Origin: Posidoniimonas polymericola
Lineage (GTDB): Bacteria; Planctomycetota; Planctomycetia; Pirellulales; Lacipirellulaceae
Assembly (NCBI RefSeq): GCF_007859935.1
Contig: NZ_SJPO01000002.1
Location: 496,001 to 560,000 of the forward strand
DNA length: 64,000 nucleotides
Direction: 5' to 3'
Below the pieces are notes generated by a model. The model was given only the letters and a program-made list of their open reading frames with translations. It was not told the DNA's origin and searched no databases. The number at the start of each line of letters is the position of its first letter. Position 1 is the stretch's first letter. Positions 1 through 64,000 of this stretch are shown here, piece by piece. The translations under genes were made by a program, and so were the position numbers.

Positions 1-2
1 AG

Positions 3-815
3 CAAAGGCGGCAAGCCAAGTGGAACTTCACCAAGAAGAGCATCTTTTCCCGGATCCTGCCCTTCATCGAAGAGCAGGCCGCGTACGACCAGATTGACTT
101 TGAGTACGAACGCAGCAGCAGCCCGTACAATGACCCGGCGCAGACAACCATTGTGTCGACCTACCTCTGCCCAAGTTGGGACGTGCCTCCGGTGCGCTCC
201 ACCTCGGAGGACGGCAGCGGGATCGGATCGTCGACTGCCTACGCCTACCAGCACGGGGCGCTGGTTACCTACTCCGGCTGCTCCGGGGCCGACGCCGCCA
301 CCATCGCCAGCCTCAGCGGCGGGGGGAGCTACTCGCCAGAGGAGATCGCCAAGCTCCGCGTTCAAACCCCCTACGGTCCCGTTTATCGCAATGGCGCCTT
401 CACGTTCGACGTGATCGAGCCCGTGCCGAACCGGTTCTTCGGCAAGGAAGAGCCTCGGAAGCTGAGGCAGATCACCGACGGGACCTCGAATTCATTCATG
501 ATTGGGGAGTTCGTCGACACGCCCTGCGAGACCTACTCTTCCTGCGTCGAAAGGCCCTACTTCAACCGCCCCTGGTACCTGGGCGGCTTTCAGAACGCGC
601 CCTACCACCTGAAGGTGCTGCTCAACCAGCCCAACTCGAAGCTCGACAAGTTTTCGGCGCCGTTTGTCCAGCGGCCCTTCAGCAGCCTGCACACCGGCGT
701 CGTGCAGTTCGTCTACTGTGACGGGAGCGTCCGGCCGGTTGCCGAGAGCATCGATTTTCTCACGTACTTAGGGCTCGGAACGGTGAACGGCGGCGAGATT
801 ATCAATGGCATCTAG
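3..815 (+). CDS. DUF1559 family protein, 5' partial
   Basis: The reading frame is open from base 3, so the gene starts left of the window and its pilin-like N-terminus is missing. What remains begins near a segment (ILPFIEEQAAYDQIDFEY) typical of the DUF1559 middle, in the position where the family has an LPYLEQ-like motif. It ends with HTGVVQFVYCDGSVRPV, the family's C-terminal H-x-DG region. DUF1559 proteins are greatly expanded in planctomycetes. They have an N-terminal type IV pilin-like methylation/TM segment and are thought to be exported; their function is unknown. The stop overlaps the start of the following lipoprotein gene by 11 bases, so the two are probably co-transcribed and translationally coupled. 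Family call is firm; function is not known. Confidence 0.9.
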   Translation, partial: QRRQAKWNFTKKSIFSRILPFIEEQAAYDQIDFEYERSSSPYNDPAQTTIVSTYLCPSWDVPPVRSTSEDGSGIGSSTAYAYQHGALVTYSGCSGADAATIASLSGGGSYSPEEIAKLRVQTPYGPVYRNGAFTFDVIEPVPNRFFGKEEPRKLRQITDGTSNSFMIGEFVDTPCETYSSCVERPYFNRPWYLGGFQNAPYHLKVLLNQPNSKLDKFSAPFVQRPFSSLHTGVVQFVYCDGSVRPVAESIDFLTYLGLGTVNGGEIINGI

Positions 816-1368
816 TGCTAGGCGGCTGCCGCCACTCGTTCTGCTGTGCGCCGCCTTGGTCGGCTGCGGCGGGGCCGGCGGTCGGCCGGAGACGGTCCCG
901 GTCAGCGGGAAGGTGCTGCTAGACGGGAGCCCGCTGGCGGTTGGTCAGATCGTGTTTCAGCCCATCAGCGGCGGCCAGCCCGCGGTGGGTCACCTGTCCG
1001 GCGACGGGACCTTCACGCTGGGCACCTACAGCAGCGACGACGGCGCGGCCGTGGGGCTGCATCGAGTTCGCGTCACCAGCTACTCGACGCAAACTGGGCA
1101 ACCATCATCGGAAGCGGGCGGCGATTCGCTGGGAGAGCTCTTGGTGCCCGAACGCTACGCTAACTTCTCGACCAGCGGGCTCGAGGTCTCGGTGCTGGCC
1201 GCCGGCAACGCGCCGTTCATCATCCAGCTTATAGACGACGAGAAAACGCAAAGCGAGGACGGCGAGGGCTCGGGATCCGACCCCAACTCCGACCCAGACG
1301 CGACCGATAGTATCGATAGTCCTGAGGCGCCGGGCTCCGACGTCCTCGAACCAGCCGCTGAGGAGTAG
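805..1368 (+). CDS. Lipoprotein with carboxypeptidase-regulatory-like fold
   Basis: This 187-aa protein begins with a lipoprotein signal peptide ending in the lipobox LVGC at about residue 20, so it should be lipidated and exported. The mature part carries the pattern VPVSGKVLLDGSPL followed by DGTFTLGTY and HRVRVTSY, typical of small planctomycete lipoproteins with a transthyretin/carboxypeptidase-regulatory-like beta-sandwich. Such lipoproteins are usually encoded just downstream of DUF1559 genes, as here. The last 50 or so residues are very acidic (repeated D, E, S, P) and look disordered. The next gene is a clear paralogue. The ATG lies inside the end of the DUF1559 gene. The function is unknown. 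Confidence 0.85.
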   Translation: MASSARRLPPLVLLCAALVGCGGAGGRPETVPVSGKVLLDGSPLAVGQIVFQPISGGQPAVGHLSGDGTFTLGTYSSDDGAAVGLHRVRVTSYSTQTGQPSSEAGGDSLGELLVPERYANFSTSGLEVSVLAAGNAPFIIQLIDDEKTQSEDGEGSGSDPNSDPDATDSIDSPEAPGSDVLEPAAEE

Positions 1369-1393
1369 AACGGAGTTGTTTCATCTGCGTCAA

Positions 1394-1837
1394 ATGAGCC
1401 CGCCCTATTTCGCCCTCCTCGGGGCGGTGCTGCTGACCCAGCTCGGCTGCTCCTCCCACCCCAGCGTCGCGCCGGTGAGCGGGAAGGTCACCCTAGACGG
1501 GGAGCCGTTGAGGTTCGGCAGCGTGATGTTCCAAGCCGTCAGCGGCGGGCAGCCGGCTACTGGCAAGATCCAGGAAGACGGAACCTTCTCTCTCTCGACG
1601 TTCGGAGACGACGACGGCGCGATCGTTGGGAAGCACCGCGTCCGCGTGGTCTGCTACTCCTCCCAAGACCCTGCGGTAGCCGCGGCCGCCGGACCCGCGG
1701 GGGATTCCCTCGGGCGATTGTTGATCCCAGAGAAGTACACGTCGCTCGGCGCTAGCGGTCTCACAGCCGAGGTGCCAGCGGACGGGCTTTCGGGGCACGA
1801 GATCGCCCTCGAGTCGGGGAAGGCGGGGGGCCGATGA
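1394..1837 (+). CDS. Lipoprotein, paralogue of the preceding gene
   Basis: The product of about 147 aa starts MSPPYFALLGAVLLTQLGC, a short lipoprotein signal peptide with lipobox QLGC. An in-frame TTG at 1376 would add six residues, but ATG 1394 gives a normal n-region. The mature part repeats the upstream lipoprotein almost motif for motif: VSGKVTLDGEPL, SGGQPATGK, DGTFSLSTFGDDDGA and VGKHRVRVVCYSSQ. It lacks the acidic tail. The two genes are therefore a tandem duplication followed by divergence. The stop overlaps the ATG of the oxidoreductase gene (ATGA), so the four genes from DUF1559 onward form one operon. The function is unknown. Confidence 0.82.
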   Translation: MSPPYFALLGAVLLTQLGCSSHPSVAPVSGKVTLDGEPLRFGSVMFQAVSGGQPATGKIQEDGTFSLSTFGDDDGAIVGKHRVRVVCYSSQDPAVAAAAGPAGDSLGRLLIPEKYTSLGASGLTAEVPADGLSGHEIALESGKAGGR

Positions 1838-3558
1838 ATCGGGTCTCGCAACCCAGAGGGCCTGGCTGTCTGTGGCGATTTGCGTGGGCGGTGGCGATCC
1901 CCTTGGCCTTGTGCGGGCCGGCGGCGACCGAGACGATCGACGCCGGTCAGTACGACGTTGTGATCTGCGGCGGGTCGGCCGCTGCGCTCGCCGCGGCGTT
2001 CACCGCGGCTGAAGAGGGGGCCAAGGTCGCGCTGATCGAGCCCACCGACTGGATCGGAGGGCAGTTCACCTCTTCCGGCGTGCCGGCCGTCGATGAGGCG
2101 TGGCACCGCGTGGTTGACCCAGAGACGAAGCAGGTTGCTGTGGACGTCGCGGGGATCGCCCGGGACCCCCGCAACATGACGCCCTTCCTGCGAGACGCCC
2201 TCGCCGAGATCGGCAACCCCGGCCGGGGCTGGGTGAGCCGCTACTGTTTCCTCCCGCGGGTGATTCTCGATTCCGCCTTTGTCCCCCGCGAACACCGTCT
2301 GCGGGACCGGTTGACGGTCTTTCGCGACACGGTAGTGAAAGCGGTCGCGACCGATGACGCCAGTCGCAAGATCACGAGGCTCACCGCCATTCAGAGGACC
2401 CCGAGGCCGGGGACCCCGTCCGGTGGCTACGACCGACGGCTCTCCGAAGACTTGGCGGAGTGGTACTCCGCCAAGCCGTCCGACCGCTTCGAGAAACGTG
2501 TTCTCACATTCGATTCCCAAGCCGACCGCGGGACGATCTTCATCGACGCCACGGAGTGGGGCGAACTCCTGGCCCTCTCCGGGGCTAGCTACCTGATCGG
2601 GGCCGATAACGCCGACTCGCCGAATTCGAGCGGCGGGGTTTGCGGCCAGGCCATCACCTACGGCTTCGTGATGCGATTCAACGAGAGCCCCCAAGCAGAC
2701 CACCCCGCCTACGCCCGAGCGCCGAACCTTGGATTCGGGAGCTATCGGGACCGACCCGACGCGTGGGAGAAGGTCTGGACCTACCGCCGGTTGCTCGCAG
2801 ACCACGACGCCCCCTCGCCAGGCGACCTCTCGCTCCAAAACTGGGGTTACCATCCGGCGACCGACGAGTCCGGGAACGACTACCCCTACGGCTATCTGTT
2901 CCTCGACAAGAAGCTCACGGCCCGCCAGGTGAGCAACTGGCGAGGCGGAGTCGATGTTGCGGTCCTCGCGGCCGCTGAGCGCCAGGCGTTTGCGTGGCAC
3001 GACTGGTTCCGCCGGGCGGCGCCAAGCGAGTTTGACCCGGACTGCTTCACAATTGCGGCAGAGGCCTTGGGGACCGGGCACGGGCTGTCGAAGACGCCCT
3101 ACATCCGAGACACGCGGCGTTCGATCGGCCTGGGTGACTTCCTGCTCTCCTTCGAGGACATCAGCGGTGCGCCGCCGTCGCAGACGGGGCGGAGGTTCGG
3201 CGACCGCGTCGCGCTGGGCGCGTACGCCGCGGATATCCACCCGTTGGCAGGGTGTGAGTACAGCGAGCTGGCCCACGCGTCGGACCGCTCTCCCCTGCCC
3301 TACTACATCCCCTACCGCAGCCTGACAAACCGCGACTTCGATAACCTGCTGGTCGCCGGCAAAACGATGGCCCAGACTTTCCTGGCGAACTCGGCCGTAA
3401 GGCTCCACCCCTCGGAGTGGTCGTCCGGGTGCGCGGCGGGCGCCGCCGCCGCCTTCCTGGCGAAGAGCGGACTGTCCACTCCCGACGGGCTCCAGCAGAT
3501 AGGCGTCCTGCAAGAGATCGTGTCCCGTCACACCCCGACGGACTGGACGATCGACTGA
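1834..3558 (+). CDS. Exported FAD-dependent oxidoreductase (PF12831-type)
   Basis: This 574-aa protein has a hydrophobic N-terminal signal segment (residues about 10-30). An FAD-binding Rossmann motif follows: DVVICGGSAAALAAA, then an acidic strand end (ALIEPTDWIGGQ) about 30 residues later. The WIGGQ and the C-terminal NLLVAGKTMAQTF segment are typical of the FAD_oxidored (PF12831) family. That family is abundant in planctomycetes and often found near sugar or sulfatase genes. The substrate cannot be told from sequence. It overlaps the preceding lipoprotein gene by four bases. The presence of a signal peptide suggests action outside the cytoplasm, which is usual for this family in planctomycetes. 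Confidence 0.85.
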   Translation: MNRVSQPRGPGCLWRFAWAVAIPLALCGPAATETIDAGQYDVVICGGSAAALAAAFTAAEEGAKVALIEPTDWIGGQFTSSGVPAVDEAWHRVVDPETKQVAVDVAGIARDPRNMTPFLRDALAEIGNPGRGWVSRYCFLPRVILDSAFVPREHRLRDRLTVFRDTVVKAVATDDASRKITRLTAIQRTPRPGTPSGGYDRRLSEDLAEWYSAKPSDRFEKRVLTFDSQADRGTIFIDATEWGELLALSGASYLIGADNADSPNSSGGVCGQAITYGFVMRFNESPQADHPAYARAPNLGFGSYRDRPDAWEKVWTYRRLLADHDAPSPGDLSLQNWGYHPATDESGNDYPYGYLFLDKKLTARQVSNWRGGVDVAVLAAAERQAFAWHDWFRRAAPSEFDPDCFTIAAEALGTGHGLSKTPYIRDTRRSIGLGDFLLSFEDISGAPPSQTGRRFGDRVALGAYAADIHPLAGCEYSELAHASDRSPLPYYIPYRSLTNRDFDNLLVAGKTMAQTFLANSAVRLHPSEWSSGCAAGAAAAFLAKSGLSTPDGLQQIGVLQEIVSRHTPTDWTID

Positions 3559-3695
3559 CGACCGACCTTCCCGAAGGGCCCGGTTCCGCCGCCGCCGCTT
3601 GGGTTTTGTGCGGGTCTAATTCCTTTCCAGAGGCCGTGCTTCGACCGCCGCGTCACGCCCCTGTTCCAGCCCTGACGCCTTGTGAAGAACGAGAT

Positions 3696-5135
3696 ATGAG
3701 CTACCCCAGTCAACCCCGTCCCACCCGACGAGACGTCTTGAAGTACGGCTCTGTCGTTGCCGCGTCTGCCCTGGGCCTGCGGAGCGCTGCCGCCGAGCGA
3801 CAGGCGCCGATCGAGCGACCGGTGGTCGGCATGATCGGAACCGGCATCCGATTCCAGACCTTGTCGGGCGCGTTCTTCCCGCACGCGGATATTGCAGCCC
3901 TGTGCGACGTCGACCCGGGCCAGCTGGCGCTCGGTGTTCAGCGGATCGATTCCCTCTCCGAAAGCAAGTCCGCCCGGGCGCCGACGCCGTGCGACGACTA
4001 CCGCCGGATCCTCGAACGCGACGACGTCGACGCGGTCGTGATCGCGACGCCAGACCACTGGCACGTGAAGATCGCCATCGAAGCGATGCACGCCGGCAAG
4101 GACGTCTACTGTGAGAAGCCGCTCACCCTGACCATCGACGAGGGACGCCAGATCGCCGCGGCGGTCCGGGCAACCGGCCGGGTCGTGCAGGTCGGCGCGC
4201 ACCAGCGCTCTGCGCGTCAGTTCCAGCTGGCCGCAGCGTTGCTGCGTGACGGTCGCATCGGCAAGCCTCGGCGGGTGACCTGCGCTATCGGCGACAGCCC
4301 CGTGTGCGACCCCCTGCCCCCCCGAGAGCCTCCGGCAGGCATGGACTGGGACCGGTGGCTTGGCCCGACCCCCGCCGTAGCGTACCGGGCGAGCCCGACG
4401 CTCCCCGAATCGGGCTACGGGTCGCAGTACCCCTACAGCCGCGGGCACGTCCACTTCCGCTGGTGGTACGAGTACGGCGGCGGAAAGATCACCGACTGGG
4501 GAGCCCACCACGTCGACATCGCCTTGTGGGCGTTGGGAGATTCGATCGCGTCGGACGCACCCTACGAGGTGACGCCATTGAGGGTGGTTCACCCGGTTGC
4601 GCTGCGGGATGGCTATCCTACGGAGGACGACCGGTTCAACGTCGCGACCGAGTTTCACGCCCGGGTGCGATTCGGAAATGGCGTCGAGCTCGACGTTGTC
4701 GACACCTCCGAAGCGGTCGGGGTCGACAACGCGATCCTGTTCGAGGGCGAGCAGGGCCGCTACCTGGTGAACCGTGGGAAGCTCGTTGGCAAGCCCGTAG
4801 AGGAAATCGCCGAGGCCGGCCTGCCGACCGACGAACTGAAGGCGATGTACCCCGGCCTCCAGGACGGTGGGGCTCAGCTGACCGACCAGGGGCACGAGTT
4901 TGTCGTCGAGAAGCACGTCAAGAACTTTGTCTCGTGCCTGCAGACCCGGGCGACTCCCATCTCGAGTGTCGACAGGAACCGGCATAACCTAAACGTCTGC
5001 CATGCGATCAACGTGGCGCTCAGGCTCGGCCGGAACGTGACCTTCGACCCATCAAAACAGCGGTTCGTCGACGACGCCCTCGCCGACAGCTTTCTGGCCC
5101 GCCCGTCCCGGCCAGGGTATGAGATCGACGTTTGA
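3696..5135 (+). CDS. Gfo/Idh/MocA family oxidoreductase, Tat-exported
   Basis: The start at ATG 3696 gives a 479-aa protein beginning MSYPSQPRPTRRDVLKYGS, a twin-arginine (RRDVLK) signal followed by a short hydrophobic stretch and an AAA cleavage region. A longer open frame upstream of this ATG lacks coding character. The mature part has the NAD(P) Rossmann fold (VGMIGTGIRF), the DVDAVVIATPDHWH segment and the family hallmark EKPLT at the end of the dinucleotide-binding domain, followed by VGAHQRS. It also carries the C-terminal Gfo/Idh/MocA domain with WWYEYGGGKITDWGAHHVD. These enzymes oxidise or reduce sugars and related polyols; planctomycetes have dozens, mostly Tat-exported. It lies 137 bases after the FAD oxidoreductase and may share its operon. 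Confidence 0.9.
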   Translation: MSYPSQPRPTRRDVLKYGSVVAASALGLRSAAAERQAPIERPVVGMIGTGIRFQTLSGAFFPHADIAALCDVDPGQLALGVQRIDSLSESKSARAPTPCDDYRRILERDDVDAVVIATPDHWHVKIAIEAMHAGKDVYCEKPLTLTIDEGRQIAAAVRATGRVVQVGAHQRSARQFQLAAALLRDGRIGKPRRVTCAIGDSPVCDPLPPREPPAGMDWDRWLGPTPAVAYRASPTLPESGYGSQYPYSRGHVHFRWWYEYGGGKITDWGAHHVDIALWALGDSIASDAPYEVTPLRVVHPVALRDGYPTEDDRFNVATEFHARVRFGNGVELDVVDTSEAVGVDNAILFEGEQGRYLVNRGKLVGKPVEEIAEAGLPTDELKAMYPGLQDGGAQLTDQGHEFVVEKHVKNFVSCLQTRATPISSVDRNRHNLNVCHAINVALRLGRNVTFDPSKQRFVDDALADSFLARPSRPGYEIDV

Positions 5136-5534
5136 CCCGTGTTGGCGTCTGTGGTGAGGGGCCCTCCTGCCGCTCCGGGAGCGAGTTGGGCCGACGCCGG
5201 TGGGCGCGACCGGCTCGACGCAGAAACCGGTCTATGCCGGCGGCGCGAGGCTGCCGCCTCGGTTCGAAGCAGGACAATAAGGGGGAGCACGCCCCCTCCG
5301 CCCCGGCCCCGCCAGCGGGTGAGGGCCGACGCGACAGGCGAGGCGGAAGGGGACGTTGGGGATTTTGCAATGAACTCAGGGAGGCGGCGGGCGAGGGAGC
5401 CCTCCCGATCACTCGCAAGATTTTGGCACAGCGGGGGATCTCGAAAGGCGCTGCACGGAACTGCATTCGCTACGCCGCAGGTCAACAATCATGGATTTCC
5501 ATCGCTGACGCAGCGAACCGAGCAGCCGAATGCC
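5136..5534. other. Intergenic region between convergent genes
   Basis: This stretch of about 400 bases separates the convergent oxidoreductase and exosortase genes. Several long open frames cross it, but none gives a recognisable protein or has a good start, which is expected in such G+C-rich DNA. A 6-bp stem (AGGGGG/CCCCCT, 5280-5297) with a six-base loop could take part in termination of either gene but has no T-tract. I see no RNA gene. Confidence 0.5.
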
Positions 5535-7175
5535 CTATCGCGAATGGCCAAGCACGGCCATGAACCGCGGCGCCGCTTCGACGAGCAGCTGGCGGGCCGT
5601 CTCAGCGGCGTCTTTGGGCAGACCGGTGGAGGACTGGCAGAGCACCTGGGCCTGGAAATAGTGCTGCTGCTTCTTGCTCGATTCTGTTTGGGCGTCGGGG
5701 TCACGCCAAAGACGACTCGTGAGCCCCCGGCGACGCGGCTCCACCCACTCGCCGTCCTCTCCCCACGCCGTGAATACTGCATACGCGGCCTCATTGCCGG
5801 GTTGCGTGAGTTCCAGCGACGCATAGTGAAGGCCCGTTTGTTCGTCATCGCCGGTGGTGCGGCGGTCGAGCTCCCACCCGATCCCCTGATAGCAAATCGC
5901 CAACTCGTGCCAGGCTTCATTGTAGGGGAAGTCGCACGAGACAAGGTACCGATCACCCTTGTCGGACCGATAGAGGAAGACCACCGAGTTCTGGCCGAAG
6001 AGGTCGAGTCTTGGCCGGGAAATGTGCTCGACGGATTGCAGTTCTAGTCCACTCAACTGCGGGGGCAAGACGCCATCGGCCACCAAGGCCGCCAGCGCCG
6101 GCTCAAGATCAAATGGGGGCAGAACGCGGTCGTTGCCGCTGTCCGGCGCCCCAAGCAGCAGCTGAAGGGGCGCAACCGCGAGCAGCAACCCCGCGGCTGT
6201 AAACGCCCGCCGTTGAAGTCCGGCGTAGCCGACGGCAGGCGTCGGGCCGGGGGAACCTTCGTCCGGATCCCGGGCTAAGTGCGGCCAAGCCACCAACGCG
6301 TTCCAGCCGAGCGGCACCAAACCGAGCCCCTCCACGGCCTCGCTCTCAGGCGCGCCTTCCCACTCGATGTCGCCGAGCAGGAACCGCAGCAGCCAGTCCG
6401 TGGCGACCAGCAGCAGCAGGGCCACGGTGAAGACGGCGAGCCCTAGCAGGGTGTGGGACGGGTCGACGGTCCAGTCCCAGCCGAACCACACCTCGACCGA
6501 CGCGATCAGAGTGATCCGGATCACGTTGAGCAGCGTCGCCCACAGGACGCCCCCCATCGCCAGCAGCAGCACGTGCAGGAGCGATCGGGACCTAAGCACC
6601 CCGTACAGGGCTGCGCAGGTGACGATCGAGACGACCGACACAATGCCGCTGCACGCCTCATCAACAAACAGCTGCTTGTCGGCCACCAGCAGCGCGTTGC
6701 CCTGCATCAGGTGGTTGACGCCCAGCAGGTCCAGCGCGTGGGACGCCTGGGTGCTGCTGAGCCGCTGCAGGTAGGTCAGCAGGTTGCGGTCGAGGTTGGC
6801 CGGCGGTGGGATCACCAGGAACAAGAGCAGCCAGGCGCCAATCGGCATACCTCGGCCGCTGGCGCGGCAATAGGCCGCGAGCAGGCCGCCGGCAGTAAGC
6901 AAGAAAGATACCGCCGCAAGCCAGGGAGAATGGAGGTAGTAGCTGTACACCAGCAACCCCCAGCCGGCAGCGACCCCGAGCCAGACCCACAGCCTGCTGG
7001 GAGGTGAGGATGACGTGGGCGTGGTGCGCAGTGCGCGGCCGATCAGCAGGCCCGCAGCGACCAGCACGAACGGGAAGTGCTGGTAGTACGGTCGCGCCCA
7101 AAGATTTCCGGCGAACTCGAGCAGCAGCGGCCCGTAGGCAAGGCCGAGGACGATTGTCAGCAGGGCGGCTAGCAC
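5535..7175 (-). CDS. xrtU: Exosortase with C-terminal extension (XrtU-like)
   Basis: This 546-aa integral membrane protein (GTG start) carries the three invariant exosortase/archaeosortase residues: Cys175 in VDEACSGIVS, Arg220 in LLNVIRITLIAS and His241 in DPSHTLLGL. About eight membrane helices lie between residues 1 and 270, and one more near 315-335. The last 210 residues form a soluble, presumably extracytoplasmic domain, making the protein much longer than a minimal exosortase and similar to the planctomycete XrtU form. Exosortases are thought to cleave and anchor PEP-CTERM proteins; two such proteins lie at the far end of this window. It is transcribed alone, convergent with the Gfo/Idh gene. 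The enzyme class is firm; the U subtype is from memory of family features. Confidence 0.88.
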   Translation of the reverse strand: MLAALLTIVLGLAYGPLLLEFAGNLWARPYYQHFPFVLVAAGLLIGRALRTTPTSSSPPSRLWVWLGVAAGWGLLVYSYYLHSPWLAAVSFLLTAGGLLAAYCRASGRGMPIGAWLLLFLVIPPPANLDRNLLTYLQRLSSTQASHALDLLGVNHLMQGNALLVADKQLFVDEACSGIVSVVSIVTCAALYGVLRSRSLLHVLLLAMGGVLWATLLNVIRITLIASVEVWFGWDWTVDPSHTLLGLAVFTVALLLLVATDWLLRFLLGDIEWEGAPESEAVEGLGLVPLGWNALVAWPHLARDPDEGSPGPTPAVGYAGLQRRAFTAAGLLLAVAPLQLLLGAPDSGNDRVLPPFDLEPALAALVADGVLPPQLSGLELQSVEHISRPRLDLFGQNSVVFLYRSDKGDRYLVSCDFPYNEAWHELAICYQGIGWELDRRTTGDDEQTGLHYASLELTQPGNEAAYAVFTAWGEDGEWVEPRRRGLTSRLWRDPDAQTESSKKQQHYFQAQVLCQSSTGLPKDAAETARQLLVEAAPRFMAVLGHSR

Positions 7176-7217
7176 GGTCGGTGAAATTCTCGGAGGAGGT
7201 ATGAGGCGGGCCGCTCC

Positions 7218-7247
7218 AGTATAAGTTAAGGGTCGAACGTGGGCTAA
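7218..7247 (-). promoter_or_regulatory. Possible promoter of the exosortase gene
   Basis: On the minus strand TATACT (7218-7223, 5 of 6 to the -10 consensus) lies 18 bases after TTAGCC (7242-7247, weak -35). The -10 is about 43 bases upstream of the GTG start. The -35 box overlaps the stop codon of the ArdC relic. Confidence 0.3.
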
Positions 7248-7530
7248 GGCAGGTCGAGGTTATGACAGTTATGCGGGGGATTGGCGTCGTCCTGAGCCGG
7301 CCAAATCCTGCTATCCGGTTCGCTGCGGATGTAGTCGGCCGCCCGCTGAGCGGCTCCGGCAGCCTGAACAATCAGCTTCTTGTCGCCCGCGAGCTGCTTC
7401 CGCCAGCCGTCGAGGTACGCCGCCGACTGCTCGATCGTCTGCGGGCTGATGCCGGCGTGGGCCGCCAGGAACGCGGCGCCGAGTTCCGCTACCAGCTCCT
7501 CCCTTGAGTAGTCGGGCGACCCGTACGGGC
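7244..7530 (-). pseudogene. C-terminal remnant of an ArdC-type antirestriction protein
   Basis: On the minus strand, bases about 7530 to 7244 read through without stop in one frame. The reading includes SPDYSREELVAELGAAFL, then SAAYLDGWRKQLAGDKKLI and AAQRAADYI, ending at TAG 7244-7246. This is the C-terminal end of the ArdC/DUF1738 family (ssDNA-binding domain plus zincin-like metallopeptidase), found on plasmids, conjugative elements and phages. The upstream HExxH-containing metallopeptidase part and the ssDNA-binding domain are gone: before about 7530 the frame no longer resembles the family, and there is no start codon. It is therefore a decayed gene end, not a functional gene. Confidence 0.72.
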
Positions 7531-7545
7531 TCAGGCAGTCACCGA

Positions 7546-7690
7546 TCGATCGTTTCAGCGGAACGCAACTCAGCGCGCTGCAATGCGAGTATCAAGAGGT
7601 CGCCGTCCGCATTCGGGTGAGCTACGGCCTCAACGATCTTCGCACTCTGCTTGATCGCCACCTTCAGCTGCTGGAAAGACTTAGGCTAGT
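7546..7690 (-). pseudogene. Unresolved gene fragment with an HPNAD motif
   Basis: The minus strand here reads SFQQLKVAIKQSAKIVEAV, then HPNADGDLLILAL, then stop near 7546. The combination KIVEA plus HPNAD plus LL.L is what one sees in the tRNA-binding (EMAP/CsaA, MetG C-terminal, PheT N-terminal) domain. However, the fragment is short, lacks the rest of the domain, and overlaps a plus-strand frame that may itself be part of the RepC-like relic. I treat it as a possible relic only. Confidence 0.25.
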
Positions 7691-7916
7691 CGAGGAAGAG
7701 GCCGTCTCGGCCTGCGTCGCTGAGACCAATTCGGAGAGCGTGCAAGATGCGCCGCCCAGGGACCGCGAAAAGTTCGCCCACAGAGACCACCCCAATCGAA
7801 TTAAAAAAACAGAGAGGGACGACGCCGTCGAGTTGACCCAGCCGCCAGGAGTCCTCCGGGCAGGGCGGACAACGACGGGGCGATCGGAGGGCCAGCGGCG
7901 CGCCACTCTCCAAGCA

Positions 7917-8207
7917 ATGCGGAGACTTGCTACCGACGGCTTCCGGTCGCACCTGCCGCTCGCAGGGCGACGGGTTGGCTGGCCCGAGATCATTGAAGCC
8001 GCCTACCGGCGCGGTCGTGAATTGCGGCTAAGCAGGCGAGAGTGGGCGAACGCCTGTCAGGTGCTCGGCCGCGAGCAGGCTTCGCTCTGCCTGATGCTGA
8101 CGGACCAGGCCACGTGTAGGCGGGCAGGGGAGGTGAGGTACCCCAATGCCTATTCTCGGGAGCTGGTCGAGCGGGCGAGGCGAGGGGGCCTGCGGTTTGG
8201 GCAGTGA
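7917..8207 (+). pseudogene. RepC-like plasmid replication protein, C-terminal fragment
   Basis: From ATG 7917 the plus strand encodes about 96 residues. They include GWPEIIEAAYRRGRELRLS, EWANACQVLGREQASLCLML and VRYPNAYSRELVERARRGG. This matches the pattern I know from the C-terminal domain of RepC-type replication initiators: W.eiv.AA, LgiS...W..AC..mGR..Aa, and then .P.aYlr.lv.RA..Gel. The frame stays open upstream to about 7617, but that part is not clearly related. There is no ribosome site at 7917. With the ArdC relic next door this looks like debris of a plasmid or integrative element. The RepC assignment rests on motif spacing alone and needs a profile search. Confidence 0.42.
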
Positions 8208-8451
8208 CAGGGCAGCTCTGGTTGGGGGAGTTGGAGTTGTGCCCGGGCAGCCGTGTGGACGCCAGGCGACCACTCGGCGAATGTTCGCAACCTACCTGCG
8301 GATCAAGGGTTGGGGATATTTCGTCTCATCCCTTGCGTCGGGCAGACAGAGTGCGACAATCTGGGGTAGGTCGGTAAACCGTCCTAGTGCGGGCCAGGCG
8401 GCTCCTACCTTCAGCCCTAGCTATCCACCCACCTTCCCCCCCGTCGCCGCC

Positions 8452-8703
8452 ATGCCAAAGTGCCCCCACTGTGGTTCGAAAGAGGTCTACCTGAGTCGCG
8501 CCGAAGACAAGGCGATCTATCGGTTGGTGATGCTCGCGCGGGTCCGCTGCCATGAGTGCTACGAGTGCTTCTTCGTCCCGAGCTGGGGGATCCGGCGTTG
8601 GCGGAAAGCCGAGTCCTTGCTCCCCAGCCAATCGGGGCACGCCCACAAGCGGCACTCAGGCCAGGGCCGCCGGAAGGCTGCCGCGCCGGAGCAGTCTGCC
8701 TAA
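8452..8703 (+). CDS. Small zinc-ribbon protein
   Basis: This 83-aa protein begins MPKCPHCGSKEVYLSR and contains a second cysteine pair in RCHECYECFFVP. CPHC and CHEC form a four-Cys zinc ribbon. The C-terminal third is basic and serine/glutamine-rich (HKRHSGQGRRKA), probably disordered. The upstream open frame lacks sense, and ATG 8452 places the first Cys pair at the usual distance from the N-terminus. It precedes the NusG-like gene by 250 bases in the same orientation. Function unknown; a nucleic-acid-binding or regulatory role is possible given the fold. Confidence 0.65.
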   Translation: MPKCPHCGSKEVYLSRAEDKAIYRLVMLARVRCHECYECFFVPSWGIRRWRKAESLLPSQSGHAHKRHSGQGRRKAAAPEQSA

Positions 8704-8955
8704 CCGGGACGGCCGGCCGCTAGGTCTGCCCGGCTTGCCCTCCCGCCTCCGACCTCACCGCACAACCGATATAAAAGAGCCGCCCTAGCGGCAAAATAGC
8801 CGCCTTCCACGGCCATCCGCTTGTGGGGGGGGTAGGCCCGACTACACTTGATTTCTGAGAGTGGCTTGCCCGGATGCACACCGAGATCGGTGCGCTGACG
8901 TGGACGGAGTCCACTTACCAGCCGCTTTTCCCTCCCTGAGCACCCCCCTCCCGCC
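8704..8955. other. Leader region upstream of the NusG-like gene
   Basis: These 250 bases contain a TATAAA hexamer (8770-8775) without a clear -35 partner, directly followed by a small hairpin GCCGC-CCTA-GCGGC (8779-8792). On the minus strand this hairpin is followed by TCTTTTAT. No protein is evident. It is likely the leader of the exopolysaccharide operon, but no element is certain. Confidence 0.35.
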
Positions 8956-9525
8956 TTGCTCACCAAGTCCCAAGACCCACCGATTAGCTACTCGGCGACC
9001 ACCGGCAGCGACTGCCTGGCGGCCGACGACTGGCAGACGCCGTGGCACGTGGCGTACTGCAAGCCGCGGCAGGAGAAGTCGCTCGCCCGGGACCTGATCA
9101 GCCTGGGGGTCTCGTACTTCCTGCCAATGGTCGAGCGGGTGTCCACCTCGGGCGGCCGCCGCCGCACGGCGCTCAACCCGCTGTTCCCGTCCTACCTGTT
9201 CTTCGCGGCCGAGGAGCAGGAACGCCTGGCGGCCGTCAAAACCAACCGCATCCTGCACTTCCTGCAAGTGAATGAGGCCGAGCAGCAGGTGCTCAGCCGA
9301 GAGCTCGAGTCGCTCGAGGCGTGCCTCCGCACGCAGCCCAAAGAGGTCGAGCTCTACAACCACTTGGTGAAGGGCCAGCGGGTCCGGATCACAGGCGGCG
9401 GCATGAAGGACTGGGAAGGGATCGTCGAAGACGCCTCGCGGCCCCACAAGGTGTGGGTTGGGGTGTCGACGCTCGGCGGCGGGGTCCTGGTCGAGGTGCA
9501 CGGCGACCTGCTCGCCGCCCACTAG
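8956..9525 (+). CDS. NusG/RfaH/UpxY-like transcription antitermination factor
   Basis: The 189-aa product has an N-terminal NGN domain beginning [18 protein letters not shown], the W-x-V/a-x-y-x-x-x-x-E pattern of NusG paralogues. It includes the [11 protein letters not shown] segment typical of RfaH/UpxY/LoaP. A C-terminal KOW domain contains [17 protein letters not shown]. Specialised NusG paralogues bind RNA polymerase near the start of long operons and prevent premature termination; they commonly sit at the head of capsule or exopolysaccharide loci, as this one does. The only in-frame start downstream of the TGA at 8896 is TTG 8956. Its likely target is the roughly 24-kb plus-strand polysaccharide locus that follows. 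The role in this organism is inferred from position. Confidence 0.85.
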
Positions 9526-9578
9526 CAACCGCATCGAATCGAATCGCCCCGACGCGAACAGCCTCGAAGCCAAGAACC

Positions 9579-10529
9579 TTGAGTAACTCCAAACCAACTC
9601 GACTCTACATCGCCGGCCACCGTGGCATGGTCGGCAAGGCGCTGGTCCGCGCCCTTGAGAACGACCCAAGCTACGAGCTCGTCCTCCGCAACCGCGACGA
9701 GCTCGACCTCACCAACCAGCAGGCGGTCGCCGACTTCTACGCCTACGAGAAGCCCGACCAGGCGATCATCGCCGCGGCTAGGGTCGGCGGCATCGTCGCC
9801 AACAACACCTACCCCGTCGAGTTCATGCTCGACAACACCCGGATCGCGCTGAACACGATCCAAAGCGCCTACGAGGCCGGCGTCGGTCGGCTGTTGTTCC
9901 TCGGCAGCACCTGCATCTACCCCAAGCTGGCGCCGCAGCCGATCCCCGAGGATTCGCTGCTCACCTCGCCGCTCGAGATCACCAACGAGGCCTACGCCCT
10001 CGCCAAGATCACCGGCCTGAAGCTCTGCCAGTACTACCGCCAAGAGTACGGCGCGATGTACCACTCGGCGATGCCGACCAACCTCTACGGGCCGGGCGAC
10101 AACTACCACCCGGAGAACAGCCACGTGCTGCCGGGCCTGCTGCGGCGGTTCCACGAGGCGAAGGAAGAGGGCCTCGAAGAGGTCGTCGTCTGGGGCACCG
10201 GCACGCCACGCCGCGAGTTCCTCCACGTCGACGACCTGGCCGCCGCGCTCGTGCACCTGCTGCAGATCGACGGCCCGCCCAACTGGGTCAACGCCGGCAC
10301 CGGCAAGGACATCCCGATCGGCGAGCTCGCCCAGCTCATCGCCAAGGTCGTCGGCTACGAAGGGAAGATATCGTTCGACACCTCCCGCCCCGACGGCACG
10401 CCGCGCAAGCTGACCGACTCGTCATTGATCCAGTCGACCGGCTGGCAGGCCAAGATCAGCCTCGAGGAAGGCCTCCGCTCGACCTACCAGGACTTCCTCG
10501 CCAACCAGCAATCCCTCCGGGCGCAGTAG
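9579..10529 (+). CDS. fcl: GDP-L-fucose synthase
   Basis: Starting at TTG 9579 the 316-aa protein reads [26 protein letters not shown] is the GxxGxxG NADPH-binding motif specific to GDP-fucose synthase. Catalytic residues of the extended SDR family are visible: STCIYP (Ser) and [11 protein letters not shown] (YxxxK). The enzyme epimerises and reduces GDP-4-keto-6-deoxy-D-mannose to GDP-L-fucose in the cytoplasm. It precedes gmd, the enzyme before it in the pathway, by 51 bases. A longer frame upstream overlaps the NusG-like gene and has no coding sense. The finished exopolysaccharide therefore probably contains fucose or a derivative. Confidence 0.94.
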
Positions 10530-10580
10530 TCGCCTCTGGCTACCGCCCACGACTTCCTTACCTTCGAGACCACTAGAGAG

Positions 10581-11603
<1,023 letters not shown>

Positions 11604-11787
11604 TGATCAATCTTCTGTGCGGTATCGCCGGACTGCACGGCTGTTGAGATTCATCGCGATGCTTAGAAACGCAGTCGAACCAGGGCACGAGTCGTGATAT
11701 TGCTGTCAATCAATCGTGCGGGATTCTCCTGAAACTCATCCAAATGCCCACAAAGTCCCCCCATAGCCCGAGAGAACGGCAACGCGA

Positions 11788-13083
11788 TTGAGGCACGTGG
11801 TAGGTGCTCAAGTCAAACCGAACGGAGGCTATAGCCAAAGCAAGAGCATAGCCATCGTAAGCTGGCACTTTCCCGTACGGTCAGAGACCTTTGTTCTCGA
11901 CCATGCATTAGGAATGGCGAAACGCGGATGGAACGTCCATTCGGTTAGCCAAGGTCCTGGTTCAGGGTTTTCCGAAGCTGAGCTAGGCTCTATTGCTGAA
12001 GCAGGAGTTTCATTACACCATCTAGGGGAATACCCGCAAAAGCAGTATTCCAAGGCTCTTATGATCGCGTCACAACCGCGATCCATCGTGCAAAAGTTCC
12101 GCATGGAGCGTCGCAAGACTTCATGGACGCTCTTCGAGTTGGCCGCTGCGACTCGTACGATGAAATATCTTGAGTCTCTTAATCCACAAGTTGTTCATTG
12201 CCACTTCGGTGCAGTAGCCGGTCCGCTAGTTTCAGCTGGGCTTTCCGCAGAGAACTTGCTTGTAACTTGGCACGGCTACGACTCAGACGTGATACCCCAT
12301 AAACGCGGAACGGGGATCTATCAGAAGCTCTTTGCTTCGCCTGCAACCCACACAGCTAACTCTCGCTTCTTATCCAACCGACTCGCCCAGCTTGGCGCTG
12401 ACCGCTACTCGATTGTGCGAGTCCCAATGGGCGTCGACCTCGATCGCTTCTCAATTCGTTCTGGCCCGCCGCTAGACGCCAATCCCCTGAGAATCCTCTC
12501 GGTCGGAAGGCTAGCTGAAATGAAGGGGCACAGATTTCTGATCGAGGCTATCTGCGATCTTCTCGATATTGGAGTCCCATTGCGGCTGGATATCGTGGGT
12601 GATGGCCCATTGGCAGCCGAACTTGAGTGTTTAATTCAAGCGAGAGGGCATGGAGATTCCGTCGCGCTGCTGGGCTCGCAGCCACACGATCGTGTCCGGA
12701 GCGAAATGTCTAAATGCCATCTGTTCGCGCTAACGGGAGTGTGCGAACCCACCGGTCAAGTCGAAACACAGGGAGTGGTATTCGTCGAAGCCCAGGCTAC
12801 GGGTCGCCCCGTCGTAGCGTCTAACGTTGGAGGGGTGAAAGAGGTAGTAGAAGATGGCAGAACGGGTATCCTCTGCGAACCGGGCAATATCGATAGCATC
12901 AAGAACGCGCTCTGCTACTTCCACGAAAACCGAGCGGCGTTGGAACGATTTGGTAGTAGCGGCCGCAAGCATGTCGAAGAATCGTTATCGATTAATCAGA
13001 TGCTAGAGTCATTCGATGCGCTATACATGGACCGCTTACGTCACAGGCACTCCCCCAACAACTACCGAAAGCACGTTCTGTGA
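11788..13083 (+). CDS. Glycosyltransferase family 4 (GT-B)
   Basis: The 431-aa protein has an N-terminal acceptor domain (SIAIVSWHFPVRSETFVLDH) and a C-terminal GT-B donor domain with ILSVGRLAEMKGHRFLIEA. The EAQATGRPVVASNVGGVKE segment carries the donor-binding E-x7-E-type region of GT4 retaining transferases. The segment SETFVLDHALGMAKRGWNVH is common in transferases that build capsular or colanic-acid-like polymers. It probably adds one sugar to the lipid-linked repeat unit on the cytoplasmic face. The TTG start at 11788 is uncertain; a GTG nine bases downstream is possible. The stop overlaps the next gene's GTG start. Donor and acceptor cannot be told. Confidence 0.88.
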   Translation: MRHVVGAQVKPNGGYSQSKSIAIVSWHFPVRSETFVLDHALGMAKRGWNVHSVSQGPGSGFSEAELGSIAEAGVSLHHLGEYPQKQYSKALMIASQPRSIVQKFRMERRKTSWTLFELAAATRTMKYLESLNPQVVHCHFGAVAGPLVSAGLSAENLLVTWHGYDSDVIPHKRGTGIYQKLFASPATHTANSRFLSNRLAQLGADRYSIVRVPMGVDLDRFSIRSGPPLDANPLRILSVGRLAEMKGHRFLIEAICDLLDIGVPLRLDIVGDGPLAAELECLIQARGHGDSVALLGSQPHDRVRSEMSKCHLFALTGVCEPTGQVETQGVVFVEAQATGRPVVASNVGGVKEVVEDGRTGILCEPGNIDSIKNALCYFHENRAALERFGSSGRKHVEESLSINQMLESFDALYMDRLRHRHSPNNYRKHVL

Positions 13084-13898
13084 AGAAGCTCTTCTGGTGG
13101 GCGATTACGTCCTCGCATAGGCATCGGATCCGCGGCACCGCTAGGGCGATGCGGCTAATCAAATCCTACATCGCTGCTGAACCACTCGTACAGTTTACGA
13201 CTCCACACCAACTAAAACTCAACTTGACTCCGAGGCACTACATCGACTCCGAAGTGCTACGACATGGCGACTATGAGTTTGAGGTTACGGAGGCTCTTGT
13301 GGGCAGGCTGGGCGACCGAGATGTCTTCTGGGATGTCGGCGCGAACATTGGACTCCACTCGTTATACATAGCCATCCAGATGCCGAAGGTACGTGTTGTC
13401 GCATTCGACCCGAACACTGACATCGTTAGCCGCCTTCGAGACAATGCGCATCTGAACAATGTCGCGATAGAAATCGTTCAGTCCGGCTTGTGGCATAGCC
13501 ACGGCTTGCTTCGACTAAATGATCCGAATCCAGTCAACCCAGGAATGACGGGGCTAGAGTCGAATGCAGATTCGACTACTCGCACACAGGTGCTGGTACC
13601 GGTACTGGGAGGTGACGACTGCATAGCTCACCTTGGAGTACCGTCACCCACGGTCATCAAGATCGACGCTGAAGGCGCAGAGACGTCGGTTCTGAGCGGA
13701 CTCCGCAACGCGATTGATTCCGGTAGCGTACACACAGTTGTGTTCGAACAACGCGAAGACGCGGACGAAGGTCCTCGAGAAACCTTGAGGTCCTTCGGAT
13801 TTCAGATAGCCCCAATAGCGTCTGAGAAGGGTGCGAGTCACTGCAACTACATTGCAACTCGCGAGAGTAATGGCACCGACATTGCTCCCAGCATATAG
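13080..13898 (+). CDS. FkbM family methyltransferase
   Basis: This 272-aa protein has the SAM-binding motif I VFWDVGANIGLHSLYIA, motif II near VVAFDPNTD, and TVIKIDAEGAETSVLSG. The last is the KxDxEGxE signature of the FkbM family. FkbM proteins O-methylate sugars and other hydroxyls; in polysaccharide loci they cap or decorate the glycan. The GTG start overlaps the previous stop (GTGA), which implies coupling. The distal end overlaps a possible longer frame of the next gene. The substrate is not known. Confidence 0.88.
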   Translation: MKKLFWWAITSSHRHRIRGTARAMRLIKSYIAAEPLVQFTTPHQLKLNLTPRHYIDSEVLRHGDYEFEVTEALVGRLGDRDVFWDVGANIGLHSLYIAIQMPKVRVVAFDPNTDIVSRLRDNAHLNNVAIEIVQSGLWHSHGLLRLNDPNPVNPGMTGLESNADSTTRTQVLVPVLGGDDCIAHLGVPSPTVIKIDAEGAETSVLSGLRNAIDSGSVHTVVFEQREDADEGPRETLRSFGFQIAPIASEKGASHCNYIATRESNGTDIAPSI

Positions 13899-13998
13899 AG
13901 TGGCTGCGTCAATAAATGCAATATTGCGCATCGCCACGACACCAAGATCTGACGGGCGTTCAATAGCAAGAATTGACGCCGACCAGCCCGTAAACGAA

Positions 13999-15162
13999 AT
14001 GCCATTTGCCACCCGGACACAGGCCTGCCCCAATGGACATGCTACCCGTCGCGCAGCTATACTAATCTCACCTCAGCCTGTTGACGACTTTCCGCCCGTA
14101 GTTGCGCACGCGACTGTACTCGCCAATGTCGGTGTCGATGTCACCCTCCTCACTTCTCCGCGCAAGGGAGCACCGAGCGTCAGGTTCGAACACCCAGGCG
14201 TGACGGTAGAAAGCTTCGCCACTCAAAGCAGCAGCAGATCCCGACGCGCTGTCGCTATGACGCTGATGGCGATGCGAGTCAGCCAACTTAGGCTGCTAGG
14301 CAAGTCGCAACTGCCGATCGAAGTTGCCTACGAGCCAATAGGCATTCGGGTCAGTCGACTTGCGTTTGGCCGGCCCAAGGCAACCATCTACCACTTTCAC
14401 GAGATCCTCTTTGGCAATGGTCGTCGGCATGAGCGTCAAGCGATCGCCGCGCTTCGCCACGCGGACTTAGTGACCGTTGCGGATTCGGGCCGAGCGGATC
14501 TAATGCTGGCGGTTGAGCCATGCATTGCAGCGCTGAAGACAATTCGGAATCTGCCGCTTGCTTCCGCAGCACTGCGTTCTCCCCCGATACGCACGGAGGA
14601 ATTCAGTGCTGTCTACTTCGGGTCGCGTAGCCATGCGCAGAATCTTGATCGGATCGTAAGCTCCATGGACCGGTGGCCGGCCAAAGTACGACTACACCTC
14701 TACGGTCGGAAAAACCCGACCTTCGACGAAGAGCTCCGGCGTATCGCTGCCGAGCGTGGCGTGCTAGACAGACTAGTGTTCGAAGGTTGGGTCCACATGC
14801 AAGACCTGATTCGCACGGTCGCGCGACACCATTTAGGGTTCGCTATGCTTCGTCCCCTGAATGACAACTGGAAGTTTAGCGCTGGGGCCTCAAACAAGAA
14901 GTACCAACTCATGGCTGCTGGAGTCCCCCAGATCGCGGACAACGGGCGTGGCACTCCGGAGGTTGTCCACAACCGGGGCGTCGGCACTTGCGTTTCGCCC
15001 GATGACGAAGATGCCATAGCTGCGGCGGTGCATGCCTACTTCAACTCACCCATCAAGGTAGAGACGGAGGGACGATCTGGCCGGGAACTGATAATGACTG
15101 AACTGAATCAAGAATGTGAATTCTCCAGTGTGCTGAGTTTTTTTGAAATTCACGGTAGTTGA
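13999..15162 (+). CDS. Glycosyltransferase (GT-B, family 4-like)
   Basis: With the start at ATG 13999 the product has 387 aa. The frame is open further upstream, to 13831 inside the FkbM gene, but those residues do not resemble a transferase N-terminus, so the later start is preferred. Features include TIYHFHEILFG, the C-terminal VYFGSRSHAQNLDRIV, LVFEGWVHMQDL, and SNKKYQLMAAGVPQIADN. These correspond to the GT-B donor domain loop in which the enzyme recognises the nucleotide sugar. The predicted role is transfer of a sugar onto the lipid-linked oligosaccharide. Similarity is moderate and specificity unknown. Confidence 0.78.
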   Translation: MPFATRTQACPNGHATRRAAILISPQPVDDFPPVVAHATVLANVGVDVTLLTSPRKGAPSVRFEHPGVTVESFATQSSSRSRRAVAMTLMAMRVSQLRLLGKSQLPIEVAYEPIGIRVSRLAFGRPKATIYHFHEILFGNGRRHERQAIAALRHADLVTVADSGRADLMLAVEPCIAALKTIRNLPLASAALRSPPIRTEEFSAVYFGSRSHAQNLDRIVSSMDRWPAKVRLHLYGRKNPTFDEELRRIAAERGVLDRLVFEGWVHMQDLIRTVARHHLGFAMLRPLNDNWKFSAGASNKKYQLMAAGVPQIADNGRGTPEVVHNRGVGTCVSPDDEDAIAAAVHAYFNSPIKVETEGRSGRELIMTELNQECEFSSVLSFFEIHGS

Positions 15163-16316
15163 TGATTAACTTCGTAACCGATCAGTCGATCAGCATCACT
15201 TCCGGGGGTTGGAGTGGAATCAGCGCAAATATCTACAGCCAGCTGCAGAGATTCTATCCGGTGCGTTATGTAGGCCCTGTTCAGCCAAAAATACCAGCTC
15301 TCCAGAAGCTCGCGTCAAAAGCAAGTCGGCTATGTGGCGGGCGTGGCCGATTTGCATTTTATGGAAATACTCGGCTACGTAGAATTTGCAGCCAATGGCA
15401 GTCAACTCGCGCACCAGAAGCGAGCTTTGACTTTTTTCACGCAGCGACGCCATGGCTTAAATGCCAATCTCCAATGCCATACGGGGCATATTTAGATGCG
15501 ACTTTTGGGATGTACATGGAGTTGTACTCGAATGCGGCCCAGTTCTCGCCGCAAGATCTCTCAAGGATTGCTGACCTGGAACGAAGGTGGCTTCGGAAAG
15601 CATCAGTCTTGTTCTTCGGTAGCGAGTGGGCCCAGAACATTGCGATCGAGGAGTATGGGCTAGAGAAATCGAAGACACATGTCCTTTGGCTCGGTGGCAA
15701 CGTAGGCATCCCATCACGAGATCGCTACGCAGCTGGGCAAGACTTCTTATTCATATCCCTTAACTTCGGGAAGAAGGGGGGGGAGATCGCGTCGAGAGCG
15801 CTGCAATCCGTACGGAGACGCTACCCCAAGGCTCAACTGCTAGTTGTCGGTGCTCCGCCCCCCCCAGAAATTCTCGCGCTGCCCGGAATCAAGTACTGCG
15901 GGATGCTAAGAAAAACGATGCCTAACGAACTCGCTGAGTTCAAGCGCCTTCTCGGAAGTGCTCGCGCACTGGTTCACCCCACTACGATGGACACGATGGG
16001 AGCCGTTCTCGTCGAAGCCGGCTATTTCGGATGCCCATCGATCGCCACTAACAGATTTGGCATCCCAGAGTTGGTCCATGACGGGCGAACGGGCATGCTT
16101 GTAGACGCTCCCATCGAAGTCGAGCAAGTTGCGTCCCAGATGGAACGTATGCTGGATGACGAGCCGGGCTATTTGTGCATGCGCAAGGCTGTTCGCTCTG
16201 ACATGACCAGCCGGCTTTCCTGGGATTCGTTTGGTTCGAAGATGGTAGCCGCAATTGCCTCACTGCACCTCCCCGGCTTACCTTCTGACAAGCACGTGCT
16301 GGCGGGAGATCCATGA
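15162..16316 (+). CDS. Glycosyltransferase family 4
   Basis: Starting at ATG 15162, which overlaps the previous stop (TGATG), the product is a 384-aa GT-B transferase. The N-terminal domain has SGGWSGISANIYSQLQ. The C-terminal domain has FLFISLNFGKKGGEIASRAL, LLVVGAPPPPEI, and ALVHPTTMDTMGAVLVEAGY, which includes the conserved Glu of the donor site. IATNRFGIPELVHDGRTGML follows, the GT4 loop that closes on the nucleotide. It is tightly packed between two other transferase genes. Donor and linkage are unknown. Confidence 0.85.
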   Translation: MINFVTDQSISITSGGWSGISANIYSQLQRFYPVRYVGPVQPKIPALQKLASKASRLCGGRGRFAFYGNTRLRRICSQWQSTRAPEASFDFFHAATPWLKCQSPMPYGAYLDATFGMYMELYSNAAQFSPQDLSRIADLERRWLRKASVLFFGSEWAQNIAIEEYGLEKSKTHVLWLGGNVGIPSRDRYAAGQDFLFISLNFGKKGGEIASRALQSVRRRYPKAQLLVVGAPPPPEILALPGIKYCGMLRKTMPNELAEFKRLLGSARALVHPTTMDTMGAVLVEAGYFGCPSIATNRFGIPELVHDGRTGMLVDAPIEVEQVASQMERMLDDEPGYLCMRKAVRSDMTSRLSWDSFGSKMVAAIASLHLPGLPSDKHVLAGDP

Positions 16317-17404
16317 GCGTACCCAAGCTCCTTTACATTGGCCACCTTGAGCCTGGCCAGACGTCGCTGATGCGGATGCGTGCGCTCGAAAGGCACAACA
16401 TAAACGTACTCGGCGTTAACGCTCGGGAGCTCTTGAATCGACAGAACTGGCTTGAGCGTCGCATATCGTCGTCCCTGGAAGTAGGCCCCGTGATACGGCA
16501 GCTGAATCGAGCTGTGTGCGACGCAGCGCAGGAGCTCCGTCCGAGCGTGATATGGTTTGACAAACAGGAGCTCATTCGGCCGAGCACAGCTCGCAGACTG
16601 AAGGATTTGGGCGCAACCTTGGTGTACTACACTCCAGATCCCTATTTCGCCCAACCGTGGAAGCAAACCCGCATGATGTCCAGCAGCATGCAGTACTTTG
16701 ATCTGTTCATCACTCCTAAGAGCTATGAACTCGACGAGTATGCAAAGCTTGGCAAGCAGGTCCTCTACATGCCGCTAGGGTTCTGCGATCAGATTCACAC
16801 CCCACGCCAGGTGCCAGAAGCTTCGCGGGTAGATGTCGGATTCATTGGCTCGTGGGAGCCGCGGCGCGAACACTTTATGACTCAGATTGTTGAGCAGGGA
16901 TCGACTGCCCACATCTGGGGCTACGGCTGGGATCATGTTGTAGATGGTCGATGGAGCTTGCGACGCGAAGCTAGGCTTCGGCGTCTAAACAACGGGCGAG
17001 CAACAACGATCCAAATCAACGCGCACCTCGCAGACATCATTACTTCGCATGAAATCTACGGAGATACCTACGCCGAGTGCCTGTCGCGATCAAGGATCAG
17101 CCTGGGCTTGCTACGAACAACTCTGTATCCAGACCAACACACGACGCGTACTTTCGAAATCCCAGCTTGCGGAAGCATGCTCCTGGCTGAGCGCACCGAC
17201 GAGCATAAATCGTTCTTTGAAGAGGGTCGAGAAGCCGACTTCTTTTCATCAGACGAGGAGATGATAGACAAAGTGCGATTTTACTCGAATAACCCTGAGG
17301 CCCGCGATCGAATCGCCAGAAACGGTCGCGAGCGCTGCCTTAACTCTGGGTATTCCTACTTCGAAAGGCTCAAGCCAGCGCTGAGCCACTTAGGACTTAT
17401 CTAG
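16313..17404 (+). CDS. CgeB-like glycosyltransferase
   Basis: This 363-aa protein resembles the CgeB/Glyco_trans_1_2 group. It has SVIWFDKQELIRP, TLVYYTPDPYFAQPWK, FDLFITPKSYELDEYAKLG, VDVGFIGSWEPRREHFM, TTRTFEIPACGSMLLAERTD, and a C-terminal NGRERCLNSGYSYFERL. The TxRTFEIPACGxxLL segment is the family's most conserved part. CgeB relatives act in spore or surface glycan maturation and are frequent in exopolysaccharide loci. The ATG overlaps the previous stop by four bases and the next gene starts two bases after its end, so it is embedded in an operon. Confidence 0.82.
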   Translation: MSVPKLLYIGHLEPGQTSLMRMRALERHNINVLGVNARELLNRQNWLERRISSSLEVGPVIRQLNRAVCDAAQELRPSVIWFDKQELIRPSTARRLKDLGATLVYYTPDPYFAQPWKQTRMMSSSMQYFDLFITPKSYELDEYAKLGKQVLYMPLGFCDQIHTPRQVPEASRVDVGFIGSWEPRREHFMTQIVEQGSTAHIWGYGWDHVVDGRWSLRREARLRRLNNGRATTIQINAHLADIITSHEIYGDTYAECLSRSRISLGLLRTTLYPDQHTTRTFEIPACGSMLLAERTDEHKSFFEEGREADFFSSDEEMIDKVRFYSNNPEARDRIARNGRERCLNSGYSYFERLKPALSHLGLI

Positions 17405-17405
17405 C

Positions 17406-18422
17406 GTGAGCACAGGGGGCCTGTCGGTGGACTTTCTCTACCGCAAGGCATTCGAATCGCAATTCAGCATCGAGTCTTGCTTTGCCCGAGTCCAGGAAGA
17501 TCTTTCTAGACTAGGGCTAGACAACCAAAGAGTGGTTGCTCCAGCGTACAGCACTGGCTTCCTCAATCGCCTACGGATCCTCCTGCACGCCGCACGGCTT
17601 TCAAGGACTAGGGACAGGATTCTACATATTACGGGTGATATCTACTATGCGGCGATTCTTGCTAGGGCCCCCGTTTCTCTCACGATCCACGACCTGGAGT
17701 TCATCAATCGCGAACGAGGTTGGAGGCGATTCCTTCTCAAGACGATCTGGATCAATGCACCATGTGCCCGTGCCGACGCAATAACGGTGGTAAGCGAAGA
17801 AACCAAGAGATTGCTGCTTCAGACGTGCCCTAAGCTTTGCCCACAAAAGGTGCATGTCATCCCGAATAGTGTCTCAGACAGCTTCAAGCCTTTCCCCAAG
17901 CCTGCCCCCAAGGAGACGCTCCGCATTCTTCAGGTTGGCACCAAACCCAACAAGAATATACCCTTGCTGCTCCAAGCGCTGAATGGACTCAATTGCGAGC
18001 TCACGATCGTCGGGCCCGTTTCGGAAAAACTTAGGAGGTGCGTTGCCGAGAGTGATATCCCTACCGTTTTCAAGGAGAGCCTCAGCGAAACTGAAATGTT
18101 GGAGGTCTACCAAGATTGCGACCTACTCGCTTTCGTGTCGCTCGAGGAAGGGTTCGGCATGCCAATAGTCGAGGCGCAACGCACGCTCCGACCCGTTCTC
18201 ACATCAAATTGCAGCTCTATGCCAGAAGTAGCGGGTGAAGGAGCTTGCTTGGTGGATCCGCGTGACCCCGCATCGATCCGGGCAGGAATCGAGCGTGTAT
18301 GGAAGGATGAGACCTATCGTGAGTCACTGATTGCGAAAGGGGCGGCTAACGCAGAACGTTTCTCGCGAGGGCAAATAGCCGATAAGTACCTGCGGCTCTT
18401 CCAGGGCCTTGGCTCGCAATGA
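17406..18422 (+). CDS. Glycosyltransferase family 4
   Basis: The 338-aa product starts at GTG 17406, two bases after the CgeB-like gene. The N-terminal half includes ILHITGDIYYAAILARAP and SLTIHDLEF. The latter (HDL) is common to WbuB/PimB-like mannosyl- or rhamnosyltransferases. The donor domain carries LRILQVGTKPNKNIPLLLQA, LLAFVSLEEGFGMPIVEAQ and LTSNCSSMPEVAGEGA. These give the family-4 pattern of K-N for nucleotide phosphate and E-x7-E for the ribose. It probably adds a deoxyhexose or mannose to the repeat unit. Specificity is a guess. Confidence 0.87.
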   Translation: MSTGGLSVDFLYRKAFESQFSIESCFARVQEDLSRLGLDNQRVVAPAYSTGFLNRLRILLHAARLSRTRDRILHITGDIYYAAILARAPVSLTIHDLEFINRERGWRRFLLKTIWINAPCARADAITVVSEETKRLLLQTCPKLCPQKVHVIPNSVSDSFKPFPKPAPKETLRILQVGTKPNKNIPLLLQALNGLNCELTIVGPVSEKLRRCVAESDIPTVFKESLSETEMLEVYQDCDLLAFVSLEEGFGMPIVEAQRTLRPVLTSNCSSMPEVAGEGACLVDPRDPASIRAGIERVWKDETYRESLIAKGAANAERFSRGQIADKYLRLFQGLGSQ

Positions 18423-19834
18423 CAAACGCTGCACAAGAGCCGGAGGTTGGCTTCTCCACTTACGGCAAGACTTCGCTGCAGATCGCCCTAGCAGCTACGG
18501 CAATATCATTACTGCTAGCCGCCGGCTGGGCATCGCTCGGCTACGGACTCGCCGGAGTGGCCACCTATCGCTTAGTCTTCGCGCAAGACCGGCTCTTTGA
18601 CCTTCGCTGGACCGCAGTATTAATAGCAACAATTCAGTGCGTTATTACGCCTCACCTAGCATATCGCGGTGCGTATGAACACGATCGGTACGGCATGTAC
18701 GTGCCCGAGGCAGCCTATATGCCGATTGCTGTCAGTTGCCTCATTGGATTTGCGGTAGGGATTCTGTTCTTCCACACCAAGAAAGAGCGCTGGTCCCAAA
18801 TCCTCGCGGCCCGTCAGCTGCGACAAGTGCTCCTTCGTCGACCAGATCTACCGATCATTCTGTTTGCCGTTTCTCTGCTCGGATCAACTGCGTCGGCAAT
18901 CTCGCCTGCCGCTTTAGGGTTTGTAGGCTACCTGTTTGCTAACCTCAAATACACTGCGGTTGTTCTGTTCCTGCTGTCCGGTCGAAGCGATCGACTCGTG
19001 TGGACCGGCGCAGTTCTTGGATATGCTTTTCTCGAGTCTGCCGCCTCCAGCTTATTTCACGACATTTTACTCTGGGGGGCTATTGCAGGCGGGCTCCTAG
19101 CGTTCCTGCTTCAACCAACCGCGTGGACGAGAGCCGCAATTGCGGTCGCTCTCGTGGTGGCCATCATGGCAATTCAGAGCGCCAAACATGAATACCGTAC
19201 GCGGGTATGGAAGGGATCTGAGAACGCAAGCCATGGGCTGTATTTCGACATAGCGAGTGAGCGCATGATCGCACTGTGCACGGGCCGCATGCCAATCTCA
19301 GAGGTGTTCGGCGGTATGGTTCTACGGCTCAACCAAGGTTGGATTACCAGCCGAATAATACAAGTCGTACCTGCCGCTGAACCTTTCGCTGAAGGTCAAA
19401 CGATCACCAGAGGCCTACGATCCAGCCTTCTTCCACGGATACTGGCGTCTAACAAGGCCGGAGCCGGTGGCCGGGAAAACTTCGAGAGATTTACACACCT
19501 GGACCTCTCCAGAGGCACCTCGATGGGGATAGGCACCCAGGGGGAGGCGTACGCCAACTTCGGAGCGATTGGTGCTCCGATCTACCTTATGGCGTATGGC
19601 CTGGCTATCGCCTGGCTCATTTCGTCTTACGCCAAGCTATCCGAACGAATCCCATTAGCAGTTGCGATGCTTCCAAACACCTTCCTATTTGCATTAAAAG
19701 CGGAGGGTGATTTCGTTACCGTCTCGAATTTCGTCACAAAGGGATTCCTCTTTCACGCGGCAATTGCGGCCGGACTTGCTTATGCGTTCCGAGGCGGCTC
19801 CCACGCTAACAGCCGAAACCTAGACCGTTCGTGA
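18419..19834 (+). CDS. Wzy-like polysaccharide polymerase (multi-pass membrane)
   Basis: This 471-aa protein has about ten predicted membrane helices with a large non-membrane loop around residues 265-370 (IASERMIALCTGRMPISEVF). Helices resume after that, including FGAIGAPIYLMAYGLAIAWL. No enzymatic domain is recognisable. The combination of topology, a single big loop and position among transferases and next to a flippase fits an O-antigen ligase/polymerase (Wzy) role, joining repeat units on the periplasmic face. Wzy proteins are too variable for a motif-based call. The ATG overlaps the preceding stop by four bases. Confidence 0.6.
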   Translation: MTNAAQEPEVGFSTYGKTSLQIALAATAISLLLAAGWASLGYGLAGVATYRLVFAQDRLFDLRWTAVLIATIQCVITPHLAYRGAYEHDRYGMYVPEAAYMPIAVSCLIGFAVGILFFHTKKERWSQILAARQLRQVLLRRPDLPIILFAVSLLGSTASAISPAALGFVGYLFANLKYTAVVLFLLSGRSDRLVWTGAVLGYAFLESAASSLFHDILLWGAIAGGLLAFLLQPTAWTRAAIAVALVVAIMAIQSAKHEYRTRVWKGSENASHGLYFDIASERMIALCTGRMPISEVFGGMVLRLNQGWITSRIIQVVPAAEPFAEGQTITRGLRSSLLPRILASNKAGAGGRENFERFTHLDLSRGTSMGIGTQGEAYANFGAIGAPIYLMAYGLAIAWLISSYAKLSERIPLAVAMLPNTFLFALKAEGDFVTVSNFVTKGFLFHAAIAAGLAYAFRGGSHANSRNLDRS

Positions 19835-20838
19835 ATTGCGCCCACGAACCACCGCAGAATCCAATTCAACCTCGGCGACTCGATGTCGATGTAGCGAGAG
19901 GCATTGGCATCTCACTTGTCGTTCTAGGTCACATCGGGACCCCCTACTACCGCGGTATATATTTATTCCACATGCCGCTCTTCTTCTTCCTGAGCGGGCT
20001 GACTACTTCCAAGCACAAGTTGGTCGACGGCAAGTCATTCCTGATGAGCAGCCTCGCGCAGACAGTAACGTACTGCGCATACCTTCTGCTGCTTGTCGTC
20101 TGGCTGGCAAGCAGGGGCGAACTATCACGGCAGCCGCTGGTAGAGGCCGCAATTCTAGTCTGCGGCGGAGAACTTCTTGTATCTGCTGGGGCCGCGTACT
20201 GGTTTCCAACATGCCTTGTTCTCGCAAAAGTCTTGTTCCGCGGCTATCTCCTCGCTGGCACGTCTCGCATGCGACTCGTAGTCTGCCTGGCGACAATCCC
20301 AACAAGCATCGTGATTGCGAGTGCTCTACCGGAATTCTGGCTGCCCTGGGCCGCCAATGTAGCTCCGATCGCGTTTGCATTCATCCTCCTCGGGGACACC
20401 TCAAGAGGCTGGCTAGACAAGGCGAGTTCGCCGCTCAAGTCCGCAATTGTGCTTACCGGCGCGGGGGCAATCTGGGCTGCACAGGCAGGCTATCTCGAGA
20501 CGCTTGACATGAAGTATGCATCGTTTGGGCCCGTCGGATCGAGCCTAATCGCCGGGGCAATCGCGGCGCTCTGTGTATTCATCCTCTGCGGTCCTATCGC
20601 TCGAACGGCCCTGGCCGGTCCGCTAGCGGCTGTTGGCCGGAGGTCCATGCTCATCATGTACACGCACCAGTTTGTACAGCTTACGATTGCGGCGTATTGG
20701 GAAGTGAATCGCCTTGCATTGGCAATGGCGACGGTGCTCGTTTGCTGCCTGATTCACGAGTTGCTTGCGGCAACGCGGATCTCTCGAGCCGTTCTTCTAG
20801 CGGATCGCTCCGCGTATCTCACGCCTAGCAAGTGTTGA
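19831..20838 (+). CDS. Membrane acyltransferase 3 family (sugar O-acetylase)
   Basis: The 335-aa product (GTG start at 19831, overlapping the previous stop) begins with RRLDVDVARGIGISLVVLGH. This is the R-x-x-x-x-D-x-x-x-G-x-x-x-x-x-V-x-x-H arrangement of Acyl_transf_3 enzymes in which the Asp and His are functionally important. FHMPLFFFLSGL follows as the second conserved block. About ten membrane helices are predicted. Members of this group (OafA, fucose 4-O-acetylase type) transfer acetyl groups to sugars at the cytoplasmic membrane. With fcl/gmd nearby, fucose is one possible target, but this is inference. Confidence 0.85.
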   Translation: MNCAHEPPQNPIQPRRLDVDVARGIGISLVVLGHIGTPYYRGIYLFHMPLFFFLSGLTTSKHKLVDGKSFLMSSLAQTVTYCAYLLLLVVWLASRGELSRQPLVEAAILVCGGELLVSAGAAYWFPTCLVLAKVLFRGYLLAGTSRMRLVVCLATIPTSIVIASALPEFWLPWAANVAPIAFAFILLGDTSRGWLDKASSPLKSAIVLTGAGAIWAAQAGYLETLDMKYASFGPVGSSLIAGAIAALCVFILCGPIARTALAGPLAAVGRRSMLIMYTHQFVQLTIAAYWEVNRLALAMATVLVCCLIHELLAATRISRAVLLADRSAYLTPSKC

Positions 20839-20903
20839 CTCTTACCCACCTATAAGCTCTGAGAGGCACTCTCCTGCCCTACTTCGACGCCAAACGACGA
20901 ATC

Positions 20904-22037
20904 TTGATGACCTCTCCGCAGGAGTGGGGGCACATCAAGGTCTCGAAACACCACTACGCTGAAGAGCTTGTGCAAGCTGGCCATAGCGTTCACTTTCTGA
21001 ATCCGCCATGCGACGAAAAGCTGGCGGGTGGCGTCCGCTGCCGCGTGCTTGCTGATTACGGCCCGGGACGGCTCACCGTGATTGACTGGAATCGACGTAC
21101 GCCAATCGCGCTTCGGTACAAAGCAATGCCGATATATCGGAGACTCATTCAACACGAAGCGCGGAGGATTCGACAGGAAATTGATTCGTCGCTCGATCTT
21201 CTTTGGGCATTCGACCCAAATACATTCCCCGACCTAAGCGTCTTCAAGGCGGCGCACACGCTCTTCATGCCGGTCGATCCGCTTAGCTCGGACCAGCAAG
21301 TCCGCTGCGGCCTAAGCGCAGACTTGGTGGTGAGTGTAACCCCTAGCATCCTAGAGCAATTCGACTCTCCCGCCTTCGAAGGGCGAAAGCTACTGGTTGG
21401 TCACGGTCTGTGCCGCGAGTTCGAGGCTGAGGCCAGGCGTCCTCCCTCGGCGGCAACTGCCGGCTCCCCGGTGCGAGCCGGGTTTTTCGGCAACCTCGAT
21501 CGACCCAAAGTTTTTGACTACGGGATGTTTTCTTCCATTGTGGAGAGTCATCCCCAGGTCGAGTTTCACTTCTGGGGCCCCTCGTCGCTGAACGGAGAGT
21601 TCCAGAAAACGCTGGCGGATCGGCCGAATGTCTTCCCGCACGGTTGCGTCGACAAGGCAGCGCTAGCAAGTCAAATCCGGCCGATCGACGTCTTCCTGCT
21701 GATCTACGGACGAAACGAGCACCTCTTCGACCGCTCGAATGCTCATAAGATCTTGGAGTACCTCTGCACTGGCAAGGTGATCGTGTCGAGCACCATTGAA
21801 GCATACGAAGGCCGACTTGACCTACTTAGAGCGCCACGCAGCGGGGATGACACCGAATTGCCGCTTCTGTTCGCACAAACCGTCGAGGAACTGGACTCTG
21901 CTAACTCGCTCAAACTCGCCCGCCGCCGGAAGGCGTATGCGTTGGACCACACGTATCGCGCGCAGCTTACGAAGATCGAGGCTGCTCTTGAGAAGATAGC
22001 AAGCGATGCGCCCCTTAGCGAAGGGGCCACTCGTTAG
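20904..22037 (+). CDS. Glycosyltransferase (GT-B)
   Basis: The 377-aa frame begins MMTSPQEWGHIKVSKHHYAE. Homologues normally start a few residues earlier with a basic segment and a beta-strand (RRILMTSP). Here the open frame continues upstream to CTG 20874, giving AKRRILMTSPQEWGH, so the true start may be CTG 20874 or TTG 20904. The C-terminal half has AGFFGNLDRPKVFDYGMF, HFWGPSSLNG, and SNAHKILEYLCTGKVIVSS, equivalent to the donor-binding region of family 4. Sixty-five bases separate it from the acyltransferase, so it is still likely in the same transcript. Specificity unknown. Confidence 0.8.
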   Translation: MMTSPQEWGHIKVSKHHYAEELVQAGHSVHFLNPPCDEKLAGGVRCRVLADYGPGRLTVIDWNRRTPIALRYKAMPIYRRLIQHEARRIRQEIDSSLDLLWAFDPNTFPDLSVFKAAHTLFMPVDPLSSDQQVRCGLSADLVVSVTPSILEQFDSPAFEGRKLLVGHGLCREFEAEARRPPSAATAGSPVRAGFFGNLDRPKVFDYGMFSSIVESHPQVEFHFWGPSSLNGEFQKTLADRPNVFPHGCVDKAALASQIRPIDVFLLIYGRNEHLFDRSNAHKILEYLCTGKVIVSSTIEAYEGRLDLLRAPRSGDDTELPLLFAQTVEELDSANSLKLARRRKAYALDHTYRAQLTKIEAALEKIASDAPLSEGATR

Positions 22038-22283
22038 ACGTATGGCTAATCGCGGTGAGGTAACAACGTCTACTGAGCCAGTGCCCGAAAACTTCTCGGC
22101 ATGAAACGGAAGAACTGACCCGGCGCTTACGGCTGGCACCCCCGCTACCACGCTTTTCGGACAGTATTCACCGTCTTATATCGGCAGCCACTAAACAATA
22201 CGTCGTGGAAGGCAAATCCTCAGACCTGGGATCTACCAGCCGCCCCTGGAAACGATCCGATTCCGCTTCGAGTTCTTGCCTTC

Positions 22284-23621
22284 TTGCTATCGCCCCTGAG
22301 GCCCACCTGTGACTTACTCCACTCAGTTCACAACTGCTCCCATCAGGTAACTCCGATTCAAATTCAGCGATACCTCAGTAATAGGTCCGCACGAGTAATC
22401 GGTGGGCTAGCGGGCGGGCAAACGCTTGCCATGGCGTTACCAATCGCAGCAGCGCCGGCACTCAGCAGGCTGTACGCGCCCGCAGATTATGGTGCGTTCG
22501 GCCTGTACACGAGCATCTCTGCAGTGCTTGCTACGGCCGCGTCCCTGCAGTATCACGAGGCTATCCTTGCCGAACGCAACGATAAGCGCGCGGAACACTT
22601 AGTATACGCAAATATAGCTATAAGCTTACCTGTAGCCGCACTTACGGTCGCAGTGGCCGCTTTGCTTTACGTGAGCCTCCCCAGCCATAGCAGTCTAGCT
22701 GCGGCGAGAACGTGGATTTGGTTGCTTCCCGCCTCAATGCTCGCCGCTTCTGTAACCAAGTCTGTAGGAGCCCATTGCAACCGACGTGGAAACTACCGAT
22801 ACCTTGCAACGATGCCTTTGCTTATAAAAGCGTCTACTGTGCTCTTCTCGATCGCACTGGGAATACTACGTTGGGGGCCGCATGGATTATTCGCTGCCTA
22901 CTTCTGTGGGCAGTTGATCGGTGTCATTGGTTCATGTTCCATTATCCGGTCCGACAGGCTTGCCCTAGGATCAATTAAGAGCTGGCTTGCATTGGCTAAG
23001 CGGCATTCGCATTTCCCTCTATTCACGCTGCCATCGCAGTTCATTGCACAACTGAATCAACAAATCCCAATCTACGCTCTGGGGCTGGCTGGCGCAGTCG
23101 ATGACCTCGGCCTCTTTAATCGCGCCCGCATGCTGGTTGGGCTTCCGCTAACAGTGCTCGGCTCGGCTATCGGACAATTATATCGCGAGCAAGGTTCGCA
23201 AGCGTACCGATCGAAACTCGATTGTCGCGATGAGTTCAAGAAATCGCTGCGACTACTTGCGGTGTTCGCAGCCCCCTCAACCGCCACTCTGGCGCTAATA
23301 GGACCCGATCTATTCTCGGTAGTTCTTGGAGCCGAATGGCGTGAAGCTGGCGTGATCGCCCGAATACTTGCACCGATGCTGTTTCTTCGGATGACTACGG
23401 CGCCCCTTAATGCGACTCTACAGTTTTCTGGAAAGCAGAAACTGGCATTCACGCTTTCCGCTCTAAGCGTCTGTGCTCTTGCCGTCGGAGTTCTCCCCAT
23501 AGCGTCGACGGCGGGACATGCGCGCCAAATAGTCGCAGCGTACTCCGCCACAATGTCGTTGATCTACCTTGTTCACCTACGCATCTCCTGGAAAGCATGC
23601 GTCCCAGCCAATGTTTCTTAA
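22284..23621 (+). CDS. Wzx-like oligosaccharide flippase (MATE/MOP superfamily)
   Basis: The frame (445 aa from TTG 22284, true start uncertain) encodes about 12 membrane helices. The N-terminal part includes GGLAGGQTLAMALPIAAAP and LSRLYAPADYGAFGLY, the P-x-L-x-R-x-Y-x-P-x-x-Y/F-G pattern of polysaccharide biosynthesis (Wzx, RfbX) flippases. This protein should move lipid-linked repeat units across the inner membrane before polymerisation. The 246 bases upstream hold no gene. The following acyltransferase overlaps its end by 11 bases. Class is confident. Confidence 0.87.
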   Translation: MLSPLRPTCDLLHSVHNCSHQVTPIQIQRYLSNRSARVIGGLAGGQTLAMALPIAAAPALSRLYAPADYGAFGLYTSISAVLATAASLQYHEAILAERNDKRAEHLVYANIAISLPVAALTVAVAALLYVSLPSHSSLAAARTWIWLLPASMLAASVTKSVGAHCNRRGNYRYLATMPLLIKASTVLFSIALGILRWGPHGLFAAYFCGQLIGVIGSCSIIRSDRLALGSIKSWLALAKRHSHFPLFTLPSQFIAQLNQQIPIYALGLAGAVDDLGLFNRARMLVGLPLTVLGSAIGQLYREQGSQAYRSKLDCRDEFKKSLRLLAVFAAPSTATLALIGPDLFSVVLGAEWREAGVIARILAPMLFLRMTTAPLNATLQFSGKQKLAFTLSALSVCALAVGVLPIASTAGHARQIVAAYSATMSLIYLVHLRISWKACVPANVS

Positions 23622-24255
23622 GCTCGCGCGCCGTACCGCTCAGCTCCCATTCAAGACGATGGAAGCTCTATTTATTCGCCTTCCCTATTTTCATTTCGTG
23701 CGCAACACGCGAGACGCGCTTAGCCCCAACACGTTCAGAGATTGGTTTCGCCAAGAACTGCTGGGCGTGAATATTGGTCCATATTGGCCCATTCACACAT
23801 CCAGCAAAGTGACGGAATGGAAGAATATTCTGATAGGAATTGACACGTCGCCGGGAATCATGCCTGGCTGCTACATCCAAGGCATCGGAAAGGTGACGGT
23901 TGGAGACTATACGCGGGTGGGCCCGAACGTATCAATCATTAGCGCAAATCACAGCCTTTCTGATCTGCGGCAACATGAGCCGCAGGAGGTGAGAATTGGA
24001 GCATATTGCTGGCTTGGTGCCGGCAGTGTCGTGCTACCGGGAGTCGAACTCGGCGATTTCACTATCGTCGGCGCCGGCGCGATCGTAACGAAGTCTTACC
24101 CGCAAGGCTTCTGTGTACTGGCCGGCAATCCGGCAGTCCCTATAAAGTCCCTGAGCGCCGAAGAGTGTGTCCGTTATCGGCACCGCGATGAATACCACGG
24201 CTTCATTGCGGCCCGCGACTTTTCAGCGTATCGCAAGAACACTCTTCGCGTTTAA
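23611..24255 (+). CDS. Left-handed beta-helix acyltransferase
   Basis: The ATG at 23611 lies inside the flippase gene and gives 214 aa. The central part shows hexapeptide repeats: PGCYIQGIGKVTVGDYTRVG, then PNVSIISANHS with the catalytic-type His, IGAYCWLGAGSVVLPGVELG, and FTIVGAGAIVTKSYP. The terminal GNPAVPIKSL segment is also typical. These trimeric enzymes transfer acetyl or other acyl groups from CoA to sugars or amino-sugars. It differs from the WcaF-like protein at 29.6 kb in length and in its N-terminal 70 residues. Acceptor unknown. Confidence 0.88.
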   Translation: MFLKLARRTAQLPFKTMEALFIRLPYFHFVRNTRDALSPNTFRDWFRQELLGVNIGPYWPIHTSSKVTEWKNILIGIDTSPGIMPGCYIQGIGKVTVGDYTRVGPNVSIISANHSLSDLRQHEPQEVRIGAYCWLGAGSVVLPGVELGDFTIVGAGAIVTKSYPQGFCVLAGNPAVPIKSLSAEECVRYRHRDEYHGFIAARDFSAYRKNTLRV

Positions 24256-24457
24256 CTTGCATTGCCACGACTATTGCCGAAGCAGACTCAGTCAATTCGC
24301 ATGAAGTAAGATGTGAGCACAACGCCGCTGCAACTGCCCACTCATTCGACTAGAAGCCTGCGACATACACTACTGCGAAGCCGGACGATCCGGTACGCCA
24401 ATAAGATCAGGTCCCCAGTCCGGCCACAGCTCCACCGACACCGAATCAACCATCACG

Positions 24458-25282
24458 ATGCCAGCACTTCCCACTTTCATCACGATTGGAGCCATGAAAT
24501 GCGGCACCACCAGCCTTCACGACTACCTGAGTCGACATCCAAGCTTCAGCATGTCCCAGCCGAAGGAGCTGGATTTTTTCGTCGGTCGCTGTTCAAGCAA
24601 CTCGATGGAGTGGTACTGTTCCCACTTTGACGCCAGCAAGCAATTTCGCGGTGAATCGTCGCAAAACTATACAAAGGCTCACTCTCCGTTATACGCAGGA
24701 GCCGCAGAGCGAGTAGCGTCTGTTCTACCTAATTGCAAACTGATCTATTTAGTCAGAGACCCAATCGCCCGCTATCAGTCTCATAAGCTGGAAACACTCT
24801 ATGGTGAGACCCGTCGCGACATTGCCTGGGCTAAAGAAAATAACCACTACGTCAAGACCGGGCTCTACTACTACCAGCTATCGCACTATCTTAACTACTT
24901 TTCACTTGAGCAGGTGATGGTTGTCGATCTTGCCGACCTTAAAGATCGACGCCTTGACACCATGAACGCGATTTTCCGTTTCCTTGGAGCTTCGGAGTTG
25001 GACAACCCTGGGGTGTTCGACTTCCAGTCGAACTCGTTTGCGGAGAAGGTCGCTCCGCGGTTCATTCGCGAGAATATCGCCTATCGTGTGGCGAATCGCA
25101 TAGCCCCCAAGTTGACAGCAAGTGTTTTCAGTTCCGATCGTGTTCGCAGAACGCTTATGCCCAACTCAAGACCAACACCTCTCACGGAAGGCGAGAAGGA
25201 TCGATTGTCGTCGATCTTTGAACCCGACGTGAACAAGCTGCGCAAGTTGCTAGGCCGAGACTTCTCCGATTGGGCGGTCTAA
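24458..25282 (+). CDS. Sulfotransferase (PAPS-dependent)
   Basis: The 274-aa protein carries both PAPS-binding elements of the sulfotransferase family. The 5'-phosphosulfate loop is GAMKCGTTSL at residues 11-20, preceded by a beta-strand; the 3'-phosphate site is LIYLVRDPIARYQSH. Another conserved piece is VKTGLYYYQLSHYLNYF, found in heparan- and NodH-like carbohydrate sulfotransferases. It should add sulfate to hydroxyl or amino groups of the polysaccharide repeat. No signal peptide, so action on the cytoplasmic lipid-linked intermediate is expected. Two hundred bases precede it without a gene. A second, unrelated-looking sulfotransferase follows. Confidence 0.9.
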   Translation: MPALPTFITIGAMKCGTTSLHDYLSRHPSFSMSQPKELDFFVGRCSSNSMEWYCSHFDASKQFRGESSQNYTKAHSPLYAGAAERVASVLPNCKLIYLVRDPIARYQSHKLETLYGETRRDIAWAKENNHYVKTGLYYYQLSHYLNYFSLEQVMVVDLADLKDRRLDTMNAIFRFLGASELDNPGVFDFQSNSFAEKVAPRFIRENIAYRVANRIAPKLTASVFSSDRVRRTLMPNSRPTPLTEGEKDRLSSIFEPDVNKLRKLLGRDFSDWAV

Positions 25283-25508
25283 CCACCTCCTGTGACTCCA
25301 AACTCTCCCGCCTAGGGCAGTTAACCTGGGATCAGACATTCGCGAAGGCAGCCGCAATCGAGTTCAACCATAAGTTGTCCTCTCGACCGTTGGCTGAATC
25401 AAACACTTGAATTGAATAATCACCGTTTCACGGCCGGCATTGCTGTTAACTCAGATCCGCAGACAGCATTCAGGTTTCTCGCTATTAGTCGATAATAGGT
25501 AAGTGCAA

Positions 25509-26126
25509 ATGCATCCTAAAGTATTCTGTATTGGATTCCATAAGACGGGCACTTCTAGTCTTGGCGTAGCATTGGGGCGTCTTGGCTATCGTGTGACAGG
25601 CCCAAATGGGGTTCACGATCCAAGGATTGCGGAGAACGTTCACGCGATGTGCTACGACTTGGTAGAGCAGTTTGATGCATTTCAAGACAATCCTTGGCCA
25701 ATCATCTACAAGGATCTCGATATGAGGTTTCCCGCCAGCAAATTCATCCTAACAATTAGACGCCCAGAAGCCTGGATAAGGAGTCAAGTCAAGCACTTTG
25801 GCCGAGATGTGACGCCAATGAGGCAATGGATTTATGGCGTTGGGTGCCCCGAGGGTAACGAGCCCGTGTATACCAAACGTTTTCAAGACCACAATGACGA
25901 AGTCATCGAGTACTTCAAGGACCGCCCGCATGACCTTCTTGTCCTAGATCTCGCCGAAGGGGATGGCTGGGAGAAACTATGCCCGTTCTTAGGGGCGAGA
26001 ATTCCAAGAAAAGCATTTCCGCATGCCAATAAGGCCCGCGATAGAGAGGGCTTGAGTGCGACTCTGCTTTCGCCCGCAAGAAAATTCAAAACTCTACTGA
26101 ACGGGGTTTGGAGTCGCCCATCATGA
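25509..26126 (+). CDS. P-loop sulfotransferase family protein
   Basis: The preferred ATG at 25509 (205 aa) has AGGTAA nine bases upstream; a GTG two codons earlier is possible. The N-terminus CIGFHKTGTSSLGVALGRLG is the PAPS-binding P-loop of the Sulfotransfer_4 type, with FHKTGT instead of the GAMKCGTT of its neighbour. ILTIRRPEAWIRSQVKHF is the 3'-phosphate site. A C-terminal WEKLCPFLGARIPRKAFPHAN motif is typical for the group. Two different sulfotransferases in a row suggest sulfation at two positions. It lies 226 bases downstream of the first one and before a predicted hairpin terminator. Confidence 0.87.
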   Translation: MHPKVFCIGFHKTGTSSLGVALGRLGYRVTGPNGVHDPRIAENVHAMCYDLVEQFDAFQDNPWPIIYKDLDMRFPASKFILTIRRPEAWIRSQVKHFGRDVTPMRQWIYGVGCPEGNEPVYTKRFQDHNDEVIEYFKDRPHDLLVLDLAEGDGWEKLCPFLGARIPRKAFPHANKARDREGLSATLLSPARKFKTLLNGVWSRPS

Positions 26127-26179
26127 ACGACATTTCTAGCTGGCCATGCCGATTGCCTCAGGCGGTCCTTGGAAGCTCT

Positions 26180-26201
26180 AACGAAGTCTACTGACTTCGT
26201 T
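26180..26201 (+). terminator. Hairpin, possible terminator
   Basis: A perfect 9-bp stem AACGAAGTC/GACTTCGTT with a TACT loop lies 54 bases after the second sulfotransferase. It is followed by GTTATCTC, only a weak T-tract. It may terminate or attenuate the operon before the acyltransferase gene, exactly the kind of signal a NusG-like antiterminator would override. Confidence 0.45.
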
Positions 26202-26337
26202 GTTATCTCGATCCGCGGTTGCAAGTGTCGACGATTTCAGGTGGTTCTGCGAGGGCTGCTTGCTTTCTTACCATCTGCTGAAGGGCGATGACACCCGCAG
26301 CGTCCCGCCAACGCTCGTGTAAAGTGCACCCCACTCA

Positions 26338-28248
26338 ATGAAATACCGGCCTGACATCGACGGTCTGCGGGCTGTCGCCGTCCTTCCAGTGATTTTCTTT
26401 CACTTGTCGGCGAGCTACTGCGCAGGGGGGTTCCTCGGTGTCGACGTCTTCTTTGTGATCTCCGGCTATCTGATCTCCTCGCTGGTGCTGGAGCAACAGC
26501 TTAGCGGCTCATTTACCTTCAAAGAGTTTTACTCTCGTCGGATACGACGAATCCTACCCGCCCTGCTGGCGGTTGTGATACTCAATCTGGCCGTGGCGGC
26601 TACAGTCGCCTATAGACCCGATCGCCGATCGCTCGGGCTCCAGTCAGCGGCCGCGGTCGCATCCGTCGCCAACGTCTACTACTGGCGTAACGCCGGCAAT
26701 TACTGGGGGCAAGCCGCAGAAGAGTCGCCGCTCTTGCATACGTGGTCACTATCGGTAGAAGAGCAGTTCTACTTAGTTCACCCGATGCTTCTCCTGCTTC
26801 TCGTTAGACTTTGCCAACGCCGGTCTACCATCCTCGCATTCCTGGCGATCTCGATGGCGGCTAGCTTAGGACTGTTTGTGTGGGGGCAAAGAACGCATCC
26901 CTGGGCCACCTTCTACCTACTGCCACCGAGATCGTGGGAGTTGCTTGCCGGAGCTTGCCTCGCCGTCTTTGAATCATTGCGAACTCGCGGCCCGGCGTTC
27001 CGGTTCGCCCCTCAATTCGCTGGCACTGCTGGGCTTGTGCTGCTTGCGATGTCAATGGCGCTGAGTGAGCGGATCGGCGCGGGTACAATTGCGGCGGTAA
27101 CCGGCTCCTGCGCCCTGATCGGCGCAGGAACCTCGGCCCTGACGTCGAAACTGCTCGCCCACCCGATTCTGGTTCACATCGGCCGCATCTCGTACTCCCT
27201 CTACTTGTGGCACTGGCCGATCATCGTCTACCGAAACTATTTTAGAGTCGAGCTTAGCGATGTAGCAGTCATCGCCCTCACGTATATCGTCGGACTCGGC
27301 TCCTACCACTTAGTCGAGCAGCCAGTACGAAGAAGATCAGGCGCTGCCCTCCCGGTTCTCGCCATCGCGACTCTGGCATTCTGTCTTTGCATTGGCGTAT
27401 CCAAGCTGCCTGAGCTGTATGACACAGAGGAATTCGCGCCCCCTGTGTGGTATGGCGATTTCTATGACCTTCGACCGCATTCGCCGGACTCATCCCAAAG
27501 CCCAACGATGCTGGGTGTGACGGTTCCGGAGAAAGAGCACTCGCCCACCGCATACCGCTCGACAGGCATCGTCTCGCGTTCCGATCTGGGCAACCGACCT
27601 AGCGTGGTAGTTATTGGTGACTCACACGGGACGATGTGGTCACATACGATCAACGAAGTAACGGACTCGCTAGGCCTAGCTGCAGCTTTCTGGTCGATGA
27701 ATGGAGTGAAGCCCTATCTCGGACCGCCAGACGCACTAGCAAAGCACCTAGACGCCGACGAAAAGGCTGCGTATGACCGGGCACGCGAAGAGATGCTCGC
27801 TTCCGCAAAGCCCCGACTAGCAATCATTGCGTGCCGATGGTCAAAAGTCGACGAGACGCAGGTCATGCCGCTGATCGAGCTTGTTACAGAGAACTGCGAC
27901 AGAGCGCTTCTTTTAGAGCAGCCGCCGGAATTAGACATTGCAGAAGACAGGTCCGTTTTGCAGTCGCTTGCTTACTTGAATGTCACGCCGCAGGAAGGCT
28001 CGCGTTTCTTCCTGCCTGCCACGAACATTGACAAGCTGGAGGAAGGAAGGCGATTGATGGACGTGCTCAGCTTGCGTTTTCCATCGGTGCATGTAGTTTC
28101 TCTGACCGACCTATACTTGCAGGATTTGAAGGCGATAGTGCTCGACGGCCGCGAGGTCGTCTACCTAGATGATGATCACTTGACAGAGTACGGCGCCCAG
28201 CTTTCCAAGGACCGCTTGCGACGCGCAATCGTACGTTCGCTAGAGTAG
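26338..28248 (+). CDS. OafA/YrhL-type O-acyltransferase with SGNH domain
   Basis: The 636-aa protein has two parts. Residues 1-370 form the acyltransferase-3 membrane domain: PDIDGLRAVAVLPVIFFH, FLGVDVFFVISGYLIS, RRIRRILPALL and WSLSVEEQFY, with about ten helices. Residues 420-636 form an extracytoplasmic SGNH hydrolase-like domain with VVVIGDSHGTMW (GDSH nucleophile block) and a C-terminal YLDDDHLTEYGAQ (D-x-H block). This is the architecture of OafA/OatA enzymes that acetylate O-antigen or peptidoglycan on the periplasmic side. Given its place among polysaccharide genes, glycan O-acetylation is most likely; a peptidoglycan role is possible. Confidence 0.92.
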   Translation: MKYRPDIDGLRAVAVLPVIFFHLSASYCAGGFLGVDVFFVISGYLISSLVLEQQLSGSFTFKEFYSRRIRRILPALLAVVILNLAVAATVAYRPDRRSLGLQSAAAVASVANVYYWRNAGNYWGQAAEESPLLHTWSLSVEEQFYLVHPMLLLLLVRLCQRRSTILAFLAISMAASLGLFVWGQRTHPWATFYLLPPRSWELLAGACLAVFESLRTRGPAFRFAPQFAGTAGLVLLAMSMALSERIGAGTIAAVTGSCALIGAGTSALTSKLLAHPILVHIGRISYSLYLWHWPIIVYRNYFRVELSDVAVIALTYIVGLGSYHLVEQPVRRRSGAALPVLAIATLAFCLCIGVSKLPELYDTEEFAPPVWYGDFYDLRPHSPDSSQSPTMLGVTVPEKEHSPTAYRSTGIVSRSDLGNRPSVVVIGDSHGTMWSHTINEVTDSLGLAAAFWSMNGVKPYLGPPDALAKHLDADEKAAYDRAREEMLASAKPRLAIIACRWSKVDETQVMPLIELVTENCDRALLLEQPPELDIAEDRSVLQSLAYLNVTPQEGSRFFLPATNIDKLEEGRRLMDVLSLRFPSVHVVSLTDLYLQDLKAIVLDGREVVYLDDDHLTEYGAQLSKDRLRRAIVRSLE

Positions 28249-28387
28249 TGCGGACAGAGGATTTGCAGGCGGTCGGTAAAAGCGACGGCAGTCAAGGCCA
28301 GATCCGCATGTGCTATACGCAAGGCTCCCGCGTTCACACTCCGACGTACGGCCCATTGGCATTGCCAGTCAGTCGGCCCAGGCTCAA

Positions 28388-29440
28388 ATGAATCCACAGC
28401 TGAGCGTCCTCCACACGGTAAAGAGCCTGGCTGCGTCCTACGGAGGTCCTGCACGAACGGTTCCTTCACTTGCAACATCGACTCAGTCGCTTGACGAAGA
28501 CATCACGACTGCAGTTTTTGCGGACTGGCGCCAGTTCAGTGAAGCGGTCAAAAGCCCGTCTGCCGCGCCGACACTGCTCCACGACCACGGGCAGTGGGCC
28601 CGCATCAATCACCTCTCAGCGTTAATGAGTCGCCAACTTAGCCTACCAAGAATCGTGGCTCCTCGCGGCATGCTGAGCCCATGGGCCCGCAACCATCATC
28701 GGATCCGAAAGGCTATTGCGTGGCAAGCATATGCAGCAAGAGATCTGGCTGCAGCGGACGTACTTCACGCGACGAGCGAACTTGAACTACGCGAACTGAG
28801 GCAATTGGGTCTGGTTCAGCCGATCGCGATGATTCCCAACGGCGTTGACCTACCGCCGGAAGAAGAATCGAGCGTCCAGGCGTCGGACCGCCGCTACGCG
28901 CTGTTTCTGTCGAGGATCCACGTAAAGAAAGGTGTACGCGAGCTGCTAGAAGCTTGGGTGGCGGTTGCGCCCGACGACTGGGAACTTGTCATCGCAGGCC
29001 AGGACGAACAAGGGATCATGCGTCGGCTCAACCTTCCGCCTCGAGTTCGATATGTCGGTCCGATTGACGGCTCGGAAAAGTGGTCACTGTACCGGAACGC
29101 CAGCTTGTTTGTTCTCCCAACCTACAGCGAGAACTTTGGCGTCGTCGTTGCCGAGGCGTTGATGGCAGGCCTACCGGTCATTACAACGCACGGCGCACCG
29201 TGGGAGTGCTTAGAGAGCGAACGCTGCGGCTGGTGGATTCCAATGGAACCGGGGCCGCTTCGTGAGACTCTCCGCGACGCTTTAGCCACCCACCCGGACG
29301 AGCTGCAAGCGATGGGAAGACGAGGCCAGACCGTCGTTGCGCAACGGTTTTCTTGGCCGGAGATTGCTAGGCAGATGGTTGATGTGTACAAGTGGATGGT
29401 CCGCGGTGGCTCCCCGCCCGAATGCGTGGTGAAGGACTGA
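28388..29440 (+). CDS. Glycosyltransferase family 4
   Basis: Starting at ATG 28388 the protein has 350 aa. It has TVKSLAASYGGPARTVPSLA (the GGP acceptor-domain loop), LHDHGQW, RIVAPRGMLSPWA, IPNGVDLPP, ALFLSRIHVKKGVRELLEAW, VLPTYSENFGVVVAEALMAG and GAPWECLE. GMLSPWA, N-G-V-D and the HxKKG phosphate-binding loop match the WcaL/WbaZ-like family-4 mannosyl/glucosyltransferases. The ENFGxVVxEAL segment holds the donor-binding glutamates. Its G+C is intermediate between the low segment and the chromosome. The upstream open frame (from 28310) is not supported by similarity. Confidence 0.9.
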   Translation: MNPQLSVLHTVKSLAASYGGPARTVPSLATSTQSLDEDITTAVFADWRQFSEAVKSPSAAPTLLHDHGQWARINHLSALMSRQLSLPRIVAPRGMLSPWARNHHRIRKAIAWQAYAARDLAAADVLHATSELELRELRQLGLVQPIAMIPNGVDLPPEEESSVQASDRRYALFLSRIHVKKGVRELLEAWVAVAPDDWELVIAGQDEQGIMRRLNLPPRVRYVGPIDGSEKWSLYRNASLFVLPTYSENFGVVVAEALMAGLPVITTHGAPWECLESERCGWWIPMEPGPLRETLRDALATHPDELQAMGRRGQTVVAQRFSWPEIARQMVDVYKWMVRGGSPPECVVKD

Positions 29441-29612
29441 TCGATGCAATTGCGAACGGCGCCTCTTGCCAGTTTCTTTTTCGCACTAGCTGATGCCTCC
29501 CGCGTTGATTGCAGTTTCAGATAGCGGTCTGATCGCCGTACCCTTCGCTTTGGTCAGTCGTGGTATCGCAAAGGCAGGCAAGATTCCAACATGCTCTTGG
29601 TCTCGGAGAAGT

Positions 29613-30167
29613 ATGACGATGTCCCAGCCGCCAGCGAATAATCGGCCCCTCATTCAGCTTACCGGCTACCGAGCCAACTTCGACCGCGGCGCGTCGGCCC
29701 TGGTCGAGGCCGCGTGGGTGCTCTGCAAGTTCTGCTTCTTCTTCCCGCGGCTCCCTTTCCCCTCGGCCTGGCGGGTCTGGCTGCTGCGGCGGTTCGGCGC
29801 CGCCATCGGCCGCGGCGTGGTGATCCGCGCGGCCGTAAATGTGACCCACCCTTGGCGGCTCGCCATCGGGGATCACGTCTGGATTGGTGAGGAGGTTTGG
29901 ATCCACAACCTGGCGCCGGTCACGATCGGCTCGAACGTTTGCTTGTCTCAGCGGGCGTTCCTGTGCGCGGCGTCGCACGACTTCCGCCGCGAGTCGTTCG
30001 ACCTGGTGCTCAAGCCGATCGTGGTCGAGTCGCACGCCTGGGTGGCGGCCGGCAGCCTTGTGCTGCCCGGCGTCACGGTAGGGGAAGGCGCCCTGGTTTG
30101 CGGGGGCAGCGTCGTTTGCCAAGACGTGCCGCCGCGGGCTTCCGTACGGGGAAATCCCGCCGAGTAG
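29613..30167 (+). CDS. WcaF-like colanic-acid-type acetyltransferase
   Basis: A GGAG just before ATG 29613, or before ATG 29619, suggests a start here, giving 184 or 182 aa. The protein reads NFDRGASALVEAAW, KFCFFFPRLPFPSAWRVWLLRRFGA, and then hexapeptide repeats: IGRGVVIRAAVNVTHPWRLA, IGDHVWIGEEVWIHNLAPVT and LSQRAFLCAASHDF. The LSQxAxLCxxSHD block is characteristic of WcaF-type sugar O-acetyltransferases. The high G+C shows that the chromosomal-type sequence resumes here. It probably acetylates a sugar of the repeat unit or a late lipid-linked intermediate. Confidence 0.88.
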   Translation: MTMSQPPANNRPLIQLTGYRANFDRGASALVEAAWVLCKFCFFFPRLPFPSAWRVWLLRRFGAAIGRGVVIRAAVNVTHPWRLAIGDHVWIGEEVWIHNLAPVTIGSNVCLSQRAFLCAASHDFRRESFDLVLKPIVVESHAWVAAGSLVLPGVTVGEGALVCGGSVVCQDVPPRASVRGNPAE

Positions 30168-30232
30168 CCCGCAGTGTGCCGGCAGGCAGGCGCGAGCAGA
30201 GGCCGCAGCGGGTCGGTTTCCGGGATTTCAGC

Positions 30233-30260
30233 TTGACGCCCCGGACGGGTAGGTTTTAAT
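30233..30260 (+). promoter_or_regulatory. Sigma-70-type promoter candidate
   Basis: TTGACG (30233-30238, 5 of 6 to TTGACA), a 16-base spacer and TTTAAT (30255-30260, 5 of 6 to TATAAT) lie 166 bases upstream of the GTG start of the phosphoglycosyl transferase gene. A separate promoter here would make the initiating transferase independent of the long upstream transcript. Confidence 0.55.
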
Positions 30261-30425
30261 AGGGGCTGCGGACGTCCGCGTGACGCCGCAACGCGAAGAG
30301 CCAGACACCTTGCTTTTGCCCCGATCCCTCCCCACTGCGTTGAGTTGACGGCCGGCGGCTGCCCTGCAGCCCGACCGCCGCGGTTCGACCACTCAGGCGC
30401 CCCCCCTGCGTCTGGAGCCCGCCCT

Positions 30426-31931
30426 GTGACCCCGCTCACCACGACCCTCCTGTTCGGCGCGTCCGTCCTGCTGGCGATGGTGCTGACCAAGATTATCGCC
30501 ACGGCGTTCGGCCGGCTGTCGCTGATCGACCGGCCCGACGGCGACCGCAAGCTGCAGACCGAATCGGTCCCCCTCGGCGGCGGCCTGGCGGTCGCCTGCA
30601 CGGTGGTGACCACGATTTCGCTGGCGGCCCTCCTGGGCGGCCTGGCGAGCGACCCCTCCTGGGGCGGCTTCTTCTCCGGCCTGCTGCCCGCCGCGGCCGT
30701 GCTGCTGGTGGTCGGCGTGGTCGACGACTTTGTCGGCCTGACCGGCATCTACAAGCTGATCGGGCAGTTCCTGGCCGCCACCCTGCTGGCCGTCGGCGGC
30801 GCCCACTTTGAAATGATTAGCCTGGCTGGGATGCAGATCCACCTCGGCGACCTGGCCATCCCGTTCGCGATCTTCTTCTGCCTGGGCGCCATCAACGCGT
30901 TCAACCTGATCGACGGCTCCGACGCCTTTGCGTCCAGCATCGGCGCGGTGGTCTGCCTGACAATGGGCCTGATCTCCCTCGGCCAGGGCCACGTGGCCGG
31001 CGCGGCGCTCAGCTTCGCGGTGGCGGGCGGTTTGATCGGCTTCCTGCGATACAACTTCCCCCCGGCCAAAATCTACCTCGGCGACACCGGCAGCATGCTC
31101 ATCGGCCTGGTGGTCTCGTACGTGTCGATCAGCTGCTCGGTCAAGGAACAAGCCGCGGTGGCCATCGCGGTGCCGGTCGCGTTGTGTGCGATCCCGATCT
31201 TCGACGCCGCCGCCGCCCTGCTCCGCCGCGTGCTGACCGGCCAGAGCGTGTTCGCCGCCGACCGCGGGCACTTCCACCACTCGCTGCTGCTCCGGGGCCT
31301 CTCGGCCGGCCAGGCCGCCGCCGTGGCCGCCCTGTTGACTACCGTCACCTGCACCGGCGCCCTCTTGAGCTACTACACCAACAACGAGGCCTTCGCCATC
31401 CTCAGCGTGCTGGCGGTCTTCGTCGCGCTGGCGTCGCTGCGGGTGTTTGGCCACACCGAGGTCAGCCTCGTCCTGCACCAGCTCGCCAAGCGGGTCCGGT
31501 CGCTCCGCAAGGCCCCCGCAACGCCCACCGCTGACGACAAGACCCACCACTCGATCCAGCTCCAGGGCAGCCGCGCCTGGCGGGACCTCTGGCAGGGCAT
31601 GTGCGAGCAGGCCCCCAACCACGACGTCCGCTGCCTGCGGCTGACGATCAACATCCCGCGGCTCCACGAACACTTCTACGCCGCCTGGGAAGACAGCCAA
31701 GCCGTCCGCACCGACAACGAGTGGGCCATCGTCGTCCCGCTTACCTACCGCGGCGCCGCCGTCGGCAAGCTCTCTCTCAAGGGCTCACCAACGGCAGGTG
31801 GCCTAGACTCGATGCGGGACGTGCTCGACTTCCTCGAGCCGGTCGAGCAGCAGCTCGCCAGCCTGATCGAAACCGACCCGGTCGCCCCGCAGCCGGTTTC
31901 CGCAAATCCTGAACTGGTCACTGCGACGTAG
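30426..31931 (+). CDS. Polyprenyl-phosphate glycosyl-1-phosphate transferase (WecA/MraY family), extended
   Basis: GTG 30426 begins a 501-aa protein. Residues 1-350 are a MraY/WecA membrane domain with about ten helices. Visible motifs are VVDDFVGLTGIYKLIGQ (catalytic Asp pair), NAFNLIDGSDAFAS, IYLGDTGSMLIGL and DRGHFHHSLLLRG (the H-x-H-H loop of WecA/TagO enzymes). This enzyme should transfer a sugar-1-phosphate to undecaprenyl phosphate and so start the repeat unit. The last 150 residues form an extra soluble domain (SRAWRDLWQGMCEQ, WAIVVPLTYRGAAVGKLSL) that ordinary WecA lacks; its function is unknown and it might regulate the enzyme. It is followed by a transferase gene 35 bases downstream. 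Confidence 0.9.
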   Translation: MTPLTTTLLFGASVLLAMVLTKIIATAFGRLSLIDRPDGDRKLQTESVPLGGGLAVACTVVTTISLAALLGGLASDPSWGGFFSGLLPAAAVLLVVGVVDDFVGLTGIYKLIGQFLAATLLAVGGAHFEMISLAGMQIHLGDLAIPFAIFFCLGAINAFNLIDGSDAFASSIGAVVCLTMGLISLGQGHVAGAALSFAVAGGLIGFLRYNFPPAKIYLGDTGSMLIGLVVSYVSISCSVKEQAAVAIAVPVALCAIPIFDAAAALLRRVLTGQSVFAADRGHFHHSLLLRGLSAGQAAAVAALLTTVTCTGALLSYYTNNEAFAILSVLAVFVALASLRVFGHTEVSLVLHQLAKRVRSLRKAPATPTADDKTHHSIQLQGSRAWRDLWQGMCEQAPNHDVRCLRLTINIPRLHEHFYAAWEDSQAVRTDNEWAIVVPLTYRGAAVGKLSLKGSPTAGGLDSMRDVLDFLEPVEQQLASLIETDPVAPQPVSANPELVTAT

Positions 31932-31966
31932 CGGCATGCGGACCTCGATGGACGGGCGGTAGTCGA

Positions 31967-33187
31967 TTGTCAGCAAAGCGACTGGTCCTGCTTTACCACT
32001 TTTTCGCCCCCGACGACGTCGTCAGCTCCGTGCTCTACAGCGAGCTCGGCGCCGAGCTCGCCAAGCGCGGCTGGCAGGTCGAGGCCTGGCCCTCCAACCG
32101 CCTGCACTCAGGCGGCAACGCCTCGCTCCCGCACTCGGAAGCCCTCGACGGCGTCCGGGTCACTCGCGTCTGGCGCCCGGCCTGGGTCCAGTCGTCGGGC
32201 CTCGGCCGCATGCTCAACGCGGTGTGGATGGTCGGCAGCTGGGGCCTGCGAGCCGCGTTCACCCGCCGCCACCAACACGAGGTCATGCTAGTCGGCACCG
32301 ACCCGGTGATGGGAGTCAGCGCCGCCGTCCCGTGGAAGCTGTTCCGCCGCCACTCCCGGGTGGCCCACTGGTGCTTCGACCTCTACCCCGAGGCGGCCGT
32401 CGCCGATGAGAAGATGAAAGCCGGCAGCCTGACGGAGCGGCTCTTCTCCTGGGTCTCCCGGCTCGGCTACCGCCGCTGCGACTTGATTGCCGACCTTGGC
32501 CCCTGCATGCGAGACCGCCTAGCGCCCAACGCAGGCACCGCTGCGGCAGAAACAATCACTCCCTGGGCGCTGGTCGAACCGCCCGAGCCGCCTGAGCCCG
32601 ACTCGGGCGTACGCTCCGACCTGTTTGGCGATGCCAAGCTGGCGTTGCTCTACTCGGGCAGCTTCGGACGTGCCCACAGCTACGCGGAGTTCTTGGACCT
32701 GGCCCGTGAGCTGCGGGGCGATGGCGTGCGGTTCTGCTTCGCGGGGCGGGGCCACCGCGCGGACGAGCTCAAGGCCGCCGTTGGTCCCGACGACGAGAAC
32801 GTCTCCTTCACTGGCTTCGCCCCCGAAGCCGAGCTCGAGAAGCGGCTCACCTCGTGCGACTTGCATCTGGTCAGCCTCACGCCCGAGTGGACCGGGACCG
32901 TCGTGCCCTCGAAATTCTTCGGGGCGTTGGCAGCAGGAAGGGGAGTCTTGTTCGCCGGCTCGGAGCAGTCTGCCATCGCGCAGTGGATCCGCCAGCACAA
33001 CGTCGGCTGGGTGGTGACGCCGGACACGGTCGGTGAGGTCGCCGACGAGCTGCGTCGACTCGCGCAGGACCCCGAGCGGCTCGTGGCTCTCCGCCAGCAC
33101 TGCCACGCCGTCTACCACGCGCACTTCAGCCGCCAGAAGATGATCGACAAGTGGGACGCCGAGCTCACCAGGCTCCTCGAGCCGTGA
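31967..33187 (+). CDS. Glycosyltransferase family 4 (WcaI/WbuB-like)
   Basis: The 406-aa product (TTG start) begins LVLLYHFFAPDDVVSSVLYS with the F-x-P loop of WcaI/WbuB-like enzymes. The middle has VGTDPVMGVSA and HWCFDLYPEAAVAD (W-x-x-D-x-x-P, typical of fucosyl- or FucNAc-transferases). The donor domain has LLYSGSFGRAHSYAEFLDLA, VSFTGFAPEAELEKRL, and EWTGTVVPSKFFGALAAGRG with the SKxF-x-x-L/M block. It lies behind the phosphoglycosyl transferase and may add the second sugar to the undecaprenyl-linked primer. High G+C like the gene before it. It is the last gene of the locus; its end faces the integrase gene 34 bases away. Confidence 0.9.
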   Translation: MSAKRLVLLYHFFAPDDVVSSVLYSELGAELAKRGWQVEAWPSNRLHSGGNASLPHSEALDGVRVTRVWRPAWVQSSGLGRMLNAVWMVGSWGLRAAFTRRHQHEVMLVGTDPVMGVSAAVPWKLFRRHSRVAHWCFDLYPEAAVADEKMKAGSLTERLFSWVSRLGYRRCDLIADLGPCMRDRLAPNAGTAAAETITPWALVEPPEPPEPDSGVRSDLFGDAKLALLYSGSFGRAHSYAEFLDLARELRGDGVRFCFAGRGHRADELKAAVGPDDENVSFTGFAPEAELEKRLTSCDLHLVSLTPEWTGTVVPSKFFGALAAGRGVLFAGSEQSAIAQWIRQHNVGWVVTPDTVGEVADELRRLAQDPERLVALRQHCHAVYHAHFSRQKMIDKWDAELTRLLEP

Positions 33188-33221
33188 GCCTCGGTAGCCA
33201 ACCGTCTCGGATGGCCGGCAA

Positions 33222-34442
33222 TCACTCCCCCCGCGCCTTCTTCATCTGCTTCAGCAGGTGCTCCGGGTTGTGCGACAGGTGCTGGTAGACCCGCGCCAGC
33301 ATCGACGGGTCGCGGTGGCCCATCAGCACCGCCGCGGTGAGCGGGTCGACGCCGCTCTGCAGGGCGTTGGTGGCCCAGGAGTGGCGCAGCGAGTAGAGCG
33401 ACCGTCGCTCGGCGAGCTCCGACGCCCGCTTGTCGACCAGCCGTTGCCTGGCGACCCGCGTCCAGTACGTGTCAGTCTTGGGCGTGTTGAGCCGCGGGCG
33501 CCGCTTGGGGCGTTTGCCGGCGTTCGTCAGCCGCTCGTCCTCCTTGCGCCGCTTGTCGTCGGCCAGCTGCACGGCCAGCTCGACCACCTCGTGATCGGGA
33601 ACGGTGATGCCTCGGGCCTTCATGCGGGCCCGCCCCATCCGCAGCTGCACCCGCCGGGCGTGGCAGGCGGTGGAGTAGGGGTCCCACGGCAGGCCCTGCG
33701 AGTTGCAGAACAGCTTGCCGCCCGGGTACCTAGCGAGGTATCGCTCGGTGATTGCCTGCGCCTTCTCCGTCAGGTAGACCACCCGTGGCGCCCGCTTGCC
33801 CTTGGCTTCTGAGGCGGGGATCACCCACCGCGAGTGCTTGAGGTCGACGTGGCGGGGCTCCAATCGGAGGATCTCCTGGGGGCGGCAGCCAACCTCGTAC
33901 ACGACGGTCAATAGGTCGGCAAACTCGGGGCACTTCACGTGCGAGAGCAGTTCGGCGAACTCCTCGGGCGACACGTACACGTCGCGGGGCGGGCCGTTGG
34001 GGACCTCGAGCGCCACGACCGGGTCGCGGTCGATGTAGCCCTGGCGGTGGGCCCACCGCAGGCAGCGCTTGACCGCCCGCATGCGGTTGCGGCGGGTGTT
34101 GGTGGCGCCGCCGTGCTCGGCGGCCCAGGTCTCGACGTGGAACGGACGCAGCTGCTCCGGCTTCACGTCGGGGTAGCGGCGGACGAACGACTGCAGCGCC
34201 TTGAGGTACCACAGGTAGGTCGCCTCGGAGCGGTTCCGCTGCGTCCACTCGAGGAACGCGTCGGCCAGCTCGGCAAACGTATCGGGCAGCTGGCAGCGAT
34301 CGCCCGCGAACTGCGCGAGCAGCTTGGCGAAACGCGACAGGGCGAGGGCCTGGTCGGGGCCCAGGTTGTGCTGGACGCCGTCGAGCGTGACGAACCACGC
34401 GCGGCGCTCCTTGCGGTACCACGGCTTGGGGGGACGCGCCAT
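33222..34442 (-). CDS. Tyrosine recombinase / integrase
   Basis: ATG 34442, preceded by GGAGGAG eight bases upstream on the minus strand, gives 406 aa; the frame remains open further upstream but without a comparable ribosome site. An N-terminal SAM-like core-binding domain (residues about 55-135) precedes the catalytic domain. Catalytic residues visible are Arg187 (GCRPQEILRL), Lys214/216 in the beta-hairpin, Arg353 in SLYSLRHSWAT, His376 (GHRDPS) and Tyr386 (ARVYQHLS). The His of the usual HxxR is Tyr350 here, a substitution seen in other integrases. About 80 extra residues lie between the hairpin and the Y-x-x-R box. The gene reads away from the nearby tRNA gene, with which such enzymes often recombine. 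Confidence 0.92.
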   Translation of the reverse strand: MARPPKPWYRKERRAWFVTLDGVQHNLGPDQALALSRFAKLLAQFAGDRCQLPDTFAELADAFLEWTQRNRSEATYLWYLKALQSFVRRYPDVKPEQLRPFHVETWAAEHGGATNTRRNRMRAVKRCLRWAHRQGYIDRDPVVALEVPNGPPRDVYVSPEEFAELLSHVKCPEFADLLTVVYEVGCRPQEILRLEPRHVDLKHSRWVIPASEAKGKRAPRVVYLTEKAQAITERYLARYPGGKLFCNSQGLPWDPYSTACHARRVQLRMGRARMKARGITVPDHEVVELAVQLADDKRRKEDERLTNAGKRPKRRPRLNTPKTDTYWTRVARQRLVDKRASELAERRSLYSLRHSWATNALQSGVDPLTAAVLMGHRDPSMLARVYQHLSHNPEHLLKQMKKARGE

Positions 34443-34528
34443 CTTGTTCTCCTCCGGCTGGGGTTGCTCATCCACACGAGCGAGCCGGAGGGACGGGCCG
34501 CGGGGCCGCGTCACCTCGAAGATACCCG

Positions 34529-34539
34529 CCCCCGACCAA
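34529..34539. repeat. 11-bp repeat shared with the tRNA gene
   Basis: CCCCCGACCAA at 34529-34539 recurs at 34644-34654 inside the tRNA gene (T-arm/variable loop). The copy at 34529 lies between the integrase and the tRNA gene, where a former attachment site could be. Eleven bases is short and the region is C-rich, so chance is possible. Confidence 0.3.
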
Positions 34540-34561
34540 AGAGTGAAACACTTTTGGTCGG
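34532..34561. other. Imperfect inverted repeat upstream of the integrase gene
   Basis: CCGACCAAA(G)AGTG and its complement CACTTTTGGTCGG face each other across an AAA loop, a 13-bp stem with one bulged G. It lies about 90 bases before the integrase start and 62 bases beyond the 3' end of the tRNA. There is no T-tract on either side, so a recombinase-binding site, an operator or a tRNA processing/termination structure are all possible. Confidence 0.4.
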
Positions 34562-34623
34562 AGGAGGGGCGAGTTCCGTGCCAGTTCCCTGCCATTTGGG
34601 GAGTCGGCGTCGACGTAAGTCAT

Positions 34624-34697
<74 letters not shown>

Positions 34698-34764
34698 GAA
34701 ATCGCAGCTTCGCTAGTTTACGCTCTGCGGGGCGGCGAGCCAACCGGCGCGCTGGCGGCGGTAG

Positions 34765-36123
34765 TCAGCGGCCGATGCCCACCGTGACGGGCAGCAAGTG
34801 CCGGCCAGTTTCTGGTTCCCACAGGTCGTCGTTAGCGAGTCGAATAGCGTACCTCGGGTCGTCGCGCAGCTTGGGCGCCGGGTCGGGCAGCGATAGCAGT
34901 GCGTGGTAGGCGCCTGTTTCGAGTTGGCTGTCCAGCGATAGATCAAACTCGACCACGATGGGCTCACCTGGCAGCCAAGTGCGGACTTCGGTCGGGAGGG
35001 TGAAACGCTGCTCGGTGTCGGCGTTCGCCAGGATGAGTTCGAGCGGCCGCGGGTTGACCGGCGCCGCCCAGCCGAGGTTTATCAGGACGATCTTGCCGCG
35101 CAGTTGGCCGCCTGCCGCGACCGACTTTGACAACTGAACCGAAGTGATCGAAAGCCGGTAGCCAAGCCGGTCACGCACCTCGGTGAGGGCGCCCTGCTCC
35201 TGCCAACGCCGCAGCACGCCGCGGTGGTACGAGCGGTTAAGGTAGGTCCAATGCATCGCGCTCAGTTCGCGGAGCGCCCGGGCGCCGCCGGCGTATTCGC
35301 TGTTGCGGCAGGTTTCGCCGCCCATTGGCAGGAAGCAAGTCTCGGTCGCGACGAACTCGCGGTCCTCTGCGGCCTGATCGTCGCGGTAGGTGCCGACGTC
35401 TGTCTCGTCGGCGACGAAGCAGTCGTTGTGGTGGCCGATTCGTGCCGCCGGCGAGCCGTCGAATGCCCGGTCCGCGTTGAGCGGCCGCGGACGTTGCACG
35501 ACCTGCTGCTTGGCCTTCGGCGTACGCACCTGGATGCAGCGATCGGGCGGCAGCGCGTCGAGCAGCCCCATTGCTACACGACGCATCGGTCCTGCCGAGT
35601 CAAGACCGTTGGTGGACGCGTGCCACTCGCCCCAGGCGCCAATGAAGCCCGCCTGCAGGGTCAGGATGACATCCGAGTTTTTCGTGAGCAGCGGCTTGAG
35701 CTGCCGAATGTGACGCAGCACCACGTCCTCGGACGCGTCGGCCTCGCCGATCCGCGAGCTGTACGCGAAGCGCGGTACGAGCTTGACGCCGTGTTCGCGA
35801 GCAGCGGCGAAGTCTTGCTCGATGGTTGCGAGCGCCCGATCGGTGAGCCATCGATCGCGGAAGTCTTTCAGGTAGAAAATCCGATTGACAAGCGTCACGC
35901 CGGTTGACCGCGCTCGCTGGAACTGTGCGGGTTCGATCGGCTGAAGGCGTTTGCGAGTGTCGAGCTGGATGCAGAAGCCGCGTTCGGGGTTGAGGAGCTC
36001 GGCAGAGCTTGGCTCGAAGCGCACTTCCTGAAGTTCCGCTCCGCCAGCCGCGGGCATCGAACCGAAGGCGAGCGATGCCCCTGCTGCCGCTGCCAGGACC
36101 CACGAGCTAAGGCGGAGGGGCAT
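34765..36123 (-). CDS. DUF4874/DUF4832 protein, exported
   Basis: This 452-aa protein has an N-terminal signal peptide (cleavage near AAG, residue about 27) and then LLNPERGFCIQLDTR, the opening of DUF4874. Conserved blocks TLVNRIFYLKDFRDR, LVPRFAYSSRIGEADAS and DVILTLQAGFIGAWGEWHAS follow, typical of this TIM-barrel-like domain. The C-terminal half (ALRELSAMHWTYLNRSYH, INLGWAAPVNPRPLELIL) is the DUF4832 beta-rich domain. The two domains usually occur together in secreted proteins of unknown function that look like glycoside hydrolases. It has its own start after the tRNA gene and precedes the efflux operon on the same strand without overlap. Confidence 0.88.
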   Translation of the reverse strand: MPLRLSSWVLAAAAGASLAFGSMPAAGGAELQEVRFEPSSAELLNPERGFCIQLDTRKRLQPIEPAQFQRARSTGVTLVNRIFYLKDFRDRWLTDRALATIEQDFAAAREHGVKLVPRFAYSSRIGEADASEDVVLRHIRQLKPLLTKNSDVILTLQAGFIGAWGEWHASTNGLDSAGPMRRVAMGLLDALPPDRCIQVRTPKAKQQVVQRPRPLNADRAFDGSPAARIGHHNDCFVADETDVGTYRDDQAAEDREFVATETCFLPMGGETCRNSEYAGGARALRELSAMHWTYLNRSYHRGVLRRWQEQGALTEVRDRLGYRLSITSVQLSKSVAAGGQLRGKIVLINLGWAAPVNPRPLELILANADTEQRFTLPTEVRTWLPGEPIVVEFDLSLDSQLETGAYHALLSLPDPAPKLRDDPRYAIRLANDDLWEPETGRHLLPVTVGIGR

Positions 36124-36160
36124 GCGACAGATCTCGGCAGAGTTGGCGGCTAGTTAATGG

Positions 36161-39100
36161 CTAGTTGTCCACAGCCGACTTCCCCTTCGGGGCGGCTTCG
36201 GCGGGCGTCCGCCAGGATACCATAGCCCGCAGCAGCACGTAGAAAACAGGCGTCAGCAGAAGGCCGACCACGGTGACGCCGAGCATGCCGCTGAACACCG
36301 TGGTGCCGAGCACGCGTCGCATCTCGGATCCGGCTCCGGTCGCGATCAGCAGCGGCACCACGCCGAGCACGAACGAGAGGGCCGTCATCAGGATTGCCCG
36401 CAGCCGCAGGCGGCACGCCTCGACCGCGGCGTCGACGCGCGAATGGCCCTCGTCCTCCAGCGTCTTGGCGAACTCGACGATCAGGATTGCGTTCTTGCAG
36501 GCCAGGGCGACCAGCACCACCAGCCCGATCTGCGTGAGGATGTTGTTGTCCATGCCGCGGAGCCAAATGCCAAACAGCCCAAACAGCAAGCAGAGCGGCA
36601 CGATCAGGATGATCGCGAGCGGCAGCAGCCAGCTCTCATACTGAGCGGCGAGCGTCAGGAACACGAACAGCACGCACGCCGGAAAAATGTACATCGCCAT
36701 GTCGCCGGCCTTGCGTTCCTGGTAGGCCAGGTCGGTCCATTCCAGGCCGAAGCCCGGCGGCAGATTCTCCTCAGCGATCCGGTCAACCGCCTGCATCGCC
36801 GCGCCGGTGCTGACGCCGGGCAGCGTGCTGCCGTTGATGTCCGCGGCGGGGAACAGGTTGTAGCGGACGACGCGGTCGGGGGCGGTGCGGCGCTGCACCT
36901 CGGCGACCGTGCCAACCGGCACCAGCGCGCCGTCGGTGCTGCGGGTGCGGAGTCGGTAGACGTCGTTGATGTCGTCGCGGAAGCGGTGGTCGGCCTGTGC
37001 GGTGACGCGGTAGGTGCGGCCGAGCAGGTTGAAGTCGTTCACGTAGACCGAGCCGAGGTACACCTGCAGGGCCTCGAAAACGGCGCCCACGGGCACGTCC
37101 AGCATCTCGGCTTTCTGGCGGTCGATGTCGACGAACAGCTGCGGGGCGTCGGCCCTGAAGGTGCTGAACACCTGCACGAGCCCGGGCTCTTGGTTCGCGG
37201 CGGCCAGCATGGCGTTGGCCGCGTCGCGGAGCGCGGCGAAGCCGGCGCCGGAGCGGTCCTGCACCTGCGCCTTGAAGCCGCCGGCGTTGCCGATGCCACG
37301 CACCGGTGGGGGCGGCAGCACAAAGATGCCGGCGTCCTTGATTGTGCTGATACGCTTCCGCAAATCGGCCAGCACGACGTCGGATGTCAGCCCCTGGGCG
37401 GCGCGGTCGGACGCGTCGTCCAACGCGGTGAACACGGCCGCCGCATTCGAGTTGTTGGTGCGGGTGGCGCCCGAGAAGCCGGCGAAGGCGACCGCGTTGC
37501 GGACGCCGGGCGTCTCCATCGAGAGCTTGCTGATCTGCCGCACAACCTCGTCGGTCCGGCCGAGCGAAGCGCTGTCGGGCAGCTGGGCCACCACAATAAA
37601 GTAGCCCTGGTCCTGGTCGGGGATAAAGCCGGGGGGGATGGCCTGGCTCGCGTAGAAGCCGCCGCCCAGCACGGCCGCGTAGATTACGACGGCCAGCAGG
37701 GTGACCCGCATGGTCCGCCGCACAAACCCGGCGTACAGGTTTTCAGACCAGGCGAATACCTTGTTGAACGGACGGAAGAACCAGCCGAACAGCAGGTTGA
37801 AGAAGCGGGTGAAGAGGCCTGGCTTGGCGTCCAGCGGGCGGAGCAGCAGCCCGCACATGGCCGGCGTCAGCGTCAGCGAAACGAACGTCGAAATCGTGGT
37901 GGCGCCGGCGATCGTCAGCGCGAACTGGCGGTAGAACTCGCCGCTGATGCCGGGCAGGAAACTAGTCGGCACGAACACCGAGATCAGCACGAGCGTGGTG
38001 GCGATCAGGGCCGACCCGACCTCGGTCATCGCTTGCTTGGTGGCGTCTTTGGGGGCGAGCCCCTTGGCGATCAGCCGCTCCACGTTCTCGACGACGACAA
38101 TCGCGTCGTCCACCACGACGCCGATCGCGAGAACCAGCCCGAATAGCGACAAGTTGTTCAGGCTGAAACCAAACGCCCGCATCATGGCGAACGCCCCGAT
38201 CAGCGAGATCGGGATCGCCATAATCGGGATCAGGGTCGCCTGCCAGCGCTGCAGGAAGATGAACACGGTCAGCACCACCAGCAGGGTGGCGATGATCAGC
38301 GTGCTAAAGACCTCGTTGATCGAGTCTTCGACGAAGTCCATTGGGTTGTAGACGATGCGGTAGTCGATGCCGGGCGGAAAGTCCTTGCTGACCTCTCCCA
38401 TCACCCGCTTCACCTCGTGGGCGGTCGCGACGCCGTTGGCGCCGGCGCGGGCGAAAACCAGGATCGCCACGGCGTTCTGGCTGTCGAGGTAGCTGTTGAC
38501 GTCGTAGCTCTCGGCTCCGAGCTCGATGTCCGCGACGTCCTGCAGCCGCGTGAGACGGCCGTCGTCGCCCGCCTTGACGACGATCTCACCGAACTCGTCG
38601 GCGGTGCGGAGCCGGCCCTTGCTGGAGATGGCGAGCTGGAACGCCGCTTGCTCCTCAACCGGCGGCTGGCCCAGCGAGCCGGCCGAGACCTGCACGTTCT
38701 GCTCGCGGAGCGCAGCGATCACCTCGCCGGCCGTCATCTCCCGCGCAGCGATCTGCTCGATGTCGAGCCACACCCGCATGCTGTACTGGGCCCCGCCGAA
38801 CACGGTCAGGTCGCCGACGCCGGGCAGCCGGGCGAGCGCGTCTCGGACGTGCAAGTAGGCGTAGTTGCTGATGTAGAGCTGATCCCGGCTGTCGTCGGGC
38901 GAGATCATGTGCACGACCAGCAGCAGCTCGGGCGAGCTCTTGCGGGTCGTGACGCCGAGTTGGCGGGTCTCGGCCGGGAGCCGGGGCTCGGCCACCGCGA
39001 CGCGGTTCTGCACCAGCACCTGGGCGTCGTCGGGGTCGGCGCCGAGTTCGAACGTGACCGTGATCTGCAGCGAGCCGTCTGGGGTCGACTGAGACTCCAT

Positions 39101-39337
39101 GTACAGCATCCCCTCGACGCCGTTGATCTCCTGCTCGAGCGGCGTCGCGACGGTCGCGGCGATGATCTCGGGGGTCGCGCCGGGGTAGCTGGCGCGGACC
39201 ACGACCGTCGGCAGCGCGATGTCAGGGTACTGAGAAACCGGCAGCTGGGTGTAGCTGATCGCCCCCAACAGGACGACAACCGTCGACAGCACGGTCGCGA
39301 AGATCGGCCTGTCGATGAAGAAGTGGGCGAATCTCAA
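36161..39337 (-). CDS. RND efflux permease (HAE1/AcrB type)
   Basis: TTG 39337 overlaps the stop of the adaptor gene (TTGA) and gives 1058 aa beginning LRFAHFFIDRPIFATVLSTV, the normal N-terminus of HAE1 permeases. The protein has 12 membrane helices and two large periplasmic loops. Proton-relay residues are visible: the Asp pair in VVDDAIVVVENVERL (helix 4) and the Lys in CKNAILIVEFAKTL (helix 10). It exchanges protons for amphiphilic drugs, bile-like compounds or other toxic molecules, together with the adaptor encoded upstream. No outer-membrane TolC-like gene follows, so a distant one may be used. Length and motifs are normal. Confidence 0.95.
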   Translation of the reverse strand: MRFAHFFIDRPIFATVLSTVVVLLGAISYTQLPVSQYPDIALPTVVVRASYPGATPEIIAATVATPLEQEINGVEGMLYMESQSTPDGSLQITVTFELGADPDDAQVLVQNRVAVAEPRLPAETRQLGVTTRKSSPELLLVVHMISPDDSRDQLYISNYAYLHVRDALARLPGVGDLTVFGGAQYSMRVWLDIEQIAAREMTAGEVIAALREQNVQVSAGSLGQPPVEEQAAFQLAISSKGRLRTADEFGEIVVKAGDDGRLTRLQDVADIELGAESYDVNSYLDSQNAVAILVFARAGANGVATAHEVKRVMGEVSKDFPPGIDYRIVYNPMDFVEDSINEVFSTLIIATLLVVLTVFIFLQRWQATLIPIMAIPISLIGAFAMMRAFGFSLNNLSLFGLVLAIGVVVDDAIVVVENVERLIAKGLAPKDATKQAMTEVGSALIATTLVLISVFVPTSFLPGISGEFYRQFALTIAGATTISTFVSLTLTPAMCGLLLRPLDAKPGLFTRFFNLLFGWFFRPFNKVFAWSENLYAGFVRRTMRVTLLAVVIYAAVLGGGFYASQAIPPGFIPDQDQGYFIVVAQLPDSASLGRTDEVVRQISKLSMETPGVRNAVAFAGFSGATRTNNSNAAAVFTALDDASDRAAQGLTSDVVLADLRKRISTIKDAGIFVLPPPPVRGIGNAGGFKAQVQDRSGAGFAALRDAANAMLAAANQEPGLVQVFSTFRADAPQLFVDIDRQKAEMLDVPVGAVFEALQVYLGSVYVNDFNLLGRTYRVTAQADHRFRDDINDVYRLRTRSTDGALVPVGTVAEVQRRTAPDRVVRYNLFPAADINGSTLPGVSTGAAMQAVDRIAEENLPPGFGLEWTDLAYQERKAGDMAMYIFPACVLFVFLTLAAQYESWLLPLAIILIVPLCLLFGLFGIWLRGMDNNILTQIGLVVLVALACKNAILIVEFAKTLEDEGHSRVDAAVEACRLRLRAILMTALSFVLGVVPLLIATGAGSEMRRVLGTTVFSGMLGVTVVGLLLTPVFYVLLRAMVSWRTPAEAAPKGKSAVDN

Positions 39338-40713
39338 CCTGCCGTCCCCTCGGTGCTGGCCGTCCTGGCGGTTGGCAGCGAAGCCGGCTGGGCGGTCAGC
39401 CACTCCTGTTTCGGCACCGGCTGATAGGTCGTGGGCAGGCCGTCGCCGCTGCTGGCGGTGACCTCGGTGATGTCTGGCGAGAGCGGCGCGCCGGCGCGGA
39501 CCATCTGCAGGCCCCCAACGACAACCTCATCGCCGTGTTCGATTCCTTGACGCACGACCCGCAGGCCGTGCGACATCGGTCCAAGCTCGACCAGGCGGCG
39601 TTCCGCCTTGCTGCCCTCGCCGACGACGTACACAAATTGTTCCGACTGGTCGAACCCGACCGCGGAGTCGGGGATCAGCAGGGCTTCGTACTGGCCGCTC
39701 CCCGGGATACGGATCTTGGCGAACATGCCGGGCGACAGCAACTGGTCGGGGTTGGGGAAGATCGCCCTGCCCCGCATCGTGCCGGTCGACTCGTCGACGC
39801 GGTTGTCCACAAAGTCCATGTGACCCTTGTGAGGAAACCCCGACTCGTCAACGAGCGACAAGAAGACCGGGTTCTTCACGTCCCGCGAGCTGCCGCGCTG
39901 CCCGCTCTTTGCGAGCCGCGTGTACTTGAGCAACGCCCGTTCGTTGGCGTCGAAGTAGCAGTGGATCGGGTCGAGAGAGACGATGGTCGTGAGCAGCGTT
40001 GAGCCGGGGATGCCGCCGGTGATCAGGTTGCCGGTTGTGGCGTAGCGGCGGCTGATCCGCCCCCCGATCGGCGCGTCGATCTGCGTGTAAGAGACATTCA
40101 GCCAGGCGGTCCGGACGGCCGCTTCGGCAGAGGTGACCGCGGCCTTGGCGGCCACTACCCGAGCCTTGGACGATTCGATGATCGCGTCGGCCGCGTTGAG
40201 GTCGGCCTCGGCCTGCTGGCGTTCGCTCTCCATGATGTCGAGCTCGTCGCCGGTGATGGCGCCGGTTGGCGCCAACGGCTTGGCGCGTTTGAGCCGCGAG
40301 TTCGCCAGGTCGAGACGCGCCTGGACCTGGCCGCGCTCGGCCTCGCTCTGAAGGACAAAGGCCTGGGCCTCGGCGTGGTCGGCCTGGGCTTGGTTGAGGC
40401 CGGCCTCGGCCTCGGCGAGCTGAGCCTCGAACGGGCGCGGGTCGATTAGGAACAGCGGTTCGCCCTTGCGGACGATCTGCCCCTCCTCGAAGTAGTGTTC
40501 CATCAGGTAGCCGCTGACATTCGCCCGGACATCTACCGACTCGACCGCTTCCAGGCGGCCGATGTACGGGTCCCAATCGACCAGCTCCATCACCACCGGC
40601 CTGGCGACCTTCACTTGCGGCGGAGGGGGCGCGCCAGCGGGGCCGGATTGTTTCGGGGCGCCGCAGCCAATCAGGCAGGCGAGGGCCAGCGGCAACAACT
40701 GCGTGGGCTTCAT
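39334..40713 (-). CDS. RND efflux periplasmic adaptor, lipoprotein (MFP family)
   Basis: The 459-aa protein starts MKPTQLLPLALACLIGC, a lipoprotein signal with lipobox LIGC. The adaptor features are VDVRANVSGYLMEHYFEEGQ and KGEPLFLIDPRPFEAQLAEA (first half of the lipoyl domain). A long coiled-coil hairpin follows (about 100-200, rich in A/E/Q/R), then SYTQIDAPIGGRISRRYAT (second lipoyl half) and ending beta-barrel/MP domains. It bridges the inner-membrane pump and the outer-membrane duct. A good promoter lies 70 bases upstream. The permease gene overlaps its stop. Confidence 0.94.
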   Translation of the reverse strand: MKPTQLLPLALACLIGCGAPKQSGPAGAPPPPQVKVARPVVMELVDWDPYIGRLEAVESVDVRANVSGYLMEHYFEEGQIVRKGEPLFLIDPRPFEAQLAEAEAGLNQAQADHAEAQAFVLQSEAERGQVQARLDLANSRLKRAKPLAPTGAITGDELDIMESERQQAEADLNAADAIIESSKARVVAAKAAVTSAEAAVRTAWLNVSYTQIDAPIGGRISRRYATTGNLITGGIPGSTLLTTIVSLDPIHCYFDANERALLKYTRLAKSGQRGSSRDVKNPVFLSLVDESGFPHKGHMDFVDNRVDESTGTMRGRAIFPNPDQLLSPGMFAKIRIPGSGQYEALLIPDSAVGFDQSEQFVYVVGEGSKAERRLVELGPMSHGLRVVRQGIEHGDEVVVGGLQMVRAGAPLSPDITEVTASSGDGLPTTYQPVPKQEWLTAQPASLPTARTASTEGTAG

Positions 40714-40781
40714 CAGATTCGCGTGGAGGGGGGGGGGCGCCAGCGGGCAGGGGGAGGACGCGCCGCGGGAGGGGATGGTTC

Positions 40782-40810
40782 ACTATAGGGCGGCTGCACA
40801 GGTCGGACAA
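40782..40810 (-). promoter_or_regulatory. Promoter of the efflux operon
   Basis: On the minus strand TTGTCC (40805-40810, 4 of 6), a 17-base spacer and TATAGT (40782-40787, 5 of 6) lie about 70 bases before the adaptor ATG. The pair separates the efflux genes from the upstream dapF operon. Confidence 0.55.
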
Positions 40811-40927
40811 ACGCGTTGCGGAAGTCCGACTTCGTTAGCGTCTGAGAGATTAGCGCGCGAATGATATCGCCAGTTGGACACGCAGGGCCCCTGGTGGGTT
40901 CGCGCACCGCTGGCGCCGCCGCCGCGG

Positions 40928-41764
40928 CTAGCAGGGCCACTCGCCAGAAAAGACCTCAACCGCCGGGCCGGTCATCCAGACCCGGTCGGTCTGGCCGTCC
41001 CACTCCAAGAGCAGGTCCCCGCCGAGCAGGTGGTTGAGGATCTTGCGTTCGGTGCGGCCGGTCAGCACGCCGGCCACGCAGACCGCCGAGGCGCCGGTGC
41101 CGCATGCCCAGGTCTCGCCCGAGCCGCGTTCCCAGGTCCGCTGCCGGACCTCGGTGGGGGAGAGCACCTCGACAAACTCGACATTGGTCGCTTGGGGGAA
41201 GACCTCGTGGGTTTCGAGCTTGGGGCCGAGCCCCAGCACCCAGTCATCAGTAGCCTGATCGACAAACACGACGCAGTGCGGGTTGCCCATTGAGACGCAC
41301 GTCACTCGCACCTCGCGACCGTCAACCGTCAGCGGGATGTCGGCAAGCGGCTCCCCCGCCAGGGTGGTGGGGAGCTGTGCAGGAGCGAGCCGCGGCGGCC
41401 CCATGTTGACCCGTACCTGCTCAACCAATCCATCGGACACCGTAAGATACGCGGTGAGCACGCCGGCGAGGGTCTCGACCTTGAGCTCCGGGTTGCGGCA
41501 CACGCCGTGGTCGTAGGTGTACTTGGCGACGCAGCGGATGCCGTTGCCGCACATCTCGGCCTCGCCGCCGTTCGAGTTGAACATCCGCATCCGCACGTCG
41601 CCCACGTCCGAGGGCAGGATGAGGATCAGCCCGTCCCCGCCGACGCCGAACCGCCGGTCCGCGATCCGACGCGCCAGTCCCGGCAGGTCCTCGGGCAGCG
41701 ACTCCTCGAAGCCGTTGACATAAACGTAGTCGTTGCCGGCGCCGTGCATCTTGGTGAATCGCAT
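40928..41764 (-). CDS. dapF: Diaminopimelate epimerase
   Basis: The 278-aa enzyme has the two active-site cysteines of the PLP-independent family: Cys72 in EMCGNGIRC and Cys221 in [28 protein letters not shown] forms the N-terminus. It interconverts LL- and meso-diaminopimelate, for lysine and peptidoglycan synthesis, in the cytoplasm. Length is normal. Here it is the last gene of a six-gene operon whose other members act on peptidoglycan peptides, so it may also process salvaged diaminopimelate; this is inference. Thirty-six bases separate it from the LD-carboxypeptidase gene. Confidence 0.96.
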
Positions 41765-41800
41765 CTGCTCAAACCGCTTGCAGGAGAGTGGAGGCGAGGG

Positions 41801-42832
41801 CTACTCGACCGAAACGGGGTTCTCGAGCACCTCGAACGTCAGTGCTTCGGCGTCGAGTCGGCAGGGGACACCGAACGGCACGGTCCCGTTCTGCGAGACA
41901 TGGCCCGCGGCGAAGTTCGAGACCACCGGGTACGGAGCGTCGGCGAAGTAGTCGTCGAAAACTTGTGCGAGCGACAGACTCCCCTCGTCGTCCTTCTCGT
42001 CGCAGTCTCGGAACTGCCCCAGCACCACGCCCGCCAGCTTATCGAGCTTGCCGGCCAGCTTGAGTTGACTCAGCATCCGGTCGATGCGGTAGGGGGCCTC
42101 GCGCACATCTTCGACAAACAGGATGCGGCCGTCGGTGATGACCTCGTACGGAGTGCCGATGGTCGCCGCCAGCAGCGACAGGTTGCCGCCGGTCGCAGTC
42201 GCCTCGACTCTTCCGCCGGCGATTCGCTTCAGCGGGCCGACGCTCGCGGGCTGCTCGTACCGGAACCCCTGCGGGCCCGTGTTCTCCGACGCCAGGATGT
42301 TGCGCCAGAAGTACTTGGCGGAGTACGGCGTGAGGTCATCGTCCGAGCCCAGTCCGTACTGCGGGTTCGGCGAGTGGAATGTCACCAGGTTGCACTTGGC
42401 GGCAATCGCTAGGTGCAGGGCGGTGATGTCGCTGAAGCCGATCACGATCTTCGGGTGTCTGGCGATCTCTTCCCAGTCGAGCAGCGGCAGCATCCGAGTG
42501 ACGCCGTAGCCGCCGGTGCCGGGGAAGACCGCGTCGACCTCCGGATCGCGGAACGCCCGCATCAGCTCCTCCGCACGTTCTTCATCCGTGCCGGCGAGGT
42601 AGCCGCGCTGGCGGAAGAGGGTGTCGGGGACGACGACCTTGAAGCCCCGTTCCTGGAGCCGCTCGACCGCGAGCATCACACGCTTCTTGTTCAACTCGCC
42701 GGCCGGAGCGACCAGCATGATGGTGTCGCCAGGTCGCAGCGCGCGGGGGCGGGTAGGGGGCTCGGCGTTCACGTGGCACGCGGCGAGCATTAGTGCCAGC
42801 GCGGGGGCGAGGCGGCAGAGGTAAGCGATCAT
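41801..42832 (-). CDS. LD-carboxypeptidase (peptidase S66), exported
   Basis: This 343-aa protein is of the LdcA/S66 family: RPGDTIMLVAPAGELNK, FPGTGGYGVTRMLPLLDW, IGFSDITALH with nucleophile Ser134, FVEDVREAPYRIDRML with the catalytic Glu (about 241), and AAGHVSQ with His311. S66 enzymes remove the terminal D-Ala from L,D-linked muramoyl tetrapeptides. Unlike the cytoplasmic E. coli enzyme, it begins with a hydrophobic signal and an LAAC lipobox (Cys19), so it is probably a lipoprotein outside the cytoplasm. It sits between an M19 dipeptidase and dapF in the operon. Confidence 0.92.
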   Translation of the reverse strand: MIAYLCRLAPALALMLAACHVNAEPPTRPRALRPGDTIMLVAPAGELNKKRVMLAVERLQERGFKVVVPDTLFRQRGYLAGTDEERAEELMRAFRDPEVDAVFPGTGGYGVTRMLPLLDWEEIARHPKIVIGFSDITALHLAIAAKCNLVTFHSPNPQYGLGSDDDLTPYSAKYFWRNILASENTGPQGFRYEQPASVGPLKRIAGGRVEATATGGNLSLLAATIGTPYEVITDGRILFVEDVREAPYRIDRMLSQLKLAGKLDKLAGVVLGQFRDCDEKDDEGSLSLAQVFDDYFADAPYPVVSNFAAGHVSQNGTVPFGVPCRLDAEALTFEVLENPVSVE

Positions 42833-42860
42833 AGGTGTGGGCTCGATTTTGCAGTCCGGC

Positions 42861-44081
42861 TTAGTTGTCCGCGGCTTTTTCTTCGACGGCCTTCATGACG
42901 CGGAGGATGTTGCCGCTGAGGACCTTGGCGATCTGCTCTTCGGTGTAGCCCCGGTCGAGCATGCCCTGGGTGAGGTAGGGGTAGCAGCTGACGTCCTCGA
43001 GCTGCTTCGGCAGCACACTGACGCCGTCGTAGTCGGAGCCGATGCCGACGTGATCGATGCCCGCGACCTTGACCGCGTGGTCGATGTGGTCGAGGACGTC
43101 GTGGATGGTGCCGGTGGGCATCGGCTTGTCGCCGGTCAGCTCCTCCAGGCGGCGTTTGATCGCCTCGTCGTCGTCGTTGAGTTCCTGCTCGAGCTTCTTG
43201 CGGAGGTTGAACTTCTTGGTGTAGACGTCGCTCGCCTCGGGGACGACGAAGCCGGAGAAGAAGTTGATCATCACGACCCCGCCGTTCTTCGGCATCCGCT
43301 CGAGCACGTCGTCGGGGACGTTTCGCGGGTGGTTGGCGACCGCCCGGCAGGACGAGTGCGAGAAGATCACCGGCGCAGCGGTCGTGTCGAGCGTCTGGTG
43401 CATGGTCTCGGCAGAGACGTGCGAGATGTCGACCATCATTCCGAGCCGGTTCATCTCGCGGATCACCTCCTTGCCAAACTCGGACAGGCCGCCGGCGCGG
43501 CTGTCGTCGGTGGCGGAGTCGGCCCAGTCGAGCGAGTCCGAGTGGGTCAGCGTCATGTAGCGGGCGCCGCGCTCGTAGAGCTGGTGGAGCGTGGCGAGCG
43601 ACCCCTCGATGCAGTGGCCCCCCTCGACCCCGATCAGCGAGGCGATCTTGCCGTCGGTCAGGCACTGGTTGATGTCGTCGGTCGTCAGGGCGAGCCGCAG
43701 GTCCTGGGGGTACCGCCGCACCATCTGCTTGACCAGGTCAATCTGCTCGAGCGTGGTCAGCAGGGCCGTGCCCCGCCGGGCGGTGCTGACCGGCACCCAG
43801 ACCGACCAGAACTGGATCCCGACCCCACCCTCCTTCATCCGCGGGATGTCGGTTTGGAGTGAGGGTTGCAGCTGGCCGATGTCGAGTCGGTCGAGGTTGG
43901 AGTCGCCCTTGGTGCGGATCTCCCACGGCAGGTCGTTGTGCCCGTCGGCCACTGGCGTCTTGGCGTGGATCTGACGCGCCTGGTCGGTCAGAACGATCGG
44001 CCCGCGGTCCTTGGCGTTCAGGGGGGTGGGGGCGGCCATTGCCAGGCAGAGCAGCGGGAGGAAGGCGGAAGTGAGCTTCAT
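42861..44081 (-). CDS. Membrane dipeptidase, peptidase M19 family
   Basis: From ATG 44081 the 406-aa protein has a signal peptide (MKLTSAFLPLLCLAMAAP) and the M19 metal ligands. These are His48/Asp50 in DGHNDLPWE, Glu153 in IGVEGGHCIEG, His221 in DISHVS, His242 in FSHSSCRAV with NHPRN, and Asp350 in GIGSDYDG. M19 (renal dipeptidase) enzymes hydrolyse dipeptides and tolerate D-residues at the C-terminus, which would fit L-Ala-D-Glu from peptidoglycan. It follows the amidase gene by 22 bases. The exported location parallels its operon neighbours. Class is certain; the substrate is inferred from context. Confidence 0.93.
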   Translation of the reverse strand: MKLTSAFLPLLCLAMAAPTPLNAKDRGPIVLTDQARQIHAKTPVADGHNDLPWEIRTKGDSNLDRLDIGQLQPSLQTDIPRMKEGGVGIQFWSVWVPVSTARRGTALLTTLEQIDLVKQMVRRYPQDLRLALTTDDINQCLTDGKIASLIGVEGGHCIEGSLATLHQLYERGARYMTLTHSDSLDWADSATDDSRAGGLSEFGKEVIREMNRLGMMVDISHVSAETMHQTLDTTAAPVIFSHSSCRAVANHPRNVPDDVLERMPKNGGVVMINFFSGFVVPEASDVYTKKFNLRKKLEQELNDDDEAIKRRLEELTGDKPMPTGTIHDVLDHIDHAVKVAGIDHVGIGSDYDGVSVLPKQLEDVSCYPYLTQGMLDRGYTEEQIAKVLSGNILRVMKAVEEKAADN

Positions 44082-44103
44082 GATCGTTCGTCTCACGGAA
44101 GGG

Positions 44104-46506
44104 TTATTCGGCTAGTTGGAAGTAGCGGAGCGCCGCCGCCACGACGCTCTTGCGGGTCTGTTGGTCGTCGATCGATTCGAGCGGCGTGGTCATCGCGATC
44201 ACACGCTGCTTGCCGTCGGTCCGCTGCACCGCGGCGGTCTGATCGCCGCCGAAGGTCAGCGCCGGCTGGCTGCCGCCGTGCGGCCGGATCACGTCGCTGG
44301 TCGGCTTCGCTTCGCCACGCTGGACGAGCGGGAACTGGACGCCGGCCAGAGCCGACCCCTCGATCCCGGACGCGTCCGCGCCGCTCGGCGAGTCGGCGAC
44401 GTACTCTACACCGAGCACCTCGTGGCAGAAATCGCGGCCGTGGTTCAGGTGGTCGAGGTCCCATGCCAGGTCGGCGCCCGAGACAAACATCGCCCCGCCC
44501 GACTCGACGTAAGCGCGGGTCGCGGCCTGCTCGTCGGCGTCGAAGGTACGGTCGCGCGACGACTCTTCGCCGAGAACCCAGAAGACCGCGTCGTACCGTG
44601 AGAGGTCAACCGCGCCGGCGGCGACCGCCTCGTTCGACGCGCCGTCGACGCCGAGTCGGCTGTTCGCCTCGGCGACGGCGGCAGCGGTGGTCGCGGCGCC
44701 GAGGCGCGGGTTGTCGACCCGCGTTCGGACGCGGTCGGCGTGGCCCCCTTCGTAGTGGGGCTGCGTGTCGTTGAGGTAGCGGTCCCAGCGGTCGAACCCG
44801 TCGACCACGAGGACGCGTTTGCCGCCGTTCGTCGCTACGCAGGGCAGGGCCTCGGTGGGCGCCGACTCGCCGCCGGCGTTGTACGCGGCCACGCGGAAGG
44901 CGTAGGCCTTCGCCGGTTCTAGGCCCGCGACGCTGAACGCCGTGGTCTTCGCGCCGAGAACGCGGCGGCCGCCGTCGAACCCGCGCCCGTTCTCTGAGGT
45001 GTACACGACGTAGCCGCTGGGCGGGTCGCCCGCCACCTCGCCCGACGCGGGCGGCTGCCACGTGAGCGTGGCGACGCCGTTCTGCGATGTGTGGACCGAG
45101 AGCTCGAGCGGCGTTTCCGGCGGAGAGGTCAGCGGCGTGGCGCCGTTGTCGATCTCGTGGAAGTACTTGATGAGCCCCTGGCACGACGCCTTAGCGATGG
45201 CGTCGCGGACCCTGGGGTCGCGGAGCATCTGCGAGTCGGGCTCGTTGTCGTGGAAGCCGGTCTCGATGATGGTGGCGTCGAACTCGTCGTCGATGTACTT
45301 GTTGTTCAGCTCGCCGAATTCGATGTCGGCCCGGTCGAGCGTCACGACCTTGCCGCGGTCGAACCAGTCGTGCTCGAAGCGGCCCGGCTGGGCGATCAGG
45401 TCGTCGTTGATCTGACGGGCGAGGGTCTCGGCCAGCAGCCGCTGGTGGGGCGTCTCGGAGGTGGCGTAGTTGTTGCCGTTGCGGAGCCCGAGCACCCCGC
45501 GGTTCTTGCCGGAGCCGGCGTTAGAGTGGAAGCTGACGAACACGCGGTCCTCGGCAGGGCCGTGGGCCTCGTTGTTCATGTACTTCGCGAAGCGGGGGGT
45601 GAGCGAGATGGTCCCCAGCCGGTCGTCGTCGGTGCGGCGGTAGCTGTCGATCGGGATGCCCTGCGCGTGGCCGGCGTGCCACATTACCCAGTAAAGGGCG
45701 GCCTCGTCCTCGCGGGGCTGACCAGAGACCCCGCCGCCGCGGTCGATGTCGCCGCGGCCGTTGCCGAAGCGGATCATGTCGGCCACAACAACCGAACCCG
45801 GCTCGCTCGACGCGTTGCTGATGGTCACCGAGCCGGCGTTGCCCTTCTCAAAGTAGTACGACCCCAGGTAGACCGGGCCGTGCCCGACGCGGCGGTGGTT
45901 GATCGTCACGGTGGTCGTGCCGCCGGCGTGGTGGACCGCGTAGGTCTGGTCGACCGCGCGGTTGTCGCCCGAGGTCACCCAGGTGTAGACCGGCCAGACG
46001 CCCGCAGCAGGAAGGTCGGGGCGGTAGACGGCGGTGGCGGTCTCGGCCGCTGTGGTAGTGGCGAACCGGTACGGCTCGGCGTCCTTGGCGCCGAAGTAGA
46101 CGCCGCTCTGCCCAGGTTTCCAGTCGCCGTGGAACGTGACGCCCGGGTCGGTGTTGTCCATCACCACCTCGTTGGCCTGAGCGCCGACCGGGCGGAGCGG
46201 CACCACCGTCGCGCCGGCGCGGAAGATGTGGTCGACGAAGAAGTCCATCTGGTCCTTGTTGCCCAGGTCCTCAACCATACCCAGCAGCAGCGGCCGCTGC
46301 GTAGACCACGCGCCGTCCGACTTGTTGTTGGCGGTGTAGCCGTGGCCGCCGTGCACGTACACGATCTTGCCAGAGAGGGCTCCGGTGGGTCGGCCGCCGA
46401 CATCCACGGGACCTAGCTCGATGTTGGGATCCGCGGCGAATGCGGCGCACGCGGTCGCGGCGAGGGCCGCCAGGGTGAGCATTGGGGTACGCATAATTTG
46501 TTTCAT
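44104..46506 (-). CDS. N-acetylmuramoyl-L-alanine amidase with golvesin insertion, FN3 and C-terminal domain
   Basis: From ATG 46506 the protein has 800 aa, with a signal peptide (residues 1-25). KIVYVHGGHGYTANN (zinc His) begins the Amidase_3 fold. The fold is interrupted at about residues 125-235 by a golvesin/xanthan-lyase-like beta domain (GVYFGAKDAEPYRFAT, TITISN-type strands). It resumes with VFVSFHSNAGSGKNRG (second zinc His) and ATIIETGFHDN (catalytic Glu). A fibronectin type III domain (about 460-560) and a class-I-GATase-like Rossmann domain (about 570-800; YDAVFWVLGEESSRD, GGAMFVSGADLAWDLD) follow. It cuts stem peptides from MurNAc in the cell wall. Its ATG overlaps the stop of the gamma-glutamyltransferase gene (ATGA). 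Confidence 0.9.
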   Translation of the reverse strand: MKQIMRTPMLTLAALAATACAAFAADPNIELGPVDVGGRPTGALSGKIVYVHGGHGYTANNKSDGAWSTQRPLLLGMVEDLGNKDQMDFFVDHIFRAGATVVPLRPVGAQANEVVMDNTDPGVTFHGDWKPGQSGVYFGAKDAEPYRFATTTAAETATAVYRPDLPAAGVWPVYTWVTSGDNRAVDQTYAVHHAGGTTTVTINHRRVGHGPVYLGSYYFEKGNAGSVTISNASSEPGSVVVADMIRFGNGRGDIDRGGGVSGQPREDEAALYWVMWHAGHAQGIPIDSYRRTDDDRLGTISLTPRFAKYMNNEAHGPAEDRVFVSFHSNAGSGKNRGVLGLRNGNNYATSETPHQRLLAETLARQINDDLIAQPGRFEHDWFDRGKVVTLDRADIEFGELNNKYIDDEFDATIIETGFHDNEPDSQMLRDPRVRDAIAKASCQGLIKYFHEIDNGATPLTSPPETPLELSVHTSQNGVATLTWQPPASGEVAGDPPSGYVVYTSENGRGFDGGRRVLGAKTTAFSVAGLEPAKAYAFRVAAYNAGGESAPTEALPCVATNGGKRVLVVDGFDRWDRYLNDTQPHYEGGHADRVRTRVDNPRLGAATTAAAVAEANSRLGVDGASNEAVAAGAVDLSRYDAVFWVLGEESSRDRTFDADEQAATRAYVESGGAMFVSGADLAWDLDHLNHGRDFCHEVLGVEYVADSPSGADASGIEGSALAGVQFPLVQRGEAKPTSDVIRPHGGSQPALTFGGDQTAAVQRTDGKQRVIAMTTPLESIDDQQTRKSVVAAALRYFQLAE

Positions 46507-48236
46507 GGTTGCGACGACAGGGCGGGGACTCGGGAGGGGGCCAGACGCTCGACGGTCGCCTTGCCCTGGATGCGTGGATCGAAGACCGCGGTAAAGCCGT
46601 GCTCGGGGTCGCGGGCAATCATCTGGGCGCGGCCGGCCGACGGCAGCTCGGCCACATCGTGCCCAAGCTTTCGGAAGCGGTCGACCTCGGCGGCGGGCGT
46701 GGTGTCCTCGTAGCTCAGCGTGTTCGGACGCCACTGGTGGTGCACCCGCGGGGCGGCGATCGCTTGCTGGGGCGTCATGCCGCGGTCGATGGTATTAATG
46801 ATCGCCCACAGCACCTGCGTGATGATCTTCGGCCCGCCGGCCGCGCCGACCGTCAGCAGCGGCTCGCCGTTCTCGTCCAGCACGATCGTGGGGCTCATCG
46901 AGGAGAGCGGTCGCTTGCCGGCGAAGACCGAGTTGTTTTCGGCTCCGATCAACCCAAAGGCATTCGGGGTGCCGGGGTGGATGGCGAAGTCGTCCATCTC
47001 GTTGTTCATCACGACCCCGGTCCCCGGGATCACGACCTTCGAGCCGAACGTGGTGTTAACGGTCGCGGTGATCGCGACCCAGTAGCCGTCCGAGTCGGCG
47101 GCGGCGATGTGCGTGGTATGGCGGCCGAACAGGTCCTGTCGCCACTGGGGCGGCTCGCCGTGCGTAGGGACGTCCGTGGCGTGTTCGAGTGAGATTCCCT
47201 CGGCTAGCTGCTTGGCGTATCCGACCGACGCGAGCCGCCGCGGCACGTCGACGAAGTCAGAATCGCCAAGCCAGTACGCGCGGTCCGCAAACGCCAGCTT
47301 CATCACCTCGCCCACGAGGTGCTTGGCCAGCGCTGGGTCGTCGGCGAACATCTGGCCGAGGTCGAACCCCTCGAGCATGTTCAGCATCTGCGCGACGTGC
47401 ACACCGCCGGAGCTCGGCGGCGGGAAGCCGACGACCTCGCGCCCGCGGTACCTGCTGTGGATCGGCATGCGGAGCTGCGGGCGGTAGGCGGCCAGGTCGG
47501 CGGCGGTCATGATGCCGCCGTTCTCCCGCATCCACTTGTCGGTCGCCTCGGCGAAGGGCCCCTCGTAGAACCACGCGGCGCCCTCGGACGCGATGCCGCG
47601 GTAGGTCCGGGCTAGGTCGCGGCGCGTGACCGTCTCACCGGCGGTCGCGGGCTGGTTGTCTTCCCCTAACAGTTCCCGGGCGGACGCCGGGAAGCGGCGC
47701 AGGGTCCGCTCCGTTTCTTGCAACGCGGACGCAAGGCTGGGCGAGACAGCGAAGCCCTCTTCGGCCAACTTCGCGCCGGGGGCGAGCAGGTCGGCGAGGT
47801 CCAGGGCGCCCAGGCGCTCCGATAGCAGCGCGTAGGCGGCCACCGCGCCGGGTGTGCCCGAGGCGAGCGGCCCCGTCTGACTTAGGTCGGGCCGCGCTTG
47901 GCCATCGCGGAGGTACATGTCGCGGGTGGCGGTGGCGGGGGCCGTCTCGCGGCCGTCGATTGCGAGGAACTCGCCGTCGGGTGAGCGGACCAGGATTAGG
48001 CAACCGCCGCCGATTCCTGAGTTGTGACCGTCAACCACACCGAGCGTCAACGCTGCAGTGATGGCAGCGTCGACCGCGTTGCCGCCGTCGCGGTAGATCT
48101 GTTCGGCGGCGTCGGTAGCCAGCGGGTTGACCGTCGCGACCGCGACCCAGCGGCTGTCGTCCGCGGCAGTCAGGCGACCCGGAAGGCAGAGCAGGGCGAC
48201 CGCGATTGCTGTGTGTTGAAGTCTGGGGGGCATCAT
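46503..48236 (-). CDS. ggt: Gamma-glutamyltransferase (Ntn-hydrolase), exported
   Basis: The 577-aa protein has a signal peptide (MMPPRLQHTAIAVALLCLPG). The autoprocessing site is GRHTTHIAAADSDG: Thr374 should become the N-terminal nucleophile of the small subunit after cleavage. Other family blocks are GGNAVDAAITAALTLGVVDG, GIGGGCLILV, IDGRETAP, NTTFGSKVVIPGTGVVMNNEMDDF and SSMSPTIVLDENG. It hydrolyses or transfers gamma-glutamyl groups in the periplasm. In this operon a possible substrate is the gamma-D-glutamyl bond of the murein stem peptide, or plain glutathione; the first is inference. Five bases separate it from the symporter gene. Confidence 0.95.
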   Translation of the reverse strand: MMPPRLQHTAIAVALLCLPGRLTAADDSRWVAVATVNPLATDAAEQIYRDGGNAVDAAITAALTLGVVDGHNSGIGGGCLILVRSPDGEFLAIDGRETAPATATRDMYLRDGQARPDLSQTGPLASGTPGAVAAYALLSERLGALDLADLLAPGAKLAEEGFAVSPSLASALQETERTLRRFPASARELLGEDNQPATAGETVTRRDLARTYRGIASEGAAWFYEGPFAEATDKWMRENGGIMTAADLAAYRPQLRMPIHSRYRGREVVGFPPPSSGGVHVAQMLNMLEGFDLGQMFADDPALAKHLVGEVMKLAFADRAYWLGDSDFVDVPRRLASVGYAKQLAEGISLEHATDVPTHGEPPQWRQDLFGRHTTHIAAADSDGYWVAITATVNTTFGSKVVIPGTGVVMNNEMDDFAIHPGTPNAFGLIGAENNSVFAGKRPLSSMSPTIVLDENGEPLLTVGAAGGPKIITQVLWAIINTIDRGMTPQQAIAAPRVHHQWRPNTLSYEDTTPAAEVDRFRKLGHDVAELPSAGRAQMIARDPEHGFTAVFDPRIQGKATVERLAPSRVPALSSQP

Positions 48237-48241
48237 GTTGC

Positions 48242-49741
48242 TCAAGCGGTCTGCGTCCTCGGCGGCACGGCCAGGGAGATCAGGTAGCCGGTGAAGAAGG
48301 TTGTCGTGGCTCCAATCAGCGAGAACCATGGCCAGCTCACGTCGGCGGCAAACTTCGCGTAGCAGCAGGCCGCCAGCCCGCACGCGATGCCAATCAAGCC
48401 GGCGGTCTCGCTGGCGCGGCCCAGGGCGGCGCCAAGCAAGTAGATGCCCAGCACGAGCCCGGTCGAGAAGCCGGCGATCCCGAGCACTGCGCTGATTACC
48501 GTGCTGTCGGGGCTCAGGGCATAGTAGGCTCCGACGGCGACCACCGTCTGCACCGCGGCGAAGGCGAACGTAGCGACCTTTGCGCCCAGCAGCAGGCCGG
48601 CGTCACTCATGTCGGGGATCAGGCGTTTGCCCAGGTCGTTCACCAGCACGCCGGCCGAGGCGCTCAGCGAACTCGACAGCGTCGACATCGAGGCCGCCAG
48701 CACCGACGCGATCACCAGCCCGCGGAGGCCGATCCCGAGCCGGTGCACCACGAAGCCGATCAGCGCCTGATCCCCCTTCGCGATCTCGTACCCGAGGGCG
48801 CCTTGCGAGTGCCAGTAGGCCAGCGCGATGCCGATCGCCAGGAACAGCAGGAACTGCAACGCCACGACGGGCCCGCTGAGGCCGACCGCCCAGCTCGCCT
48901 CACGGCGTGACCTAGAGCACAAGTAACGCTGGATCATCATGTGGTCGGCGCCGTGCGACGCCATCGTCAGCGTGGCGCCGCCGATCAGGCCGGACCAGAA
49001 GGTGATTGACTTCGTGAACAGCGAGGTGTCGAAGTCCAGCAGCCGCAGGCGGCCGGTCTCTTCGGCGAACTGCCACATGGCCTCCGAACCGCCGGGCGCG
49101 TCGCGGACCAGCAGCACCATCACCACCGCGGCGCCGATCATGTACATCGCGAACTGCAGGCAGTCGTTCAGCACGACCGACGCTACGCCCCCCACGCCGG
49201 AGTAGATGGCCGTGCAGACCGCCATCGCCACGACGCAGGTAGTGAAGTCGAAGCCGGTCGCCGCGTTGATCAGCCAACCCGTCAGCAGCAGCCGCAGCCC
49301 GTCGGCCAGGTTGCGCATCACCAGGAACAGCACCGACACCACGCTCCTCACGTTGGGGCCGAACGAGTTCTGCAGGATCTCGTACGCCGTGAGGTACGCG
49401 CCCGAGAAGAAGATCGGCATCACCAGCCAAGTCAGAATCAGGCGGCCAGCAATGTAGCCGAGGGTGAGCTGCAAGAAGGTCAGGTTGCCCCCCTCCACGA
49501 ACGACGTGCCGGGCAGGCTCAGGAAGGTGACGGTGCTGGTCTCGGTGGCGACGATTGAAAACAGCAGCATCCACCAGGTGAGCTGACGACCGCCGACGAG
49601 AAACCCCTCGGCAGTCTTCGGCGCCCGCGACGCAAACAGGCCAATCGCCGTGCTGCCTATGAGGTAGCACACGATGATCACCCAGTCGATCAGCGGGATT
49701 GTCGAGGAAGGCAAACGGCTACGACCCGGCAGGGCCGACAT
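48242..49741 (-). CDS. Sodium:solute symporter (SSS family)
   Basis: Starting at ATG 49741 the 499-aa protein has about 13 membrane helices, beginning TIPLIDWVIIVCYLIGSTAIGLFASR. LTWWMLLFSIVATETSTVTF, LILTWLVMPIFFSGAYLTAY, and SVLAASMSTLSSSLSASAGV (the S-T-S-S-x-x-S sodium-site pattern of helix 8) are typical. SSS proteins of this type import sugars, sialic acids, amino acids or peptides with sodium. It heads the peptidoglycan-peptide operon, so it may import amino acids, dipeptides or a sugar released by the enzymes downstream. An earlier ATG (49843) would add basic, unstructured residues overlapping the divergent promoter. The substrate is unknown. Confidence 0.88.
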   Translation of the reverse strand: MSALPGRSRLPSSTIPLIDWVIIVCYLIGSTAIGLFASRAPKTAEGFLVGGRQLTWWMLLFSIVATETSTVTFLSLPGTSFVEGGNLTFLQLTLGYIAGRLILTWLVMPIFFSGAYLTAYEILQNSFGPNVRSVVSVLFLVMRNLADGLRLLLTGWLINAATGFDFTTCVVAMAVCTAIYSGVGGVASVVLNDCLQFAMYMIGAAVVMVLLVRDAPGGSEAMWQFAEETGRLRLLDFDTSLFTKSITFWSGLIGGATLTMASHGADHMMIQRYLCSRSRREASWAVGLSGPVVALQFLLFLAIGIALAYWHSQGALGYEIAKGDQALIGFVVHRLGIGLRGLVIASVLAASMSTLSSSLSASAGVLVNDLGKRLIPDMSDAGLLLGAKVATFAFAAVQTVVAVGAYYALSPDSTVISAVLGIAGFSTGLVLGIYLLGAALGRASETAGLIGIACGLAACCYAKFAADVSWPWFSLIGATTTFFTGYLISLAVPPRTQTA

Positions 49742-49818
49742 CTCGGGGAGGGGCAGGCGGCAAGAGCGAGCACGGCAGCGGCGTAGCACGGCCGACTCCG
49801 AGCCCCGCCTTACTGCGG

Positions 49819-49847
49819 AATATAATCTTGGTATTTTGAACAATCCA
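49819..49847 (-). promoter_or_regulatory. Promoter candidate of the symporter operon
   Basis: On the minus strand TGGATT (49842-49847, weak -35), a 17-base spacer and TATATT (49819-49824, 5 of 6 to the -10) precede the symporter start by about 77 bases. A perfect TATAAT (49821-49826) is also present on the plus strand toward the kinase gene but lacks a good -35. The two overlap, as expected for a shared divergent control region. Confidence 0.4.
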
Positions 49848-49928
49848 CCGTACGGACGACGCGCATCATTCTCTTACATTTGCGCACCCCCGTCCGTGCC
49901 CCACGTGACCCCATCGGCGCCCACCAAA

Positions 49929-50855
49929 GTGAACGACCAATCACCGCTGCTGTTGGGAGTCGATGCGGGGGGGACCAAGTCACGGGCGCTGCTCGCGACC
50001 GCAGGCCCGGGCGATCGGTACTGCATCCTAGGAGTCGGCGAAGCGGGGCCTGGCAACCCAATGAGCCATGGTCTGCCAAACGCCGCTCGTTCGATCGTCG
50101 AGGCGATGCGCGCTGCGGTGGACGGACTCAACCGGCAGGTCGAGGTTGCCGTGGTTGCCGCGGCGGGGGCCGCCGATGACACGCTCCGGCTCGCCCTGCA
50201 GAAAACACTCGCAGCTGCAGGGATTGCCAAGATCTGCAGGGTTGTCCCCGACTACGAGCCGTTCTTTTCTCTGGCCAAGCCGCCAGTGGTGGGAGTCATC
50301 TCGGGGACCGGCTCGGTGGCGTTCAGCCGAGCCGGCGACCACGACGTCTTGCGGGTCGGTGGCTGGGGCTACCTGCTGGGCGATGAAGGCAGCGGCTATG
50401 CGATTGGCCGTCGTGCGTTGCAGCAGACGCTCGGCGAGATTGAGGCCGACCGGCCGCGGTCTGCCGTCGCGGTGGCCTGCTGCAGCACGCTCGACGCCGA
50501 CAGCCGGGCCGGGCTCTTGGCAGCGGTTTACCAGGCTGCCGACCAGCGGTCGCGGATTGCGAGCATCGCACGGGGGGTGATTGGCCTGGCCCCGCAAGAC
50601 GCTGACGCCTCGGCCTTGCTCTGCGAAGAGGCCACATCGCTGAGCAAAGTGGTCGGCCGAGCGGTCAACGGAGCCAAGTTCGCCGCTGGGGGGTACACGC
50701 TGAGCCTCGGAGGCGGAGTGCTGGCCGGCAGCCAATTCTTCCGCAATGCCCTCTGTGATTGCCTGGCGAGCGACGGACTGACGCCCGCCCGTATAATTGT
50801 TGTGCGCGATCCCGCGATTGGCTGTGTCGCCGCAGCGCACGCGTCCGTGTGCTAA
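49929..50855 (+). CDS. BadF/BadG-type ATPase, probable N-acetylhexosamine kinase
   Basis: From GTG 49929 the protein has 308 aa. GTG 49896 is an alternative; a longer frame overlaps the divergent promoter. It has the ASKHA sugar-kinase features: LLLGVDAGGTKSRALLA (phosphate-1 loop), VVGVISGTGSVAFSRA (phosphate-2), GGWGYLLGDEGSGYAIGRRAL, and LSLGGGVLAGSQFF (adenosine motif). The GDEGSGYAIG block is shared with N-acetylglucosamine kinase (NAGK) and MurK, which phosphorylate GlcNAc and MurNAc. Adjacent to NagZ/AmpG-type genes, it probably phosphorylates amino-sugars salvaged from peptidoglycan. GlcNAc versus MurNAc specificity cannot be seen. A regulator gene follows on the same strand. Confidence 0.88.
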   Translation: MNDQSPLLLGVDAGGTKSRALLATAGPGDRYCILGVGEAGPGNPMSHGLPNAARSIVEAMRAAVDGLNRQVEVAVVAAAGAADDTLRLALQKTLAAAGIAKICRVVPDYEPFFSLAKPPVVGVISGTGSVAFSRAGDHDVLRVGGWGYLLGDEGSGYAIGRRALQQTLGEIEADRPRSAVAVACCSTLDADSRAGLLAAVYQAADQRSRIASIARGVIGLAPQDADASALLCEEATSLSKVVGRAVNGAKFAAGGYTLSLGGGVLAGSQFFRNALCDCLASDGLTPARIIVVRDPAIGCVAAAHASVC

Positions 50856-51062
50856 TCTGCGCTAGAACGCGAGACTCAGCGACGATTGTCTTCGGTTTGC
50901 TGCGCATCGGCGCACGTCGAGGCTCGGTTCTCGGCGCCCAGAAAAGGGCAACTGGAGATGTTGAGCATCGTTTCGCGCATGGATTTGTGCCGTCGTTTGA
51001 GTTAGGATGCATTGACAGCTGGATGTCTTCGTTGGTCGTAACACCAATGGACTAAAAGTCTT

Positions 51063-52310
51063 ATGGATTCTGCTAAGAGCCAGAACGCCTCCGAGTCCAA
51101 CGGCGAACCGTCGCGATCGCCGACGATGTTCAGGAACATGCAGCGCGTCGCCGTGCTGATCGAGACCGATACCTCGTCGGGCTGCGCAGTGATTCGCGGC
51201 ATCGCCGACTACGCCGAGCGCCATGGCGGCTGGCACCTGCTGCTCGACCCCCGCGACCACGAGCACCGCTCGGCACTGCCAGATGGGTGGACGGGGCACG
51301 GCATTATTGCCCGGCTCAGCAGTCGCCAGCAGATCGACCAGGTTCGCGCCAGCGGCGCGCCGGTGGTCAATGTCGATGACATCTACGAGGACCTGGCCGA
51401 GTTCCCGATGGTGATCACGGACGAGGCAGCGCTGGCGGAGCAGTCGCTCACGCACCTGCTCGACCGAGGGTTCCAGCAGTTCGGCTACTTTGCCCCGCCG
51501 AGCACGCAGTACTCCAAGAAGCGCGGCCAGGCGTTCGTCAAAGCGGTCGAGGAGCACGGTTACGTCTGCCGCGAGTACAAGCCGGGCTACCGCCCTGGCC
51601 GCAAGATTGGCTGGGTAGAGCAGCAGCGTCGCGTCTCGCGGTGGCTGGCCTCGCTGCCACAGCCGATCGCCATCCTGGCGATCGACGCCGCCCACGGCCG
51701 TCAGCTCGCCGAGATCTGCCACCTGAACGCGTTCCGCGTGCCGGACGACATCGCGATCCTGGCGGGCGACCCCAACGACGTGTTCTGCGAGGTCTCGACC
51801 CCGCCGCTCTCGCATGTGAAGGTCGCGAGTGAGAAGATCGGCTTCACCGCCGCCGAGATGCTCGATTCACTGATCTCGGGCGGCCAGCCGCCCGAATCGG
51901 CCAAGCGTATTTCCCCGCACGGCATAGCCGCGCGGCAGTCAACCGACCTGTTGGCCATCGACGACCCGATGATTGTCGACGCGCTGCGGTTCATCCGGGC
52001 GCACGCCCACCGCGGGATTGCGGTGGTTGATATCCTTCGGGAGATCCCGATCTCGCGTCGGGGCCTGGAGATCCAGTTCCGCAACTACCTGGGCCGCTCG
52101 CCCGCCAAGGAGATTCGGCGGGTGCAACTGGAGCGGGGGCGGGAGCTGCTGGCGAAGCGGGAGCTGTCGATCAGCGAGGTCGCCCACGCGTGCGGTTTCG
52201 CCAATGCCACCCGGTTTGGCGTGGCGTTCAAGAAGGAAGTGAACACGACCCCGCTGGCCTACCGGCGTGAATTGCTGGCCGGCCAGAAGGACCGCGACCC
52301 CGGTTATTGA
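51063..52310 (+). CDS. XylR-type transcriptional regulator (LacI-like sensor plus AraC HTH)
   Basis: This 415-aa regulator has a periplasmic-binding-protein-like sensor domain (QRVAVLIETDTSSGCAVIRG through about residue 290) and a C-terminal AraC helix-turn-helix pair (ILREIPISRRGLEIQFRNYL; ISEVAHACGFANATRFGVAF). This is the domain order of the xylose regulator XylR, but many planctomycete members sense other sugars. The neighbours suggest a murein sugar or muropeptide as effector, which is inference. A perfect TTGACA lies at 51012-51017, about 45 bases upstream, with no convincing -10. No ribosome site is evident. Confidence 0.9.
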   Translation: MDSAKSQNASESNGEPSRSPTMFRNMQRVAVLIETDTSSGCAVIRGIADYAERHGGWHLLLDPRDHEHRSALPDGWTGHGIIARLSSRQQIDQVRASGAPVVNVDDIYEDLAEFPMVITDEAALAEQSLTHLLDRGFQQFGYFAPPSTQYSKKRGQAFVKAVEEHGYVCREYKPGYRPGRKIGWVEQQRRVSRWLASLPQPIAILAIDAAHGRQLAEICHLNAFRVPDDIAILAGDPNDVFCEVSTPPLSHVKVASEKIGFTAAEMLDSLISGGQPPESAKRISPHGIAARQSTDLLAIDDPMIVDALRFIRAHAHRGIAVVDILREIPISRRGLEIQFRNYLGRSPAKEIRRVQLERGRELLAKRELSISEVAHACGFANATRFGVAFKKEVNTTPLAYRRELLAGQKDRDPGY

Positions 52311-52481
52311 CGCCCTGCCCCGGGTGCGCTTTATCGTTACATTGCTGCGCTCGCGGGGCTTTAGTCCTCCCGGGGCGCAGATTACGATTCGCATGGGTCT
52401 CGCGCGGCTCATATTAGGCCGCGGCGGGGCTTTTCCGGCGCCACGGCGCCCTCCCCTCCCCCTTTGGCTTGCTAAATTCTC

Positions 52482-53531
52482 TTGGCCACCTCAGAAGAAT
52501 CCATCGTCCTGCTGACGGACGGCGCGGCGTCGCTCCTTGCCGCCAAGACCGCGACGAGCATCCTCCGCTACCGCGGCGAGAATGTGGTCGCGGTGCTCGA
52601 CCGCTCGCGGGCTGGTCAAACCACCGACCAGGCGTTCGGCGTCGGCGGCGACACGCCGATTGTCGCCGCGCTGAGCGATGTGCCAGACGCCACCACCCTC
52701 ACGATCGGTATCGCCCCCCCGGGTGGCCGTGTTCCGGAGGACTGGCGGGCGATCCTGATCGAGGCCGCCGGTCGCGGCATGAAGCTGGTCTCTGGTTTGC
52801 ACGACTTCCTTTCGAACGACCCAGAGATCGCCGCAGCCGCCGAGAAGTCAGGCTCTGTAATTTACGACGTGCGTCGCAACAACGAACGCGACCTCGCCAA
52901 GGCCAAGGACCTCCGTGACGACTGCCTGCGGATCCTGACCGTTGGGCAGGACTGCTCGATCGGCAAGATGCTCACGGCGCTCGAGCTTATCAAGGGCCTC
53001 ACCGCCCGCGACGTCGACGCCAAGTTCATCGCGACTGGCCAGACCGGCATCATGATCGAGGGCGACGGCTGCCCGGTTGACTGTGTGGTGTCGGACTTTG
53101 TGAACGGCGCGGTCGAGAAGCAGATCCTCGCCAACCAGCACCACGAGGTGCTGATCGTGGAAGGCCAGGCGACGATCTCTCACCCTGCGTATTCGTGCGT
53201 CTCCGCGGGTTTGCTCCACGGCTCGACCCCGCATGGGATGATCATGGTCTACGAAGTCGGCCGCGAGAACGTGCACGGCGTCGAGCATGTCCCGCTGCAG
53301 CCGCTGCCCAAACTGATCGAGGCCCACGAGATGCTCGCCGGTCTGCGGATGCCCTCCAAGGTAATCGGCATCGCGATGAACAGCCGCCGCGTAAGTGAAG
53401 AGGAAGCGGCCGTTGAGCGGGAGCGGATGCGGGGCGAACTCGGCCTGCCAATCGCCGACCCGCTCCGCCACGGCGTCGACGAACTGGTCGACGCGATCGA
53501 GAAACTCCGTGCCGAGGTGAAGTCGCGATGA
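52482..53531 (+). CDS. dgcN: DUF1611 protein, DgcN-type D-glutamate N-acetyltransferase
   Basis: The 349-aa product (TTG start) shows the DUF1611 pattern. The N-terminal domain ends SGLHDFLSNDPEIA. The C-terminal P-loop-like domain begins RILTVGQDCSIGKMLTALEL and continues with FIATGQTGIMIEGDGCPVDC and LIVEGQATISHPAYSCVSAG. DUF1611 members paired with an enolase-superfamily racemase have been described as D-glutamate N-acetyltransferases (DgcN) in D-Glu catabolism. Exactly this pairing is present: the next gene, overlapping by four bases, encodes such an enzyme. The reaction would acetylate D-Glu freed from peptidoglycan. No signal peptide, so it is cytoplasmic. Confidence 0.85.
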   Translation: MATSEESIVLLTDGAASLLAAKTATSILRYRGENVVAVLDRSRAGQTTDQAFGVGGDTPIVAALSDVPDATTLTIGIAPPGGRVPEDWRAILIEAAGRGMKLVSGLHDFLSNDPEIAAAAEKSGSVIYDVRRNNERDLAKAKDLRDDCLRILTVGQDCSIGKMLTALELIKGLTARDVDAKFIATGQTGIMIEGDGCPVDCVVSDFVNGAVEKQILANQHHEVLIVEGQATISHPAYSCVSAGLLHGSTPHGMIMVYEVGRENVHGVEHVPLQPLPKLIEAHEMLAGLRMPSKVIGIAMNSRRVSEEEAAVERERMRGELGLPIADPLRHGVDELVDAIEKLRAEVKSR

Positions 53532-54589
53532 CCAAACTGCTCACCCGCGGATTCGACCTCCCGCTGAAGCACGTCTTCCGCATCTCGCGCAGCGCGGTCT
53601 CGGTGCAGCCGACCATGATCGTGCAGGCCGAACACGAAGGCCGTTACGGCTACGGCGAGGCGACCGAGAACGACTACTACGAAGCGACTATCGAGAACAT
53701 CACGGCGATGGTCGCCAAGGCCCAGCCGCTGCTCGACGACTGGACGCCCGAGGACCCTGCCGAGCTGCTCCGCCGCGTCGGCGCCGAGATCGGCTTCGAC
53801 GGCAGCGCCGACGGCGGCGTCCGCGGCTCGTCGTTCGCATTGTGCGCGCTCGACTGCGCCCTGCACGACCTGTGGGGCAAGATCGCCGGCAAGCCGGTCG
53901 GCGAACTGTGGGGGCTCGACCAGTCCCAGGGGCCCAACTCGAACTTCACTATCGGCATCGACACCATCCCCGTGATGGTCGAGAAGCTCGCCGAGGAGCC
54001 CGGCTGGCCGGTCTACAAAATCAAGCTCGGCACGCCCGAGGACATCGAGATCATCCGCGAGCTCCGCCGCCACACCGACGCCCGCTTCCGCGTCGACGCG
54101 AACTGCGGCTGGACGCCGGAGAAGACGGTCGAGCTGTCGGGCGAGCTTAAGGAGCTGGGGGTCGAGTTCATCGAACAACCGCTGCCGGCCGACAACCGCG
54201 AGGGCATGAAGAAGGTGTACGCCGAGTCCGCCCTGCCGGTCATCGCCGACGAGAGCTGCGTCTGCGAGGCGGACGTCGCGCGGTGCGCCGGGTTGTTCCA
54301 CGGCGTGAACGTGAAACTCGTGAAGTGCGGCGGCCTGGCGCCGGCCCGGCGGATGCTGGCCGAGGCGCGCGGGCTCGGCATGAAGACCATGGTCGGCTGC
54401 ATGACCGAGTCGTCGGTCGGCATCTCGGCGATCGCCCAACTGCTGCCGCTCTTGGACTACGTCGACATGGACGGCGCCGTGCTGATCGCCAAGGACATCG
54501 CGACCGGCGCGCGGCTCGAGAAGGGGCGTTGTGAGCTTCCCTCCCTGCCCGGGTTGGGCACGGAGCTGCTCGACGGCCCTCTGCAATAG
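53528..54589 (+). CDS. L-Ala-D/L-Glu epimerase or N-acetyl-D-glutamate racemase (enolase superfamily)
   Basis: The 353-aa enzyme has the muconate-lactonizing subgroup catalytic set. This comprises Lys164 and Lys166 in VYKIKLG, metal ligands Asp190 (RVDANCGW), Glu216 (FIEQPL) and Asp241 (IADESC), Lys266 at the end of the sixth strand, and DYVDMDGA at the C-terminus. The D-x-D there is the AEE (L-Ala-D/L-Glu epimerase) specificity feature. DgcA, described as an N-acetyl-D-Glu racemase, belongs to the same group. Either activity fits murein salvage: turning D-Glu (free acetylated, or in a dipeptide) into an L-form. It overlaps the DUF1611 gene by four bases (ATGA). Confidence 0.9.
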   Translation: MTKLLTRGFDLPLKHVFRISRSAVSVQPTMIVQAEHEGRYGYGEATENDYYEATIENITAMVAKAQPLLDDWTPEDPAELLRRVGAEIGFDGSADGGVRGSSFALCALDCALHDLWGKIAGKPVGELWGLDQSQGPNSNFTIGIDTIPVMVEKLAEEPGWPVYKIKLGTPEDIEIIRELRRHTDARFRVDANCGWTPEKTVELSGELKELGVEFIEQPLPADNREGMKKVYAESALPVIADESCVCEADVARCAGLFHGVNVKLVKCGGLAPARRMLAEARGLGMKTMVGCMTESSVGISAIAQLLPLLDYVDMDGAVLIAKDIATGARLEKGRCELPSLPGLGTELLDGPLQ

Positions 54590-54644
54590 CCCGCCGAGCG
54601 GGCGCCCATGCACTGAAGCCCATCCCCTGAAGAAGGTTCGATTG

Positions 54645-56648
54645 ATGAAGGCATCCCTCCGCGCAGCAATCCTCCCCGTGGCGGCGGCCATGCTCTTGCT
54701 CAGCCGCGGGCAAGCGGCCGCGGCCGACTTTAATTCGTCTCTGGTGGACCTCCTCGAGAGCCACCGGGGCACGGTCTCCGCAGCGGCCAAGCACCTCCCC
54801 TCGGGCGAGGAGTTCAGCTTCCAGGCAGACCGACCGATGCCTACCGCGAGCCTGATCAAGCTGCCGATCCTGGCGACCGCCTACCACGCCGCGGCAGAGG
54901 GAAAGGTCGACCTCGACGCGATGGTCACGCTCAAGGAGGAGGACAAGGTCCCCGGCTCGGGCGTGCTGACGGCCAACTTCTCGGCCGGGCTCAAGATGCC
55001 GCTGCACGACGCGATCCGGCTGATGATCGCGTTCTCGGACAACACCGCGACCAACCTCGTAATCGATCAAATCGGGCTGCCGGCCACCAACGAGTACATG
55101 GACCAGCTCGGCCTGAACAACACCCGGCTGCACGCAAAGGTGTTCCGCCGCGACACGTCGATCGCCCCTGAGCGGAGTAGGGAGTTCGGCCTCGGCAGCA
55201 CCTCGGCCAGCGAGATGCTCAAGCTGCTCGAGCAGATTGAACGTGGTGAGCTGATCAGCAAACAGGCGAGCAAGTCGATCTACGAGCACCTGCTGGCATG
55301 CGAGTCGCGGAGCAAGGTCCCCCGCTACCTGCCCGAGGAAACCCGGGTCGCGCACAAAACCGGCTCGGTCTCGGCCGTGCGGTGCGACGCCGGCATCATC
55401 GAGTCGCCCAAGGGGCCCATCGCCTTCTGTATCCTCACCGGCGACAACGAGGACCACAGCTGGGGCGACGAGAACGAGGCCGAGCTGCTGGCCGCCGAAT
55501 TCGGCAAGGCGATCTACGCGCACTGGGGCCTCGACGAGGACGCCGCGACCGCGGTGGTCGCCCGGGTGCTCAAGGTCGGCGCCGACGGCGAGCTGGTCGA
55601 GTCGCTGCAGCGGATGCTCAACGCGCGCCTGAAGCCGTCGCCCGATCTAGGGGTCGACGGCGACTTCGGCCCCAACACCGAACGCGCGGTGATCAAGTTC
55701 CAGAAACAGGCAGGCGTCGAGGCGACCGGCGAGGTCGGACCCGACACTTGGCGGGCGCTCGGACCGCTGCTGACCGAGGACCAGCCGACCCCCGACCCGG
55801 CGGTGGTGATGTCGAAGGTCCGCAAGAAGCGTGCGGCAGACAAGCTAACCGGCCCCCCGGTGGTGACCTGCAAGGCGTACGCGATCGCCGACGCCAAGAT
55901 CGGCGAGGTGCTGTGGGGCTACAACGACTCGCTGCAGCGCGACCCGGCCAGCGTCACCAAGATTATGACCGCCTACCTGGTTTGCCAGCTGGCCGAAGAG
56001 GACCCGGCTGTGCTTGAAGAGGTGCTGACCTTCTCCGAACGGGCCGACAATACTTCCGGCTCGACCTCCGACCTCAACGCCGGTGAGCGGGTCAAGGTCG
56101 GCGACGCCCTGTACGGCCTGATGCTCCCTTCGGGCAACGACATGTCGGTCGCCCTGGCCGAGCACTTCGGCAAGCGGCTGGCCGAAGACGAGGGGACGGC
56201 GCCGTACGACGCCTTCATCGCGGCGATGAATCAGGCGGCCGCCGATCTTGGCATGTCGGGGACAGGCTACCGGAACCCCCACGGGCTGACCGCCGACGGG
56301 CACCACACCACCGCCGCGGATATGGTCAAGCTGGCCCGCGCGGCGCTCGCCCTGCCAAAGTTCCGCGAAGTGGTGAAGACCCCACTGTACGCGATCACGG
56401 TCGACTCGGTCGACGGTTATCAACGCAACGTGGTGTGGAAGAACACCGACCAGCTGCTCGGCATCGAGGGCTTCTACGGCGTGAAGACCGGCACCACCGG
56501 ACCGGCCGGCGCGTGCCTGGTTTCGGCGGGCAAGCGGGGCGACTCGGACCTGATCGTCGTGGTGCTCGGCTCGACATCGGGCGACGCGCGGTACGTCGAT
56601 GCTCGCAACCTGTACCGCTGGGCGTGGGCCCAACTGCTGGCTGAGTAG
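54645..56648 (+). CDS. Double-headed serine hydrolase: class-A-like beta-lactamase domain, PG-binding domain, S11 D,D-carboxypeptidase
   Basis: ATG 54645 has AGAAGG nine bases upstream and gives 667 aa with a signal peptide. Domain 1 (about 30-300) has the penicillin-recognising triad Ser69-x-x-Lys72 (TASLIKLP), Ser131-Asp-Asn133 (SDNTATN) and Lys238-Thr-Gly (HKTGSV). A class-A beta-lactamase E-x-x-L-N loop is not obvious. Domain 2 (about 305-380) is a peptidoglycan-binding domain (LGVDGDFGPNTERAVIKFQK). Domain 3 (about 405-660) is a peptidase S11 with Ser436-x-x-Lys439, Ser496-Gly-Asn and Lys614-Thr-Gly. Two SxxK enzymes in one chain are unusual. It may trim terminal D-Ala of murein. It lies 55 bases after the epimerase gene. 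Confidence 0.93.
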   Translation: MKASLRAAILPVAAAMLLLSRGQAAAADFNSSLVDLLESHRGTVSAAAKHLPSGEEFSFQADRPMPTASLIKLPILATAYHAAAEGKVDLDAMVTLKEEDKVPGSGVLTANFSAGLKMPLHDAIRLMIAFSDNTATNLVIDQIGLPATNEYMDQLGLNNTRLHAKVFRRDTSIAPERSREFGLGSTSASEMLKLLEQIERGELISKQASKSIYEHLLACESRSKVPRYLPEETRVAHKTGSVSAVRCDAGIIESPKGPIAFCILTGDNEDHSWGDENEAELLAAEFGKAIYAHWGLDEDAATAVVARVLKVGADGELVESLQRMLNARLKPSPDLGVDGDFGPNTERAVIKFQKQAGVEATGEVGPDTWRALGPLLTEDQPTPDPAVVMSKVRKKRAADKLTGPPVVTCKAYAIADAKIGEVLWGYNDSLQRDPASVTKIMTAYLVCQLAEEDPAVLEEVLTFSERADNTSGSTSDLNAGERVKVGDALYGLMLPSGNDMSVALAEHFGKRLAEDEGTAPYDAFIAAMNQAAADLGMSGTGYRNPHGLTADGHHTTAADMVKLARAALALPKFREVVKTPLYAITVDSVDGYQRNVVWKNTDQLLGIEGFYGVKTGTTGPAGACLVSAGKRGDSDLIVVVLGSTSGDARYVDARNLYRWAWAQLLAE

Positions 56649-56664
56649 CCCGACAAGCGGTCCC

Positions 56665-56681
56665 GCGGCGCTAGGCGCCGC
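56665..56681. terminator. Possible bidirectional terminator hairpin
   Basis: GCGGCGC-TAG-GCGCCGC forms a perfect 7-bp stem between the convergent serine hydrolase and NagZ genes; its arm includes the last bases of the NagZ stop. There is no T-tract on either strand, so termination is only a suggestion. Confidence 0.28.
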
Positions 56682-58221
56682 CGCACAACTTCCTCGCCAG
56701 CGCCTGCTGCGACGCCGGCACGTCGCTGAAGGTGCAGAGCTTCGGGCGGTCGGCCGGGAAGTCGGCGAGGATTGTCGGCACGCCGAGCGACGCGACAATC
56801 GTCTTGGTGTCCGCCGCCAGCCGCTCGGCGAGCCGACGTTGATCGTCGGTCATGCCGAAGGCGTGCCACGCGGCCGGTTTGGCAATAACTGCTAGCAGCA
56901 CCTGATCGCTGTCGGCCGCAGCGGCCACCGCGGCGTCGGCCGCTACCTGGTCGATCTCCGGGCCGAACTCGAAGTATTGGGCGCCGGGCAAGAGCTGACC
57001 GATGGCGTCCGCCAAGGGCTGCTTGGCCGGGTCGGTCGGCAGGTTGAACGGCTTGGTCAGCACCACGGTCGTCGACTTCTTAGGGTCGAGCGTTGGCGGC
57101 GGGCCATCACCGAAGATGCGGATGGCGCCCTCGGCGGCCGCGGCGGCAAACACGCGGTTGGCGTCACGCTGCTCGGCGCCGATCTCGGGAGAGAACGGCG
57201 TCACGCCGGCGACCCGTTCCTTAAGCCGCATCACGCGTCCGAGCGCCTCGTCGACGCGTTCGAGCGGCAGGTCGCCTCGTTCGACCATGGCGGACATCTC
57301 GCGGACGGTCGCGACCGGGTGGGCCAGGTCGAGCAGCAGGTCGACGCCGGCCGTCAGGGCGGCGGCGGCCATCTCGGCCTCGCTCTCGTACCGACCGGTC
57401 GCGCCGGCCATCAGTAGGCTGTCGGAGCAGACCGCGCCCTCGAAACCGAGCTCGCCGCGGAGAAGGTCCGTCAGGATCGCCTTGGAGAACGTAGCCGGCT
57501 CGCCCGAGGGGTCGAGCGCCGGGTAGCAGACGTGGGCCGACATGATCAGCGGCACGCCCGCGGCAATCGCCGCACGGAACGGCACGAGCTCCTGCCGGTG
57601 GAGCACCTCCGCCGGATGGTCGACCGAGGGGAGCTCGGCGTGCGAGTCCTGGCTGGTGTCGCCGTGGCCGGGGAAGTGCTTGGCGGCGGCGAGCGCGCCG
57701 GCCGAGTTCATCGCGTCGACCACGGTTGCGACCAACTCGGCGACCGCGGCGGGTTCCTCGCCGTACGCGCGGGTGGCGATGATTGGGTTCTTTGGGTTCG
57801 TGTTGGCGTCGGCGACCGGGGCGAACAGGATCTGCACGCCGGCCTGCAGCGCCTCCTCGGCGGTGATCTCGATCGCCCGCCGCAGGTCGGCCTGCGTCTG
57901 CTCGCCGAGCTCCGCGAACGCCCTGGCGTGCGGGAACACGGTCAGCCCCGCCAGTTGCTGCCCGGCGCCACGCTCGAGGTCTGCCGAGACCAACAGCGGC
58001 GTCTTCACCTTTGCCTGCAGCCGTCCGAGCGACGCCCGGACCTCGGGCCAGACGCCGTTGAACAGCAGCAGTCCGCCGACCGGGCAATCTTCGAGCAGCG
58101 CGGCGACGCGCTCTTCGTCGTCCGAAGCAGTGACGATGGGCGGCAGGTTGGAGCCCATGCGGACAAAGACCAGCTGGGCGATTTTCTCTTCGAGCGATAG
58201 CTGCTCGACGGTGGTAGTCAC
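56671..58221 (-). CDS. nagZ: Beta-N-acetylglucosaminidase NagZ (GH3)
   Basis: The 516-aa protein has the NagZ signature AKHFPGHGDTSQDSH (residues 180-194). The Asp-His dyad Asp192/His194 is the general acid/base unique to NagZ-type GH3 enzymes. The nucleophile is Asp267 in VCSDSLLM. It cleaves GlcNAc from anhydroMurNAc- or MurNAc-peptides. There is no signal peptide, so it is cytoplasmic, as in Gram-negative recycling. It is longer than the E. coli enzyme (about 340 aa) by an extra C-terminal domain, like the Bacillus type. It ends an operon with a GHL10 glycosidase and an AmpG-like permease. Confidence 0.93.
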   Translation of the reverse strand: MTTTVEQLSLEEKIAQLVFVRMGSNLPPIVTASDDEERVAALLEDCPVGGLLLFNGVWPEVRASLGRLQAKVKTPLLVSADLERGAGQQLAGLTVFPHARAFAELGEQTQADLRRAIEITAEEALQAGVQILFAPVADANTNPKNPIIATRAYGEEPAAVAELVATVVDAMNSAGALAAAKHFPGHGDTSQDSHAELPSVDHPAEVLHRQELVPFRAAIAAGVPLIMSAHVCYPALDPSGEPATFSKAILTDLLRGELGFEGAVCSDSLLMAGATGRYESEAEMAAAALTAGVDLLLDLAHPVATVREMSAMVERGDLPLERVDEALGRVMRLKERVAGVTPFSPEIGAEQRDANRVFAAAAAEGAIRIFGDGPPPTLDPKKSTTVVLTKPFNLPTDPAKQPLADAIGQLLPGAQYFEFGPEIDQVAADAAVAAAADSDQVLLAVIAKPAAWHAFGMTDDQRRLAERLAADTKTIVASLGVPTILADFPADRPKLCTFSDVPASQQALARKLCGGA

Positions 58222-58284
58222 GGCGGTTGCTCGGTGGGCTGAGTGGGGGTGTTCGGCGCCCAGGCGAGGGCCGCCGAGTTGGGG

Positions 58285-59619
58285 CTAGTCGTCGAGTGTA
58301 CGGCGGGCGAGCTCGGTCATCACAAAGCTCGGCACGGTCGCGATGAGGATCCACCAGAAGAAGCCGACGTACCCGCTCTGTTCCTGCACCTGGCCGGAGA
58401 TCATGCCGGGCAGCATGATGCCGAGCGCCATGAAGCCGGTGCAGAGCGCGTAGTGGGCGGTCTGGTGAGGCCCTTTTGCAATCTTCAGCATGTACATCAG
58501 GTAGGCGGCGAAGCCAAAGCCGTAGCCGAACTGCTCGACCGAAACCGCCAGGCCGACCAGCCACATGCTCTCCGGCTGCGTGGTCGCCAGCACCAGGTAC
58601 AGCAGGTTCGGCGCGTTGATCGCCAGTGCCATCGGCAGGAACCAACGCTTGAGTCCGTGCTTGGCAATCGCAAAGCCGCCGAGGATCCCGCCCAGCGTCA
58701 GGCAGGCGAGGCCGAACGTGCCGTAGATCACGGCGACGCTCTCCTCACTCAAATGCAGCCCGCCAGCGGCCCGCTCGTCGAACATAAACGGCTGGGCGAT
58801 CCGTCCCAGCTGCGCCTCGGAGAACCTGTAGAGCAGCAGGAAGCCGATGGCAATCACCATGCCCGGCTTCTCGAAGAACGAGACCACCGTGCTGACGAGT
58901 TCGTCCAATAGATTCGCAACGCCGGCGCCGTCGTCGCGGGTCTTGACCTGTGGAGGGAGACTCCACGCGTGGTACGCCGCCAGCACTACATACACTGCCG
59001 CGGCGAGGCCGAAGGTCCACGCCCAAGCCTGCGCCGCGGGCAGGCGGTCGCTCAGGATGCCGGCGGTCGCCAGCAGCACCGCCGAGACGAAGAACTTGGC
59101 GCCGCGGTAGAACGTGCTGCGGATGCCTACGAACCACGCCTGGCTCTTCTCGGGCAGCGCCGACATGTAGTAGCCGTCGGCGGCGATGTCGTGTGTCGCG
59201 GAGCCAATCGCCAGAATCCACAAGAAGCAGAGCGAGGCAAAGAAGAACCCGGCGGTCGGCAGAACGAGGGCGACCCCCAGGAAGCCGGCGGCCAGCGCGA
59301 CCTGGGTCCCGATGATCCAGCGGCGCTGCGTGCCGAGCACGTCGACTAGCGGGCTCCAAAGCGGCTTGAGCACCCACGGCAGGTACAGCATGCTGGTGTA
59401 GAACGCCATCTCGCTGTTGCCGATCCCGAGCAGCACGTACATCGATCCGGCCAGGGTCATCACGACCTCGTTCGGCACGCCCTCGGCGAAGTAGAGCGTT
59501 GGGATCCACCACCACGCGCGGCCGGCGCCCTCGGGCGGCGATGCCCCGCGCGGCGTCTCGTCCGCGGCAGGGGGCAGAGGAGCCAATTCCTCGGCGTCGG
59601 TTGTCGTCGGGTCCGCCAT
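58285..59619 (-). CDS. AmpG-like muropeptide permease (MFS)
   Basis: ATG 59619, with AGGAA six bases upstream, gives 444 aa and about 12-14 helices. WWWIPTLYFAEGVPNEVVMT and YTSMLYLPWVLKPLWSPLVD are the characteristic AmpG/PAT-family opening (fp-P-x-x-Y-f-x-e-G-x-P; the L-P-W-x-x-K-x-x-W-x-P block). ILAIGSATHDIAADGYYMSA (D-x-a-x-D-a) also fits. AmpG carries GlcNAc-anhydroMurNAc (peptides) into the cytoplasm. Its position between a GHL10 glycosidase and NagZ supports that role. Related PAT transporters carry other things, so substrate is likely but unproven. Confidence 0.86.
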   Translation of the reverse strand: MADPTTTDAEELAPLPPAADETPRGASPPEGAGRAWWWIPTLYFAEGVPNEVVMTLAGSMYVLLGIGNSEMAFYTSMLYLPWVLKPLWSPLVDVLGTQRRWIIGTQVALAAGFLGVALVLPTAGFFFASLCFLWILAIGSATHDIAADGYYMSALPEKSQAWFVGIRSTFYRGAKFFVSAVLLATAGILSDRLPAAQAWAWTFGLAAAVYVVLAAYHAWSLPPQVKTRDDGAGVANLLDELVSTVVSFFEKPGMVIAIGFLLLYRFSEAQLGRIAQPFMFDERAAGGLHLSEESVAVIYGTFGLACLTLGGILGGFAIAKHGLKRWFLPMALAINAPNLLYLVLATTQPESMWLVGLAVSVEQFGYGFGFAAYLMYMLKIAKGPHQTAHYALCTGFMALGIMLPGMISGQVQEQSGYVGFFWWILIATVPSFVMTELARRTLDD

Positions 59620-59657
59620 CAGGTTCCTGTGATTCGGCTGCTGGTTCGGCTGCTCGT

Positions 59658-61166
59658 TCAGGGCGCCGCCACGCGAGCCGGCTCGCTGCGGCGTCCGTAC
59701 CGGTCGATCGCGGTCACGAAGGCCTCGCCGGCCGACTCGTCGGCTTTGTCGGCCGCGCCCGGCAGCAGTCGCGTGGTCCAGCCCTCCGTGGTGTGGGTTT
59801 GCACCGCGTACAGCCAAACATCATCGACGTTTGTCGAGTTGATCACCAGCCGGCCCTCCTCGCGGCGGACGATTGGCCTAGCTGGGGGGGCGGACTCGGT
59901 CAGCCAACCGCACACCGGCGGCAGCGCCGGCTCGGCGTAGGGGCCGTCGGCCAACGCGTCCGCGACGCCGTCGTAGTTCTTGGCGAGCGCCTTCATGCTG
60001 AAATGCACGTTGCCGCCCGCGTGCGCGAACGCCTGGGTCAGCCGCACCTGCTGCACGATCTCCGCGGCGGACCAGCCGTCGCCTTCCGGTTTGGAACGGA
60101 CCTTCGAGGTGAACAGGCCGGGCCAGATCGGGCGGCCGTGGGGGTTTTGCCGGGTCCACCACTCGAGCAGGATTGGGTAGCTCTGGCCGCTAGAACGCAC
60201 CGGCCAGTAGAGCTGCGGGGTGAAGTAGTCGACCCAGCCCTCCTCGAGCCACAGCTTCGAGTCGGCGTACAGCTTCTCGTACGCGTCGAACCCAACCACC
60301 GACTCTGGGTGGCCGGGCCGCCAGATACCAAACGGGCTGATGCCGAACAACACGTGGGGCTTCTCGGCCTTGATCGCTTGATAGACCCGCTCGACAAACT
60401 GGTTAATGCTCTGCCGCCGCCAGTCGTCACGGCTCAGGCGGTCGCCACTGGGAGTCGAGGCGACGTATTTTTCCCAGCTGCGGTCGTCGGGGAACGGGAC
60501 CTCGGCGTCTTGGCCATCGTCGGCCTTGGCGGTGATCGGGTAGGGGTAGAAGTAGTCGTCGAAGTGCACGCCATCGATGTCGTAGCGGCGGACGACGTCC
60601 ATGATCACGTCGAGCGAATGCCGCGACGCGTCGTCGTCGCTCGGGTCGAGCCACTGGTAGGCGCCGTACTCGACGACCGAGCCCGGCAGGCGGCGGCTGA
60701 TGTGGTCTGCAGAGAGCTCTCCCTTGTAGCTCGGGTGCGACGCCCGGTACGGGTTGAACCAGGCGTGCAGCTGCAGCCCACGGCGGTGCGCCTCGCGGAC
60801 GGCGAACTCGAGCGGGTCGTAGCCGGGGCTCGTCGCCTGGCCCATGACGCCCGTCAGGTAGGGCGACCACGGCTCCAGTTCCGACGAATAAAACGCGTCG
60901 CACGCCGGGCGGACCTGCAGCACGATGGCGTTCAGGTTCAGCTCAACCGCCTTGTCGAGCAGGCCGAGCAGCTCCCGCTGCTGATCCTCGGTCGACAGGC
61001 CGGGCTTGCTGGGCCAGTCGATGTTGGCGACCGTGGCGATCCATGCGGCGCGGAACTCGCTCTGCAGTTCCGGCGGGCCGTCGGCGCCCGCACGAGTTGC
61101 GCCGCACATGAGTAGGCAGGCGGCGAAGAAACGAAGCGGTCTTGCGTACGATTGGTAGCGTTCCAT
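59658..61166 (-). CDS. GHL10/DUF187 family glycoside hydrolase-like protein, exported
   Basis: From ATG 61166 the protein has 502 aa with a signal peptide ending near AGA (residue about 28). The mature part has the GHL10 (DUF187, YngK-like) blocks. These are FRAAWIATVANIDWPSKPGL, NAIVLQVRPACDAFYSSELE, HAWFNPYRASHP, IDGVHFDDYFYPYP (conserved D-D of the catalytic face), ISPFGIWRPGHPES and VDYFTPQLYWPV. A C-terminal fibronectin-like segment of 90 aa follows. Enzymes of this group act on polysaccharides and have been linked to cell-wall glycans; I cannot state the bond. With AmpG and NagZ directly downstream (38 and 63 bases), a role in releasing murein sugars is likely. It heads this operon. Confidence 0.85.
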   Translation of the reverse strand: MERYQSYARPLRFFAACLLMCGATRAGADGPPELQSEFRAAWIATVANIDWPSKPGLSTEDQQRELLGLLDKAVELNLNAIVLQVRPACDAFYSSELEPWSPYLTGVMGQATSPGYDPLEFAVREAHRRGLQLHAWFNPYRASHPSYKGELSADHISRRLPGSVVEYGAYQWLDPSDDDASRHSLDVIMDVVRRYDIDGVHFDDYFYPYPITAKADDGQDAEVPFPDDRSWEKYVASTPSGDRLSRDDWRRQSINQFVERVYQAIKAEKPHVLFGISPFGIWRPGHPESVVGFDAYEKLYADSKLWLEEGWVDYFTPQLYWPVRSSGQSYPILLEWWTRQNPHGRPIWPGLFTSKVRSKPEGDGWSAAEIVQQVRLTQAFAHAGGNVHFSMKALAKNYDGVADALADGPYAEPALPPVCGWLTESAPPARPIVRREEGRLVINSTNVDDVWLYAVQTHTTEGWTTRLLPGAADKADESAGEAFVTAIDRYGRRSEPARVAAP

Positions 61167-61449
61167 AGCCTCTACAATACCCGCTGCGGGCTTCGAGCGG
61201 GCGGGGGGAATGCGTAATTTCGCCTCGCCGATGCGCAGCGGCCTTGGCCGACCGTGCGCCCGCTGCTGGTCGATGTGAGGAGTGCGTTGGGGCGCAAAAA
61301 AAGCGTCTTGGCTTCCTGCCAAGACGCTGTGTCGATGCCCAACTTTCTATCCGCCCGGTCCCCGGACGGAGTCGCTCGTGGGCCCGGCTCTTCCCACTGT
61401 TCCACCTGTGGTAAGACTAGCCACCTCTGCCACGGCTAGAATTCGCTCC
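61167..61449. other. Intergenic region before the GHL10 operon
   Basis: It holds the intrinsic terminator of the PEP-CTERM gene (61296-61328) and, downstream on the minus strand, the likely promoter of the GHL10-AmpG-NagZ operon. Only a loose TATTGT -10 near the GHL10 start is visible. No additional gene is evident. Confidence 0.5.
61296..61328 (-). terminator. Intrinsic terminator after the PEP-CTERM gene
   Basis: On the minus strand AGCGTCTTGGC and GCCAAGACGCT form a perfect 11-bp stem with a five-base loop (61302-61328), followed directly by a T-run (61296-61301). It separates the two PEP-CTERM genes from the GHL10-AmpG-NagZ operon. Confidence 0.85.
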
Positions 61450-62217
61450 TTAACGGCGGCGGCGTACGCCCACCAGACCGATGACCGACAACAGACCCAT
61501 CGCGAGCGAAGCGGGCTCAGGGACCAGCTCCAGCGAGATGTTGTCAAAGTTTGCGCCGCCGCCGGCCGAGCCCAAATCGGACGGGCCGCCGAGGCGGATG
61601 ATGTCGAAGCCGAGGTCGTTCGGGGCAATGGGCACGGACGCGGTCGCGTTGATCGTGCCGTCGGAGTTGAGGTCGAGCATGAAGTCAATGTTCGTGGCAG
61701 TCACTTCGGCGGTAAAGCGGTGCCAGCCCTCGACAGGCTCGTTCTCGATCGCCGCGCCGCCGTCGTCAACCAGGCCGCTGAAGGCCACCCAGCTCGGGTC
61801 GCCCGGGCCAAAGAGGATCGCGCGGTAGGCGTAATGGTTGGGCGAGTTGTACATGCCCATTTCGATGATGTTGGCGCCCGCTGCTTCACGCAGGCCGGCG
61901 GAGGTCCGCTTGTTAGCGGAGGCGCCGTCGTCGTAGATGTCGGCGGAGAACACGAGCTTCTCGCCGGGCCCTGGGGCGATCTCGGCGAAGCTGAGAGAGT
62001 TGGTGTTGGCGCCGCTGAACGAGGCGCCCGTTCCCGGATGGTAGAGCGACTGTGAGGGGTTGCCCAGCACGGTGTCGAGCGTGCCGTCCCCGAGCGACCA
62101 GACACCGCCGAGGGCGGTTGTGTCGGCGTAGGAATCGAAGTCCTCGTCCACGATGACGGCGCCGTTGGCGTAGCAGGCCGGCAGCAACATCGCTGCCATG
62201 CAGAGGATTTTCTTCAT
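61450..62217 (-). CDS. PEP-CTERM sorting domain protein
   Basis: The 255-aa protein has a signal peptide (MKKILCMAAMLLPACYANGA) and a C-terminal exosortase signal: VPEPASLAMGLLSVIGLVGVRRRR. This is the P-E-P motif, a short hydrophobic helix and an arginine cluster. The body is a jelly-roll, LamG/concanavalin-like domain (DEDFDSYADTTAL, WHRFTAEVTATNIDFMLDL, and a closing GGGANFDNISLELV). Such proteins are exported and processed by exosortase; the only exosortase in this window is at 5.5-7.2 kb. GGAG ten bases upstream of the ATG supports the start. A strong terminator follows. The binding target is unknown. Confidence 0.9.
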   Translation of the reverse strand: MKKILCMAAMLLPACYANGAVIVDEDFDSYADTTALGGVWSLGDGTLDTVLGNPSQSLYHPGTGASFSGANTNSLSFAEIAPGPGEKLVFSADIYDDGASANKRTSAGLREAAGANIIEMGMYNSPNHYAYRAILFGPGDPSWVAFSGLVDDGGAAIENEPVEGWHRFTAEVTATNIDFMLDLNSDGTINATASVPIAPNDLGFDIIRLGGPSDLGSAGGGANFDNISLELVPEPASLAMGLLSVIGLVGVRRRR

Positions 62218-62355
62218 GAGCTCAATCTCCAGTTGAATCTGCGTCTAGGTAAACGTTGCTAGGTGGCCTCTCGCCGCTCCGGTGCGGGTCCTATGGTGCT
62301 AACTCCCAATGTAAACAAGACGGCACGAATCACGTCTCGTCTTTGCGCACAACTG

Positions 62356-63975
62356 TCAGGACTTCACGCATCTCGCTCGCCGCCCAATCCAGCGGCACAA
62401 CGCAACCCCAAGGAGGCCCGCCAAGCTGCTCGGTTCTGGGGCTGAGTCCGACTGAGGCGACACAGCCGCGCCGCTGTCGTAGTTGTTGCGCCAAATCGCA
62501 AGGTCGAGTTCGTCGACCACGCCGTCATCGTTGCCGTCGGCGGCGATCCTGCCGCCGACCGCGCCGTTGAGGCTGCGCCAGGTCGTGTAGTCGGCGGCGT
62601 CGACCACGCCGTCGCGGTTGTAGTCGCCCGAGAACCGCGGCTCGAACTCGGCAGAAGGATCCCAGAACACCGTGTCGAGGTAGACCTGGGCGTCCGACGA
62701 GCCCTTGATCTGGATCGAGTCGACCGTGACCAAATCGCCGTCCACGACGCCGTTGCCGCCGGACCAGGCGTCCCAGTCTTCGTCCCGATCGATGAACCAA
62801 CGGTACTGACGCCACTGGTTGTCGGCAATCACTTCCTTGAACACGCCCCGCTCGCCCGTGTCGGGATCGTCCAACGCGATCGAGACCGTCAGGCCCGGGT
62901 CGTCGGTCTTGAGCCAGAAGCCGACCGCGCCGTCGGCCTCGAACCTCAGGTTGGCCACGCCGGCGGCCACGTTCTGCGAGCCGCCGAAGTCGCTGAACCG
63001 GGCCGCGGAGACGTGCCGCAGCAGGAACTCCTCGCCGGAAGACTCGTCGTAGGTGATGTCGATCAACTGCGAGTGGGTCCCCTCGTGGGCCGTGTCGGCC
63101 GACCGCTCGGCCGTGCTGCCGGCGATATTGGCGGTCGTGCTGCCGGAGTAGGTCGGGTCGCGGTTGAAGTAGCCCTCGTGCCCCTGGTAGGTGCGTCGCG
63201 AGCGGTCGGCGTAGTTATCGAAGCTGGTCAGCACCTTCCGGCCGTAGGTCACCGACGTGCCGGCTGTGCTCGCCGTGCGGAGCTGGATGTCGGCGCCGTA
63301 GTAGTACTTCAGGATGTCGACATACGACACACTGTTGTCCGACAAGAAGTCGGCGCCGTTCTGGCTCTTGGCGCCGCGGTTGGGCCAGTTGGGGTTGGTC
63401 CGCGTTCCCTGAAAGCCGAGCGGGGTGCCGGTGTTCGTCCCGCCCGACAGGCCGTTCTCGTACGGGTAGGTGACCCACTTCTGGGTATTGGTCGGGTCGG
63501 AGTCGCCCGCGTTCGGTACGGCGCTCGGGTTGGCGGGATCGAACGGACCGGTGGGAATAGCGCCCGCCACGTAGAAGGCCGCGATCAGGACGTCGCCGCC
63601 GCCGAAGTTCTCGATGGAGAGGATCTCGCCCTCGGTGTCACGGGCGGCGGCGTAGTGGATCGCCTGGGGCGACCCCGAGCAGCTGTAGACCTGGTCGACC
63701 GTGCCGTCGGCGATGGATCCGGAGCGGTCCATCTTGTAGTAGGCGTAAGTCCGGGCGGCCACCGCCTGGGCCTTGAGCGCCTCGTAACTGGCGCCGCCGT
63801 TCTCACAGAGCACGCAGTTAGGGACGTAATCCGTGTCGGTCGGCACACTGCCCGAGCCGATGACGTTGATGTTGGGCAACGCGGTGAACTGGGCGACCGC
63901 GACCGCAGAAAAAAGCGTCGCCGCCATGACGGCGGCGACGCGTGCTAGTTGCCTAACTGCCGCAGACAAGCTCAT
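62356..63975 (-). CDS. SpoIID/LytB-domain protein with dockerin and PEP-CTERM tail
   Basis: The 539-aa protein begins MSLSAAVRQLARVAAVMAAT with a signal peptide. Residues about 45-100 carry the SpoIID/LytB core: a Glu in CENGGASYEALKAQAVAART is placed like the catalytic Glu of SpoIID, and AARTYAYYKM is diagnostic. SpoIID is a lytic transglycosylase of denuded murein. A carbohydrate-binding-like beta domain (about 320-430) follows. Next come two dockerin-type calcium repeats (DYNRDGVVDAADYTTW, DGNDDGVVDELDLAIW) and a PEP-CTERM end (PEPSSLAGLLGVALCRW, then basic residues). It precedes the other PEP-CTERM gene by 138 bases. The ATG is 25 bases from the window edge. Confidence 0.85.
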   Translation of the reverse strand: MSLSAAVRQLARVAAVMAATLFSAVAVAQFTALPNINVIGSGSVPTDTDYVPNCVLCENGGASYEALKAQAVAARTYAYYKMDRSGSIADGTVDQVYSCSGSPQAIHYAAARDTEGEILSIENFGGGDVLIAAFYVAGAIPTGPFDPANPSAVPNAGDSDPTNTQKWVTYPYENGLSGGTNTGTPLGFQGTRTNPNWPNRGAKSQNGADFLSDNSVSYVDILKYYYGADIQLRTASTAGTSVTYGRKVLTSFDNYADRSRRTYQGHEGYFNRDPTYSGSTTANIAGSTAERSADTAHEGTHSQLIDITYDESSGEEFLLRHVSAARFSDFGGSQNVAAGVANLRFEADGAVGFWLKTDDPGLTVSIALDDPDTGERGVFKEVIADNQWRQYRWFIDRDEDWDAWSGGNGVVDGDLVTVDSIQIKGSSDAQVYLDTVFWDPSAEFEPRFSGDYNRDGVVDAADYTTWRSLNGAVGGRIAADGNDDGVVDELDLAIWRNNYDSGAAVSPQSDSAPEPSSLAGLLGVALCRWIGRRARCVKS

Positions 63976-64000
63976 GCCACGCGGCTCCGGCGGGCGCCGG

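Follow-up and report, generated by a model that had tools for sequence, protein, structure and literature searches.

What does a protein with two penicillin-recognizing serine hydrolase heads do in a planctomycete whose family is poor in genes for making murein? The question is raised by one gene in a 64,000-nucleotide stretch of the Posidoniimonas polymericola genome (assembly GCF_007859935.1, contig NZ_SJPO01000002.1, positions 496,001 to 560,000), here called the window. An initial annotation read the product as a class-A-like head, a peptidoglycan-binding domain and an S11 head in one polypeptide, and offered two roles: murein binding with peptide trimming at two sites, or sensing or degradation of beta-lactams by the first head, a link that AmpG/NagZ have in other bacteria. 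The analysis favors the former in a particular form, with a probability of about 0.57: a double D,D-peptidase, tethered to murein, that would feed murein catabolism with mostly foreign substrate.

The gene translates without a stop into 667 aa, and the Pfam matches to Beta-lactamase2 (PF13354; head 1, 227.5 bits, cut-off 22), PG_binding_1 (56.8 bits, cut-off 23) and Peptidase_S11 (head 2, 177.7 bits, cut-off 27.6) all exceed their cut-offs, which bears out the annotated architecture (Table 1). The two full SxxK/SxN/KTG sets that had been noticed, with Ser69 and Ser436 as nucleophiles, are complete in 29 aligned full-length relatives (own included). Ser69, Lys72, Ser131, Asp132, Asn133, Lys238 and Gly240 are invariant in 67/67 head-1 domains, with position 239, the T of KTG, being T in 58, G in 7 and S in 2; SxxK, SGN and KTG are invariant in 66/66 head-2 domains (counts exclude duplicates L116, L174-L176, L178 and L179, also L124 and L125, rows with <70 % coverage of the head and two paralogues that served as the head-1 outgroup). 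Motifs so conserved are not chance occurrences. An assembly or frameshift artefact is likewise rejected: 22 of 39 close relatives (own included), 20 of them among the 24 genomes of the host's family, f1, match across both heads in single ORFs, and the single-contig genomes with both-head matches include G011, G013, G015, G017 and G018. The product is thus that of one gene, not two.

The gene is single-copy in its own genome, where it encodes the sole S11 protein and the sole PF13354 protein found (E ≤ 1e-5); a second PF13354 row of this genome falls inside the S11 head of the fusion. An AlphaFold2 model of the mature protein, built like alignment A1 from 39 of the 43 spanning sequences (L020, L066, L137 and L138 were left out), has a mean pLDDT of 90.5 and a pTM of 0.58, with residues 298-306 as its low-confidence stretch; the predicted domains are confident and their mutual placement is unsure.

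Table 1. Features of the window. Scores are in bits with the model cut-off; the last column counts the 19 other f1 loci that carry the gene.
Feature	Position	Strand	Score; cut-off	f1 loci
DapF diaminopimelate epimerase	40928..41800	-	287.7; over cut-off 114.65	2/19
S66 L,D-carboxypeptidase (LdcA-like)	41801..42892	-	177.6; 378	9/19
Membrane dipeptidase, peptidase M19	42861..44111	-		13/19
Golvesin_C + fn3 + Amidase_3 protein (start approximate)	44104..46440	-	weak Amidase_3, 31.1; 27	4/19
Gamma-glutamyltransferase (GGT)	46503..48236	-	450; over cut-off 357.85	8/19
Sodium:solute symporter	48242..49696	-	165.6; 184	3/19
BadF-type kinase, N-acetylglucosamine-kinase-like (start codon unsure)	49674..50855	+	87.3; 370	2/19
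XylR/AraC-type regulator with periplasmic-binding-like domain	51063..52310	+		8/19
DgcN-like DUF1611 protein	52482..53531	+	274.9; 480	16/19
DgcA-like N-acyl-D-Glu racemase / dipeptide epimerase (enolase superfamily)	53528..54589	+	214.6; 400	15/19
Two-headed fusion gene, 667 aa: signal peptide, PF13354 head, PG_binding_1, S11 head	54645..56648	+		
Sec-type signal peptide, ~residues 1-26 (by eye; putative cleavage site)	54645..54722	+		
Head 1, Beta-lactamase2 fold, residues 47-265; Ser69, Lys72, Ser131-Asp132-Asn133, Lys238	54783..55439	+		
PG_binding_1 domain, residues 315-372 (Pfam)	55587..55760	+		
Head 2, Peptidase_S11, residues 403-643; Ser436, Lys439, Ser496-Gly-Asn, Lys614-Thr-Gly	55851..56573	+		
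GH3, NagZ-like beta-N-acetylhexosaminidase	56671..58221	-	176.8; 207	8/19
AmpG-like muropeptide MFS transporter (start approximate)	58285..59622	-	163.8; 350	8/19
GHL10 glycosyl hydrolase-like protein	59658..61172	-		7/19
SpoIID-domain protein	62356..63975	-	54.1; 83.3	2/19

A region of ~23 kb around the fusion gene holds peptidoglycan-breakdown genes. Curated NCBIfam cut-offs are passed by DapF and GGT; DgcN, DgcA, NagZ, AmpG, S66, SpoIID and the kinase score below theirs, so that these names denote kinship rather than proven function. The fusion gene starts 55 bp downstream of the DgcA-like gene, which overlaps the DgcN-like gene by 4 bp, and this pair occurs in 15 of the 19 other f1 loci (each ≤20 kb; one, L122, carries half a gene). 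The SpoIID protein, seen in just two of these loci, is an uncertain member of the region. The closest genomic partner of the fusion is the M19 dipeptidase, which follows it directly on the same strand, within ~310 bp of the alignment ends, in 11/19 f1 loci; the window differs in that 10-14 kb separate the fusion from M19, S66 and DapF, which are encoded on the opposite strand. The other 59 loci come from other families or hold halves or, in two cases, paralogues, and many span just 12 kb; the only neighbors seen there are M19 (6), the kinase (3), the regulator (2) and the symporter (2). All six of these M19 genes belong to family f15 and lie next to the S11 head or form a fusion with it; the latter holds for L106 and L155 (G370 and G476), where the S11 head is split off and a single ORF encodes S11 and M19. 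Seven control stretches (90 kb, five f1 genomes) contain none of the neighbor genes.

Given this setting, the substrate of the protein is most likely wall material, not antibiotics, and the genes present are consistent with a stepwise route from the polymer into central metabolism, in which the fusion would supply the D,D-cutting step. The activities, the division of labor between the heads, the location of the protein, the order of steps and the foreign origin of the substrate are inferred. The protein would be exported and held on murein by PG_binding_1, with head 1 acting as a PBP-A-type D,D-peptidase of class A fold (carboxy- or endopeptidase) and head 2 as an S11 D,D-carboxypeptidase or endopeptidase; jointly, they would remove terminal D-Ala and open D-Ala-mDAP cross-links. 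The amidase may then release stem peptides, and GHL10, SpoIID and NagZ may cleave the glycan. AmpG would serve as the importer, S66 would take off D-Ala, M19 and GGT would cleave small peptides, and D-Glu and DAP would be converted by DgcN/DgcA and DapF, respectively; foreign or environmental murein would be the food. Binding to murein and trimming of peptides at two sites, as first proposed, thus gains support. We take E. coli DigH to be a GHL10 family member. DigH is described, in the portion of PMC12288456 available, as a hydrolase specific for denuded glycans.

Two known systems are comparable, the Bacillus subtilis ykfABCD-dpp murein-peptide operon and the Gram-negative AmpG/NagZ/LdcA recycling pathway; shared with them are an S66 peptidase, an enolase-superfamily racemase/epimerase, muropeptide transport and a NagZ-type glucosaminidase. 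Beyond these, the region here has the two-headed D,D-peptidase, M19, DapF, GGT, the amidase, GHL10 and a DgcN-like protein and, unlike both systems, stands in a family without detectable MurA.

The host, judged by its genes, is likely murein-less. By the curated models its genome contains neither MurA nor a PF00905 transpeptidase. Among the 39 relatives, MurA (TIGR01072) exceeds its cut-off in G024, G033 and G035 only, with G032 matching in pieces below it; none of the 24 f1 genomes (own included; six are <90 % complete) has MurA over the cut-off, and their 50-90-bit matches to the MurA model are most likely AroA. PF00905 matches occur in 6/39 relatives, strong in G024, G033 and G035, weak in G032, and inside the fusion gene in G015 and G022; a separate PF00905 transpeptidase is found in 0/24 f1 genomes. 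Without MurA and penicillin-binding transpeptidases of its own, the host would most likely use murein of foreign or environmental origin. MurA is present in 0/22 genomes with the fusion vs 4/17 others (Fisher p = 0.029, G032 counted), an association that is confounded by kinship and carries little weight. Mur-ligase matches of the own genome comprise one MurE-like protein (137 bits, cut-off 373), FolC and PgsB. MurG-like genes, below cut-off in the own genome, are present in 21/24 f1 genomes and stand beside the MurE-like gene in all five f1 stretches covered (L192, L197-L200), in which E. coli murF and murC queries match just the MurE-like ORF, and mraY and ddlB queries match nothing; G035 has separate, clustered murE, murF, mraY, murG, murC and ddl ORFs. 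Excerpts of PMC12283558 report that most of murA, C, D, F, G, J and ftsW were lost in Pirellulales, Isosphaerales and Gemmatales; the f1 MurG-like gene departs from the murG loss reported there. Elsewhere, murA-G were found dispensable in P. limnophila (PMC10632474, in part), and Planctomycetia, in line with the catabolic reading, are said to be possibly important for D-amino-acid recycling (a passage in PMC12363236).

The same gene inventory bears on the alternative that f1 still produces some murein along an unorthodox pathway and that the protein, as the only S11/PF13354 enzyme found in its genome, trims and recycles the host's own wall. AmpG, NagZ and LdcA have classical roles in recycling, f1 keeps MurG-like and MurE-like genes, and the fusion is present in families f18 and f19 too. 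MurNAc was detected in three planctomycetes and DAP in four, with Rhodopirellula baltica in both sets (part of PMC4432640), so that self-recycling calls for caution in assigning the substrate; Planctomyces, too, is classed as a builder of an intermediate wall (an excerpt of PMC8406291). Against self-recycling stand the absence of MurA over cut-off and of separate PF00905 transpeptidases from f1 and the scant set of Mur-ligase matches; moreover, the amidase, dipeptidase, DapF and D-Glu genes exceed the needs of recycling and would point to catabolism. On balance, self-recycling appears unlikely, though it deserves to be taken seriously.

A more speculative extension of the feeding reading is that a lineage which has lost MurA and its penicillin-binding transpeptidases lives partly on the murein of other bacteria and assembles a sparse wall polymer from muropeptides obtained second-hand: the two-headed enzyme would cut the wall, and the MurE-like/MurG-like pair would reassemble the pieces. 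This is a long shot; if true, it would explain how such planctomycetes can contain MurNAc and DAP while lacking mur genes.

Head 2 is a peptidase of the S11 type by its Pfam match and its catalytic motifs; among known folds, the Streptomyces K15 D,D-transpeptidase comes closest to it (Z 36.5, rmsd 1.7, 253 aligned), followed by PBP5 and PBP6 types. It shares fold and catalytic residues with K15 and DacA/PBP5, and differs from them in standing C-terminal to another head and PG_binding_1; a Pfam search of the fusion protein returns no PBP5 C-terminal domain.

Head 1 has the fold and the Ser70-x-x-Lys, SDN and KTG elements of class A beta-lactamases. At the position that sequence alignment pairs with class A Glu166, however, 67 domains carry V (63), T (2), S (1) or I (1) and never Glu. 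Counted without gaps from the SDN side, this Val166 aligns with Leu158 of PBP-A, Val166 of LRA-5 and the Glu of L180, a real class A enzyme that serves as reference (259 bits). The NCBIfam class A model NF033103 (bla_class_A) gives head 1 109 bits, under the cut-off of 200, and has no match in the own genome at E ≤ 1e-30. Ten residues beyond Val166, 61/67 domains have E or D (Glu176 here); phmmer, in one pairwise alignment, paired Glu176 with position 158 of an L158E PBP-A entry, and it might be a base in head 1. The nearest folds of the predicted model are 4ewf (Z 35.6, rmsd 1.8, 256 aligned), LRA-5 (8eo5; Z 35.5, rmsd 1.9, 260 aligned), 6v4w (Z 35.1, rmsd 2.1, 260 aligned) and PBP-A (2j7v; Z 34.3, rmsd 2.0, 256 aligned); further class A beta-lactamases score Z 32-34. 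The PDB titles of 4ewf and 6v4w say beta-lactamase, and hits that differ by no more than 1 Z count as ties, so that fold rank does not separate a D,D-peptidase from a beta-lactamase. LRA-5 and the Sphaerobacter protein 4ewf have Val and Met, respectively, at 166, and are single-domain structures with 24-29 % identity to head 1.

PBP-A-like proteins have a class A fold without Glu166, and head 1 shows both traits, the second by sequence alignment. Thermosynechococcus PBP-A (Tll2115; 2j7v; PMC11189452) shares with it the class A fold, Ser-x-x-Lys, SDN and KTG, and an aliphatic residue in place of Glu166; the solved PBP-A chain is one head, whereas the protein here has two. According to the portion of PMC11189452 available, PBP-A has D,D-carboxy- and endopeptidase activity, the omega-loop Glu is a key difference between PBP-A and class A beta-lactamases, and PBP-A Glu96 is held responsible for a preference for amidated D-iGlu. 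The residue that aligns with Glu96 (numbered by counting from Ser61) is Gly104 here, invariant in 39 fusions, and the specificity should therefore differ from that of PBP-A.

Could one head be a non-hydrolytic module that recognizes murein while the other alone cuts? The families of both heads recognize the D-Ala-D-Ala end, which could make one head redundant for catalysis, and either head is found alone in some relatives; yet Ser, Lys, SxN and Lys are invariant in both, as expected of working enzymes, and this division of labor is improbable. Most doubtful is the reading in which a D,D-peptidase carries head 1 as a beta-lactamase or a sensor of beta-lactams, which is suggested by the class A fold, the score with NF033103, the titles of near folds 4ewf and 6v4w and the acidic residue at 176, and is set against by the score falling short of the cut-off, the missing Glu at the aligned 166 position, the lack of a PF00905 transpeptidase found in the own genome for beta-lactams to hit, and the lack of a signaling domain in a Pfam search of the protein. 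Beta-lactamase activity of head 1 is very unlikely, with Glu176 as the caveat to this rejection. The AmpG/NagZ neighbors are part of a larger peptidoglycan-breakdown set, and no AmpC-type circuit is seen.

The spread of the fusion suggests that it predates its present surroundings. Four f1 genomes lack a spanning match: G003, G008 and G009, with no match (completeness of G008 66 % and of G009 83 %), and G016, matched over residues 301-664 only. The initial annotation had allowed that the fusion might prove common, and this holds in part: in a sample of the class, at least 69/397 genomes carry it among the matches listed (families f1, f8, f15, f18 and f19; several further matches end at contig ends), and in a sample of the phylum 9/392 have both heads, covered by a single match in eight genomes and by two pieces within one ORF in G311; all nine belong to the same class. 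Since f8, f15, f18 and f19 show few of the neighbor genes, the fusion would be older than the murein-breakdown setting. The 29 loci from a contig scan match in S11 or PG-binding parts alone and include no planctomycete, which is not evidence of absence, and 0/72,556 plasmid records had a place covering 80 %.

Split forms include head 1 alone, head 1 with PG_binding_1 (L104), PG_binding_1 with S11 (L142) and S11 alone (L108). With 45 fusion rows, the head-1 tree (69 rows) needs six label changes, of which at least three are forced by starred branches, and the head-2 tree (66 S11 rows; a quick method with no bootstrap) needs seven, at least three forced. One clean origin of the fusion is thus rejected: both trees require several label changes. 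The f15 split forms L105 and L154 nest among fusions, and the stand-alone head 1 of f19 is an early branch; the latter adjoins tyrosine-phosphatase-like and thioesterase genes, which give no clue to function. This is probably an old fusion that was split again in places, e.g., in f15.

Each part of the protein is of a known kind. A partial literature search returned no description of the two-headed architecture or of a planctomycete peptidoglycan-use locus; as far as searched, the architecture, its status as the sole S11/PF13354 protein and its place among murein-breakdown genes of a MurA-less family appear undescribed. A guess at antibiotic sensing is replaced by a testable claim about feeding. 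A homology screen in PMC4432640, as far as that source is available, counted planctomycete class-A-like homologues as beta-lactamases; head 1, which lacks the deacylating Glu at the aligned position, urges caution in such counts. A family poor in murein genes carries a compact murein-dismantling kit that includes a candidate double D,D-peptidase, and this bears on the dispute over planctomycete peptidoglycan: cells in which MurNAc and DAP are found could have taken them in as food instead of making them.

In two genomes of f15, another family of the same class, a single ORF joins an S11 D,D-peptidase to an M19 membrane dipeptidase, and in both of them head 1 is encoded by a separate gene. Several relatives in f1, the host's own family, carry a second, distant PF13354 protein (L025-L030; 26-33% identity to head 1), which was not found in the host genome.

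Adjacent MurG-like and MurE-like genes are retained in f1 genomes (L192:4277-7085; L197-L200), even though neither MurA nor transpeptidases were found there. The host genome also encodes a poly-gamma-glutamate synthase, PgsB (L194:4692-5927; 447 bits, above the cut-off). Within the window, a DUF4832/DUF4874 protein with a phage-type integrase alongside (33225-36153) lies next to RND efflux genes. A PEP-CTERM-like tail is present at the C-terminus of both the SpoIID protein and a small secreted protein.

Features and their coordinates (window positions unless a locus is named)
Feature	Coordinates	Strand	Remarks
S11-M19 ORF, f15	L106:8430-10574	(-)	Pfam, tblastn
S11-M19 ORF, f15	L155:4607-6721	(-)	tblastn
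RND efflux genes	36164-40779		border the peptidoglycan-breakdown region
Small secreted protein	61450-62217		
SpoIID protein	62356-63975		

In genome G490, a PG_binding_1-S11 ORF has a short head-1 remnant just upstream (L164:4666-6549); together, the two look like a decaying fusion.
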